DNA from: Phycisphaerae bacterium
GTDB lineage: Bacteria > Planctomycetota > Phycisphaerae > JAAYCJ01
Direction: 5' to 3'
Length of the DNA stretch: 47,607 nt
Assembly (NCBI GenBank): GCA_012729815.1
Contig: JAAYCJ010000145.1
Coordinates: 1 to 47,607, forward strand
Below are positions 1-47,607 of this stretch, piece by piece; within the stretch, counting starts at the first letter, position 1, and each line of letters begins with the position of its first letter. The translations under genes were made by a program, and so were the position numbers. The notes under the pieces are model-generated. The model made no database searches. It saw only the letters and a list, made by a program, of their open reading frames with translations, and was not told the DNA's origin.

Positions 1-101
1 AAGGTCGCGGCGTGCCAGAGTGGCAGAGGGTGAGGCGGCTGGGATTTGGTGGGTGAGACGAGGTGCGGCCGGGATGGGCGTGCCATTGGGGCGGCGGCGG
101 G

Positions 102-1391
102 TTATTTTTTCTTTTCGTGGGTGAGGCCCATCTGGACGTAGTCGCGGCGGAAGAGGAGGTCGACGGTCCAGTCGAGGGCGATGCGGACCTTTCGGGTGAT
201 TCCGGGCATTTTGAGGAGGTAGAAGGTTCGCCAGGTGAACCAGGCTGGGAATCCGGCGAGTTTAAAGCCGAGGATTTTGGCGACGGCAGTGCGGCATCCG
301 AGGGGGGCGATGGCGCCGCGGTTTGTGATGTCGCAGGGGGTAGGATGGTCGCCGTGGAGGGCGCGGGCGAGGTTATGGGCGAGGTGGTCGCCCTGTCGGA
401 CGGCGTGTTGGGCGGTGGCGGGATAGGCGTTTCCATGGGCGTCGAGATTGACGGCTGCGTCGCCGATGGCCCAGACGTTGTCGCAGCCCTGGACGCGGAG
501 TTCGCGGTCGCAGAGGATGTAGCCCCGCTGATCGGTAGGCAGGTGGAGGCGTCGGAGGAGCGGAGGCGGGGCGATACCGGCGCACCAGACGACGGTGTGG
601 GTGGGGAGTCGCCGGCCGTCTCGCAGGTCGACGTAGCCGTCGTGGATATGGCTGATCGTGGTGTTGAGCAGGACGTCGATGTTGCGTTTGGCGAGTTGGG
701 CGAGGGCGTATTGGGAGAGGTCGGGGTCGAGGGCGGCGAGGATTCGGTCGGTGAGTTCGATGAGGGTGACTCGGCAGTCGTTGGGCGAGACGTTGCGGTA
801 GTAGCGAGAGGCGTTTTCGAGGAAGACCTGGAATTCGCCGGCGACTTCGACGCCGGTGTAGTTTCCGCCGACGACGACGAGGTGGAGGAGGGCTTTGCGT
901 CGGTCGGGGTCGAGGGCGGCGTCGGCGATTTCGAGCATCTGTATGGCGTGGTCTCGGAGGGCGAGGGCGTCGGGGAGGGACTTCATGCCGAAGCCGCGGT
1001 CGGCCAGGCCGGGGACGGGCGGGAGGTTGGTGACGGAGCCGGGCGAGAGGACCAGGTGATCGTAGGGGATTTGGCGCGGATCGGGCTCGCGCGGGACCTG
1101 GGCGAAGACGATCCGGCGGTCGAAATCGACGCCGGTGACTTCGGCCATGAGGAAACGGATTTTGTGGAGGAAGCTTCGGATGGAGACGAGGGCGTGTCGG
1201 GGTTCGAGGGATCCGGTTCCGGCTTCGACGAGGAGGGGGTAGAAGATGAAGTAGTTGTTTCGGTCGATCAGGAGGATATCGGCCCGCTGGTAAAGGCGGT
1301 TGTTTTCCATGGCTTGGGCGCAGTAGGCACCGCCGAATCCGCCGCCGATGACGACGATACGCGGCTTGTTTGCGGTGTGTGCCGGGTCCAT
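102..1391 (-). CDS. ndh: Type II NADH dehydrogenase-like FAD/NAD(P) oxidoreductase
   Basis: A 429-residue pyridine nucleotide-disulfide oxidoreductase-fold protein, best read as a single-subunit, non-proton-pumping NADH:quinone oxidoreductase on the inner face of the membrane. The N-terminal FAD site IVVIGGGFGG is at residues 12-21. A second dinucleotide site reads VVVGGNYTG, with Asn where a third Gly is usual, and the FAD-binding VWAIGDAA motif lies towards the C terminus. The tail is basic and amphipathic, as in membrane-associated NDH-2 enzymes. I chose ATG 1391 because a G-rich Shine-Dalgarno (AAGGGGGG) precedes it and the FAD motif starts 11 residues in; a GTG at 1538 would add 49 residues running back through a terminator hairpin. 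It has its own promoter (1422-1450). Related sulfide:quinone or carotenoid-type flavoproteins cannot be excluded from sequence alone. Confidence 0.85.
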   Translation of the reverse strand: MDPAHTANKPRIVVIGGGFGGAYCAQAMENNRLYQRADILLIDRNNYFIFYPLLVEAGTGSLEPRHALVSIRSFLHKIRFLMAEVTGVDFDRRIVFAQVPREPDPRQIPYDHLVLSPGSVTNLPPVPGLADRGFGMKSLPDALALRDHAIQMLEIADAALDPDRRKALLHLVVVGGNYTGVEVAGEFQVFLENASRYYRNVSPNDCRVTLIELTDRILAALDPDLSQYALAQLAKRNIDVLLNTTISHIHDGYVDLRDGRRLPTHTVVWCAGIAPPPLLRRLHLPTDQRGYILCDRELRVQGCDNVWAIGDAAVNLDAHGNAYPATAQHAVRQGDHLAHNLARALHGDHPTPCDITNRGAIAPLGCRTAVAKILGFKLAGFPAWFTWRTFYLLKMPGITRKVRIALDWTVDLLFRRDYVQMGLTHEKKK

Positions 1392-1421
1392 GCCCACCCC
1401 CCTTGGCGTCGGCTGAGGACG

Positions 1422-1450
1422 ATTGTATCGGGGCGACAGGCGGCTGTCGA
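1422..1450 (-). promoter_or_regulatory. Sigma70-like promoter of ndh
   Basis: Read on the minus strand, TCGACA (1450-1445), a 17-bp spacer and TACAAT (1427-1422) give a near-consensus promoter. Transcription would begin near 1415, leaving a leader of about 24 nt before the ndh ATG at 1391. It sits directly downstream of a minus-strand terminator, so ndh is insulated from transcription coming from above. Confidence 0.6.
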
Positions 1451-1462
1451 GGTCGGCCAAAG

Positions 1463-1615
1463 AAAAAGGCGGGACGCTAGAGGCACCCGCCTTTCGTGTG
1501 ACCCTCCGCATGGCGTGGGTGTCACGACTAAATTTCACTCCGTCGAAACGGAGCTCCTCACAAAGTCAGAAGCCAACGAGGTGGAATCACAGGTGCCAGT
1601 CCGGAGGTGCATGTC
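1463..1615 (-). ncRNA. Candidate ~150-nt small RNA between ABC permease and ndh
   Basis: A free-standing transcription unit is predicted from the minus strand: a promoter at 1622-1650, a start near 1615 and the terminator at 1465-1494. The predicted RNA folds locally. There is a hairpin with a UUCG tetraloop (CUCCGU-UUCG-ACGGAG, 1538-1553), then GUGA(CA)CCC pairing with GGGUCAC, then the terminator. The 5' part is C-rich and contains CACCUCC, complementary to Shine-Dalgarno sequences. The only short frame is 25 codons from an ATG at 1611, four bases from the predicted start, so a leaderless micropeptide is possible but less likely. An FNR-type palindrome lies about 74 bp upstream of the start. 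Promoter, structure and terminator are seen; a regulatory RNA function is inference. Confidence 0.45.
1465..1494 (-). terminator. Intrinsic terminator, minus strand
   Basis: A perfect 9-bp stem, AAAGGCGGG paired with CCCGCCTTT, with a 12-nt loop. On the minus strand the second arm runs into CCGCCTTTTTCTTT, giving a U-tract. It can end both the ABC permease transcript from 1756 and the candidate small RNA starting near 1615. Confidence 0.75.
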
Positions 1616-1621
1616 AAGTTC

Positions 1622-1650
1622 AAGGTACAGACCATGGGCATTTGTGTCAA
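1622..1650 (-). promoter_or_regulatory. Sigma70-like promoter of the candidate small RNA
   Basis: Minus strand: TTGACA (1650-1645), a 17-bp spacer, TACCTT (1627-1622). The -35 is perfect and the spacing optimal. No coding sequence follows before the terminator at 1465-1494. Confidence 0.6.
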
Positions 1651-1682
1651 TGGTTTGCCGTAACGACCGGACTGGAAGGGAC

Positions 1683-1696
1683 TTGATTTGGATCAA
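1683..1696. promoter_or_regulatory. FNR/CRP-family type binding site
   Basis: TTGAT-TTGG-ATCAA is a perfect dyad matching the known FNR/Anr box TTGAT-N4-ATCAA; one further C/G pair extends it on both sides. Its centre is about 74 bp upstream of the predicted start of the candidate small RNA, a distance compatible with class I activation. The match is seen; the cognate regulator is not in this window. Confidence 0.5.
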
Positions 1697-1755
1697 GAGG
1701 GGGAGTGTCGGTGGCGCAGCGGCATTGGGATCGGTCTGTTGTGTCGCAGCGGGGG

Positions 1756-2748
1756 TTAGAACTTGGCGGCGGCTCCGACCTGGCGGTCGAGGAAGAGTGC
1801 GTAGGCGAGGAAGAGCATTGCGAGAATGTAAGTAGCGGCGTATCCGGCGGCGAAGAGGATGTAAGTGAGGCTGATGTGTTTTTCGAGGTCGAGGGCGTCG
1901 AGCATCCAGAAGATCTGGAAATTGGGGACTAGGGCGTAGAGGGCGGACCATCCGGCGCGGGCGAGGTCGGAAGGGGCGTTCTGGACGTGGGCGAGGACGA
2001 GGTAGTCCCAGACCATACCGAGGCAGAGGATGACCACGGCGATCAGGAGGGTCCGGACCACGGGGAGTCGGGTGGAACAGGCGATACAGACGGCAGCGAG
2101 GACCCATATGGCCAGGAGGAGGAGGAAGCAGGCGGAGACGACTTCGATGGAATAGCCCTGACCGAAGGACTGGATTTTCCAGGATTTGTCGAAGAATCCG
2201 GCGGTGACGGCGGCTGCGGAGAGGAGGGGGAGTCCGATTCCCAAGGCGGCGGGTCCGAATTGCCAGTCGAAGAGGTAATTTCCGATGGCGGCGACGAAGA
2301 GGGTGATGACGGCTGCACTGAGGCCGAAGACGATGATGGGCCAGTCGCGTTCGAGGTAGGCGGCCCACATGACGCCGTGTCGCAGGACCATGAGGAAAGT
2401 GACAGTCATAAAAGTGCAGGCTAATGCAAGTGCGGCCATGACGGCGAGAAACTTTGCGACGAGGAGTTCGAGTCGATTGACGGGTTTTGAGATGATGGTG
2501 AGGATGGTCTGGTCTTCGATTTCGGCTGAGACGGCTTCGGAGCCGGCGACGGCGGCGAGGACGACCCCGGCGACGAGGATGGTTGAGAGGCAGAGGTCCT
2601 GGAGCATTTTGTTGTCGTCGTCCATGGTGAGCATGGTCAGGGAGGGGGCCAGGACCATCAAACCGAGGCAGAGTAAAAGGAGAACCCCGTAAATCGGCTG
2701 ACGTATGACCTGTAAGAACGTGACTTTGGCTATGGCGTAGATCTTCAT
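1756..2748 (-). CDS. ABC-2 family transporter permease
   Basis: A 330-residue polytopic membrane protein with about six to seven hydrophobic segments. It begins with a short cytoplasmic start and a helix rich in Leu/Val, then shows the ABC-2 permease hallmark after the second helix: EIEDQTILTIISKPVNRLEL, the same pattern (KP followed by an Arg and an aromatic/acidic residue) seen in the plus-strand permease at 8558. The gene has no ATPase of its own beside it on the minus strand. The divergent operon carries one (7343), so a shared ATPase is plausible. The ATG at 2748 has no clear Shine-Dalgarno, only A/T-rich sequence before it. Substrate unknown. Relatives include NosY-like and multicopper/gliding-type ABC-2 permeases. 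Confidence 0.8.
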   Translation of the reverse strand: MKIYAIAKVTFLQVIRQPIYGVLLLLCLGLMVLAPSLTMLTMDDDNKMLQDLCLSTILVAGVVLAAVAGSEAVSAEIEDQTILTIISKPVNRLELLVAKFLAVMAALALACTFMTVTFLMVLRHGVMWAAYLERDWPIIVFGLSAAVITLFVAAIGNYLFDWQFGPAALGIGLPLLSAAAVTAGFFDKSWKIQSFGQGYSIEVVSACFLLLLAIWVLAAVCIACSTRLPVVRTLLIAVVILCLGMVWDYLVLAHVQNAPSDLARAGWSALYALVPNFQIFWMLDALDLEKHISLTYILFAAGYAATYILAMLFLAYALFLDRQVGAAAKF

Positions 2749-2772
2749 AGTGCTAAATTTTGTTAATAGAAT

Positions 2773-2800
2773 TTGAAACGGACCCGGATGCCGCTATATT
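2773..2800 (+). promoter_or_regulatory. Sigma70-like promoter of the SPFH/ABC operon
   Basis: TTGAAA (2773-2778), a 16-bp spacer and TATATT (2795-2800). It lies in the A/T-rich part of the divergent intergenic region and would give a leader of about 200 nt before the ATG at 3010. No equally good promoter is visible for the divergent permease. Confidence 0.55.
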
Positions 2801-2959
2801 GTTTTGAACTACGTCGGAATACAAGGAAAAGTTCCGGCGAGGCGCCTGTTGTCGCGCGATAGACGGGTGGCGGCGATGGGCGTGGAGTAGCGGAGAATCG
2901 TTCGGCGAGCGGCCGGACGGGGCAGGGACCTGCCCAGCTAACCCAGAGGAGAACGGACA

Positions 2960-2985
2960 GGGGTTCCGTCGTCGGCGACGGCCCC
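2960..2985 (+). other. Strong hairpin in the leader of the SPFH operon
   Basis: GGGG-(UU)-CCGUCG-UCGG-CGACGG-CCCC forms a 10-bp stem with a 2-nt bulge and a tetraloop. It stands 12 nt before the AAGGAG ribosome-binding site at 2998-3003. A second hairpin, GGGCAG-GGAC-CUGCCC, lies at 2920-2935. No U-tract follows, so this is not a standard terminator; it could influence translation or mRNA stability. Confidence 0.5.
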
Positions 2986-3009
2986 GGCGTTGGGAAGTAA
3001 GGAGCGACC

Positions 3010-4986
3010 ATGCATCGAGTGGACAGGCGAGCAGAGTGGGCGGCCCTGGCGGGCCTGGTCCTTCAGGTGGTGTTCTTCGCGGTGCTCCTGGTGTTGTTCC
3101 GGAGCAACGGGAGCGCGGCGACACTGGCGGAGAGCTGGCACTTTCTGGCGGGTGTGGGGATCTGGTTTTTGATTTTTGTGGAGGTGTACCTGCATCGGCT
3201 GTCGGTGCAGCAGCGGAACGAGGCGGAGGAGCTTGAGCGCGAGCGGCTGCGTCGGATCGGCGGGTCTGCGAGCGTGTTTTCGGGTTTGCCGGAGGGCGAG
3301 CCGCTGTCGATGGAGAAGCGGCTGGCGTGGACGAAGAAATGGTTCGTTCCGATTGCGTCGCTGGGGATTGCGGGGGTGTTGGGGTATTTGGCGTTTCGCC
3401 TGCTGCCGTACTGGGTTCCGATGGCGTGGATGCAGGACGCGACGGAGACGGGGGTCCGGAACGAGCAGTTGACGATGGTCGTTCTGGCGGTGATCACGCT
3501 GCCGTGTTTTCTGGTTTCGCGTTACGTGCTGGGCCTGAGCCGGGTACCGGGATTGCGGGTGGTGCGTGCGGGCGCGAACTACATCATGGGGAACGCGATC
3601 GCGTGTTTTGTGCTGCTGGTGGTGATGGCGTTCGCGTATTTCGGGGCGGGGAACGCGGAGCGGGTTCTGGCGGTGGCGATTCCGGCGGTGATGGCGGTGT
3701 TGGGGTTGGAGATACTGCTGAATCTGCTGTTGAACGTTTACCGGCCTCGGATTCCCGGGGAGGAGTATCAGCCGGTTTACGAGTCGCGTTTTCTGGGGTT
3801 GTTTTCGGAGCCGGAAGGGGTGATGCGGTCGATCGCCCACACGATCGACTACCAGTTCGGGTTCAAGGTGTCGGAGACGTGGTTTTACCAGCTTCTTCAG
3901 CAGGCGGTGGTTCCGCTGGTGCTGTTCGGGGCGGTGATGCTGTATCTGCTGAGTTGTTTTGTGATCGTGCGACCGGGGTACCAGACGGTGGTGCTGCAGT
4001 TCGGTCGGATCGACCGGGTGCTGGAGGAGGGGTTGTACCTGAAGTGGCCGTGGCCGATCGAGCGGACGCCGGAGTTCTATCCGGTCAAGGAGGTGCAGAC
4101 GATCTGGATCGGGTACACGGGCGAGAGCACGTGGAAGGGGGAGGAGGACAAGCCGATCCTGTGGACGGTCAAGCACGTGACGGGCGAGGAGTTCCAGCTT
4201 CTGGTGGCGAGCGAGCGGATACTGGAGGTGGCGCGTGAGCGGACGGCGAGTCAGCCGGCGGAGTCGCAGGCGGACGCGGAAGGGAGTCTGGCTCCGGTGA
4301 ACATCCTGGCGGGCGCGCTGGTGGTGAACTACCAGATCAAGGGCGGGGAAGCGGGGTTGATGGAGTACGTGGAGAACTACGCGGAGCCGGGCCAGGCGCT
4401 GGAGGCGATCGCGTATCGGCAGTGGACGCAGTACATGGCGAGCGTGGATCCGATGGAGGTGATGACGACGGGTCGGGCGGCGGCGAGCGTGGCGTTGCGG
4501 GACGCGATCCAGAAGGAAGCGGACGGGCGGCAGTTGGGGTTGAAGGTGCTGCAGATTGCCGTGCTGGGTCTTCATCCGTCGACGGAGATCGCGGACGCGT
4601 ACGAGGCGGCGATCAACGCCCGGCACGAGCGGAAGGCGACGGTGTGGCGCGCGGTGGGCGACGAGAACGCGATTCTTCCCAGGGCCGCGGCGATGGCGGA
4701 TGAGGTGTTGAGCGAGGCGTCGGCGGACCGATACGGGCGGGTGATTGTGGAGCAGGCGGCGGCGGCGCGGTTCAACGAGCAGCTCAAGGGGTATCAGGCG
4801 GCGCCGGAGGTGTTCTATCTGCGGCACTATCTGGACGTGCTGGCGTCGGCGACGGAGGACGTCCGGAAGTTCGTGGTGACGCTGAAGGACCCCGGGAAGG
4901 TGCTGCTGATCGTGGACGAGCAGGAGAAGCTGCCCCCGGGATTGCTGGGGCTGGGCGAAGAGATTCTGAACGAGAGAAACCAGTAG
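3010..4986 (+). CDS. Polytopic SPFH (HflK-like) protein
   Basis: A 658-residue protein, far longer than the roughly 400 residues of ordinary HflK. The first ~300 residues carry about six hydrophobic helices (near 12-33, 45-65, 115-140, 155-175, 195-215 and 220-242). A further helix near 300-325 directly precedes the SPFH/band-7 domain, which opens with VIVRPGYQTVVLQFGRI and LYLKWPWPIE, the usual HflK/HflC entry sequence. The C-terminal third is Ala/Glu-rich and helical, as expected for the rod that builds SPFH cages. Start ATG 3010 has AAGGAG seven bases upstream. It is first of three SPFH genes; HflK/HflC complexes enclose and regulate the FtsH protease in other bacteria. Role of the N-terminal membrane domain unknown. 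Confidence 0.8.
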   Translation: MHRVDRRAEWAALAGLVLQVVFFAVLLVLFRSNGSAATLAESWHFLAGVGIWFLIFVEVYLHRLSVQQRNEAEELERERLRRIGGSASVFSGLPEGEPLSMEKRLAWTKKWFVPIASLGIAGVLGYLAFRLLPYWVPMAWMQDATETGVRNEQLTMVVLAVITLPCFLVSRYVLGLSRVPGLRVVRAGANYIMGNAIACFVLLVVMAFAYFGAGNAERVLAVAIPAVMAVLGLEILLNLLLNVYRPRIPGEEYQPVYESRFLGLFSEPEGVMRSIAHTIDYQFGFKVSETWFYQLLQQAVVPLVLFGAVMLYLLSCFVIVRPGYQTVVLQFGRIDRVLEEGLYLKWPWPIERTPEFYPVKEVQTIWIGYTGESTWKGEEDKPILWTVKHVTGEEFQLLVASERILEVARERTASQPAESQADAEGSLAPVNILAGALVVNYQIKGGEAGLMEYVENYAEPGQALEAIAYRQWTQYMASVDPMEVMTTGRAAASVALRDAIQKEADGRQLGLKVLQIAVLGLHPSTEIADAYEAAINARHERKATVWRAVGDENAILPRAAAMADEVLSEASADRYGRVIVEQAAAARFNEQLKGYQAAPEVFYLRHYLDVLASATEDVRKFVVTLKDPGKVLLIVDEQEKLPPGLLGLGEEILNERNQ

Positions 4987-5021
4987 GGACATCCGATCCA
5001 GGTTACAGAGGGACAAAGCTC

Positions 5022-5999
5022 ATGGAGTCGAAGCGAAGTCTGGCAACGATCGTGTTGGGAATCATCGTGTCGGCGGCGTTCGTGCTGTACATGGTGGTGT
5101 TCACGGTATCGTTTTCGGAGACGGCGGTGGTGACGACGTTCGGGAAGGTGACGCGGACGTACAGCGATCCGGACTGGCACCTGAAGTGGCCGTGGCCGGT
5201 GGAGCAGGTGATCACGTTCGACAACCGGCTTCGGGTTCACGAGAGCAAGCTGGAGCAGCTCTACACGCAGGACGAGCAGAGCGTGACGGTGATGGCGTTC
5301 ACGTCGTGGCGGGTACCGGAGGGCGAGGAGCAGGTGGAGCGTTACCTGAAGGAGATTCGCACGCGGGAGAAGGCGGAGCAGATTTTGACGACGCTGGTGC
5401 ACGACGCGATCGGGGCGGTGGTGGGTCGCCACCGGTTCGAGAGCTTTGTGAGCATGGACCCGGAGCGGATGAAGTTCACGGATATCGAAGCGGAGCTGAA
5501 GGAGATGATTCAGGGCCGCGCGCTGGAGAATTACGGGATCGAGGTGACGGCGGTGGGGATCGAGCGGCTTGAGTTGCCGGAGGAGGCGACCAAGAAGGTG
5601 TTCGATCACATGAAGGAGGAGCGTCAGCGTCTGGCCAAGCGGTATCGCGCGGAGGGGGAGGCGGAGGCCCGTCGGATCAAGACCCGTGCGGAGGAGCAGG
5701 CGAGCAAGATTCGGGACCGGGCGCAGGCGGAGGCGATCGCGATTCGGGGCGAGGGCGACGCGGAGGCGGCGAAGTACTACGCGATATTCGCTTCGTATCC
5801 GGAGCTGCACACGTTCATCAAGCGTCTTGAGGCGCTCAAGCAGATGCTGCCGAAGCGGACGACTTTGATTTTGGAGGCCGATCAGGTTCCGCCGTTTGAC
5901 CTGATCGGGTCTCAGACGCTGCAGTGGTTGCTGCAGAATCCGGCGCCGGCGACGGCGACGCAGCCGGCGGCGTCGGATCCTCTGTTGTCGAGCAAGTAG
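5022..5999 (+). CDS. SPFH protein, HflC-like
   Basis: A 325-residue protein with one N-terminal membrane anchor (residues 7-27) followed by a band-7 domain: VSFSETAVVTTFGKV, then WHLKWPWPVE. The C-terminal half is a long charged helix with EEATKKVFDHMKEERQRLAKRYRAEGEAEARRI-type sequence typical of HflC, where the EGEAEA segment packs the cage. Length matches the HflC family (about 290-340). It lies 35 bp after the first SPFH gene, with GAGGGA before its ATG. HflC normally pairs with HflK as a periplasm-facing regulator of FtsH. The last 20 residues are a Pro/Ala/Thr-rich tail (TATQPAASDP). Confidence 0.85.
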   Translation: MESKRSLATIVLGIIVSAAFVLYMVVFTVSFSETAVVTTFGKVTRTYSDPDWHLKWPWPVEQVITFDNRLRVHESKLEQLYTQDEQSVTVMAFTSWRVPEGEEQVERYLKEIRTREKAEQILTTLVHDAIGAVVGRHRFESFVSMDPERMKFTDIEAELKEMIQGRALENYGIEVTAVGIERLELPEEATKKVFDHMKEERQRLAKRYRAEGEAEARRIKTRAEEQASKIRDRAQAEAIAIRGEGDAEAAKYYAIFASYPELHTFIKRLEALKQMLPKRTTLILEADQVPPFDLIGSQTLQWLLQNPAPATATQPAASDPLLSSK

Positions 6000-6045
6000 T
6001 CGGGCGGGCGACCGGGCGGCAAGCTGATCGATCAGGAAATCAGGA

Positions 6046-7299
6046 ATGGATGAGACTCGCATGGAACAAGACAATACGATCAAAGCGGGCCCTGGCGGGC
6101 AGATGGAGAGCGGCGACGAGGCCCAGAAGTCGTTGATGGACGGTCTTCGGGTGCTGTTCTGGGTGCTCAAGCTGGCGATGCTGGCGCTGGTGGTGTTGTA
6201 CCTGGCGAGCGGGATCAAGCAGATCAACCAGAACGAGGTGGGTCTGAAGGTCCGGTTCGGCAAGATCGTCAAGTCGGCTGAGACGGCGGAAGCAGGTCCG
6301 GGTTTCAAGTGGGCGTTGCCGTGGCCGATCGACCAGTGGATTGTGATTCCGAAGGGGACTCAGCGCGGCGTGAACGTGGAGTTCCAGTACCAGATGACGG
6401 AGCAGGAGAAGGTCCAGGGCCCCAGTCCGTTCGCGGGCGGGTCGCTGGTGCCGGGCAAGGACAACTTCGTGCTGACGGGCGACGGGAACATCATCCACGT
6501 GGTGGTTCGGGTGAACTACCGGATTGCGGACGCGGCTGAGTACGTGGAGAACATCATGGACGCGGGGGTGGAGGGCAAGCCGGGCGAGTTGCGGATGCCG
6601 GAGAAGGGGCTGGTCGAGGCGTTGGCGCGGGAGGCGATCATCCAGGCGGCGGGTCAGTTCGAGGTGGATCAGCTTCTGACGCGCAGCCAGGTGTTCAGCG
6701 ACCGGGTGGAGAAGTACCTTCAGGAGTCGCTTCGGGAGCTGCGTGCGGGACTGACGCTGGACGACGTACTGGTTCGGGAGATCACGCCGCCGCGTCAGGT
6801 GCAGGCTCATTTCAACGACGTGCGGAACGCGGCGGACGAGAAGGGGGCGATGGTCAAGAGCGCGGAGGGCGAAGCGGTCAAACTGCTGACGGAGACGGCG
6901 GGGACCGGGTATGAGGAGCTGATCGCGGCGATCGAAGAGGAGGAGGGTCTGCGGTCGAGCGGGGGGGACGGCGTGGAGGAGGCCAAGTTGCGGATCGCTT
7001 CGCTGCTGGACCAGGGGCAGGGCGAGGTGCAGTCGATTCTTTCGGACGCGAAGGTGTACCGGACCCAGATCGAGGCGTCGGCGAAGGCGGACGCGGAGTA
7101 CTTCGAGGCGTTGCTGCCCGAGGTGCGTGCGAACCAGCAGGTCGTGTTGACGCGGCTGTTGCTGAGCACGCTGGAGGATCTGTTCCCTCAGGTGGAGAAG
7201 TGGTACGTTCCGACGCGGGTGGATCAGGTTCGGATCATGGTGGACAAGGACCCGCGGGATCTGCAGAAGAAGCCGACGCAGCAGTCACAGAATCGGTAG
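6046..7299 (+). CDS. hflK: SPFH protein, HflK-like (FtsH modulator)
   Basis: A 417-residue protein of standard HflK length and architecture. It has a charged cytoplasmic N terminus, one membrane helix (residues ~43-62), the SPFH entry NQNEVGLKVRFGKIV and FKWALPWPID, then the characteristic HflK segment LTGDGNIIHVVVRVNYRI, and a long C-terminal helix ending in LLLSTLEDLFPQVEKWYVP. ATG 6046 is taken as the start; an in-frame ATG at 6061 is the alternative, and neither has a strong ribosome-binding site. It stands 46 bp after the HflC-like gene. This is the most orthodox HflK of the window, so it and the preceding gene probably form the classical HflK-HflC pair, with the 658-residue protein as an extra subunit. 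Confidence 0.85.
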   Translation: MDETRMEQDNTIKAGPGGQMESGDEAQKSLMDGLRVLFWVLKLAMLALVVLYLASGIKQINQNEVGLKVRFGKIVKSAETAEAGPGFKWALPWPIDQWIVIPKGTQRGVNVEFQYQMTEQEKVQGPSPFAGGSLVPGKDNFVLTGDGNIIHVVVRVNYRIADAAEYVENIMDAGVEGKPGELRMPEKGLVEALAREAIIQAAGQFEVDQLLTRSQVFSDRVEKYLQESLRELRAGLTLDDVLVREITPPRQVQAHFNDVRNAADEKGAMVKSAEGEAVKLLTETAGTGYEELIAAIEEEEGLRSSGGDGVEEAKLRIASLLDQGQGEVQSILSDAKVYRTQIEASAKADAEYFEALLPEVRANQQVVLTRLLLSTLEDLFPQVEKWYVPTRVDQVRIMVDKDPRDLQKKPTQQSQNR

Positions 7300-7342
7300 G
7301 GTGGTTTGACGCCGGTCCGATCGGCAGGACGGAAAAGGAACG

Positions 7343-8557
7343 ATGGATCACAGACAACGTGACGTGGTGGTCGAGACGGTGGCCCTGACGAAGAACTTCA
7401 AGGACTTCTGGGGCCGGGACAAGGTCCGCGCGGTGGACGATTTGAACCTTCAGATTCACCAGGGCGAGGTGTTCGGGCTTCTGGGCCCGAACGGTTCGGG
7501 GAAGACGACGACGATCAAGATGCTGTTGGGATTGCTGTATCCGAGCCGTGGCCGGGCGCGGCTTTTTGGGAAGGATCCAAGCGACGTGTCGGCCAAGTCG
7601 CGGATCGGGTATCTGCCGGAAGAGACTCGGCTTTATCAGTTTCTGGACAGCGTGGAGACGTTGGATTTTTACGGCCGGCTGTTCAAGCTGGACGGTTCGG
7701 AGCGCGATCGCCGGACGGATGCGCTGGTGGAGATGGTGGGGCTGTCGGCGGCGGCGACGCGGCCGGTGGGGCAATATTCGAAGGGGATGGCGCGTCGGAT
7801 CGGGCTGGCGCAGTCGCTGATCAACGATCCGGACTTTTTGATCCTGGACGAGCCGACGTCGGGCATGGACCCGATCGGGACCCGGAGCATCAAGGACCTG
7901 ATTTTGGAGCTCAAGACGCGGGGTAAGACGATTCTGCTTTCGAGCCACCTGCTGTCGGACGTGGAGGACGTGTGCGACCGGGTGGCGATCATGTACGGGG
8001 GGAAGCTGCTGTGCTGCGGACCGGTGTCGGAGCTGTTGGCGCAGCAGGAGATGACGCAGGTGGTGACGGAGCGGTTGAGCGGGGAGCAGGTTCGGGAGTT
8101 GACGGCGTACATGGCGGAGACGCTGGGGACGAACGTGGTGTCGGTGGGGACGCCGCGCGACCGGCTGGAGCAGTTCTTTTTACGGATCGTTCGCCAGGCG
8201 CAGGAGGAGATGCAGCTCAAGACGAGCGGGGCGCTGGCGGGCGGTCAGGTGAGCGAGTTTCTTCGGGCGCGAGGGGATGAGCCGATCGAGGGGGCGGCAT
8301 TGCTGGACCAGCTCAGTTCGGTAGAGGAGCCCAGGGCGGCTGAGGGATCGGCGGTGAAGGAGATTCGTCGGGAACCGGTACGGACGGACGTGCTGGAGCA
8401 ACTGGCGCAGGGGCGGGAGCCGGAGTCGCGCGAAGCGGAGGGGGATTCGGTGAAGGAGGTCCATCCGGAGAAGGCGGAGGTGGATCGGTCGGTGTTGGAC
8501 GGACTGGTGGACGGGTCGGGCGGCCAGGAGGGCGGCGTGGAGAAGGGGAACCGGTAG
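7343..8557 (+). CDS. ABC transporter ATP-binding protein
   Basis: A 404-residue ABC ATPase. Walker A GPNGSGKT is at residues 48-55, the signature QYSKGMARR near 143-151, Walker B with D-loop FLILDEPTSGMDP near 165-177, and the switch His in LLSSHLLSDVED just after. These belong to the ABC-A/CcmA-like class that pairs with ABC-2 permeases. The last ~100 residues form an acidic, Glu/Arg-rich tail with no recognised fold, containing two similar stretches (AVKEIRREPVRTDVLEQL and SVKEVHPEKAEVDRSVLDGL), an imperfect internal duplication. AAGGAA precedes the ATG. It follows hflK by 43 bp and ends exactly where the permease begins, so the two products are surely partners. Confidence 0.9.
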   Translation: MDHRQRDVVVETVALTKNFKDFWGRDKVRAVDDLNLQIHQGEVFGLLGPNGSGKTTTIKMLLGLLYPSRGRARLFGKDPSDVSAKSRIGYLPEETRLYQFLDSVETLDFYGRLFKLDGSERDRRTDALVEMVGLSAAATRPVGQYSKGMARRIGLAQSLINDPDFLILDEPTSGMDPIGTRSIKDLILELKTRGKTILLSSHLLSDVEDVCDRVAIMYGGKLLCCGPVSELLAQQEMTQVVTERLSGEQVRELTAYMAETLGTNVVSVGTPRDRLEQFFLRIVRQAQEEMQLKTSGALAGGQVSEFLRARGDEPIEGAALLDQLSSVEEPRAAEGSAVKEIRREPVRTDVLEQLAQGREPESREAEGDSVKEVHPEKAEVDRSVLDGLVDGSGGQEGGVEKGNR

Positions 8558-9985
8558 ATGGGACGGATCTGGGCGATAGCGCGGCTGACGATTTCGGAGG
8601 CGATCCGGACGCGTCTGGCGATTTCGTTCATGGCGTTGCTGGCGGGTCTGATCGTATTGATCGTGGCGACGGCGTCGGGGGACGGGACGGTGGCGGGCAA
8701 GGTGCAGATGTTCATGTCGCACACGATCGGGATCACGCATCTGCTGCTGAGTCTTCTGGTGATTTTTCTGGCGGCGCGGATGGTGGACCAGGACATCCGG
8801 ACGCAGCGGATCGACAGCCTGATGACCAAGCCGCTGGCGCGGTGGCAGTTTCTGGCGGGCCGGTGGCTGGGGATTCTTCTGCTGGCGACGTTCCTGCTGG
8901 GGTTGGTGATGGGGGCGAGCTACGGGGTGGTGCGGTTTTTCTCGCGTGAGGCGACGGGGGTTGACGCGGTCAAGCTGGAGAACCAGGTTCTGGTGGCGCG
9001 GACGTCGTACCGGCCGTCGCTTCCGGACGTTTCGGAGCAGGTGGAGCGGATCGTCCGTGAGCGGGGCCAGGACGAGGAGTTGGCGGAACTGACACCGCGG
9101 AAGATGCGTGAGCTGGTCCGGGACCGGCTGATTACGGCGTCACGTACGGTGGGTCCGCAGCAGGGGCGGACGTGGACGCTGACGGGGTTGCCCAAACCGC
9201 AGGAGGGGTCAAGCGACGCGACGGACCTGCTCACGCTGCGGTTCAAGTATGAGCCGTCGAAGAACACGGAAGGGGTGGCGGAGTATCAGTTGCACAGCAA
9301 CACGATCCTTGGCCAATGGATCATCGGCCGGCGGGAGTCGCCGAACCAGCACATGTGGTTGGACGCCAAGCCGTATCGGACGGCGAACGAGATTCGTGTT
9401 CCGATCAACGCGATCGAGGCGGACGGGACGCTGGAGCTGTCGTTTATCAATCGGGACCCTCGCGGGGTGGCGGTGAACTTTCCCATGGAGGACGGGATCG
9501 AGGTCCTGGTTCGGTCGGGGCGTTTCGGTCCGAACTTCGTGCGGGCGTTCCTGCTGGTGTTGCTGACGCTGGTGTTTTTGACGACGCTGGCGCTGGCGTG
9601 CAGCACGTTTTTGTCGTTCCCGGTGGCGTCGCTGCTGACGGTTTCGATTTTCTTTGTGGGGTTGGCGGGCGGTTTTTTGTGGGATTCGATCGGGCTGTGG
9701 GGGACGGACCAGGGGACGGCGACGTTTTTGGAGGTGTTCGGCAAGATCGTGCGCGAGGGGACGGTCTGGGCGCGGGTGAGCCACACCATCACGTTTCTGC
9801 TGTTGCACCTGATCCCGATTCTGGACGTGGGGATATTCACGGACCGGTTGATCGACGGGCGGATGATCGGCTGGGTTGAGGTGATGGCGGGCTTTGTGAA
9901 GCTGGTGGCGGTTCAGAGTTTTCTGCTGGCGATTTTCGCGGTAATGATTTTCCGTCGTCGCGAACTGGGCAGGGTGATCGTATAG
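8558..9985 (+). CDS. ABC-2 permease with large extracytoplasmic insert
   Basis: A 475-residue membrane protein whose ATG follows the stop codon of the ATPase gene without a gap, implying translational coupling. The first helices (residues ~20-40 and ~60-75) are followed by the ABC-2 hallmark RIDSLMTKPLARWQF. A soluble insert of roughly 190 residues (about 130-325) lies between the third helix and a C-terminal bundle of three or four helices. This layout resembles ABC permeases that act on envelope proteins or lipids rather than small-molecule importers (inference). No substrate can be named. It shares the KP-motif with the divergent permease at 1756. Confidence 0.85.
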   Translation: MGRIWAIARLTISEAIRTRLAISFMALLAGLIVLIVATASGDGTVAGKVQMFMSHTIGITHLLLSLLVIFLAARMVDQDIRTQRIDSLMTKPLARWQFLAGRWLGILLLATFLLGLVMGASYGVVRFFSREATGVDAVKLENQVLVARTSYRPSLPDVSEQVERIVRERGQDEELAELTPRKMRELVRDRLITASRTVGPQQGRTWTLTGLPKPQEGSSDATDLLTLRFKYEPSKNTEGVAEYQLHSNTILGQWIIGRRESPNQHMWLDAKPYRTANEIRVPINAIEADGTLELSFINRDPRGVAVNFPMEDGIEVLVRSGRFGPNFVRAFLLVLLTLVFLTTLALACSTFLSFPVASLLTVSIFFVGLAGGFLWDSIGLWGTDQGTATFLEVFGKIVREGTVWARVSHTITFLLLHLIPILDVGIFTDRLIDGRMIGWVEVMAGFVKLVAVQSFLLAIFAVMIFRRRELGRVIV

Positions 9986-9987
9986 GC

Positions 9988-11637
9988 ATGTCAACGAAGA
10001 CGAAGAAGCTATTGTCGGCGGTGATGATCGTGGTGCTGCTGGGCGCGGGATTTGTCCTGTCGCAGCGGACCAACGGGATTCGGACGGAGCAGGGTCTGGC
10101 GCGGATGGAGCTTCCGGCCCAGGCTCGGCCGGACCTGCTGACCAACGTGTTGCTGAGTGTGGGACGGGCGCTGGCGGTGGACTACCTGTGGATCGGCCTT
10201 CAGAACATGCAGCAGGAGGGCCGGTATTTCGACGCGATGCAGCGGGCCGAGTGGATCTGCCACTTGCAGCCGCATTTCCCGGCGGTGTGGATTTTCCACT
10301 CGTGGAACCTTTCGTACAACATTTCGGTGGCGATGAACAGCGAGGAGGACCGCTGGCGGTGGGTGCTGAACGGGATCGAGATTCTGCGGGACCGCGGGAT
10401 TGCGCTGAATCCGCAGACGGTGAAGCTGTATCAGCAGTTGGCGTGGATCTACCACCACAAGGTGGGCGGGCTGTCGGACGACTGCCACTGGTATTACAAG
10501 TCGCAGTTGGCGTTGGCGATCGAGGACATCGTGGGCTGGCCGGAGGAGCAGTACGCCCTGATGGCGCGTTCGCCGCGGACGTGGGAGGCGTTGATGGCGC
10601 GGCCGGGGATGGCGGGGATTCTGGCGCAGTTCGAGGGGTTCGGGCTGGATGCTCGCAAGGACCTGTTCGCCCTGCTGGCCAAGCCGCAGGAGTACGGCGA
10701 GAAGGTTCAGGCGTTCCTGGCCGACCCGGCGAATCAGGAAGACCTTCAGATGCTGGAAGGGCACCTGCGGCGCGACCGGCTGTACAAGGAATGGAAGCTG
10801 GACGCGGAGAAGATCGCGAAGCTTCGGACGGATGATATGTTCGGGCCGCTGGACTTTCGGACGCCGCAGGCGCACGCGATTTACTGGTCGTACCTGGGCC
10901 AGGAGATGAGCGGGGACGACGCGTCGTTCGAGGCGCTGAGCGCGGACCGGGTGGTGTACGGCTCGCTGCAGGACCTGGTGCGTCGCGGGCGGATCCACGT
11001 GAGCAAGGAGTCGCCGCTGCCGCTGATTTCGCCGGACGTGCGGTTCATTCCGGTGGTTCACCACTGGTACGTGGCGTTCGGCAAGAAGTGGGCCCAGATC
11101 AACGAGGAGGAGTGGGACGGGACGGCGGGCGAGACGTTCCGGTCGGGGCACGTGAACTTCCTGCGGAAGGGGATCACGCTGTACTACCAGTACGGCCGGA
11201 CGGACAAGGCGCGGGAGTACTGGGACACCATGACGGAGATGTATCCACTGCCGGAATACGGCGTGGGGATGGAGGCTTACGTTCACAAGCTGATCCTGGA
11301 GGATTTGCTGTCGCCGGGTCTGCCGGACGTGAACGCGAGCGTGCAGTTTTTCCTGATGGACGCGTACCGTCGTTACGCGCTGGGCGACGACTATTCGGCG
11401 ATGGGGATGGAGCGTCTGGCCAAGACGCTGTACGATTCATATCAGGATGAGCGGAGTTGGAGCGGGGAGATGGCGGCGAAGCGGGTGGCGATGCCGTCGT
11501 GGCCGGAGATGGTGCGTAAGACGCGTGAGCAGGCGTACGCGGCGTTGCCGCCGGAGCTGTCGCAGCGGCTGCGTGAGCGGCTTGGTGACGCGGCAGGGGG
11601 CGATTCGAAGGCTGAGCCGTCGCCGGTGAATCCGTAG
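9988..11637 (+). CDS. Membrane-anchored TPR-like protein, unknown function
   Basis: A 549-residue protein that I do not recognise. A single hydrophobic segment (residues ~8-25) follows a Lys-rich start and would act as a signal anchor. The rest is soluble and helical, rich in Trp/Tyr/Leu, with patterns such as YFDAMQRAEWICHLQPHFPAVWIFHSW and LALNPQTVKLYQQLAWIYHHKVG-like segments that resemble degenerate tetratricopeptide helices; exposure on the periplasmic side is likely. It starts two bases after the permease stop and is last in the operon, so it probably works with the ABC transporter and SPFH proteins, for example as an assembly or substrate-presenting factor (inference). Confidence 0.75.
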   Translation: MSTKTKKLLSAVMIVVLLGAGFVLSQRTNGIRTEQGLARMELPAQARPDLLTNVLLSVGRALAVDYLWIGLQNMQQEGRYFDAMQRAEWICHLQPHFPAVWIFHSWNLSYNISVAMNSEEDRWRWVLNGIEILRDRGIALNPQTVKLYQQLAWIYHHKVGGLSDDCHWYYKSQLALAIEDIVGWPEEQYALMARSPRTWEALMARPGMAGILAQFEGFGLDARKDLFALLAKPQEYGEKVQAFLADPANQEDLQMLEGHLRRDRLYKEWKLDAEKIAKLRTDDMFGPLDFRTPQAHAIYWSYLGQEMSGDDASFEALSADRVVYGSLQDLVRRGRIHVSKESPLPLISPDVRFIPVVHHWYVAFGKKWAQINEEEWDGTAGETFRSGHVNFLRKGITLYYQYGRTDKAREYWDTMTEMYPLPEYGVGMEAYVHKLILEDLLSPGLPDVNASVQFFLMDAYRRYALGDDYSAMGMERLAKTLYDSYQDERSWSGEMAAKRVAMPSWPEMVRKTREQAYAALPPELSQRLRERLGDAAGGDSKAEPSPVNP

Positions 11638-11718
11638 AGACGTCGGGAATCGGCGTTTGCGGCAGTGGGGATGAGGAAACATCAGGGGTACTTTTTGCCA
11701 TTTATCGGACCGACCGCC

Positions 11719-11820
11719 TTGATCGGGGTGGCGGGAGCGATAGAATCGGAGTGGTGGGAAGTGGGCCGTTCCCGCCCGATTGGCCGATACTGAAACTGTG
11801 GCAGCAGATCCACGTATAAT
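11719..11820 (+). promoter_or_regulatory. Candidate promoters of the secretion operon
   Basis: Two candidates lie in the 222-bp gap before gspE. The first is TTGATC (11719-11724), 16 bp, TAGAAT (11741-11746). The second has a perfect -10, TATAAT (11815-11820), 40 bp before the start codon, but no recognisable -35. No other clear signal appears in this gap. Confidence 0.4.
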
Positions 11821-11859
11821 GCTTATGGAGCGGTCATTGTTTCTAAGGTTTTTGCGGAT

Positions 11860-13536
11860 ATGAGTTTAGGCGAAGTATTAGTCGCGAAGGAGCTGGTCAG
11901 CCAGGCCCAGTTAGCCGAGGCTCAGGCGGTGTGCGAGGGGTCGGGGAACCGGCTTGACCGCGTGCTGCTGAAGCTTGGGTTCGTGGGGGAGGCGGACTTG
12001 CTGCGGGTTCTTTCGGATCAGTTTTCGATTCCGGTGGTGGACTTGCTGAGCGAGCCGATCGACACGGAGCTGCTCAAGTCGATGCCGGCCCGGCTGATCC
12101 ATCGGCGGCGGATTTTGCCGTTTGCGGCGCGGAACGGGAACCTGATCGTGGCGACGAGCGACCCGTTCGACGTTTTCGCGTTGGATGAGCTGCGGGCGAT
12201 GACGGGCAAGCACGTGGAGCCGGTGCTGGCGGCGGAGCGTGAGATCGCGGCGCTGATCAAGCGGTACTTCGGGGTGGGCGGGGCGGCGATCGACCAGATG
12301 ATGCTGGAGAGCGGGGAGGAGGTCCACGACGTCGAGGTCTCGGACGCGGCGTTGCTGGAGCAGGCGCAGGAAGCGACGGTGGTCAAGCTGGTCAACGAGA
12401 TTTTGCGGGAGGCGATCAACGACCGGGCGAGCGACATCCACTTCGAGCCATTCGAGGAGGATTTGCGGATTCGGTACCGGGTGGACGGGGTGTTGCACAC
12501 GACGAACGTTCCGGAGCAGATCAAACGGTTCCAGGCGGCGATCATTTCGCGCATCAAGATCATGGCGTCGATGAACATCGCGGAGAAGCGGCGGCCTCAG
12601 GACGGCGGGTTCAAGATTCGCCACGAGGGCCGCGAGATCGACATCCGGGTGAGCGTGCTGCCGTCGGTGTTCGGCGAGGGCGTGGTGCTTCGTATTCTGG
12701 ACCGCAGCGCGGCGGTGATCAGCCTGACGGAACTGGGGATGGACGAGGACACGTACACGGCGTTCGACGAGCTGATCAATCTGCCGCACGGGATCATTCT
12801 GGTGACGGGTCCGACGGGTTCGGGCAAGACGACGACGCTGTACGCGGCGCTGAACGCGATCGTTTCGGACCAGATCAAGGTGATCACGGTGGAAGACCCG
12901 GTGGAGTACCGGCTGATGGGAGTCAATCAGATTCAGGTGCATCCTGGGATCGATTTGACGTTCGCGGCGGCGTTGCGGAGCATTCTGCGTCACGACCCGG
13001 ACGTGATCATGATCGGCGAGATTCGCGATTTGGAGACGGCGGAGGCGGCGATTCAGGCGTCGCTGACGGGTCACCTGGTGTTTTCGACGCTGCACACGAA
13101 CGACGCGTGCAGCGCGGCGACGCGGTTGACGGACATGGGGGTGGAGCCTTATCTGGTGTCGTCGTCGGTGGTGGGGGTGATGGCGCAGCGGCTGGTGCGG
13201 ACGAACTGCGAATTCTGCCGGGAGCCGATGACGATTGATCGGGACAAGCTTCCGAAGGATTTCGCGTTGGAGGCGGGGGCGGTGCTGTATCACGGCCGCG
13301 GGTGCCGGGAGTGCCGGCATACGGGGTTGCGCGGCCGGGTGGGGCTGTTTGAGCTGGTGCCGTTCGGCGGGGAGATTCGGGAGGCGATCACGGACGGTGC
13401 GAGCGCGGACAAGCTGTTGAAGATCGCGTGCCGGCAGGGCGCGCGGATGTTGCGCGAGGACGGCTGGAACAAGGTCCGGGCCGGGTTGACGGTGCCGGAC
13501 GAGGTGTTGCGGGCGACGGTATTTCAAGGGAAGTAG
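11860..13536 (+). CDS. gspE: Type II secretion assembly ATPase GspE
   Basis: A 558-residue secretion/pilus ATPase of GspE/PilB type that drives pseudopilus assembly from the cytoplasm. An N-terminal T2SSE_N-like domain (MSLGEVLVAKELVSQAQLAE onward, residues 1-130) precedes the ATPase core. Walker A GPTGSGKTT is at 317-325, with the Asp box and Walker B ILRHDPDVIMIGEIRD and the His box TGHLVFSTLHTND beyond it. Four cysteines (CEFC near 450, CRECRHTG near 483) form the zinc-binding C-terminal insert found in GspE/PilB. Only weak ribosome-binding sequence precedes ATG 11860. It opens the operon; gspF starts nine bases after its stop. Confidence 0.95.
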   Translation: MSLGEVLVAKELVSQAQLAEAQAVCEGSGNRLDRVLLKLGFVGEADLLRVLSDQFSIPVVDLLSEPIDTELLKSMPARLIHRRRILPFAARNGNLIVATSDPFDVFALDELRAMTGKHVEPVLAAEREIAALIKRYFGVGGAAIDQMMLESGEEVHDVEVSDAALLEQAQEATVVKLVNEILREAINDRASDIHFEPFEEDLRIRYRVDGVLHTTNVPEQIKRFQAAIISRIKIMASMNIAEKRRPQDGGFKIRHEGREIDIRVSVLPSVFGEGVVLRILDRSAAVISLTELGMDEDTYTAFDELINLPHGIILVTGPTGSGKTTTLYAALNAIVSDQIKVITVEDPVEYRLMGVNQIQVHPGIDLTFAAALRSILRHDPDVIMIGEIRDLETAEAAIQASLTGHLVFSTLHTNDACSAATRLTDMGVEPYLVSSSVVGVMAQRLVRTNCEFCREPMTIDRDKLPKDFALEAGAVLYHGRGCRECRHTGLRGRVGLFELVPFGGEIREAITDGASADKLLKIACRQGARMLREDGWNKVRAGLTVPDEVLRATVFQGK

Positions 13537-13545
13537 TGATCGTTT

Positions 13546-14745
13546 ATGGCGACGTTCAAGTACAAAGCGCGAGACCTTCGCGGCGTCGAGCAGCAGGGCA
13601 GCCTGGTGGCGGATTCGCAGGCGGCGGCGGTGCGGGTGCTGGACGAGCGTGGTCTGTTTCCGATTCGGGTTTGGGAGGACAAGGTCGAGACGTCGTCGCT
13701 GCAGATCGGCCGGCGGGTGAAGCTGTCGGAGCTGGCGGGTTTTTACAACCAGTTGGGGGATTTGCTGGCGGCGGGGGTTCCGATGCTGCGGGCGCTGGAC
13801 GTTCTGGCGCGTCAGCAGCGGGCGGGCGTGATGGCGGTGGTGACGGGCGAGCTGCGGGAGGACGTGGCGGGCGGGGCGAGCATCGCGGACGCGATGGAGA
13901 AGCACACGCTGGTGTTTCCGGAGCTGCACGTGGGGATGGTGCGGGCGGGCGAGCAGGGCGGTTTTCTGAATTCGGTGCTGCACCGTCTGGCGTCGTTCGT
14001 GGAGCAGCGGGACGAGCTGCGGAACAAGGTGATCGGGGCGATGATCTATCCGCTGTTTCTGCTGGCGGTGGGATTGACGGTGGTGCTGGTGGCGGTGACG
14101 TACTTCATGCCGAAGCTGGAGCCGATGTTCGCGGGGATGGAGCTGCCGGCGTTGACCAAGGGGGTGATGGGGTTCGGCAACTTCTTGCGGGAGTATTACC
14201 TGCTGATTATTCCGGGGATCGCGCTGTCGGCGATGCTGGTGCTGCCGTATCTGCGGTCGCCGGCGGGCCGGAAGGCGTGGCACCGGGTCCAGTTCCGACT
14301 GCCGGTGGTGGGGAACGTGTTCCGGATGGTGGGGGTGTGCCGGTTCTGCCGGGTGCTGGGGACGCTGCTGGGCAACGGGGTGTCGATGATGCCGGCGTTG
14401 ACGATTTCGCGGGAGTCGGCGGGCAACGTGGTGCTGGCGGAGTCGATCGCGGACGCGGCGGAGGCGGTTCGTTCGGGCAAGAGTCTGTCGCAGACGCTGC
14501 GGGCGGGCAATCTGTTTCCGCTGGACATTATCGAGCCGATGGCGGTGGCGGAGCAGACGAACCGGTTGGACGTGGTGCTGGTGGAGATGGCGGACCGTCA
14601 CGAGCAGCGGGTGGCGCGGAAGGTGGACGTGGCGGTGCGGATGCTGGAGCCGGCGTTGCTGCTGGTGGTGTTCTCGATGGTCATGGTGATCGCCATGGCG
14701 CTTCTGCTTCCGATCATGCGGATGCGAAGCATCATGAGCATGTAG
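13546..14745 (+). CDS. gspF: Type II secretion platform protein GspF
   Basis: A 399-residue inner-membrane platform protein of the GspF/PilC family, the usual length. It shows the N-terminal FKYKARDLRG start, the duplicated T2SSF cytoplasmic domains (first from about residue 60 with FYNQLGDLLAAGVPMLRALD, second from about 265 with FCRVLGTLLGNGVSMMPAL) and three membrane segments (near 165-188, 213-235 and 370-393). It converts ATPase motion into pseudopilus growth. It is preceded by gspE and followed 49 bp later by the major pseudopilin gene. Confidence 0.95.
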   Translation: MATFKYKARDLRGVEQQGSLVADSQAAAVRVLDERGLFPIRVWEDKVETSSLQIGRRVKLSELAGFYNQLGDLLAAGVPMLRALDVLARQQRAGVMAVVTGELREDVAGGASIADAMEKHTLVFPELHVGMVRAGEQGGFLNSVLHRLASFVEQRDELRNKVIGAMIYPLFLLAVGLTVVLVAVTYFMPKLEPMFAGMELPALTKGVMGFGNFLREYYLLIIPGIALSAMLVLPYLRSPAGRKAWHRVQFRLPVVGNVFRMVGVCRFCRVLGTLLGNGVSMMPALTISRESAGNVVLAESIADAAEAVRSGKSLSQTLRAGNLFPLDIIEPMAVAEQTNRLDVVLVEMADRHEQRVARKVDVAVRMLEPALLLVVFSMVMVIAMALLLPIMRMRSIMSM

Positions 14746-14794
14746 TAAGGCATAACGACGTAATCGGAGACAGCGATAGGAAGGAGTTTCAGCG

Positions 14795-15247
14795 ATGTCG
14801 AGGAAGTCGAGGACGTACCGGGTGAAGGCGTTCACGCTGTTGGAGATTCTGCTGGTGATCGGGATCATCGTGGCGCTGGGCGCGGTGATTTTGCCGAACC
14901 TGCTGGGCCAGGGCGAGAGCGCCAAGATCGGTACGACGAAGATTCAGATGAACAGCGTGGAGGAGGCGCTGGAGTATTACAAGCTGAAGGTTGGTTCGTA
15001 TCCGACGACGGACGAGGGGCTTGGCGCGTTGACGGACAAGGACGACGTACAGGACGAGGAGATGGCCAAGAAGTGGGACGGGCCGTACCTCAGGAAGAGC
15101 ACGGACCTGCGGGACCCGTGGGGCCGGAAGCTGAACTATGAGAGTCCGGGCCGCCACAACGAGCGGAGCTTCGACCTTTGGAGCAACGGTCCGGACGGCC
15201 GGGAAGGCAACGATGACGACGTCACGAACTGGGAAGACGACGACTAG
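14795..15247 (+). CDS. gspG: Major pseudopilin GspG
   Basis: A 150-residue prepilin with a short basic leader, the type III signal KA-FTLLEILLVIGIIVALG, and a C-terminal domain with SYPTTDEGLGALTDK and WDGPYL as in GspG. The ending SNGPDGREGNDDDVTNWEDDD-like acidic loop is the calcium site conserved in major T2SS pseudopilins. The residue before the cleavage point is Ala rather than the usual Gly. AAGGAG stands eight bases ahead of ATG 14795. It would polymerise into the periplasmic pseudopilus. Overlaps the next pseudopilin gene by 35 bp. Confidence 0.95.
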   Translation: MSRKSRTYRVKAFTLLEILLVIGIIVALGAVILPNLLGQGESAKIGTTKIQMNSVEEALEYYKLKVGSYPTTDEGLGALTDKDDVQDEEMAKKWDGPYLRKSTDLRDPWGRKLNYESPGRHNERSFDLWSNGPDGREGNDDDVTNWEDDD

Positions 15248-15833
15248 GCGGTTGGCTGCGGGCCGCGTGCGAGGCGGAGTTCGATCGTTCACGTTGATCG
15301 AGATTCTGCTGGTGATCGCGGTGCTGGTGATGCTGGCGGGTCTGATCTGGCCGAACGTGATGGGCCGCCGGGAGCAGGCGCGGTTCGACCACGTGGTGCT
15401 GCGGGTTTCGACGATGATGTCGCTGGCCCGCAGCGGCGCGATGATGTCGGGCCGGACGCACCGGTGCGTGTTCGACGAGGGCGGCGGGAGGATGCGGGTG
15501 GAGTGGGAGCCCGAGCCGTTCGACGGGGCGGGGGAATTCGAGCCGGTCGAAGGGAGTTGGGCGAGGCTGGATTTGGCGAAAGAGGGGGTTCGGTGCGAGA
15601 TGGTGGATTTGAGCGGGGTGTTCAAGGCGATTCGGGTTCGCGAGCGCGACGTGGTGGGCGAGGAGCCGCCGGCGGCGTTGCTGGAGCCGGTGACGTTCCG
15701 GCCGGACGGCCGGTGCGACTCGGGCGTGATCGTGTTGAAGTCGAAGGGCGGGCGTGAAGCGCAGATGGCAATCAACGGCCTGACCGGCCAGGTAAGGATG
15801 GTCGAATCATGGCAGGGAGAACGTCAGGAATAG
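15213..15833 (+). CDS. gspH: Minor pseudopilin GspH-like
   Basis: A 206-residue prepilin-like protein. Start ATG 15213 lies inside the end of gspG, with GGAAGG six bases upstream; an earlier in-frame ATG at 15138 would only add out-of-frame gspG sequence. A 25-residue basic leader ends at RS-FTLIEILLVIAVLVML, so the residue before the cleavage point is Ser, which is unusual. The rest matches the GspH/FimT layout: a helix with RREQARFDHVVLRVSTMMSLARSGA followed by a beta-rich domain. Position between G and I supports the assignment. Confidence 0.8.
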   Translation: MTTSRTGKTTTRRLAAGRVRGGVRSFTLIEILLVIAVLVMLAGLIWPNVMGRREQARFDHVVLRVSTMMSLARSGAMMSGRTHRCVFDEGGGRMRVEWEPEPFDGAGEFEPVEGSWARLDLAKEGVRCEMVDLSGVFKAIRVRERDVVGEEPPAALLEPVTFRPDGRCDSGVIVLKSKGGREAQMAINGLTGQVRMVESWQGERQE

Positions 15834-16792
15834 GGCGGTGGACGAGCGGGCGGCGGCGTGCCAGCATCCTGCTGGAGACGATGACGGCGCTGCTGGTCAT
15901 CGCGATTGCGCTGGGGGTGATGTCGGGGTTTTTCCAGAATTCGATCTCGCGGATTCGGGAGGCGCGGCTTCGGAGCCGGGCGATGCTGCTGGCGGAGAAC
16001 AAGCTGGCGGAGCTGCAGTTGGGGTTGGCGGACATGACGGAGGGGACGGAGGGCTCGTTCGACGGGCGGCCGGCTGGGTTTTACTGGATGGTCGAGACCG
16101 AGCCGACGGAGATCGAGGAGTTGGAGCGGTTGACGCTGACCGTGATCTGCGACGATCCGAGCGAGGGGTTTTCGATGCCGGTGCACACGTTGTTCAGCCC
16201 GTCGCTGAACTACTCGTATGAGAAGCTGATGGAGATATCGACGGACACGTCGCAGTTGATGGAGATTCAGACGCCGGGCCTGCAGGATTTGCTGACGCAG
16301 ATGAACGAGGCGGAGTTTCCGGGCGCGGATCGGCTGGTCAAGGCGCTGATGGCGGGCGGGGTGGGCGAGATGATTCGGTTGTTCAACCAGATCACGACGG
16401 GCCAGCTTTCGCCGGAGCAACTGATGGAGTTGCTTCAGCCGGAGATGGCTGATGACGAGGACGCGTTCATGGGCACGCTGCTGGCGGGCGGGGCGGCGGA
16501 GGAGACTCCGTACGGTCCGGTCTGGAGCGACGACGACACGGCGGTGATTTCGCCGGAGGCAGGGTTCGCGGGGGGCGAAGGGGAGACGGGTGAACCGACG
16601 TTGGCGGAGGGCGAGCCGCCTCCCGATGACCCGACGGCTGCGCGTCCGCGTTCGCGGACTCTGGCGCCGGGCGAAGAGGGAGAGGCGGCCGAGCCGAGTC
16701 CGGCTCCGAGCGGGCGGCAGGGGATGTCGCGCGAGGATGCGATGCGAGAGATCACCCGCCTGCTGGGAAGAATGGCGCGTGAGAAGCGATGA
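15809..16792 (+). CDS. gspI: Minor pseudopilin GspI-like with long acidic tail
   Basis: A 327-residue protein, more than twice the usual GspI length of about 120-130. A basic leader is followed by RRA-SILLETMTALLVIAIALG, with the Glu at +5 kept, Ala before the cleavage site and Ser instead of Phe at +1. RSRAMLLAENKLAELQLG then matches the GspI core helix. From about residue 130 there is a helical extension and then a Gly/Glu/Pro-rich stretch (GEGETGEPTLAEGEPPPDD), ending in a basic amphipathic helix. The extension has no recognised domain. It overlaps gspH by 25 bp and gspJ by four (ATGA). Confidence 0.75.
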   Translation: MAGRTSGIGRWTSGRRRASILLETMTALLVIAIALGVMSGFFQNSISRIREARLRSRAMLLAENKLAELQLGLADMTEGTEGSFDGRPAGFYWMVETEPTEIEELERLTLTVICDDPSEGFSMPVHTLFSPSLNYSYEKLMEISTDTSQLMEIQTPGLQDLLTQMNEAEFPGADRLVKALMAGGVGEMIRLFNQITTGQLSPEQLMELLQPEMADDEDAFMGTLLAGGAAEETPYGPVWSDDDTAVISPEAGFAGGEGETGEPTLAEGEPPPDDPTAARPRSRTLAPGEEGEAAEPSPAPSGRQGMSREDAMREITRLLGRMAREKR

Positions 16793-17601
16793 GCAGGACG
16801 ACCCGGGCGTTTACATTGCTGGAAGCCATGCTGGCGGTCTCGGTGATCATTCTGATTATCGGGGCGGTGTACTCGTTTTACACGTATTCGCTGCGGCTGG
16901 TGGAGGCGGGCAACCGGCACCTCCAGGAGTCGCTGGTGGCGAGGACGGTGCTTCAGCAGGTTGCGTCGGAGATTCGATCGATACCGGGATTGGGCACGCA
17001 TTTCGGGCCGGTGCTGCGCGGCGAGCACGACCGGATCTTGTTTATCAGCACGGTGAATCCGTCGCGGCTGGTGTTTTTCCCTCGTGACTTCATGGAGTCG
17101 ACGGTGGCGGTGGAGCACGATTTGCGTCGGGTGGAATACCGGCTGGCGGAGAGCGACGAGGAGGAGGTGCTGGGTCTGCGGCGGTCGGAGTTGCGGGTGC
17201 TGCTGGCGCCGACGGTGGAGGAGACCGGGGACGAGGAGTTGGCTGCGGGCGAGGCGTCGGAGTCGGTGGACGCGGCCGCGGAGGTGAGCGTCGACGAGGT
17301 GATGGATAACGTGGAGGTGGCCGAGGAGCAGATCGTCGCGGAAGACATCCGGTACCTGGAGTTTCAGTTCTACAACGGGCTGGGATGGAGCAGCCAGTGG
17401 GAGGCGGACGTTCTGCCGCGGGCGATTCGGATCGTGGTGGGTTTTTCGGAGGTTCCGGAAGAGGCGTTGCGGGACGAACTGATGCTGGCGTGGGAAGACC
17501 GGCCGTACCGCGAGGACCAGTATGACCTGGTGGTTTCGCTGCGGCTTTCGGAGGAACTGAAGGCCCGAAACGCCGAGAGCGGCGGGACGGAGGGGCAATG
17601 A
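16789..17601 (+). CDS. gspJ: Minor pseudopilin GspJ-like
   Basis: A 270-residue prepilin with the leader TTRA-FTLLEAMLAVSVIILIIGAVYSFY. RLVEAGNRHLQESLVARTVLQQVASEIRSI follows, matching the GspJ N-terminal helix. The C-terminal part is beta-rich with YLEFQFYNGLGWSSQWEAD and PRAIRIVV, typical of GspJ. A Glu/Ala-rich insertion lies at about residues 145-180. Its ATG overlaps the stop of gspI (ATGA at 16789), and its own end overlaps gspK in the same way. With GspI and GspK it should form the pseudopilus tip. Confidence 0.85.
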   Translation: MSRTTRAFTLLEAMLAVSVIILIIGAVYSFYTYSLRLVEAGNRHLQESLVARTVLQQVASEIRSIPGLGTHFGPVLRGEHDRILFISTVNPSRLVFFPRDFMESTVAVEHDLRRVEYRLAESDEEEVLGLRRSELRVLLAPTVEETGDEELAAGEASESVDAAAEVSVDEVMDNVEVAEEQIVAEDIRYLEFQFYNGLGWSSQWEADVLPRAIRIVVGFSEVPEEALRDELMLAWEDRPYREDQYDLVVSLRLSEELKARNAESGGTEGQ

Positions 17602-19061
17602 GGACGAGCGGTCGGACATTCCGGGGCCTTCGCCGCCGTCGTCGGTCATCGTGGCGGCGCGGGGTCATTTTGCCGATCGTGCTGGTGATTTTCATTCTGC
17701 TGGCTATGCTGGCGATCAGCTTCGGGTTTCTGGCCCGGGCGGAGTATTCGGGGATGGCGGCGCAGGCGCGGCTTCAGCAGGCGCGGTTCTGCGCGATGGG
17801 CGGTCTGGAGGGTGCGGCGCTGCTGCTTCGGCAGCACTTCAACGAGCCGGCGTTGTGGTACAACAATCCGGCGTTGTTCCAGGACCGGGAGGTGTACGGC
17901 GAGGGATCGGAGGAGGATCGGCGGGCGTGGCGGTTCAGCCTGGTCGGGTACAACCTCGACAGCGACCAGGCGACTCGGTACGGGATCACGGATGAGGCGG
18001 GCAAGTTGAACCTGAACGTGGCGAGTCCGGATCAGCTTTACCGGCTGATCGCGCCGCGGTGCGCGCCGGGGATGGCGGAGTCGCTGGTGGCGTCGCTGCT
18101 GGACTGGCGGGAGTCGGGGAGCGAGGCCCGGCCGGGCGGGGCGAAGGACACGTATTACATGATGCTCACGCCGCCGTACCGCTGCAAGCAGGGGCCGCTG
18201 GACACGGTTGAGGAACTGCTGCTGGTCAAGGGGTTCACGGCGGATATCGTGTACGGCGAGGACATGAATCGCAACGGGATGCTGGACGCGAACGAGGACG
18301 ACGGCGACGGGTCGCTGCCGCTGGACAACGGCGACGGCGTGCTGGACCGGGGGTTGTACCCTTACGTGACGGTGTACAGCCGCGAGCCGGAGGTGACGGA
18401 CGGCAATCCGTACATGCCGCGGGTGAACATGACGATCTGGCCGGAGGGCGTCGCGGACAAGCTGCGGCCGGAGCTGGCGGCGTTTCTGGTTCAGGCGCGG
18501 GACGGCAAGGCGGATTTCGGGAAGACGCCGGCCAACCTGGTCGGCATGCAGGTCGGCAAGGGCGGCAGCACGTTCGTTTCACCGGCGACGGAGGAGGATT
18601 TACCGGCGGTGATGGACCTGCTGACGACGGGGTATCACGTGCACGACGACGGGTTCGTGTACGGGCGGATCAACGTGAACACGGCGTCGCGGACGGTGCT
18701 TGGGACGATCGGGAAACTGACGCCGGAGGAGATCGATGCGATCCTCAGCGTCCGGAACCGGCTGACCGACGAGGCGAGGAAGACGACGGCGTGGCTGGTT
18801 ACGGAAAAGGTGCTGACGCTGGACAAATACAAAGAGGTGGCCTATTTATTCACTGCGCGGTCTTACCAGTTTACGGTAGAGTCGATCGGGTACGGCGACT
18901 ATGATGGCCTTCAGTGCCGTCTTCAGACGGTGATGGAACTGCGTCTGCCGCGGGTCCAGTACGTGTATTTTCGCGATCTGACGGAGTTTGGGGCCAGTTA
19001 CCGGCTTGGAGAATTCGAACAGGATGATGTTATCGTTACACAGGAAAGCGGTCGCGATTGA
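17598..19061 (+). CDS. gspK: Minor pseudopilin GspK-like with EF-hand-like loop
   Basis: A 487-residue protein of GspK type, longer than the common ~330. The basic leader ends in WRRG-VILPIVLVIFILLAML; as is usual for GspK the Glu at +5 is absent. ARLQQARFCAMGGLEGAALLLRQ and ITDEAGKLNLNVASPDQLYRL are family hallmarks leading into the SAM-like helical domain. Residues 222-233 (DMNRNGMLDANE) form a textbook EF-hand/dockerin-type calcium loop, followed by DNGDGVLDRG; known GspK structures also bind calcium. A second helix-hairpin-helix part near 350-400 contains GRINVNTASRTVLGTI. It starts in an ATGA overlap with gspJ. Confidence 0.85.
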   Translation: MRTSGRTFRGLRRRRRSSWRRGVILPIVLVIFILLAMLAISFGFLARAEYSGMAAQARLQQARFCAMGGLEGAALLLRQHFNEPALWYNNPALFQDREVYGEGSEEDRRAWRFSLVGYNLDSDQATRYGITDEAGKLNLNVASPDQLYRLIAPRCAPGMAESLVASLLDWRESGSEARPGGAKDTYYMMLTPPYRCKQGPLDTVEELLLVKGFTADIVYGEDMNRNGMLDANEDDGDGSLPLDNGDGVLDRGLYPYVTVYSREPEVTDGNPYMPRVNMTIWPEGVADKLRPELAAFLVQARDGKADFGKTPANLVGMQVGKGGSTFVSPATEEDLPAVMDLLTTGYHVHDDGFVYGRINVNTASRTVLGTIGKLTPEEIDAILSVRNRLTDEARKTTAWLVTEKVLTLDKYKEVAYLFTARSYQFTVESIGYGDYDGLQCRLQTVMELRLPRVQYVYFRDLTEFGASYRLGEFEQDDVIVTQESGRD

Positions 19062-20514
19062 CTACGACTCGAAGGACGTCCGCCTGCTGGAGTTTTCGCG
19101 GGAGCGGGGCGGGACGGTGAGCGTTCACCGGCGGTGCGCCGGGCGGTTGCCGGAGGGCGTGTCGGTGGACGATCCGGAGGGGTTCGGCAAGCACCTGTCG
19201 GAGCTGATGGCGCGGGAGGGCATCGCGACGCGGACGGTGGATTTCGCCATCGCCCGCGACGAGGGAATGATGCACCACCTGTCGGTGCCGGCGACCCCGG
19301 ACGATGAGCTGGCGAATCTGGTGCGGTTCCAGCTTTCGCAGGAGTTGCCGTTCGCGATCGAGGAGTCGTCGGTCGATTACGTGGTCACGGCGCGTGCCGA
19401 GGGCGGTCTGGCGTCGCGGTTAATCGCGGGCGCGGTGAAGCTGGAGCATCTGGACCGTCTCCGGCACGTGGCGCGGGCGGCTGGGCTGTCGATCCGGCGG
19501 ATCGGTTTTCGCCCGTACACGTCGTATCTGGCGTGCCGTCAGGCTGGGTTGCTTGCCGAAGGTGCGACCTTGTTCGTGTACCTGGCCCACGAGACGATCG
19601 AGATCGACGTGTTCGACCGCGAGGAAGGGCTGCTGTTTTCGCGGAGCGCCGGGCTGACGGAAGGCGTCGAGGAGCAGTCGGCGGTCGAGCGTGGGATTCT
19701 GCAGCTTCATCGGACGTTGCCGGCGTACCATGCGGAGGGCCGCGCCAAGCCGCTGGGTCAGGTGGTGGTGGCGGGTGAGACGGGCTCGGAGGGGGAGTTT
19801 CTCGAGAAGGTCCAGGAGCAGCTCAAGCTGACGGGCCGGCTGTTCGCGTTGCCGGGCGAGTCGGGCGGCGTGGAGTATTCGGCGTGCTACGGACTGGCGG
19901 TCGGTCAGTACGAGTCGCGGGCGTCGCAGTTCGACTTTTTGAATCCCAAGCGGGCGGTCGATCCGGTGGCCCAGCGGAACCGGCGGTACCAGCTCGTGGC
20001 GGCGCTGCTGATCGTACTGCTGATCGTGGGTTTTGTAACGATGCGGCGGGTTCGGTCGGATCGGCAGGCGGAGCTGGCGCGGCTGATCGCGATCGACGAG
20101 GAGTTGCAGGACGAGCTCAAGGAGCACAAGCGGTTCGAGCGTCAGGTTCGCCAGATGGCGGAGTGGAGCGAGGGGAAGGTGAACTGGCTCGATCAACTGT
20201 CGGAGTTGACCGAGCGGATGCCGGACCCGCAGCAGGCGTACGTGGAGGTGGTTCGTCTTTCCGAGGCCCGCAAGGGCGAGGGGGCGGCCAGGATCAGCAT
20301 CCAGGGACAGGCCAAGTCGGCGCAGGTGGTGAACCAGATGTACCAGACGCTGCTCCAGAGCGGCGAGTATCTTGAGGTGGATCGCCGCGCGGAGTCCACC
20401 GCCCGCACCTCGCGAGAGTATCCGGAGAGTTTCAACTTCGAGATCGTGGCGGCTTCGAGCGAGGCGGGCGCGGCGACCAAGCCGGCGGACGACGCGGCGG
20501 AGACGGCGGAGTGA
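19024..20514 (+). CDS. PilM-PilN type fusion (GspL role)
   Basis: A 496-residue protein. The first ~310 residues are an actin-like PilM/GspL cytoplasmic domain (KAVAIDYDSKDVRLLEF, FAIARDEGMMHHLSVPA, LVRFQLSQELPF). A single membrane helix follows (YQLVAALLIVLLIVGFVTM, near 323-341), then a periplasmic coiled-coil and ferredoxin-like PilN domain (LDQLSELTERMPDPQQAYV onward). This combines the separate PilM and PilN proteins and corresponds to GspL topology, linking the GspE ATPase to the periplasmic assembly. ATG 19024 is chosen for the ribosome-binding AACAGG and because the actin fold begins nearby; it overlaps gspK by 38 bp. An ATG at 18988 is the alternative. Confidence 0.8.
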   Translation: MMLSLHRKAVAIDYDSKDVRLLEFSRERGGTVSVHRRCAGRLPEGVSVDDPEGFGKHLSELMAREGIATRTVDFAIARDEGMMHHLSVPATPDDELANLVRFQLSQELPFAIEESSVDYVVTARAEGGLASRLIAGAVKLEHLDRLRHVARAAGLSIRRIGFRPYTSYLACRQAGLLAEGATLFVYLAHETIEIDVFDREEGLLFSRSAGLTEGVEEQSAVERGILQLHRTLPAYHAEGRAKPLGQVVVAGETGSEGEFLEKVQEQLKLTGRLFALPGESGGVEYSACYGLAVGQYESRASQFDFLNPKRAVDPVAQRNRRYQLVAALLIVLLIVGFVTMRRVRSDRQAELARLIAIDEELQDELKEHKRFERQVRQMAEWSEGKVNWLDQLSELTERMPDPQQAYVEVVRLSEARKGEGAARISIQGQAKSAQVVNQMYQTLLQSGEYLEVDRRAESTARTSREYPESFNFEIVAASSEAGAATKPADDAAETAE

Positions 20515-20539
20515 CCTCCAGAGAATCCGAAAGGAACCC

Positions 20540-21565
20540 ATGACGATACAACGTCGAGAGCGGGTATTGCTGATCGCGGCGATCGCGGTGGTCGCGCTGG
20601 TAGCGGCGCGGCCGATCCTCCGTTCGGTCTTCGGAGGCGGCGGGAGTCAGATCGATGAGCTTCGGACCGCCATCATCGAGAAGGAGGAGGAGCTCGAGGG
20701 CAGCCGCAAGCTGGTTCGGCAGTGGCGATCGATCCACGAGCAGAGCATGGCTGACGATCCCGACGCGGCCAAGGGCCTGCTGATGTCGCGGGTCAACGTC
20801 CTGCTGCTTCAAGCGGGCCTGGCGGACAAGCAGGTGACGCCGCAGGCGGGATCGCCGGTCAAGACGGGCAGCGACGCGAGCTACTATCCGGTGGCGCTGT
20901 CGCTGACGTGCAAAGGGACGCTGGAACAGATCGTCAAATTCTTCGACATGCTCGACCAGGAGCCGTACCTGGTGAAGGTGACGAGTTTTACGCTGAACCC
21001 GCAGGAGAAGAGCGAGATCATCTCGCTGAACCCGTGCCGGATCGAGGCGCTGATTCCGGCGCGGCCGGTCCTTCGGCGGGCGCAGTCTGGTGCGGAGCGG
21101 AAGGTTCCCGATCCGCTTCCGGCGCCGCAGGTCCGCAACGCGTACGCCCAACTGACGGCGAAGAACATTTTCGGTCCGCCGCGACCGACACCGACGCCGA
21201 TGCCCGCGCCGGTCGCCCCGGTCGAGCCGGTGGAGCCGCGTCCGGCAGTGGGACAGCGGCCGAGCGTTCGCCGCGGTCCCGGCACGCTGGTGGGGACGGT
21301 GATCCACGGGCCGACGACGGGGGTCTACGTGCGAAACCACAACGAGACGCCGTGGTATAATTTGGGTGAGAGCATTGGAAGCCGACAACCGCATACGCTG
21401 GTGTTCGTCCATCCCCTGGGCGCGGTCGTCAGAGACCAGCGGGGACAGCATTTTTATATCGAGATCGGCCAGAGCGTGGACCAGCCGAAAGCCCTCACCC
21501 GAGAGAATTTGGCCGCCGACGAGCTTCTGGAACTCTACGACGCCTGGCAGTCGGCATCCCACTGA
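20540..21565 (+). CDS. PilO/GspM-type protein fused to a GspC/PilP homology domain
   Basis: A 341-residue protein. One N-terminal membrane helix (ERVLLIAAIAVVALVAARPIL) and a coiled coil lead to a PilO-type ferredoxin-like domain (residues ~70-185: YYPVALSLTCKGTLEQIVKFFDML). After a Pro-rich linker the C terminus (from about 205) contains AQLTAKNIFGPP and then LVGTVIHGPTTGVYVRN, WYNLGESI and LGAVVRDQRGQHFYIEIG. This is the pattern of the GspC homology region or PilP. As no separate gspC exists here, this fusion could contact the secretin. ATG 20540 has AAAGGAA upstream; earlier in-frame ATG 20372 lies inside the previous gene. Confidence 0.75.
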   Translation: MTIQRRERVLLIAAIAVVALVAARPILRSVFGGGGSQIDELRTAIIEKEEELEGSRKLVRQWRSIHEQSMADDPDAAKGLLMSRVNVLLLQAGLADKQVTPQAGSPVKTGSDASYYPVALSLTCKGTLEQIVKFFDMLDQEPYLVKVTSFTLNPQEKSEIISLNPCRIEALIPARPVLRRAQSGAERKVPDPLPAPQVRNAYAQLTAKNIFGPPRPTPTPMPAPVAPVEPVEPRPAVGQRPSVRRGPGTLVGTVIHGPTTGVYVRNHNETPWYNLGESIGSRQPHTLVFVHPLGAVVRDQRGQHFYIEIGQSVDQPKALTRENLAADELLELYDAWQSASH

Positions 21566-21664
21566 AGATTATAGAATTTTACTGGTGTTCCGGCTTCGGA
21601 AGTGGGACAATGTGCGCCCATAAGACGGAGCTGCCGGTCGGTTCGTAGAAGGAAGGAGTTTTCT

Positions 21665-24600
21665 ATGCCCAGGTCTGCGAAACAAAGACCTACGACTTTG
21701 GTTTCGCCGACGTTGATTTTCGCGCTCCTTATCAGCGGGTTTTGTCTTGCTCAGGAGCCTGCCACGCAGCCTTTCGGCGAGCAACCGCCGGACATCACGC
21801 AGCTACGCCGTCTCATCCAAGCCCAGCGCCGTCAGCAGGCGCAAGATCGCACCACCCAGACCGCCACGGAGGAGGGCGGCGAGCCTATGGTGGAGATTCC
21901 GGTGACGCAGCCGGTCACTGGTCCGGTCGAGCTTGGGCCCGGTATTACCGAGGACACGACGCAGCCCATCGACGTCGAGACGCTGCCCGGCGCGAGGGGT
22001 GACGGACTGATCTATTTTTCGTTCCAGAACGCGCCGTACTCGGCGCTGCTGGACCTGCTCGAACGGCAGACGGGATTGCCGATCATCGGCGACCGCGACA
22101 TCCAGGGCGAGACGACGTACGTCAGCACGAAGGGAATGACGGTCGAGGAGGCGATCTCGGAAGTCAACCTGCTGTTGCCCGAGCCGTCGGTGGTGGTGCG
22201 GCAGGACGGGTATCTTCGGATCTCGAAGTTTCCCGACGTGCTGCGCGAGGTGGGCCGGTACTTCATCGGGGCTGAGGAGTTTCTGGAGTCGGACGTTTCG
22301 CCCAGCGTGGTGGTGCGGGTGTTGTTCCGGGTTGAGAATCTTCCGGCCAACGAGTTGGTGAACCTGGTCGCCCAAGCGCTGCCGGTAGGCCGGGTCACGC
22401 TGGCGGCGTGGAAGACATCCAACTTCATTCAGGCGGTGGGCCTGGCTTCGGAAGTTCGGGACGTGGTTGTTCTCGCTTTGGAACTCGATCAGCGGATCGA
22501 CGTGACCGACCCGGGGTTGACGGTGCGGGTGTTCCAGCCGAAATACATCACGGCGACGGGACTGGCCACGGCGCTGGAGAAGGTCTTGCCGCAGGCGGTG
22601 GTGGGCCCGGGCGACGTGCCGCTGGACGACACGCCGTCGCCCGCGCCGCGCGGGCGGGCTCCGGCTGCGGCGGCGATGGGCGACGCGGTGTCGATTGCCG
22701 CGGACGAGAAGGCGGGCATCGTGGTGGTCAAGGCGCCGGCGAGCATGATGGACTACGTCAGTCAGCTCGTCGAGATGATCGACGTGCCGGGCGAGGCGGG
22801 CGAGGACGTGGAGATCGTGGCGCTGCGGAACGCGAAGGCGGAGGACATCTACAACCGGGTGCTTCAGCCGTACTACCGGGAGATGAAGCGTCCGCTGCCG
22901 GCGGCGGCTGACAAGGTGAGCAACAGCATCGCGATCTGGGCGACGGGCAAGGAGAAGGAGGAGCTCACGGCGCTGATCCAGGAGTTGGACGAGACGGCGA
23001 TCGGAGGCCGGCCGGTTCCGGTGGTCCGGACATATCGTCTTGAGGAGGTGGACCTGGCCGCGCTGGTCAAGACGCTGCAGGACATTTTCGGGGAGACGGC
23101 GAGCGTGACGTTCGCGATGGACCGGGTGGCCAACCTGCTGATCGTGGCGGCTCCGGACGAGCAGCACGGGCGGATCGAGCCGGTGATCGAGGAGTTGCGG
23201 TCGAAGCTCGGCCAGCTCGACGAGACGCGGCTGGTGAAGCTTCAGTATGCCGACGCGACGGACGTGTCGCGGACGCTCAAGCAGGTTCAGAGCGGGGTGA
23301 AGCGTCCGGCCAACCGATCGCCGGTGAGCGTTTCGGAGCACCCGCAGTCGAACGCGATCGTGGTGTCCGGTCCGCGCGAGGACGTTCAGGCGACGGTGGA
23401 GTTGATCGAGCGGCTGGACGAGGAAGTTCGCCAGACCGACGAGATCAAGACGTATACCCTTCAGCACGCCAGCGTGGACGAGGTGGTCAAGACGATCAAC
23501 AACCTTTACGGCGGCAAGAGCAGCCGGCTGAAGATCGTGGCGGACGCGTGGACCAACACGCTGTTTGTCAGCGGGGCCGGGGCCATGCGGGCGGAGATAG
23601 AGGAGTTGCTGGCGCGGATGGATCAGCCGGTGGAGGCGACCGAAGCCGAGGCTGAGACGCCGATGGGCAATATCGACTTTATTCACCTGCGGTACGCGTC
23701 GGCGGAAGAGGCGGCGGATCAGATCGAGGAGATGCTGTATCCGACGGCGGGAACGCCGGCCGGGACCAAGCCCGCGCAGACCGCGGACATTGACGCCTCG
23801 AAGTCGGGCAACTACCTGGTGGTGACCGGACCGGAGAAGCAGGTGGAGCGGGTCCGGCAGTTGGCCAAGCAGATCGACGAGGTGGCGTCGAAGATACCGG
23901 ACGCGTTGACGGTCAAGGCGATTCAGAAGATTTCGGCGGCGCGGCTGGCCCAGATGCTCGAGGTGGTGATCCCGGAGTTGCTCGGGGCGAACGTGCAGAT
24001 CGTCGAGATCGACGTGGGCGGCGAGGAGTCGGACCTCAAGAAGCTGATGGACGTTCCTTCGACGCAGCCGGACGACGAGCGGACGCGGATCGTGATCGGG
24101 GTTGACCGGAAGAACAACAACCTGCTGATCCGCAGCCGGCCGTGGGAGGTCGAGCAGATCAGTTCCGTGATCACCACGCTGACCACGGACGTCGAGGATG
24201 ATGTCGAGTTTGAGATTTACGCCCTGCAGTACGCCAACCCGTCGGAGGTGGCGCAGAACCTCGAGGCCGTATTCAATGACGTGACGGTTGGGCCGGTCCC
24301 GCCGCCTCAGCCTCAGCCTCAGGCGAACCAGCCTCCCCAGCCGCCGGCGCCTCCGGGCCAGCCTCAGCCGCCGCAGGCGCGGCAGGCCCGCACGCCGCGT
24401 CAGGCCGTCGCCCGGACCACGGTCAATCGCCGCATCCGCGCCATTCCTCTCGATACCATGTCCGCGGTGATTATCCGGGCCGAGCCGCGGGATTTCGAGC
24501 CGGTCAAGAAGCTCATAGAGCAACTGGACCAGCCGCAGTCGGCTGACATCCGCATTTTCCATCTGCGGTACGCGCGGGCGGAGGCCGTGGTCAAGAACAT

Positions 24601-27600
24601 CAGCGAAGTTCTCGGCACCCGTCGGGCGGGGCGCGTTGCGCGAAGCGGGATGGGTTTCGACACATCGTTCAGCATCAGCGCCGATCCGGCCAGCAACGCC
24701 GTGATCGTCTCGGCGGACAAGGCGGAGACCGAGCAGATCGAGGCGATCATTGCGGCGCTCGATCATCCGACGGATACCGAAGTGGCGATGCAGGTGCTGC
24801 CGCTGAAGCGCGGGCGGGCGGATGAGTTGGCCCGGATGATCCAGACGCTGTTGAACCAGGCGGAGCAGATTCGTGCGGGCGGGCTGGGCCTGAGGCCTCA
24901 GCCGATCGCGCTGAGCGCGGACGCCATGACGAATTCGCTGGTTTTTGTCGGGCCGGCGCGAGTATTCGAAGAGGTCAAGCGGCTGGTCAATGAGCTGGAC
25001 GGGGTGCGGGCGGGCGGCAACGGCCGGCCGTGGATCATACCGGTTCGGAGAATTCCGCCCGAGCGGGCCAAGCAATTGCTGGAGGAACTGCTGCCGGACA
25101 AGACGCGCGGCGACGCCTCGGAGGGTGGGCTGTACCGGTCGATGGCGCAGGTCCCGTTCGATGCGCCGGGTGTCAGCCCGTTGATCGTCGGGGCGGTCGC
25201 GGCGGTGGCGACGGGCGCGGTGCAGTTGCCGATCGAGCGGCCGGAGGTGCTGAGCCAGCAGTTTGAGGCACCGGCAGTTCCGGCATCGCCGACGACCCGG
25301 CCGGTTCTCAGCGGGAAGGAGCTCGAAGAGGTCATTCGCGAGATCGTGGCGAGGCATCAGACCTCGACGCAGCCCGCGGCCGGACCGGCGGCGACGACTC
25401 AGCCGCGTGTGCCGTCGATTTCGCCTGAGGCGGCGGCTGACCTTCACGGATTGATCCAGGGCGTTTCGCCGGACGTGGAGATTACCGCGCTGCCGGAGCA
25501 GGGCGCGCTGCTGGTCTACGGCAGTGAGGAGGACTACCAGGCGATTCAGCGGATTCTGGAGTTTTTGGACCGGTCGCAGTCGCGTCCGGAGGTGAAGGTG
25601 ATCAAGCTGCAGAGCGCTCGTGCGGCCGATCTGGCTCCGGTGCTGAGCAGCATTTACGGCCGGCGTCCGCAGCCGCCGGGACTCCCGCCGATCACCTTTA
25701 CGGCGGACAAGACGAGCAACTCGATCATCGTCTCGGCGAGTTCGGAGGACATCGACGAGATCGCGGCGATGATCCAGTCGCTCGACAGCCAGGAGCAGCC
25801 GCTGGAGATCGAGTTCCGCACGTACATGCTGCGGAACGCGCGGGCGTCGGAGGTGGCCGGGCGGCTGCAGGAGATGGTGCAGCAGATCATGACGGCCCGC
25901 GGCGTGACGGCTCCGCCGCTGACGATCACGGCGGACGACCGCACGAACACGATTCTGGTCAGCGCTCCGGCCAACTACTTCGACCACATCGAGCGGATCA
26001 TTGAGATGCTGGACTCGGTGCCGTCATTCGCGACGGCGACGATGGAGATTATCCGGCTCAAGCAGACGGACGCGCGGTCGCTGGCGGCGACGCTGATGGA
26101 GCTGTTGACGCCGGCGAGCGGACAGGGGCAGCCGAAGTCCGGGCAGTTCGAGATTTTTCGGCGGCTGGAGATGGCGGCGGAGCGTGAGGGCGGGAAATTC
26201 ACGCTGGACCTGGAGAAGCCGATCATGATTTTGCCGGATCAGCCGACCCAGACGCTGGCGATCCTGTCGACGCCGGAGAATCTGGTGGGCATCAAGGCGC
26301 TGGTGTCGCTGTACGACCGCGTTCCGCTGTTCGAGGAGCTTCGGGTCCGGGCGTTTCCGCTGAAGAACGCCGACGCGCAGGAACTGGTGGGGGTGCTGGA
26401 GAATCTTTTCAACAAGGGCGGCACGCTGACCGACGTGCCGGGTACGGGGCGGCAGGCGGGCGTGCCGGAGAATCCGACGGGGGCGGCGGTGGTGTACAGC
26501 ACGGCGTTCGCGGCCGATCCGCGGACCAACACGGTGATTGTCAGCGGTCACGAGGTGAGCATCGCGCTGGCAGAGGTGTTGATTATGAAGCTGGACGAGG
26601 ACCGTCCGGCGGACATCTATCCGATCGAGATGATTCCGCTTGAGCACGCGGACGCCAGCGGGGTGGCCAACGTCATCCAGGAGATCATGGACCGGCGGGT
26701 GGAGCGGGCGGCGCAGTTGGGCACGGGCCGGGCGGCTGAGCGGATGCGGGTGATCATCAAGGCCGATCCGCGGACCAACAACCTTCTGGTCAGCGCGGCG
26801 CCGGAGACGGTGGAGACGATCAAGGATCTGGTTCAGCGTCTGGATCAGGCTCCGACGGCTGGGTTCGCGCCGACGGTCATGAACCTTCAGAATCTCGACG
26901 CGATCGAGGTCGCGGAACTGATAAACGACGTGTTCGAGGCCCAGGCCCGGGTCCGCCGGGAGGCGGTGAGAGAAGGCGAGGTGGAACCGGCGCCGGTCAT
27001 CATTCCGGATCCGGCGAGCAACAGTCTGATCGTGGTGGCCACGCGTCAGGGGCTCGAGGAGACCAAACGGCTGATCGACGAGATCGACCGTCTGCCCGCG
27101 GAGCCGGGCGTGACGGTGCGGGTCTATCCGCTGGAGACGGCGTCGGCGGCGGCTCTTCAGCCGATGATCGAGACGCTGCTGGAGGAACAGAAGCGAACGG
27201 CGAAGGCGCCCTCGCCGACCGTGTTGGCCGACCAGCGGACCAACTCGCTGATCGTCTACGGCAGCAAGTCGGATCAGGCCCTCATGGCGGGAATCGTCAA
27301 GCAACTCGATCAGCCGGGGAGCGCGGACCAGCGGGTGCGTGTATTTCCGCTCGAGAAGGCCGACGCGGAGGCCATCAAGGAGATCATTGACGAGATCTAC
27401 ACGGAGCGGGCGGCGGCGGGGGCCGAGGCCGAGGCGGTGACCGTGGTGGTCGACGAGCGGACCAACTCGCTGATCGTCTACGCCGCGCCGGACGACATGC
27501 AGACGATCGGCAACCTGGTGCAGCGGCTGGACACGATCGAGATCACCAAGCGGCTGCAGATCGCGGTGATTCCGGTGATTTCGGCCGACGCCGGTCAGCT

Positions 27601-29383
27601 CGCCGAGGCGCTTCGCGATATGCTCTCGCCGCAGGAGGGCGGGCAGGGGCTGCGGCAGTCGGTCATTCTGGAGTTCATGCGTCAGACGCCCGAAGGCGAG
27701 CGGCTGGTGCAGCAGGCGGTCAAGGACCAGGTGTTCATCTACGGCGACGAAGAGAACAATTTCATCATCGTGATTGCTGCGGAAGAGACGGTCGGACTGG
27801 TCCAGGCCCTGGTCAAGCACATCGACGAGGTCGCGCCGACGATTGAGATGCGGATTTTCCCGCTCGAGAACGCGGACGCGGGCCAGATGGAGGAGATGCT
27901 TTCGGAACTCTTCGGCGAGGAACGCGGCGGCCGCGGCGAGGGGGCGGCGCCGGCCATCACGGCTGAGGGCGTGACGGCGGCGGGCCGGATCGTACAGGAG
28001 ACGTTCTCGGTGACCGCGGATACGCGAACCAACTCGGTGATCGTCACCGGCACTCCGGAGTATCTGAAGCTGGTGGAGCGGATCGTCAAGCATCTCGACG
28101 AACAGGAAGCCAAGGAACAGATCACCGAGGTCATCTCGCTGCGGAACGCGAAGGCTCCGGACATCCAGCAGGCGGTCTCGACGTTCGTGGAGAACCAGCT
28201 CAACATGCTTCGCGAGGTGTATGGGGCGGAGGGGATGGCTCCCGAACGGCTGCTCGAACAGCAGGTGAACGTCGTCGCCTACGAGGACACGCAGAAGATC
28301 ATCTTACAGGCGTCGCCCAAGTACTTCAAGACGGTCCGGGAGATCATCAGCGAGCTCGATGAGATGCCGCTGCAGGTGATGATCGACGCGGTGCTGGTCG
28401 AGGTGACGCTCAACGACCGGCTCGAATACGGTTTTGAGGCGGTCGGGCAGGATCTGGCCTTCACCAAGGCGAGCAATGCCCAGGGGACTCCGGGCATCGG
28501 GCCGGGCCACGACGTGGTGGTCGGCACGGACGTGGGCGCGGCGGGTACCGGGGTGGCTGGGTTCACCTTCGCCCTCAACAGCGAGGACCTGAACCTTCTG
28601 TTCCGGGCGCTGTCGTCGGACGGGCGGCTCAGCGTGCTTTCCCGCCCGCACATTTCGGCCCGCGACAACGCGGCCGGGTTGATCACGAGCGGCTCGCGGG
28701 TGCCGTTCCCGACGGCCTCGGTCACTTCGGGCGATACGGGCGTGATTACCACGCAGATTCAGTACGAGGACGTGGCCCTGAGTCTGGAGGTTACGCCGCA
28801 CGTGAACCCGTACGGGTTTGTGAACATGGAGGTGGCGACGGAGATTTCGGACTTGAGCGGTTCGACGGTCCAGATCAGCGAAGGGTTCAACGCGCCGATC
28901 TACAACCAGCGGAAGCTGACCACGGAGATCACCGTTCACGACGGGGAGACGGTGGTGATCGGCGGGTTGTTGCGGTCGCGGAAGGAGCAGCGGGAGACGA
29001 AGGTGCCGTTCCTGGGCGACGTTCCGCTGCTGGGCCTTTTCTTCAAGTCCGCGACGGCCACGGACGAGCAGTCGGAACTGCTGATTGTCATGACGCCGCG
29101 GGTGATCGGCACGCCGGTCGAGGAAGGGCACCTGACGCCGGCCGAGCTCGATATGATCCGCGAACACCGGGAGTACTCGGTTCAGGAGCGCGACCTGCTG
29201 CATCTGCTGCCGGGCGATATTCTGACGTCGGAGTTGATGCAGGGCCTGCAGGTCACGCCGGAGGAGTTGGCGACGCGCCCGGCCCCGTTGAAGCCGGACG
29301 CCAAGAAGCTCGACCCGCTGTATCGGCTGTTCAATCCGCCGCCCGCTCCGCCGGAACCCGAACTGGAAGTGCCGGAGGAGTGA
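21665..29383 (+). CDS. gspD: Giant type II secretion secretin (GspD-like), ~23 N modules
   Basis: About 2,572 residues, against roughly 650-750 for ordinary GspD. A signal peptide ends near residue 29 (GFCLA). An N0-like domain follows (about 112-195: YFSFQNAPYSALLDLLERQ). Residues ~215-2230 hold about 23 consecutive N1-type modules of ~75-100 residues, each with an L-x-N/H-A-x-A helix start, a strand such as ADxRTNSLIV, and a helix ending in LD. A Pro/Gln-rich linker interrupts them at ~875-916, and a longer non-modular insert lies at 25100-25440. The outer-membrane secretin domain spans ~2234-2480 with DGRLSVLSRPHISARDN and VPFLGDVPLLGLFF. A short tail follows. AAGGAG precedes ATG 21665. 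It would form the outer-membrane channel with an exceptionally long periplasmic vestibule. Confidence 0.9.
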   Translation: MPRSAKQRPTTLVSPTLIFALLISGFCLAQEPATQPFGEQPPDITQLRRLIQAQRRQQAQDRTTQTATEEGGEPMVEIPVTQPVTGPVELGPGITEDTTQPIDVETLPGARGDGLIYFSFQNAPYSALLDLLERQTGLPIIGDRDIQGETTYVSTKGMTVEEAISEVNLLLPEPSVVVRQDGYLRISKFPDVLREVGRYFIGAEEFLESDVSPSVVVRVLFRVENLPANELVNLVAQALPVGRVTLAAWKTSNFIQAVGLASEVRDVVVLALELDQRIDVTDPGLTVRVFQPKYITATGLATALEKVLPQAVVGPGDVPLDDTPSPAPRGRAPAAAAMGDAVSIAADEKAGIVVVKAPASMMDYVSQLVEMIDVPGEAGEDVEIVALRNAKAEDIYNRVLQPYYREMKRPLPAAADKVSNSIAIWATGKEKEELTALIQELDETAIGGRPVPVVRTYRLEEVDLAALVKTLQDIFGETASVTFAMDRVANLLIVAAPDEQHGRIEPVIEELRSKLGQLDETRLVKLQYADATDVSRTLKQVQSGVKRPANRSPVSVSEHPQSNAIVVSGPREDVQATVELIERLDEEVRQTDEIKTYTLQHASVDEVVKTINNLYGGKSSRLKIVADAWTNTLFVSGAGAMRAEIEELLARMDQPVEATEAEAETPMGNIDFIHLRYASAEEAADQIEEMLYPTAGTPAGTKPAQTADIDASKSGNYLVVTGPEKQVERVRQLAKQIDEVASKIPDALTVKAIQKISAARLAQMLEVVIPELLGANVQIVEIDVGGEESDLKKLMDVPSTQPDDERTRIVIGVDRKNNNLLIRSRPWEVEQISSVITTLTTDVEDDVEFEIYALQYANPSEVAQNLEAVFNDVTVGPVPPPQPQPQANQPPQPPAPPGQPQPPQARQARTPRQAVARTTVNRRIRAIPLDTMSAVIIRAEPRDFEPVKKLIEQLDQPQSADIRIFHLRYARAEAVVKNISEVLGTRRAGRVARSGMGFDTSFSISADPASNAVIVSADKAETEQIEAIIAALDHPTDTEVAMQVLPLKRGRADELARMIQTLLNQAEQIRAGGLGLRPQPIALSADAMTNSLVFVGPARVFEEVKRLVNELDGVRAGGNGRPWIIPVRRIPPERAKQLLEELLPDKTRGDASEGGLYRSMAQVPFDAPGVSPLIVGAVAAVATGAVQLPIERPEVLSQQFEAPAVPASPTTRPVLSGKELEEVIREIVARHQTSTQPAAGPAATTQPRVPSISPEAAADLHGLIQGVSPDVEITALPEQGALLVYGSEEDYQAIQRILEFLDRSQSRPEVKVIKLQSARAADLAPVLSSIYGRRPQPPGLPPITFTADKTSNSIIVSASSEDIDEIAAMIQSLDSQEQPLEIEFRTYMLRNARASEVAGRLQEMVQQIMTARGVTAPPLTITADDRTNTILVSAPANYFDHIERIIEMLDSVPSFATATMEIIRLKQTDARSLAATLMELLTPASGQGQPKSGQFEIFRRLEMAAEREGGKFTLDLEKPIMILPDQPTQTLAILSTPENLVGIKALVSLYDRVPLFEELRVRAFPLKNADAQELVGVLENLFNKGGTLTDVPGTGRQAGVPENPTGAAVVYSTAFAADPRTNTVIVSGHEVSIALAEVLIMKLDEDRPADIYPIEMIPLEHADASGVANVIQEIMDRRVERAAQLGTGRAAERMRVIIKADPRTNNLLVSAAPETVETIKDLVQRLDQAPTAGFAPTVMNLQNLDAIEVAELINDVFEAQARVRREAVREGEVEPAPVIIPDPASNSLIVVATRQGLEETKRLIDEIDRLPAEPGVTVRVYPLETASAAALQPMIETLLEEQKRTAKAPSPTVLADQRTNSLIVYGSKSDQALMAGIVKQLDQPGSADQRVRVFPLEKADAEAIKEIIDEIYTERAAAGAEAEAVTVVVDERTNSLIVYAAPDDMQTIGNLVQRLDTIEITKRLQIAVIPVISADAGQLAEALRDMLSPQEGGQGLRQSVILEFMRQTPEGERLVQQAVKDQVFIYGDEENNFIIVIAAEETVGLVQALVKHIDEVAPTIEMRIFPLENADAGQMEEMLSELFGEERGGRGEGAAPAITAEGVTAAGRIVQETFSVTADTRTNSVIVTGTPEYLKLVERIVKHLDEQEAKEQITEVISLRNAKAPDIQQAVSTFVENQLNMLREVYGAEGMAPERLLEQQVNVVAYEDTQKIILQASPKYFKTVREIISELDEMPLQVMIDAVLVEVTLNDRLEYGFEAVGQDLAFTKASNAQGTPGIGPGHDVVVGTDVGAAGTGVAGFTFALNSEDLNLLFRALSSDGRLSVLSRPHISARDNAAGLITSGSRVPFPTASVTSGDTGVITTQIQYEDVALSLEVTPHVNPYGFVNMEVATEISDLSGSTVQISEGFNAPIYNQRKLTTEITVHDGETVVIGGLLRSRKEQRETKVPFLGDVPLLGLFFKSATATDEQSELLIVMTPRVIGTPVEEGHLTPAELDMIREHREYSVQERDLLHLLPGDILTSELMQGLQVTPEELATRPAPLKPDAKKLDPLYRLFNPPPAPPEPELEVPEE
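22300..28370 (+). repeat. Array of about 23 secretin N modules within gspD
   Basis: The conserved strand motif (T/S-N-x-L/I-I-V and variants) recurs near nucleotides 22424, 22704, 22913, 23121, 23344, 23548, 23801, 24111, 24458, 24688, 24924, 25496, 25708, 25939, 26240, 26521, 26771, 27010, 27236, 27458, 27752, 28025 and 28285. Most periods are 205-310 bp. The largest gap (24924-25496) contains a non-modular insert. Positions were read by eye and module borders are approximate. Confidence 0.8.
27234..27482 (+). repeat. 27-bp exact direct repeat in adjacent secretin modules
   Basis: Positions 27234-27260 and 27456-27482 are identical over 27 bases (encoding RTNSLIVY in both), 222 bp or 74 codons apart. 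Identity at DNA level between neighbouring modules suggests recent duplication or gene conversion in this part of the array. Confidence 0.8.
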
Positions 29384-29955
29384 TGGGTAGTTTCTCGCTC
29401 ATTTGCCGTTCCGCATCGGTCCGGCGAGTTGCGGCGTCGGCGGTCTGGGTGCTGGCGGTCGGTTTGGCCGGGTGCCAGGGCCCGGGTTGGAAGGGGACGT
29501 CGGAGGGTCCGGGACCGGGCCGGATCACCCACCACGATGACGTGGCGTACGTCGCGATTTTCGCCAAGACGCCGCTGCTGGACCTGGATCACGACAAGCG
29601 TCCCGAAGGGGTGGCGGTGCGGACGTACCTGTATCGTCAGGCGAGCAAGGATCCGGTGGCCGCCCGCGGCCCGATCACGTTCCGCCTGATCAAGCGGACG
29701 AAAAGCCCGGAAGGGGCTCCGAGCGATGAGGAGCTGAAGCGCTGGGAGCTTTCGGAGGAGCAGTTGGCCGGTTCGCTGGGGCGCGACCAGTTCGGTTTCC
29801 TGTGCTACCAGATGTCGCTGTACTGGAAGGGCGTGAAGGTGGCGGGGCCGGGCATCTATCTGCAGGCGGAGTTCGTTCGGCAGGATCAGTCGCACATTCC
29901 CTCGCGTCTGCTGCTTCTGCCGATCCTGGCCCGGGGCGATGCGCAGCGAGGATAG
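29383..29955 (+). CDS. Small lipoprotein downstream of the secretin
   Basis: A 190-residue protein with a lipoprotein signal: a basic start, then VWVLAVGLAGC with the lipobox LAGC at about residues 27-30. The mature part has HHDDVAYVAIFAKTPLLDLD and a beta-rich pattern ending in SRLLLLPILARG; I do not recognise a family. Its ATG shares a base with the secretin stop (TGATG at 29381-29385), indicating translational coupling. An outer-membrane lipoprotein beside a secretin could be a pilotin that escorts it, but known pilotins (GspS, OutS) are about half to two thirds this size and no motif confirms this. Confidence 0.75.
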   Translation: MGSFSLICRSASVRRVAASAVWVLAVGLAGCQGPGWKGTSEGPGPGRITHHDDVAYVAIFAKTPLLDLDHDKRPEGVAVRTYLYRQASKDPVAARGPITFRLIKRTKSPEGAPSDEELKRWELSEEQLAGSLGRDQFGFLCYQMSLYWKGVKVAGPGIYLQAEFVRQDQSHIPSRLLLLPILARGDAQRG

Positions 29956-29970
29956 AAGCGTCTGGGGTTG

Positions 29971-30657
29971 ATGAGCGGAGCAAGCCAATCCGACTATCGC
30001 AGCCGCCTGCGGCGATACCAGCGTCGCCGGCGGAGCCTGACCGCTTTGATTGCCGGCGTGATCGCCCTGGTGATCTGGATCGTTTCGCGTCTGAACGGAC
30101 CGATCGTCGGCGGACCTCTCGACGATTACCAGCGGTACCACGGCAAGAGCTTCCGTTGCGTCAAGGTGGTTGATGGGGACACGATCGACATCGAGATTCC
30201 GGACCCGAAGGCTGAGAAGTTTCAGGCGTACACGCGTCTGCGTCTGTGGGGGATCGACACGCCGGAACTGGCCCACCACGGCCAGCCGGCTGCGTACTTC
30301 GGCCTGGAGTCGGCCGAGTTCGCCCGCAAGCTCATGCAGGGCAAGATGGTTCGGCTCGAGTTGGTGCCGGACGAGACGCGGGGCTATTACGGGCGGCTTT
30401 TGACCTACATTTTTCTGCCGGACGAACGACTTTATAACCGTCTGGCCATAGAATTGGGTTATGCGTACGCGGACCCTCGGTATCCGCATCCGCGCCGCGA
30501 GGAGTTTCTGGAACTCGAGGCCCAGGCCCGCGATCGACTGGCGGGCCTGTGGCGGGGCGTTGAGCCGGACCAGTTGCCCAAGTGGTATCGGCCGAAGCGG
30601 ATCGAGAGGTTCTGGGAGCATCGCCGGGCCGCGCCGGCAGCGCCTGGTTCGAAGTAG
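29971..30657 (+). CDS. Membrane-anchored thermonuclease (SNase) family protein
   Basis: A 228-residue protein. An Arg-rich start and one hydrophobic helix (residues ~22-42, LTALIAGVIALVIWIVSRL) anchor an SNase domain to the outer face of the inner membrane. Active-site features of staphylococcal nuclease are visible: VKVVDGDTIDIEI (calcium Asp), RLRLWGIDTPE (Arg, Asp and Glu of the site) and DETRGYYGRLLTYIFL (second Arg). Expected activity is calcium-dependent DNA/RNA cleavage. ATG 29971 is preceded by only weak ribosome-binding sequence. It follows the lipoprotein by 15 bp; a link to secretion is not evident from sequence. Confidence 0.85.
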   Translation: MSGASQSDYRSRLRRYQRRRRSLTALIAGVIALVIWIVSRLNGPIVGGPLDDYQRYHGKSFRCVKVVDGDTIDIEIPDPKAEKFQAYTRLRLWGIDTPELAHHGQPAAYFGLESAEFARKLMQGKMVRLELVPDETRGYYGRLLTYIFLPDERLYNRLAIELGYAYADPRYPHPRREEFLELEAQARDRLAGLWRGVEPDQLPKWYRPKRIERFWEHRRAAPAAPGSK

Positions 30658-30788
30658 GGCCGCAGGTAGGGCAAGGGTGTGTGCGGCGGCTAAACCACAG
30701 AGATTTATTATAAGTGAAGTGTCGCCGTCGCCGATGTACCATACGGATGCGTAATGGTGCTGTAAAAGTCATAGTTGTTGGTTTGGGG

Positions 30789-30837
30789 TTTATTTGGCCC
30801 CAGAGGCGAGATAGAATAGGTATAGAGGCGAATAGAA
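30789..30837 (+). promoter_or_regulatory. Candidate ftsH promoter with tandem direct repeat
   Basis: TAGAAT (30812-30817) with a weak -35 TTTATT (30789-30794) at 17 bp is the best promoter in the 193-bp gap. GAGGCGAGATAGAA (30803-30816) recurs as GAGGCGAATAGAA (30825-30837), one base shorter and 22 bp downstream, so the two copies face the same side of the helix. This could be an operator. No ribosome-binding site precedes the ATG at 30851. Confidence 0.3.
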
Positions 30838-30850
30838 CTCTCTAATTTTT

Positions 30851-32887
30851 ATGAAGTACCAGAAAAACGAAAGAAATCCGAATGATGACGGCCTGCCCGA
30901 GGAGAAGGGGTCGCCGGACGATCCGAAGGGGCGTCGCCCGGAGCAGGGAGGGCCCTCGCCGGTGCGGTTTTTCCGAGGCGGGATCGGCTGGCTGGTGTTT
31001 CTCGGCCTGGCGCTGCTGCTGCTGATGCTCTTTAACAAGAGCTACGACTCGGCCCAGACGATGACGATCAGCGGGTTCTACACGGAGTTGGAGAACGCCA
31101 ACGTCGAGGAGATTATCATCGGCGACAACAACATCCGGGGCGAGCTCAAGAGCCTCAGCGGCCAGCCGAAGGGGAGCACCAAGGAATTCAAGGTGGACTT
31201 CCCGCCGGACGCGATGAACTTCGAGTTCGTGCAGGACCTGACGCAGAAGGCGACGGCGGGCGGGGCGGAGCTTCGCTATGAGACGTCGCGGAACATTTTT
31301 CTGGAGGTGTTCCTCTCGCCGCTGCTGATCTACCTGCTGATTTTCGGGTTGATCTGGTTTTTGATATTCCGGCAGCTTCGCAGTTCGGCGGGCGGAGCGG
31401 GGATGCTCGGGAGTTTCGGGCGAAGCCGCCATCGCGTGCTGACCAAGGAACGGACCAACGTCACGTTCAACGACGTGGCGGGCATCGACGAGGCGAAGGA
31501 CGAGGTCTCGGAGATCGTCGAGTTCCTCAAGAATCCGGGCAAGTTCCAGAAGCTCGGGGGACGGATCCCGCGCGGCGTGTTGCTGATCGGCGATCCCGGC
31601 TGCGGCAAGACGCTGCTGGCCAAGGCGATCGCGGGCGAGGCGGAGGTGCCGTTCTTTTCGATCAGCGGGTCGGACTTCGTCGAGATGTTCGTGGGCGTCG
31701 GGGCGTCGCGGGTGCGCGACCTTTTCAGCCAGGCGAAGTCGAACGCGCCGTGCATCATCTTCCTCGATGAGATCGACGCGGTGGGCCGGCGGCGCGGCGT
31801 CAACTTCAACGGCGGTGGGCACGACGAGCGCGAGCAGACCCTCAACGCGATCCTGGTGGAGATGGACGGCTTCGACACGTCGGACCAGGTGATCGTGATC
31901 GCGGCGACGAACCGGGCCGACGTTCTGGACCCGGCGTTGACGCGGCCGGGCCGTTTCGACCGGCAGGTGTACGTGCCGCTGCCGGACATCAAGGGCCGCC
32001 ACGAGATCCTGAAGGTCCACGCCAAGGGCATCAAGACGGCTGAGAACGTCGATCTCTGGAAGCTGGCCCGCGGCACGCCGATGTTTTCCGGAGCGGACCT
32101 GGCCGCCATCATCAATGAGGCGGCCATCACGGCGACTCTCGCGGGCAAGGAGCGCGTCGAGCAGGAGGACCTCGAGGAGGCCCGCGACCGGGTGCGGTGG
32201 GGCCGGGCGAAGCGGAGCCGTGTGATCGACGAGCACGAGAAGAAGATCGTGGCGTACCACGAGGGCGGGCACGCCCTGGCGTCGGCGCTGATTCCGGAAG
32301 GCGACCCGCTGCACAAGGTCAGCATCATTCCCCGCGGGCAAGCGGGGGGCATGACCATGATGCTGCCCGAGGGCGACCGTCACATGTACAGCCGCCGGTT
32401 CATCATGGCGACGATGCAGGCCATGCTGGCCGGGCGAGTGGCGGAGGAGTTGGCCTGCGAGGACATCTCGAGCGGGGCGTCGGACGACATCAAGCGGGCG
32501 ACGCAACTGGCCCGGACGATGGTCTGCGAGTGGGGCATGTCGGACCGGGTCGGTCCGATCCGCTACGGCCAGGACAACCAGAACGGCTGGCCGATGGACG
32601 GGGCGGGCCGCGACTACTCCGAGGAGACCGCCAAGGCGATCGACGCGGAGATTCAGAAGGTGGTGCGCGAGGCCCACGAGAAGGTGCGCAATCTGCTGTC
32701 GGAGAACCGGCAGAAGCTCGACCTGCTGGCCGAGGCGCTGCTCAAGTACGAAACGCTCGATGCGGAGGACGTGCTTCGCGTCGTCCGCGGCGAATCCATA
32801 GAGAAACCGACGGTCAACGATTTGCTAACCGATGCGGCGAAGATCAAGGATACGATCTCGTTCGGCGAGACCGACGAGCGGAACTGA
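30851..32887 (+). CDS. ftsH: ATP-dependent zinc metalloprotease FtsH
   Basis: A 678-residue membrane AAA+ protease. A charged cytoplasmic N terminus is followed by a first helix (~43-62), a periplasmic domain and a second helix (~155-175), then the AAA domain. Walker A reads GDPGCGKT at 247-254, where GPPGTGKT is usual, so Pro is Asp and Thr is Cys. Walker B is IIFLDEID, and [20 protein letters not shown] is the second region of homology. The zinc site HEGGH is at 470-474 and [12 protein letters not shown] supplies the third ligand region. It degrades misfolded membrane proteins and regulators and is controlled by HflK/HflC in other bacteria. No Shine-Dalgarno is visible before ATG 30851. Confidence 0.97.
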
Positions 32888-32955
32888 GGCTCGGTCGCTG
32901 CGGCATCGTTGCGGATGGTCGGGCTGGGCGGTCCGTGCGAAAAGGAGTGCGACGT

Positions 32956-33315
32956 ATGAGCAGAGCCGACGAGCTGGTGGTGGTGGAGCAGACGGACAAT
33001 GGGGCGTGTATCGCCAGGCTCGTGCCCAGCAACGTGCTTGACGAACTCCAGATCACCGGCATCGGGCGTCAGTTGACCGATCTGGTCGACCAGGGCGCCC
33101 GTCGGCTGGTCGTCGATTTTTCCCGCGTGGATCATCTCTCCAGTTCGGCTCTGGGCATGCTGATCACCGTCCGTCAGGGCCTCAGTCAGGTCAAGGGGGA
33201 TATGCGTCTGTGCAACATCCGTCCCGAGATATACGAGGTCTTCAAGATCACCGGGCTGGACAAGCTGTTCGTGATCCAGCCGACGGTGACCGAAGCCCTG
33301 GCCAGTCTGAGGTGA
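32956..33315 (+). CDS. STAS-domain anti-sigma factor antagonist
   Basis: A 119-residue single-domain protein of the SpoIIAA/RsbV family. RRLVVDFSRVDHLSSSALGMLITVRQGL contains the strand-loop-helix that carries the phosphorylatable Ser in this family (SSSALG). ATG 32956 has AAAGGAG nine bases upstream. It is followed 13 bp later by its expected partner, a kinase-like ATPase. In known systems the unphosphorylated protein binds the kinase and frees a sigma factor or other target. No sigma factor is in this window. Confidence 0.88.
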   Translation: MSRADELVVVEQTDNGACIARLVPSNVLDELQITGIGRQLTDLVDQGARRLVVDFSRVDHLSSSALGMLITVRQGLSQVKGDMRLCNIRPEIYEVFKITGLDKLFVIQPTVTEALASLR

Positions 33316-33328
33316 CGCGCGCAACCCT

Positions 33329-33784
33329 ATGGTAGACATCGACCTGACCAAACTGGCGTTCGAGAGCGTGGTGATCGGCAACGATCTGAAGGTGGCGGCC
33401 GAGCGCGTGGTGCGGCCGATCCTGACGCAGGCGTCCCGGTGCGGGTATTGCAGCCAGGACCAGTTTGCCCTGCGGCTCGCCCTCGAGGAGTCGCTGTGCA
33501 ACGCGTTCCGTCACGGAAACGGATGCGATCCGGACAAGCGCATCTCCGCCCGCTGGGCGATTCGGGAGGACGTAGCGGTGATTTGCGTCGCGGACGAGGG
33601 CGACGGGTTCGATCCTTCGGCGGTGCCGGACCCGCGGCGCGAGGAGAATCGGGAGAAACCTTACGGCCGGGGGGTCATGCTGATGCGGGCGTACATGACC
33701 GAGCTGCGGTTCAACGAGCAGGGCAATGAGGTCTGCATGATCAAAGTGCGGAAACGAAGCGGGGCCAGGCCCACCGGGACTTAA
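33329..33784 (+). CDS. RsbW/SpoIIAB-like anti-sigma serine kinase
   Basis: A 151-residue GHKL ATPase. The N box FALRLALEESLCNAFRHGN contains the Glu and Asn that activate and bind ATP-magnesium; the G1 box is CVADEGDGFDPSAV and the G2 box GRGVMLMRAYMTELRF. It should bind and phosphorylate the STAS protein encoded just upstream, forming a partner-switching pair. No clear ribosome-binding site precedes ATG 33329. Its target is unknown: either an unlinked sigma factor or, given the neighbours, something at the membrane. Confidence 0.87.
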   Translation: MVDIDLTKLAFESVVIGNDLKVAAERVVRPILTQASRCGYCSQDQFALRLALEESLCNAFRHGNGCDPDKRISARWAIREDVAVICVADEGDGFDPSAVPDPRREENREKPYGRGVMLMRAYMTELRFNEQGNEVCMIKVRKRSGARPTGT

Positions 33785-33794
33785 GACGCCGAGC

Positions 33795-34976
33795 ATGCTG
33801 CTGCCGATCCGAACAGACCGACCGCCTCGCCACCGTCCGACCGTCAACTACGTCCTGATCGGACTGAACGTGGCGATCTTTCTGGCCCTGGAGTTCGCGG
33901 TGCCTGTGCCCTTGGCAGGCCTTATCAAGCAGTTCGGCACCCTCGATACCGCCAGTCCGCAGCTCCACCAGTTCGTCAGCTACGCCTTTCTCCACGGCGG
34001 CTGGATGCACCTGATCGGCAACATGGTCTTTCTCTATATTTTCGGCAACAGCCTCAATGACAAGCTCGGGCACGTGGAGTACCTGCTGTTCTATCTGGCC
34101 GGTGCGATTTTTTCCGGAGCGGGTTACTGCCTGGTGTCGGTCAGTCTGGTGGTCGGGGCGTCCGGTGCGATCGCAGCGGTGACCACGGGTTTTCTGGTGC
34201 TGTTTCCTCGCAGCCGCATCCTCGTGCTGTTCTGGCTGTATATCATCACCACGTTTGAGGTCTCGAGCCTGGTGCTGATCGGGTTCAAGATGATTCTGTG
34301 GGACAACGTGCTGATCCCGATGATCGGAGGGGCGGGCAACGTGGCCCATGAGGCCCACCTGTTCGGGTACCTGTTCGGGTTTGTCATTCCGCTGGTGCTG
34401 CTGGCGGCCGGCATTCTTCCGCGCGACCAGTTCGACATCTTTTCGCTGTGGAAGCAGGCGTACCGGCGGTATCGGTATCGGCAGATGGTTCGAACCGCTC
34501 AGAAACCGCTGTGGGTCGGGATGAAGCAGGCCCGTCCGGTGCGGCCCGACGTAGGCGCGTCGCGGCCGGCGGAGGAAGAGGCGCTTCCGGCCGACGAGCA
34601 CAGCCGCCATCTGGTGGCCAAGATCGCCGAGTCGATCGACCGGTACGATTTGGCGACGGCGGCAGAGTTGTACCTCAAGCTGATCGACCACAATCCCGAC
34701 GCGGTTTTGCCTCGCCGCCAGCAGCTCGACGTGGCCAATCAGCTCATGTCGAACCGTCAGTTCGGCGAGGCGGCAGAGGCGTATGAGAAGTACATTCGCG
34801 CGTTTCCCGCGGGCGAGCAGATCGCGCAGGTGCGGCTGCTGCTGGGCATCATCTACGGCCGGCATCTGGGCCATCCGGACCGGGCGCGGGCGATGCTGGA
34901 AGAGGCGCGGCGGACGCTTGGCGACTCGACTCAGCGAAACCTCTGCCAGGCCGAGTTGGACCGCCTCGGGGAGTAG
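33795..34976 (+). CDS. Rhomboid intramembrane serine protease with TPR-like tail
   Basis: A 393-residue protein. The first ~215 residues are a rhomboid domain with six helices: the HGGWMHLIGNMVFLYIFG loop, the nucleophile motif VVGASGA (Ser ~123) and the catalytic His in HEAHLFGYLFG (~188). A cytoplasmic part follows a basic hinge; from about residue 265 it is helical with ATAAELYLKLIDHNPDAVLP, NRQFGEAAEAYEKYIRAFPAG and ARAMLEEARRTLG, a set of about three TPR-like repeats. Rhomboid plus TPR suggests substrate recruitment at the membrane. It follows the RsbW-like gene by 10 bp, so ftsH, STAS, kinase and rhomboid form one operon. Confidence 0.9.
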   Translation: MLLPIRTDRPPRHRPTVNYVLIGLNVAIFLALEFAVPVPLAGLIKQFGTLDTASPQLHQFVSYAFLHGGWMHLIGNMVFLYIFGNSLNDKLGHVEYLLFYLAGAIFSGAGYCLVSVSLVVGASGAIAAVTTGFLVLFPRSRILVLFWLYIITTFEVSSLVLIGFKMILWDNVLIPMIGGAGNVAHEAHLFGYLFGFVIPLVLLAAGILPRDQFDIFSLWKQAYRRYRYRQMVRTAQKPLWVGMKQARPVRPDVGASRPAEEEALPADEHSRHLVAKIAESIDRYDLATAAELYLKLIDHNPDAVLPRRQQLDVANQLMSNRQFGEAAEAYEKYIRAFPAGEQIAQVRLLLGIIYGRHLGHPDRARAMLEEARRTLGDSTQRNLCQAELDRLGE

Positions 34977-34997
34977 GGCGGCTGACGCTGCGGTTGG

Positions 34998-36482
34998 CTA
35001 TTCCAGTTCCGGTTCCGCCGAGGGCTTGTCCTTTTGTCCTTCCCACGCCGGCGACCAGTTGGCTCCGTCGTTCGTCGTTTCCGGTCCGCCTGGGACGAGC
35101 GGGACGCGATTGACGAAGCTGCGGACGTGGGGTTCGGCGTTGCCCAGATGGTCCAGATTCTCGGGCCAGACGCGCAGCATCCCTGTTACGCGGGTCCGGC
35201 CGCCCGCTGGCTCGCTGCGGAACTCGACAATCAGGCGGCCGTCTTCGAGGCGTGTCGCGGCGTCTACCGGCAGGTGCGCCGCCTTCCACGGCCGAAGCGA
35301 CGCCAGAAGGTCCGCCCCTCGCTGCTCGCCCATCCGGCGGAGCAGGACGTATTCGACCACGGCCTCGGCATTTCCCGCAGTGGTGCGTACCTTGCCTTCG
35401 ACCGCTTCGAAGCCGGCGTCGGCGGCGGTTTCGAACGCGAGCACGGCCGCCTCGCCGTCAAGGTCGCACTCCAGGCCGATCCGTCCGTCGTCGGTCACGG
35501 CGTATCGCCAGGCCTGATCGGGCGAGCGCGTTGTCGTCGGTTCGGTTCCGAAGAACACCTGGGTTTCGAGCCGCACCGCGTTGAGCCGTTTCTTGGCGGA
35601 GACGAGATTCCGCGCGCTGACGACGTCCTGTTCGGCGTCGGCTGGCGCGTCATGGATGAAAGGTCCGAGTCCTCGCCGGCCCGCCAGGTTCCGCTGTTGC
35701 TGCGGATCGGTGCTCAGGTCGTACCACTGATCGATGCGGCCGTTGAGGAACACCAGCTCGAAGCGTCCGTGCGCGCCGATTCGGAAGTACTTGCCCTGCT
35801 TGACCGCGTACATCGCGCCTTCGTGTCCCTCCTGGGCGCCCAGCACGTAGCGCCGGTGGTCCAGCAGCATGATGTCGTCGACGTGGAGCGGTTGGTCGGC
35901 GAGGCTGGAGAAGGCGTAGACGACCTTGCTCATCCGTCCGGGTCCGCCGGGCCCGAACAGCTCGACCAGGTCGATCTGGAGTTTGTTCCACCCTCGCTGC
36001 AGCAGATAGCTGCGGGTGCGTGCAGGCCCGTCGAGCGGCTGGAATTCAACGCGGCAGATTGCGCCGTCCGACCCGCTGTGGATCGCGGTCAGAAACAGGT
36101 TGTAGCCTTCCCAGCGGCTGATGTTCGGCTGGAATACCAGTTGCGTTTCGCGGCCCGTGGGATCGACCGCCATCGCCCCCTGACCGGTGGCGGTTGGCGT
36201 TGTCACGTGCGAGGGCGCCGGCTGGTTGGCGGAGGCGTCGAAGTGCTGGAGCTGTCTGGGGCTTTCGAAATCGCAGAGGACCAGGAAGTCGGCGCTCTCC
36301 TCGAATGCGGGATACGCCAGCGTCTGTTGGGCAAAGAGGCTGTCCGGCGCCGGCCCCGCAGGGACCGCGGAAGCCGGGCCGGTTCGTGTCGGCGTTTGCG
36401 TGCATGAACTCAACAGCGTGAGGAGCCCCAGAAGGGCGGCGTTGTTCTTGCCCAGTTTGCCTATTGTGTTACTGTATCCCAT
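34998..36482 (-). CDS. Large lipoprotein of unknown function
   Basis: A 494-residue protein that I do not recognise. It has a lipoprotein signal with lipobox LSSC (LLTLLSSCTQ, Cys near residue 27). The mature part is beta-rich. A segment at about residues 70-200 (FLVLCDFESPRQLQHFD, then ISRWEGYNLFLTAIHSG and GWNKLQIDLVELFG) resembles carbohydrate-binding-module-like jelly-roll folds. Later comes FIHDAPADAEQDVVSARNLVSAKKRLN. ATG 36482 has AAGGAT ahead of it; longer in-frame starts run through the divergent promoter region. It converges on the rhomboid gene with only 21 bp between stops. A TACAAT box at 36562-36567 may serve as its -10. Confidence 0.75.
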   Translation of the reverse strand: MGYSNTIGKLGKNNAALLGLLTLLSSCTQTPTRTGPASAVPAGPAPDSLFAQQTLAYPAFEESADFLVLCDFESPRQLQHFDASANQPAPSHVTTPTATGQGAMAVDPTGRETQLVFQPNISRWEGYNLFLTAIHSGSDGAICRVEFQPLDGPARTRSYLLQRGWNKLQIDLVELFGPGGPGRMSKVVYAFSSLADQPLHVDDIMLLDHRRYVLGAQEGHEGAMYAVKQGKYFRIGAHGRFELVFLNGRIDQWYDLSTDPQQQRNLAGRRGLGPFIHDAPADAEQDVVSARNLVSAKKRLNAVRLETQVFFGTEPTTTRSPDQAWRYAVTDDGRIGLECDLDGEAAVLAFETAADAGFEAVEGKVRTTAGNAEAVVEYVLLRRMGEQRGADLLASLRPWKAAHLPVDAATRLEDGRLIVEFRSEPAGGRTRVTGMLRVWPENLDHLGNAEPHVRSFVNRVPLVPGGPETTNDGANWSPAWEGQKDKPSAEPELE

Positions 36483-36628
36483 TTTATCCTTCTTATGCGA
36501 AACGGCTTGAGAATGGCCTGGCGGCCGGTGTTTATACCGCGTCAAGGGCTTATCAGAAGGCATTGTAGCCGTTTGGCGGCGAAAATAAAGGTCGAATGGA
36601 AATCGGAATGTGAAAGTAGAAAATCCCC

Positions 36629-36657
36629 TTGACAGTCTGACGGGAGTTTTGGATAAT
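36629..36657 (+). promoter_or_regulatory. Strong sigma70-like promoter of the NtrC-type regulator
   Basis: TTGACA (36629-36634), 17 bp, GATAAT (36652-36657) is close to consensus. The start would be near 36664, leaving an ~82-nt leader with a 17-codon open frame (ATG 36685 to TAG 36736-36738) and two copies of CGGGTAGGAG (36715-36724, 36732-36741), the second being the ribosome-binding site. Confidence 0.7.
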
Positions 36658-36745
36658 GCGGATGTCCTAACCACGAACAAGAGAATGCCCTTCTCAACTT
36701 GGGAGATTGCCTGTCGGGTAGGAGAGCCGAGCGGGTAGGAGCGTA

Positions 36746-38227
36746 ATGACCGTCGAGAGGGGTCTGTGCGCTTGTTCAAACGCGACGTTGATGGCGCGTG
36801 TCCTGCTGGTCGACCACACGGCGAGCTGGAAGACGCCGGTCTTAAAGGCGTTGGGGTCCGGAGTTGCCGTAGACGATGTCGGCAGTGTTGGGCAATTGAC
36901 CGAGCTTCTGGCCAATCACACGTACGCAGTGGCCATCTTGGCCTCCGGTGCTTCTCCGGAAGGGAAAGAAACAACAGGCCTGGACCTTGAGACCGCGAGG
37001 TCCATTCACAGGGTCCAGGTCTGTTGTCGTCTGCTGTTTCTGGTCGATCGTGATCTTGACCTCGAAACGAGTTGTCAGGCGGTTCGGCTTGGAGCAGCGG
37101 GCTTTGTCGAGGCGGGTGGTCCGGACGCCGTAGAAGAGATCCATCGGAAAGTCATCGACCTGTTGTCGCACTGGCAGCGCGAGCGGGATCAGAGTTTCCC
37201 GTCGGGCGCCGCCGAGGTGCTCGATCAGACGGGCATTGCGACACAGTCGGAGAATATGCTCAGGTTGCTGGCCCAGGCCCGGAAAGCAGCCAATGTCTGT
37301 GACGCCCCGATCGTCATCGAAGGCGAGTCGGGGACTGGAAAACAGTTACTGGCCGAAGCGATCCACCGCATGGATCCGAAACGCTCCGGTCGGCCGTTTG
37401 TCTCGGTCAACTGTGCCGCGATCACCGGCACGCTGGCTGAGAGCGCCCTATTCGGCCACCGGAAAGGCGCCTTTACCGGCGCAACCGAGGACCGCAAGGG
37501 CTATTTCCGTACGGCGGACGGCGGGACCTTGATGCTCGATGAGATTTCCGAGCTGGACCCGGCCCTTCAGCCGAAGCTGTTGCGGGTTCTGCAGGAAGGC
37601 AGGGTGCTTCCGGTAGGGGATGATCGGGAATACCCGATCGACGTCCGGGTGATCACTGCTTCGAACAAGCCGCTGGCAGAACAGGTGGTTGCGGGGCGAT
37701 TTCGCCTGGATCTGTACCAGCGGCTCAACGTGATCCGTCTGCGGGTGCCGGCGCTGCGCGAGCGGCTGCAGGACATTCCGCTTTTGGTCGCCCATTTTCT
37801 GGAGAAGTACGCCGGATACTACGGCGGCCGGATCGAGGCCGTGGACCCGGCGGTCTATCGCGTCCTTCAGCGGGCGGTAGGGGAGGGGAACGTCCGCGAA
37901 CTCGAGAACATCGTGCGTCAGACGCTGGCGTTCAAGACCTCCGGTTCGAGCCTGACCCTCGCCGATCTGCCCGAGCAGGTGCTCGAACAGGCTGAGCAGC
38001 CGACCGGCGGGCACATGCCCGCCGACCTCGCCTCTTACATCGCAGCCATGCTGGAAAAGGGGCCGCTCGATCTGGATCAGTTCCTGACCGACTGCGAGCA
38101 GCAGGTGCTCGAGACGGCGATTTCGCGGTTCGGCCTGAAAGGCATGCGGCTGGCTTCGCACCTGCACCTGAATCGGCGGACGCTGTATCACAAGCTCCGC
38201 CGGCATCAGCTTATCGGACCTTCCTGA
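36746..38227 (+). CDS. Sigma54-dependent activator with degenerate receiver
   Basis: A 493-residue NtrC-family protein. Residues ~16-140 have the receiver fold (RVLLVDHTASW...), but the phosphoacceptor position reads ILASGAS and the conserved Lys region GFVEAGG, so the phosphorylation site appears lost. The AAA+ domain is intact: Walker A GESGTGK (193-199), the sigma54-contacting GAFTGA (241-246) and Walker B GGTLMLDEISEL. A Fis-type helix-turn-helix (LASHLHLNRRTLYHKLRRH) ends the protein. It should activate sigma54 promoters without classical phosphorelay. ATG 36746 follows GTAGGAG; an internal ATG at 36791 lacks one. No neighbouring histidine kinase. Confidence 0.9.
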   Translation: MTVERGLCACSNATLMARVLLVDHTASWKTPVLKALGSGVAVDDVGSVGQLTELLANHTYAVAILASGASPEGKETTGLDLETARSIHRVQVCCRLLFLVDRDLDLETSCQAVRLGAAGFVEAGGPDAVEEIHRKVIDLLSHWQRERDQSFPSGAAEVLDQTGIATQSENMLRLLAQARKAANVCDAPIVIEGESGTGKQLLAEAIHRMDPKRSGRPFVSVNCAAITGTLAESALFGHRKGAFTGATEDRKGYFRTADGGTLMLDEISELDPALQPKLLRVLQEGRVLPVGDDREYPIDVRVITASNKPLAEQVVAGRFRLDLYQRLNVIRLRVPALRERLQDIPLLVAHFLEKYAGYYGGRIEAVDPAVYRVLQRAVGEGNVRELENIVRQTLAFKTSGSSLTLADLPEQVLEQAEQPTGGHMPADLASYIAAMLEKGPLDLDQFLTDCEQQVLETAISRFGLKGMRLASHLHLNRRTLYHKLRRHQLIGPS

Positions 38228-38256
38228 TCGCGGTTCGGCTTCGAGCCCAAGTCACT

Positions 38257-38274
38257 ACCGCCTTTGGCGGTTTT
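38257..38274 (+). terminator. Terminator-like hairpin after the NtrC-type gene
   Basis: ACCGCC-TTT-GGCGGT followed by TTT. The stem is compact and perfect, but the U-tract is short (GGCGGTTTTGCG). It lies 30 bp after the stop codon at 38227. Confidence 0.5.
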
Positions 38275-38278
38275 GCGC

Positions 38279-38284
38279 TATAAT
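38279..38284 (+). promoter_or_regulatory. Consensus -10 box of mnmA
   Basis: A perfect TATAAT eight bases before the mnmA ATG at 38292, with no convincing -35. Transcription would begin at or within a base or two of the start codon, so the mRNA would be leaderless. Confidence 0.45.
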
Positions 38285-38291
38285 TGTCGCT

Positions 38292-39356
38292 ATGAGTGCA
38301 AGCGGAAAGGTTGTGGTTGCCCTTAGTGGGGGAGTCGACAGCGCGGTTGCCTGCGCGGAGCTGAAGTCCGCTGGGCATGAGGTGCTGGCGGTGTTCGTGC
38401 GGATGACCGCGCCGGATCAGCCGGCCCGCAGCAGCGTCAAGGGGCATCTGGCCGACGTTCAGCGGATCGCCAAGCTGCTCGACGTCGAGCTCCACGTGGT
38501 CGATTACAGTTGGGATCTGTCGCAGATCATCGAGTACTTCAAGTACGAGTACGCGCACGGCCGCACGCCCAACCCGTGCGCCAAGTGCAACGCGGTGCTC
38601 AAGTTCGGGCGGCTTCTGGCGTTCAGCCGTCAACTCGGGGCCGCCTGGCTGGCGACCGGCCACTATGCCCGGATGGTCGACGTTGAAGGCCATTGGCGGC
38701 TGGGCCGCGGGCGGGCCGTCGAGAAGGACCAGTCATACGTGCTGTTCGGCATTCGGCGGGCCGACCTGCCGAGCATCCGGCTGCCCAACGGCGAAATGGC
38801 TTCGAAGGATGCGGTGCGACAGCGGGCTCGCGAACTCGATTTGCCCGTGCACGACAAGGAGGACAGCCAGGAGATTTGCTTCGTGCCGAACGATGACTAT
38901 GCCGCATTCCTCGCCCGCTATCAGACTGAGCTGAATCAGCCGGGTCCAATCGTGGACATGGAAGGGCGGGTGATCGGGGAGCACGAGGGCGTGTTTCGCT
39001 ATACGATCGGCCAGCGGCGCGGCTTGAAGGTGGCGGCGGGCGAGCCGATCTACGTGGTCCGGATCGATCCGCTGACCAACACGGTGGTGACCGGTCCTCG
39101 CGAGGCGCTGGCCGCCACGCATCTCGTCGCCCGCGATCTGAACTGGCACATCGACCCGGCCCAGCTTCCGTCGCGGGCGCTGGCGCAGATTCGCTCTACG
39201 CACAAGGCGGCTCCGGCTGGGCTGGAGCTGATCGGGGCCGACCGGCTGCGCGTGACGTTCGATCAGCCGCAGTTCGCGGTCACGCCGGGCCAGGCCGTCG
39301 TTCTCTATCAGGATGACCTGGTTCTGGGCGGCGGGTGGATACGCACCGATGAGTGA
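38292..39356 (+). CDS. mnmA: tRNA-specific 2-thiouridylase MnmA
   Basis: A 354-residue cytoplasmic enzyme that thiolates U34 of tRNA for Lys, Glu and Gln, taking sulfur from a persulfide relay. The PP-loop VVALSGGVDSAVA binds ATP at the N terminus. The two catalytic cysteines are present: Cys96 in NPCAKCN and Cys196 in SQEICFV. GHYAR and IGQRRGL are further family hallmarks. Length is normal. It has no Shine-Dalgarno, fitting a leaderless mRNA. Its end overlaps the next gene (ATGAGTGA at 39349-39356). Confidence 0.95.
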   Translation: MSASGKVVVALSGGVDSAVACAELKSAGHEVLAVFVRMTAPDQPARSSVKGHLADVQRIAKLLDVELHVVDYSWDLSQIIEYFKYEYAHGRTPNPCAKCNAVLKFGRLLAFSRQLGAAWLATGHYARMVDVEGHWRLGRGRAVEKDQSYVLFGIRRADLPSIRLPNGEMASKDAVRQRARELDLPVHDKEDSQEICFVPNDDYAAFLARYQTELNQPGPIVDMEGRVIGEHEGVFRYTIGQRRGLKVAAGEPIYVVRIDPLTNTVVTGPREALAATHLVARDLNWHIDPAQLPSRALAQIRSTHKAAPAGLELIGADRLRVTFDQPQFAVTPGQAVVLYQDDLVLGGGWIRTDE

Positions 39357-40263
39357 ACGGGCGGGTCTGCTTGTTCACCACGCCGCGATCGGGGATTTCC
39401 TGATCGCTTTGCGTCTGACGGAGTGCTTTGCCGGCGTGCGCTGGACGGTCCTGTCGCGTTCGACTCTCGGGCGGCTGGCATGGTCGCTCGGCGCGGCTGA
39501 GGCGTTTGAGGATTTTGACGCGGGCGATTGGTACAGGCTCTTTGGCCCCGATCCGCGGCCCAATTCCTCAGTCGTCGATTTCGTCGCTCATTTCGAGATC
39601 GTGCTTAACGTCGTCGCCGGCCCCGGCGAGACCTTTTCTCGCAACCTTGACCGCCTTTGCCGCGGCTGCGTCCACCATGTCGATCCCAGACTTCCCGAGG
39701 GCTTTGGCGGCCATTGCTGGCAGCATCTGGCGGGCCAGATTGCGGATTGCCACACAGCCGCGCTTCCGGCGAGCGCGTTTGGCCTTCGTCCGGCGTGCAT
39801 TGCCTTGGCCGCTGACTCGCGAGACACCGTTGTCATCCATCCGGGCGCGTCATCGGCCGCCAAGCGCTGGCCGTTGGCCAACTTCGTGCGTCTTGCGGAT
39901 CGGCTGCGGCAAGAGGGGATGACGCCGTCGTTTCTTCTCGGCGAAGTCGAACAGGAGCAGTTTTCATCGGCAGAGATCGAATCCCTTCGGCGGAGCGATA
40001 CGGTAATGACCGGCCTGGATCTGCCGAACGCAGCCGCCGTTCTTCACCGATGCCGCGCCTACGTCGGCAACGACAGCGGCATCAGCCATCTGGCCGCGGC
40101 GGTAGGGGCGCCGACCATTACCGTCTTTACCGCGACCAATCCGCGGAACTGGCGGCCTCTTGGCCGCGCCGTCCATGTCATCGACACCCGCGCCTCCGAG
40201 ACCACGGAGGCCACTCTCAACCGGATCGTGTCGATAGCCGCTGCGGTTGATCGCCGAGGCTGA
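39349..40263 (+). CDS. GT9-family heptosyltransferase-like glycosyltransferase
   Basis: A 304-residue protein of the ADP-heptose:LPS heptosyltransferase (GT9) family, cytoplasmic and membrane-associated. The N-terminal AGLLVHHAAIGDFLIALRL is the family start. VVIHPGASSAAKRWPLANF and YVGNDSGISHLAAAVGAPTITVF form the nucleotide-sugar site. It would add a heptose or similar sugar to lipid A-core or another glycan; the substrate is not readable. ATG 39349 overlaps the mnmA stop by eight bases. An unrelated pairing with mnmA is probably only transcriptional. Confidence 0.88.
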   Translation: MSERAGLLVHHAAIGDFLIALRLTECFAGVRWTVLSRSTLGRLAWSLGAAEAFEDFDAGDWYRLFGPDPRPNSSVVDFVAHFEIVLNVVAGPGETFSRNLDRLCRGCVHHVDPRLPEGFGGHCWQHLAGQIADCHTAALPASAFGLRPACIALAADSRDTVVIHPGASSAAKRWPLANFVRLADRLRQEGMTPSFLLGEVEQEQFSSAEIESLRRSDTVMTGLDLPNAAAVLHRCRAYVGNDSGISHLAAAVGAPTITVFTATNPRNWRPLGRAVHVIDTRASETTEATLNRIVSIAAAVDRRG

Positions 40264-40268
40264 ACAGA

Positions 40269-41495
40269 CTACGGCAGGGGTTCGACTCCGTTGGTTGCGG
40301 GTCCGTCCGGGGTCGCGGCGGCGCTCAGGAGGGGGTTGGTTCGGAGGGCTTCGTAGGTTGGCATTCGCGAGAGGACCGTTCGCATGAAGGGTTCGACGGG
40401 GCCGACCGCGGCTTTGCGCCACAGGTCGGTCACGTGGTCGTTGACGAGTTGGATGTAGCGCTCGCGTTCGAGGATCGGTCGTATCTCGTCCTGAGCGTCG
40501 GCGAAGGGCACCTGCCTGGCGTTTTCACGCTGCTCGACCAGTACGAAGTAGAATCGCCGCCCAATGGCGACGGGTTCGCCGGGCAGGCCGATCGGCTGGG
40601 CGAACGCCCGTTCGTCGATTTCCTGGTGGCGGTGGCTGCCCTGGGTGATCCAGCCGATATCGCCGGAGAGCTTGCGGAGCGATCCGGTCGAGAGGTCGGC
40701 GGCCACCGTCCGGAAATCCTCGCCGGCGTCCAGGCGCCGCTGGATCTCGGCCAGCCGCTGCTGTGCGAGGGCGGCCATATCCGCCGGCTGGGAGGACGCG
40801 GCGGCCAGGGCCGCTGGGTCCACCTCGATCAGCAGGACGTGGGCGCGCGCCGGATGCTGGAACTTGGGCTGGTGGGTCTGGTAGTAGTGCCAGAGCTCTT
40901 CGCGGGTGACCACGACCTTCGGGCGGATCTGCTCGCGGAGGTACTGCTGGTTGAGGATCTGCCGCCGGAGCTGGCTCCGCAGGGCGTCCATGTTGGAATC
41001 CCGGGCGATCAGGAGCTTTTCGAAGCGGACCGTCGAGCCCCCGGCCTCGCGGGCGACCATCTCCTCGACCGCCTTGTTCACCGCCTTTTCCAGCAGCGGA
41101 TCCTGCTCTTCGGTCAGCCGGTTGGCTATCTGCTTGTAGAGCATGACCTCCGAGACCAGGTCGCGAAGGGTGTTGAACACCGACATGCCGACCCGCTCGC
41201 GGAAGCCCTGCTCGTCGAAGGTGCGGGCCAGCCGCTCCAGTTCGGGCCGGGCCCGGCGGATGACCTCGTCGGCGGTCAGGTTCTCGCCGCTGACCACCAG
41301 GACGCCGGCCTCGATCGACCCGGCGGGGCGGGTGGCGGGCGTCTGGCTGTAGGATAACTCATTGTGGCGACTGGTGTTACGCCAATCGGCGACCCGGCCC
41401 TCGCGGTCAGGCCCGTCCGATTTGGCCTTGGACCCGCATCCGCAGACCAGGAGGATCGCCGCCGCCGTCAAACCGGTGAAAATTCGCCGCATCAT
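40269..41495 (-). CDS. PpiC-type peptidyl-prolyl isomerase lipoprotein
   Basis: A 408-residue SurA/PrsA-like chaperone. The signal ends in a lipobox-like VCGC (LLVCGCGSK, Cys near residue 21), so it is probably membrane-attached facing the periplasm. A helical SurA_N-like domain (residues ~60-200, with LRSQLRRQILNQQYLREQI) precedes a parvulin domain (~205-330): ARAHVLLIEVD, GEDFRTVAADLSTGSLRKLSGDIGWI, FAQPIGLPGEPV and FYFVLVEQR. It assists folding of exported proteins. ATG 41495 is taken over the next codon ATG 41492. It converges on the GT9 gene, with five bases between stops. 'TRPAG' and 'SSQPAD' strings echo the TTQPA-like motifs of other envelope proteins here. Confidence 0.87.
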   Translation of the reverse strand: MMRRIFTGLTAAAILLVCGCGSKAKSDGPDREGRVADWRNTSRHNELSYSQTPATRPAGSIEAGVLVVSGENLTADEVIRRARPELERLARTFDEQGFRERVGMSVFNTLRDLVSEVMLYKQIANRLTEEQDPLLEKAVNKAVEEMVAREAGGSTVRFEKLLIARDSNMDALRSQLRRQILNQQYLREQIRPKVVVTREELWHYYQTHQPKFQHPARAHVLLIEVDPAALAAASSQPADMAALAQQRLAEIQRRLDAGEDFRTVAADLSTGSLRKLSGDIGWITQGSHRHQEIDERAFAQPIGLPGEPVAIGRRFYFVLVEQRENARQVPFADAQDEIRPILERERYIQLVNDHVTDLWRKAAVGPVEPFMRTVLSRMPTYEALRTNPLLSAAATPDGPATNGVEPLP

Positions 41496-41654
41496 TGTAC
41501 CGCCGTCAACTCTGTGCCTACAATTGGTGGTTATGCCGAAAGGGCCGATCGGAACGGGATCGGGGCGCCTGACCAGTTCATTATACCGGCTTGGCGTGGC
41601 AATACAATGGCCCCGAAACTGCACCGAAACTGGAAAATTATCATAGGATACGTC

Positions 41655-41683
41655 TTGACATGCCTTTGCGGCGTAAGTACTCT
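41655..41683 (+). promoter_or_regulatory. Promoter of the rpsB operon
   Basis: TTGACA (41655-41660), 17 bp, TACTCT (41678-41683). The -35 is perfect and the -10 weak. The leader is about 75 nt to the TTG start at 41764. Confidence 0.5.
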
Positions 41684-41763
41684 AACAGCTTTGTCAGCCG
41701 AAAGGCGTACCCAGCCGGCACAGGTCGTGTACAGGTAGAGGTATCGGTTTAAGGAGAACACGT

Positions 41764-42669
41764 TTGGCCAGTGAACTAGTGCGAGAACTGCTCGACGCAG
41801 GAATTCATTTCGGGCACCGGGTGAGCCGGTGGAACCCGAAGATGCAGCCCTATATCTTCGGCAAGCGGAACATGATCCACATTGTGGACATCAAGGAGAC
41901 GTACAGGGGGCTGCTGCGGGCCAAGAAGTTCCTCACGCGGCTGGTCGCCGAGGGCGGCGACGTGGTGTTTGTGGGGACGAAGCGCCAGGCCAAGAACATC
42001 GTCGAGGCCCACGCCAAACGGTGCAACATGCACTATGTGACGGAGCGCTGGCTGGGCGGCACGCTGACCAACTTCCAGACCGTCCGCTCGCGTCTGGCCC
42101 GTCTCGAAGAGCTGGAACGGCTCGAGGATACCGGCGAGCTCCAGAACTACAGCAAGAAGATGATCTCGACGCTCCAGCGGGAGAAGAAGAAGATCAAGCG
42201 GAACCTGGAGGGCGTTCGCCGGATGAACAAGCTTCCGGCGGTGATGGTCATCTTTGACACCGGCTACGAGCACATCGCGGTGCACGAGGCCCGGAAGCTC
42301 AAGGTTCCGACCGTCGGTTTGATCGACACCGACGGCGATCCGGCGTTCACGGACATCCCGATTCCCGGCAACGACGACTCGATGCGGGGTATCGAGATCA
42401 TCATGCGTGAACTGGCCGATGCGGTTCTCGAGGGTATGGCCGCGCGTCCGGAAGAGCAGCCGGGCATGGAAGGGCAAGGCGAAGAAGGCGGTTCGCGACC
42501 CGGTCGTCCGCGTCCGCGGCGTCGTCCTCCGGAGCGGACGGCTCCGGCCGCGAGCGAACCCGCGCCGCCGCCACCGCAGCAGGCTGCGCCCGCCGGTCCG
42601 TCGCCGTCGCCTTCGCAATCCCAGGTATCGCCCGAGGCGCCTGAGCAGGGCGAACCGCAGAGCTCGTAA
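41764..42669 (+). CDS. rpsB: Ribosomal protein S2
   Basis: A 301-residue small-subunit protein. The core (ELLDAGIHFGHRVSRWNPKM, RWLGGTLTNFQTVRSRL, VPTVGLIDTDGDP) is complete. The start codon is TTG, set by AAGGAG seven bases upstream (41751-41756) and by family alignment to MASELVRELL; there is no usable ATG. The last ~65 residues are an unusual Pro/Arg/Ser/Gln-rich tail, probably disordered, beyond the normal end of S2. Followed 68 bp later by tsf, the standard order. Confidence 0.96.
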   Translation: MASELVRELLDAGIHFGHRVSRWNPKMQPYIFGKRNMIHIVDIKETYRGLLRAKKFLTRLVAEGGDVVFVGTKRQAKNIVEAHAKRCNMHYVTERWLGGTLTNFQTVRSRLARLEELERLEDTGELQNYSKKMISTLQREKKKIKRNLEGVRRMNKLPAVMVIFDTGYEHIAVHEARKLKVPTVGLIDTDGDPAFTDIPIPGNDDSMRGIEIIMRELADAVLEGMAARPEEQPGMEGQGEEGGSRPGRPRPRRRPPERTAPAASEPAPPPPQQAAPAGPSPSPSQSQVSPEAPEQGEPQSS

Positions 42670-42737
42670 CCTCGCCGACGGCTGAGGAAGCGGGTTCCGA
42701 TCACAAACATAGCGTGTCAGTAAGGAGTGGATTACCC

Positions 42738-43625
42738 ATGGCTGATATTTCCGCCGCTTTAGTCAAGCAGCTTCGCGAATTGACGCAGCTTCCGATGATG
42801 GACTGCAAGAAGGCCCTTCAGGACGCCGAGGGCGACATCGTCAAGGCCCAGGACATCCTTCGGAAGTCGGGCGCTCTGGCGGCGGCAAAGAAGGCCGGCC
42901 GCGAAACGGCTGAGGGTCGGGTCGCCACGTTCGTGACGCCGGATCAGAAGGCCGCGGCGATCGTCGAGGTCCGCTGCGAGACCGCTCCGGTGGCCAACAC
43001 CGAGGACTTCAGCCGGCTGTGCCGCACGATCGCCGAGCACCTGGCGACCACCAGCCAGTGGCCGGCCGACGTGCAGCAGTTGCTCGGCCAGACTGTCGCC
43101 TCCGAAGGCCGCACGGTTCAGGATCTGCTCAACGACATCATCAACAAGATCCGTGAGAACATGCAGCCGGTCCGCTTCGAGCGTCTGGCCGGCGGCGTGA
43201 TCACCAGCTACGAGCACCACAACGGCCAGGTCGCCACGCTCGTGCAGTTCAATGGCCAGGACGGCGGGGTTACGCCATCCGACCAAGTGGTCCAGTTCGG
43301 GCGCGACCTGTGCATGCACATCACCGCGGTCAACCCCATGGCCCTGAGCCGCGAGGAAATCTCCGCGGCCGTGGTCGCCAAAGAAAAGGAAGTCATCGAG
43401 GCCCAGGTGGCTGAGCAGTCGAAGGGCAAGCCCCCGCAGATCGTCGAGAAGATGGTCCAGGGCAAGATCAACAAGTGGTACAACGAGATGGTGCTGCTCG
43501 AGCAGCCGTACGTCAAGGACGACAAGAAGAGCGTCCAGCAGGCGATCGACGAGTTCAACAAGGCTGGCGGCCAGAAGGTCGCCGTTAGCAAGTATCTCCG
43601 CTACGAGGTGGGGGGAACGGCCTAA
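42738..43625 (+). CDS. tsf: Elongation factor Ts
   Basis: A 295-residue nucleotide exchange factor for EF-Tu. The N-terminal UBA-like domain contains LRELTQLPMMDCKKAL, where QLP replaces the usual GAG before MMDCKKAL. The core has ETAPVANTEDF and a dimerisation domain of normal length. ATG 42738 has TAAGGAG ten bases upstream; a GTG at 42714 in frame is less likely. Lies in the conserved rpsB-tsf-pyrH-frr order. Confidence 0.96.
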   Translation: MADISAALVKQLRELTQLPMMDCKKALQDAEGDIVKAQDILRKSGALAAAKKAGRETAEGRVATFVTPDQKAAAIVEVRCETAPVANTEDFSRLCRTIAEHLATTSQWPADVQQLLGQTVASEGRTVQDLLNDIINKIRENMQPVRFERLAGGVITSYEHHNGQVATLVQFNGQDGGVTPSDQVVQFGRDLCMHITAVNPMALSREEISAAVVAKEKEVIEAQVAEQSKGKPPQIVEKMVQGKINKWYNEMVLLEQPYVKDDKKSVQQAIDEFNKAGGQKVAVSKYLRYEVGGTA

Positions 43626-43646
43626 CCGCATTCGGGAGCGTTCATC

Positions 43647-44402
43647 ATGGTCGGCTCAAGCCGGACATCATCCGACGACGACGCGGGTCCGCCATATCGT
43701 CGCGTCGTCCTGAAAGTGACCGGCGAGAGCTTCGCCCCGGTCGGCACCATTGGTCTTGACTTAGGTTACCTCGATCAGCTCGCCGAGAAGATCGTCTCGG
43801 CTGCGCGGATGGGCGTGCAGATCGCGGTGGTGGTCGGCGGCGGCAACCTGATGCGAGGGGCCAATCTGGCCGGGTCCAAGCTTGTCCGTCCGGTCGCCGC
43901 CCATCAGATGGGCATGATCGCGACCGTCATCAACGGTTCGGCGCTGGCGGAGGCATTGCACGCCAAAGGCCAGGCGGCCGTGTTGACGTGTTCGATGCCG
44001 GTCGGCAACTTCACCCAGTACTACTGCCCTCAGCGGGCTCAGGACGACCTGGAGGCGGGCAGAATCGTCATTCTGACCGGCGGGACGGGCAACGCCTTTG
44101 TCACCACCGACACCTGTGCCGCCATCCGGGCGGCGGAGTTGCAGGCCGACGCCCTCCTGAAGGCGACCAAGGTGGATGGCGTGTACACCGCCGACCCGGT
44201 CAAGCACCCGGACGCCAAGCGCTACGAGCGGCTTACCGCGGCTGAGGCCATCGAAAAGAACCTCGGCGTGATGGATCTGCCCGCGGTCGCAATCTGCCGA
44301 CAGGCCCGCGTGCCGATCCTCGTGTTCAACTATCAGGAGAACGACAGCATCGCCGGCGTCCTGGCCGGCCGAGTCAAAGCCACGCAAATCACCGCCCAAT
44401 GA
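43647..44402 (+). CDS. pyrH: UMP kinase
   Basis: A 251-residue amino-acid-kinase-fold enzyme that makes UDP from UMP and ATP. RRVVLKVTGESF, VVVGGGNLMRGANL, VILTGGTGNAFVTTDT and KVDGVYTADP match PyrH, although LKVTGE has Val-Thr where Leu-Ser is common. The first ~17 residues are a polar, Asp/Ser-rich extension. 21 bp separate it from tsf and 10 bp from frr. Confidence 0.95.
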   Translation: MVGSSRTSSDDDAGPPYRRVVLKVTGESFAPVGTIGLDLGYLDQLAEKIVSAARMGVQIAVVVGGGNLMRGANLAGSKLVRPVAAHQMGMIATVINGSALAEALHAKGQAAVLTCSMPVGNFTQYYCPQRAQDDLEAGRIVILTGGTGNAFVTTDTCAAIRAAELQADALLKATKVDGVYTADPVKHPDAKRYERLTAAEAIEKNLGVMDLPAVAICRQARVPILVFNYQENDSIAGVLAGRVKATQITAQ

Positions 44403-44412
44403 GGAGACTGCC

Positions 44413-44973
44413 ATGCCCGTAGATGACATTCAACTCGAAGCCGAAGCCTCGATGTCCGACGCGGTCGATTTCCTGAAGTCTGAACTGCGTGGCATCCGCA
44501 CCGGCCGAGCGAGTACCGCGCTGGTCGAGCACATCCGGGTTCAATACTACGGCACGCCGACCGAGCTGCGCCAGATGGCCCAGATCAGCACGCCCGAAGG
44601 CAACCTGATCGTCATCAAGCCGTTCGACGCCAGCGTCCTGAAGGAAATCGAGAAGGCCATCCACGCCTCCGACATCGGCATCACCCCTTCGAGCGACGGG
44701 CGGGTGATCCGCCTCAACGTTCCGCCGCTCTCGGGCGAACGGCGTCGGCAGCTTGCCCAGCACGTCCGCCAGCTCGGCGAACAGGCCAAGGTCTCGATCC
44801 GCAACGCGCGGCGCGACGCCAACAAGCAGATCGACCAGGAGCAGAAGGGCGGCGATATCCCGGAAGACAATGCTGAGACGGCCAAGGAAGAGATCCAGAA
44901 CCTGACCAAGAAGTACGAAACCGAGGTGGACGAGACCGCTGCGGCGAAGATCAAGGAGATCGAGGAGATATAG
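44413..44973 (+). CDS. frr: Ribosome recycling factor
   Basis: A 186-residue protein of normal RRF length. SELRGIRTGRASTALVEHI, YYGTPTELRQMAQIS, DIGITPSSDGRVIRLNVPPLSGERR and VSIRNARRDANKQI are all family hallmarks. With EF-G it splits post-termination ribosomes. Fourth gene of the translation operon. A short hairpin (AAGACG / CGTCTT, 44984-45004) without a U-tract follows. Confidence 0.97.
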   Translation: MPVDDIQLEAEASMSDAVDFLKSELRGIRTGRASTALVEHIRVQYYGTPTELRQMAQISTPEGNLIVIKPFDASVLKEIEKAIHASDIGITPSSDGRVIRLNVPPLSGERRRQLAQHVRQLGEQAKVSIRNARRDANKQIDQEQKGGDIPEDNAETAKEEIQNLTKKYETEVDETAAAKIKEIEEI

Positions 44974-45100
44974 TCTCCTTCGGAAGACGGCGCGACTTCG
45001 TCTTGAAGTGGCACGGAGCACGCGGGAAGGAAGACATCAGAAGCCGGAATAGAAGAGATGCCGGTGCCGGCGGATCTGTACCACCCTCTGAATCGCGATT

Positions 45101-45136
45101 TTCCACATTGAATCGGCCTGTATGTGGGAATAAAAT
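45101..45136 (+). promoter_or_regulatory. asd promoter overlapped by an inverted repeat
   Basis: TTGAAT (45108-45113), 17 bp, TAAAAT (45131-45136). The arms TTCCACAT (45101-45108) and ATGTGGGAA (45122-45130) form a near-perfect dyad that brackets the -35 and fills the spacer, an operator-like placement. A GTGCC-TCA-GGCAC hairpin follows in the leader at 45150-45162. Confidence 0.55.
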
Positions 45137-45209
45137 AATGGTTTCCCTTGTGCCTCAGGCACTTGGCAGAGCCGCAAATCTCTAGAGTATCCAGTTAGGA
45201 GCATCGAGA

Positions 45210-46232
45210 ATGGCAGTCAGTCTCGCCGTCGTCGGGGCCACCGGGGCCGTCGGGCAGGAGTTCATCAAGGTCCTGGAACGCCGCAACTTCCCGGTGGGGC
45301 GGGTCAAGTTCCTCGCGTCCAGCCGTTCGGCGGGCAAGGAGGTACGCTTCAAGGGCCAGGCCCATAGCATCGAGGAACTGACGAAAAAGAGCTTCCAGGG
45401 CGTCGAAGTGGCCCTGTTCAGCGCCGGCGGGTCGATCAGCAAGGAATTCGCGCCGGCTGCGGTTGACGCCGGGGCGATCGTGGTCGACAATTCCAGCGCG
45501 TTCCGGATGGACCCGAACGTGCCGCTGGTCGTTCCGGAGGTCAACCCTCAGGACGTCGCAGAGCACCAGGGCATCATCGCGAATCCGAACTGCTCGACGA
45601 TCATCATGGTCGTGCCGGTCTGGCCGCTGCACAAGGCCAACCGGGTTGTGCGGCTGGTGGCTTCGACCTATCAGGCGGCCAGCGGGGCCGGCTGGAAGGC
45701 CATGGCGGAGCTTCAGCAGCAGACGGCCGACGTGCTGGCGGGCAAGGCGCCCAAGCCGGTGGTCATTCCGCACGTCTACGCCTTCAACCTATTTTCGCAC
45801 AACAGCAAAATCAGCGAGAACGGCTACAACGAGGAAGAGGTCAAGATGGTCAAGGAAACCCGCAAGATGTTCCACGACGAGCGGATCGCGATCACCGCGA
45901 CCTGCGTGCGGGTGCCGGTGCTGCGGGCGCACAGCGAGTCGCTGAACCTGACCTTCGAGAAGCCGATGACCGAAGACCAGGTGCGGCAGATCCTCGCCTC
46001 GGCGCCGGGCGTCAAGATCGTCGATGACCGGCAGAAGAACTACTTCCCGATGCCGCTGGACGCTTCGGACCAGGGCGACGTGCTGGTCGGCCGGATCCGG
46101 CAGGATATCTCCCAGCCGGACGGCAGGGGGATCGACATTTTCATCAGCGGCGATCAGCTCCTCAAGGGCGCGGCCCTCAACGCCGTCCAAATCGCTGAGT
46201 TGCTTCCGGTGGTCAAAGCGGCCAAGGCGTAA
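45210..46232 (+). CDS. asd: Aspartate-semialdehyde dehydrogenase
   Basis: A 340-residue NADPH enzyme that reduces aspartyl phosphate to the semialdehyde, feeding lysine/diaminopimelate, threonine and methionine synthesis. The dinucleotide site VVGATGAVGQEF is N-terminal. Cys128 in NPNCST is the nucleophile; TYQAASGAG and the His in RVPVLRAHSES complete the active site. Length is normal. AGGAG precedes ATG 45210. It has its own promoter and terminator, so it is a single-gene unit. Confidence 0.96.
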   Translation: MAVSLAVVGATGAVGQEFIKVLERRNFPVGRVKFLASSRSAGKEVRFKGQAHSIEELTKKSFQGVEVALFSAGGSISKEFAPAAVDAGAIVVDNSSAFRMDPNVPLVVPEVNPQDVAEHQGIIANPNCSTIIMVVPVWPLHKANRVVRLVASTYQAASGAGWKAMAELQQQTADVLAGKAPKPVVIPHVYAFNLFSHNSKISENGYNEEEVKMVKETRKMFHDERIAITATCVRVPVLRAHSESLNLTFEKPMTEDQVRQILASAPGVKIVDDRQKNYFPMPLDASDQGDVLVGRIRQDISQPDGRGIDIFISGDQLLKGAALNAVQIAELLPVVKAAKA

Positions 46233-46263
46233 GTTGGCTGATTGGGATGACGTGTAGGTGACC

Positions 46264-46287
46264 AAGGGCGATCCCAGGATCGCCCTT
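46264..46287 (+). terminator. Hairpin terminator after asd
   Basis: AAGGGCGATC-CCAG-GATCGCCCTT, a perfect 10-bp stem with a tetraloop, 31 bp after the asd stop. The following GTTGCTGT is only moderately U-rich. Confidence 0.6.
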
Positions 46288-46305
46288 GTTGCTGTGTGGC
46301 CTTGA

Positions 46306-46324
46306 GATGATTGATGCAATCATC
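46306..46324. promoter_or_regulatory. Perfect inverted repeat upstream of truA
   Basis: GATGATTG-ATG-CAATCATC has 8-bp arms and a 3-nt centre, 40 bp before the truA ATG. It may be an operator or a hairpin. A TATAAG box lies at 46342-46347 but no good -35 is seen. Confidence 0.45.
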
Positions 46325-46364
46325 GTGTGTATTTGTCTCAGTATAAGCGATACTAATAACATCG

Positions 46365-47144
46365 ATGTCCGAACGCAACATCAAAATCATCGTCGCCTAC
46401 GAGGGCACCAACTACAAGGGTTGGCAGCGTCAGAAGGACGCGGTCACCGTCCAAGGCACGATTGAGGCCGCCCTTGCGGATATTATCGGACGTTGGGTCA
46501 GGGTTCATGGGGCCAGCCGGACCGATGCCGGGGTCCACGCCGAGAGCCAGGTGGCCCATTTTTACGTCGATTCGCCGATTCCGGATGAGGCGTTCGCGTG
46601 GCTGTTGAGCGGCCGGCTGCCCGGGGATATCGTGGTCCGGTCGGCCCGGACCGTGCCGCGGGATTTCGATGCGTCGACCGATGCGGCGTGCAAGACGTAT
46701 CTGTACCGTTTTTACACCGGTAGGGTGCGCGAAGTGCAGTTTTTCCGCCGCCGCTGGCGTACCGGGACGGATCTGGACCCAGCCGCCATGCACCAGGCCG
46801 CCCAGTACATCGTTGGCACGCATGACTTTAAGGGGTTCGCCTCGGCCAAGGACATGCGCGAGACCACCGTCCGAACCGTCATGTCCGCCCGTGCCTGGCG
46901 GGTGGCGGACGATGAGATCGATTTCGAGATCACAGCCGATCGGTATCTCTACCAGATGGTCCGCACGCTGGCCGGCACGCTGGCGGAGATCGGCCGCGGA
47001 CGCTGGCAGCCGGAGAAGATGGCCCAGATCCTGGCTTCGCGAGATCGGACGACGGCCGGGCCGACCGCGCCGCCGAACGGTTTGTGCCTGATGCACATTG
47101 AATATCACAAAAATCTCGCCATCCCACTTGACATCGGCGGCTGA
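46365..47144 (+). CDS. truA: tRNA pseudouridine38-40 synthase TruA
   Basis: A 259-residue enzyme that isomerises U38-U40 in the tRNA anticodon stem. IIVAYEGTNYKGWQRQ opens the fold, the catalytic Asp54 lies in GASRTDAGVHA, and CKTYLYRFY and DRYLYQMVRTLAGTL are conserved tRNA-binding and core segments. Length is typical. No Shine-Dalgarno is visible before ATG 46365. Only 33 bp separate its end from a tRNA gene. Confidence 0.95.
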   Translation: MSERNIKIIVAYEGTNYKGWQRQKDAVTVQGTIEAALADIIGRWVRVHGASRTDAGVHAESQVAHFYVDSPIPDEAFAWLLSGRLPGDIVVRSARTVPRDFDASTDAACKTYLYRFYTGRVREVQFFRRRWRTGTDLDPAAMHQAAQYIVGTHDFKGFASAKDMRETTVRTVMSARAWRVADDEIDFEITADRYLYQMVRTLAGTLAEIGRGRWQPEKMAQILASRDRTTAGPTAPPNGLCLMHIEYHKNLAIPLDIGG

Positions 47145-47177
47145 TCGCGGAGAATTAGGTCATACGCAACGCCCGGA

Positions 47178-47261
47178 GCGGATGTGGCGGAATTGGCAGA
47201 CGCGCTGGCTTCAGGTGCCAGTGGGCTTACGCCCGTGGAGGTTCGAGTCCTCTCATCCGCA
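47178..47261 (+). tRNA. tRNA-Leu (anticodon CAG)
   Basis: A class II tRNA. The acceptor stem GCGGATG pairs with CATCCGC, with discriminator A at 47261. The anticodon arm CTGGC-TTCAGGT-GCCAG has anticodon CAG, reading CUG. A long variable arm (GGGC-TTAC-GCCC) and T arm (GAGG-TTCGAGT-CCTC) follow. The CCA end is not encoded. Confidence 0.95.
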
Positions 47262-47372
47262 TTGCCCGGCCATTCGGCCGAAATCCCTACGAAATTCCCC
47301 TTTAAGACCCCGACCTTTTCGCGCTCGTCAGACCGTTCAACAGGACGTACCGAGAGCATTGTGCGCCCGAAA

Positions 47373-47452
47373 GAAGGCCGCCTTCTCCCGGCACGATGAT
47401 TGACACTGCCGGGAAGCCCTAAGGCCCGGCGGGATGGCAAGCTCGCCCGCCG
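47373..47452 (+). other. Hairpin-rich spacer, possible structured RNA
   Basis: Three stems follow in a row: AGAAGG-CCG-CCTTCT near 47373-47387, TCCCGGCA / TGCCGGGA at 47386-47393 and 47407-47414, and CGGCGGG / CCCGCCG at 47427-47433 and 47446-47452. The 282-bp gap between the tRNA and the last partial gene holds no credible coding sequence. I cannot match it to a riboswitch family by eye. Confidence 0.35.
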
Positions 47453-47543
47453 AAAGACGGCTTTGAAGGCTGAGACGTTGCGGAATCCGTGTTTGTCCGC
47501 TGTGAGCCCAGGAAGCGTATATGGTACAATAAGGAGCCGAAAT

Positions 47544-47607
47544 GTGAAAGCTCGGCTCGATGCAGCATTTTTCTCAACGTCCTATAATATATCTTATGTT
47601 GCATTGC
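47544..47607 (+). CDS. Start of a gene cut off by the window end
   Basis: A GTG at 47544 opens a frame that stays open to the last base (about 21 codons, beginning VKARLDAAFFSTSYN). AAGGAG (47531-47536) is seven bases upstream, and TACAAT (47525-47530) overlaps this site too closely to be its promoter. The ATG two bases earlier (47542) meets a stop at once. GAGCCGA (47534-47540) and TCGGCTC (47552-47558) form a 7-bp stem that would cover the ribosome-binding site. Too little is present to name a product, and it may not be a gene. Confidence 0.35.
   Translation, partial: MKARLDAAFFSTSYNISYVAL

Follow-up and report, generated by a model that had tools for sequence, protein, structure and literature searches.

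GspD, the secretin of the type II secretion system (T2SS), assembles as a 12–16-mer in the outer membrane and exports folded proteins; the textbook protein has the order N0–N1–N2–N3–pore, with three ring-building modules. What would a GspD with 23 such modules build? The question is raised by a gene for a 2,572-amino-acid (aa) protein in a 47,607-nucleotide stretch of DNA from a Phycisphaerae bacterium, the whole of which is referred to here as the window. The number of N1-type motifs in secretins depends on the machine, three being usual and not obligatory (PMC10550240). We found no earlier report of such giant secretins in the open-access literature searched, where multi-ring giants are apparently undescribed.

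Architecture of the giant secretin

The giant GspD is encoded by one uninterrupted frame at 21665–29383 (+), in a sequence free of Ns. The open frame itself spans 21602–29383 (+) and offers a GTG at 21602; the likely start, judged from the strong Shine–Dalgarno sequence (AAGGAG) immediately 5′ of it, is the ATG at 21665. A signal peptide (aa 1–30; 21665–21754, + strand, as are all features below) and a Gln/Thr/Pro-rich spacer (aa 31–111; 21755–21997), both read from the sequence, are followed by an N0 domain (aa 112–190; 21998–22234), which in an AlphaFold2 model superposes over 78 residues on the N0 of ETEC GspD (4jtm; Z 9.4, 2.7 Å). An internal iterative hidden Markov model (HMM) found 22 strong modules between aa 287 and 2232, and Pfam Secretin_N matched the protein with 759 bits, 19 stretches being significant individually. 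Module 1 (aa 216–278; 22310–22498), the most divergent, was assigned from a weak internal HMM match at aa 220–275 and a β-α-β-β-α order at about aa 216–278 of the model.

Modules 2–21 (22523–27826), mostly N2-like, were delimited by Pfam Secretin_N, the internal HMM and N1/N2/N3 typing: modules 2–8 at aa 287–373, 382–442, 454–511, 521–585, 594–653, 670–738 and 750–839; modules 9–15 at aa 850–955, 962–1033, 1042–1112, 1124–1302 (with a large insertion), 1310–1374, 1384–1450 and 1460–1551; and modules 16–21 at aa 1561–1644, 1654–1727, 1737–1808, 1818–1882, 1891–1956 and 1966–2054. The penultimate module 22 (aa 2062–2145; 27848–28099) gives the best Secretin_N match and is N2-like (48.9 bits for N2 versus 39.4 for N3), and the last, module 23 (aa 2155–2232; 28127–28360), is N3-like (35.4 bits for N3 versus 15.4 for N2). 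The secretin pore domain (aa 2233–2484; 28361–29116) matches Pfam Secretin (PF00263) with 161 bits at aa 2315–2481 and the fold of GspD and PilQ; a C-terminal tail and the stop codon (29117–29383) complete the gene.

The original prediction of an N0 domain, about 23 N-type modules and a normal secretin end thus holds: the HMM accounts for 22 modules, and module 1 is added on the strength of a weak match together with its modelled fold. Of the Pfam families it named, Secretin_N and Secretin were both found, whereas STN gave no match at E 0.01. A match to the Alpha-lytic protease prodomain within the array was taken as chance similarity.

The giant is the GspD of a gsp operon

The giant gene is the last of a run of gsp genes on the same strand, several of which overlap. 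Profile matches identified gspE, the secretion ATPase (MshEN and T2SSE; 11860–13536), gspF (13546–14745), gspG for the major pseudopilin (14795–15247), gspK (17598–19061) and gspL (PilM-like plus PilN-like; 18988–20514). Matches below cut-off mark minor pseudopilins that are gspH-like (GspG/GspH; 15138–15833), gspI-like (15809–16792) and gspJ-like (16789–17601), and gspM (20372–21565) was assigned from a T2SS_GspM_XpsM match of 25 bits, also below cut-off, together with its operon position. No GspC was recognized. Because Gsp homologues also lie upstream of the other giants checked, and gspE–K homologues precede three-module gspD genes in Sumerlaeota, UBP4 and Sedimentisphaerales loci, the giant seems to sit where gspD normally lies. 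Immediately ahead of gspE and following genes for an ABC ATPase and a Band_7 protein, 8558–11637 encodes two proteins of no recognized family (475 and 549 aa). Overlapping the end of gspD, 29380–29955 encodes a 191-aa protein of no known family, homologues of which follow gspD in L059, L176 and L126.

The NCBIfam GspD model TIGR02517 scored 802 bits against a cut-off of 351, a sum inflated by the repeats, with its best single stretch at aa 2015–2484, and the best phmmer matches in the PDB were GspD proteins. PilQ and SctC models also passed their cut-offs with lower scores than GspD, since repeated modules push up scores; membership in the PilQ or T3SS families is ruled out by the operon (gspE-F-G-H-I-J-K-L-M-D) and by the best scores being those of GspD. 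The window's operon does not have the pilM-N-O-P context expected of PilQ, the secretin of type IV pili, although gspL is PilM/PilN-like. With a pore domain after an N3 motif, an N0 domain, N1 and N2 motifs joined by short linkers, a gspE–M operon and the TIGR02517 match, the protein qualifies as a T2SS GspD on all the features tested save module number, which is 23 in place of three N1-type motifs.

Giant secretins recur across Phycisphaerae

Two genomes of the same family encode the same layout, one in an intact protein of 2,475 aa and one in a protein of 1,752 aa that is truncated where its contig begins. A survey of secretin lengths, as the original prediction had proposed, found that giants recur across the class: frames longer than 2,000 aa are present in at least 47 of 198 Phycisphaerae genomes and at least 11 of 25 families. 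Secretin_N counts made across the phylum, for which at most 14 candidates were scored per genome, are for that reason not equivalent to module counts. The retrieved giants have 20 to 62 modules, the longest being a 6,169-aa protein with 62 modules on contig VGYT01000018.1 of a Planctomycetota metagenome-assembled genome (L039, G043:C18, the same gene as L084). Arrays have about 5–12 modules in Planctomycetia and 3–5 in Sedimentisphaerales.

Records labelled Verrucomicrobia, whose taxonomy and spread are taken from record titles, have 41–46 modules in complete single-gene cases; giants of 3,766–4,311 aa so labelled, some as Akkermansia or Pedosphaera, are L085, L087, L088, L090, L091 and L132. 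In a pore-region tree with a weak backbone, the Verrucomicrobia rows and one row titled 'bacterium' form a fully supported group nested among the Phycisphaerae giants, and this placement, if the binning is right, suggests transfer. Phycisphaeral giant secretins are also present in L112 and L117, which are labelled Leptolyngbya sp. PLA1 and Cyanobacteria bacterium CYA; these genomes are probably mislabelled.

Modules and linkers resemble those of ring-forming GspD

In two AlphaFold2 models, with a mean pLDDT of about 74 and pTM of 0.33–0.38, the modules covered show the β-α-β-β-α order, six C-proximal modules among them. Stretches of consecutive modules superpose on XcpQ N1–N2 (Z 11.4, 3.3 Å over 134 residues; Z 12.2, 4.8 Å over 171) and on N2–N3 of assembled ETEC GspD (Z 10.9, 4.6 Å over 120 residues), and the pore matches GspD 5w68 with Z up to 15.1; the structure prediction of successive modules proposed earlier gave the known ring-building fold, at 3.3–4.8 Å. 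Because the rmsd becomes large over longer spans, these monomer models do not pin down how the modules are arranged overall. The linkers between modules have a median of 8 aa in giants, equal to that of ordinary secretins; 91% of 2,647 junctions are 5–13 aa long and about 3% exceed 20 aa. Typing with N1, N2 and N3 profiles built from a small training set of nine ordinary secretins assigned an N3-like last and an N2-like penultimate module in 23 of 24 proteins, the remaining modules being mostly N2-like.

We consider it probable that the protein is the outer-membrane secretin of a complete T2SS and that its stack of periplasmic rings is greatly extended, in which case all modules would form rings. 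The N2-type ring-building motif would have been multiplied, turning N0-N1-N2-N3-pore into N0, 23 modules and pore, and by analogy with N1–N3 of known GspD the modules would stack as coaxial rings below the pore. A rather unlikely alternative is that only the C-proximal N2-like and N3-like modules form rings, the other ~20 forming flexible or loosely associated strings that link the pore to an inner membrane lying far away. Such a tether would agree with models that leave inter-module arrangement undetermined and with the flexibility of N-terminal rings even in known secretins (PMC10550240), and the modules that align between distant lineages are the most C-proximal ones. The short, uniform linkers, as in ring-forming GspD, and the mostly N2-like modules weaken the tether, which the original prediction had raised as its second possibility, and the conservation of the arrays bears on it further.

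Arrays are conserved module by module within lineages

Reciprocal best modules are colinear between the window's protein and a family relative (20 of 20) and in comparisons within other lineages (48 of 48, 45 of 46 and 41 of 42), with identities of 47–70% on the colinear path and 22–23% off it; in one case 48 modules were kept colinear at 48% identity. Between lineages, mainly C-proximal modules can be aligned, from which it follows that the arrays grew or changed separately. In four close pairs dN/dS was 0.08–0.13 for the modules and 0.08–0.15 for the pore, whereas a fifth, more distant pair, in which synonymous sites are near saturation, gave about 0.37 and 0.26, respectively. Judged from these substitution ratios, the modules are under purifying selection as strong as that on the pore within close pairs. 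The constraint on mid-array modules thus equals that on the pore, which argues against their being a mere tether.

Split forms point the same way. In several genomes (L162/L107, L103, L159–L161, L164, L169 and L080) two adjacent genes replace the single one: the first encodes a signal peptide, N0 and 15–26 modules, and the second its own signal peptide, 12–24 modules and the pore. Because these forms lie in two regions of the tree (f12/f14 and f21) and differ in their break points, the split probably arose at least twice. Between them the two proteins preserve the layout from N0 to pore. Both halves are kept as secreted proteins, which would make sense if the cell still requires the N0-bearing section, and this too counts against a tether. 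The Verrucomicrobia-labelled L100 has an in-frame stop but lacks another signal peptide after it; this could be an error or a pseudogene.

The modules could instead form a scaffold that binds secreted enzymes, polysaccharide or peptidoglycan, each diverged module serving a different partner. This is improbable: the modules of one protein share only about 24% identity and yet each is conserved between relatives, and insertions fall mainly in the α1–β2 loop, as a binding role would allow, but the protein holds no inserted domain of known binding function, Pfam finds no credible repeated domain other than Secretin_N, and the module fold is that of the ring-building motif. Non-adaptive growth, in which in-frame tandem duplications add surplus modules that are tolerated, is more doubtful still. 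It draws on the 62-module protein, which corresponds to a 40-module relative (L051) plus about 22 modules, mostly after module 22; these extra modules (about 22–44) have a 12-module period with up to 88% identity and, on this sequence pattern, are an in-frame block duplication. With dN/dS at about 0.1 along whole arrays and up to 48 modules kept in colinear order, such growth is largely refuted in the lineages tested. Misassembly or fusion of several genes, and likewise gene decay, can be dismissed, as the frame is open end to end, the architecture recurs in many genomes including single-contig ones, the modules are under purifying selection, and their low mean identity (24%, maximum 45%) makes repeat collapse or misjoining unlikely; the intact gene claimed at the outset is borne out.

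A proposed periplasmic tube

The lengthened stack is supported by the GspD family match, the operon, the fold, typing and linkers of the modules, their colinear conservation and low dN/dS, and the split genes, with the six-ring PilQ of Thermus as a precedent. Against it stand the roughly 3% of junctions longer than 20 aa and predicted monomers that leave the module arrangement unfixed, and 62 rings in a straight line would make a tube of great length relative to a small cell. At an estimated 2.5–4 nm each, 23 rings would form a periplasmic tube of roughly 60–90 nm, and 40–62 modules a longer one; such a tube would bring N0 to the platform in the inner membrane at places where the two membranes are widely separated. 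The planctomycete periplasm is enlarged and convoluted (PMC5394234). Whether a bacterial class and a nested Verrucomicrobia-labelled clade build T2SS tubes with 20–62 rings, about 60 to 200 nm long or longer, to span an envelope with deep invaginations, some of them two-protein stacks with an N0-bearing lower and a pore-bearing upper part, we regard as evenly balanced.

With GspD, PulD and XcpQ of known T2SS the giant shares N0, N2-like and N3-like modules, pore, gsp operon, linker length and fold, but those have three ring modules against its 23 (20–62 in relatives). PilQ of Thermus thermophilus, like the giants, exceeds the usual number of periplasmic rings: it stacks six (PMC5745081), which form a channel about 35 nm long where the periplasm measures about 70 nm (PMC4463427, PMC5745081) and are said to span most of its width (PMC5745081). 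A longer stack would be the simplest extension of this arrangement. It is, however, a type IV pilus secretin with about a quarter of the giant's ring modules or fewer. The mid-sized GspD proteins of Planctomycetia (Pirellulales, Gemmatales and Planctomycetales) come from the same phylum and have a related pore and expanded arrays of about 5–12 modules, but differ in size (1,100–2,300 aa). Crateriform structures link the outer and inner membranes of Planctomycetia (PMC5394234), and an identity with them would be attractive for the 5–12-module secretins; we do not claim it, as described Phycisphaeraceae are without such structures (PMC8882080).

If the modules stack, multiplication of one ring motif would have produced periplasmic secretion conduits several-fold longer than any known, so that giant-bearing bacteria may build the longest envelope-crossing secretion tubes known so far, and the bridging of the enlarged planctomycete periplasm by secretion machines would become directly testable. 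A two-protein stack, if true, would be a new way of building a secretin. Even without stacking, related gsp operons with a selected series of 3, 5–12, 20–50 and 62 modules provide a natural experiment on the function of secretin N-domains.

Secretins of ordinary length (about 400–1,250 aa) are encoded alongside the giants in the same genomes, so some secretins span that envelope with few rings and the giant length is not dictated by the width of the periplasm alone. A strict-ruler role fits poorly with module numbers that vary from 20 to 62 between lineages, one of which gained about 22. The long secretin might instead serve T2SS sites with a distant inner membrane, the other secretins acting at close contacts. 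The window's own genome has three more secretin frames of ordinary length, L002, L003 and L004 (787, 520 and 1,049 aa), and the contig of L003 also carries a GspE-like ATPase fragment.
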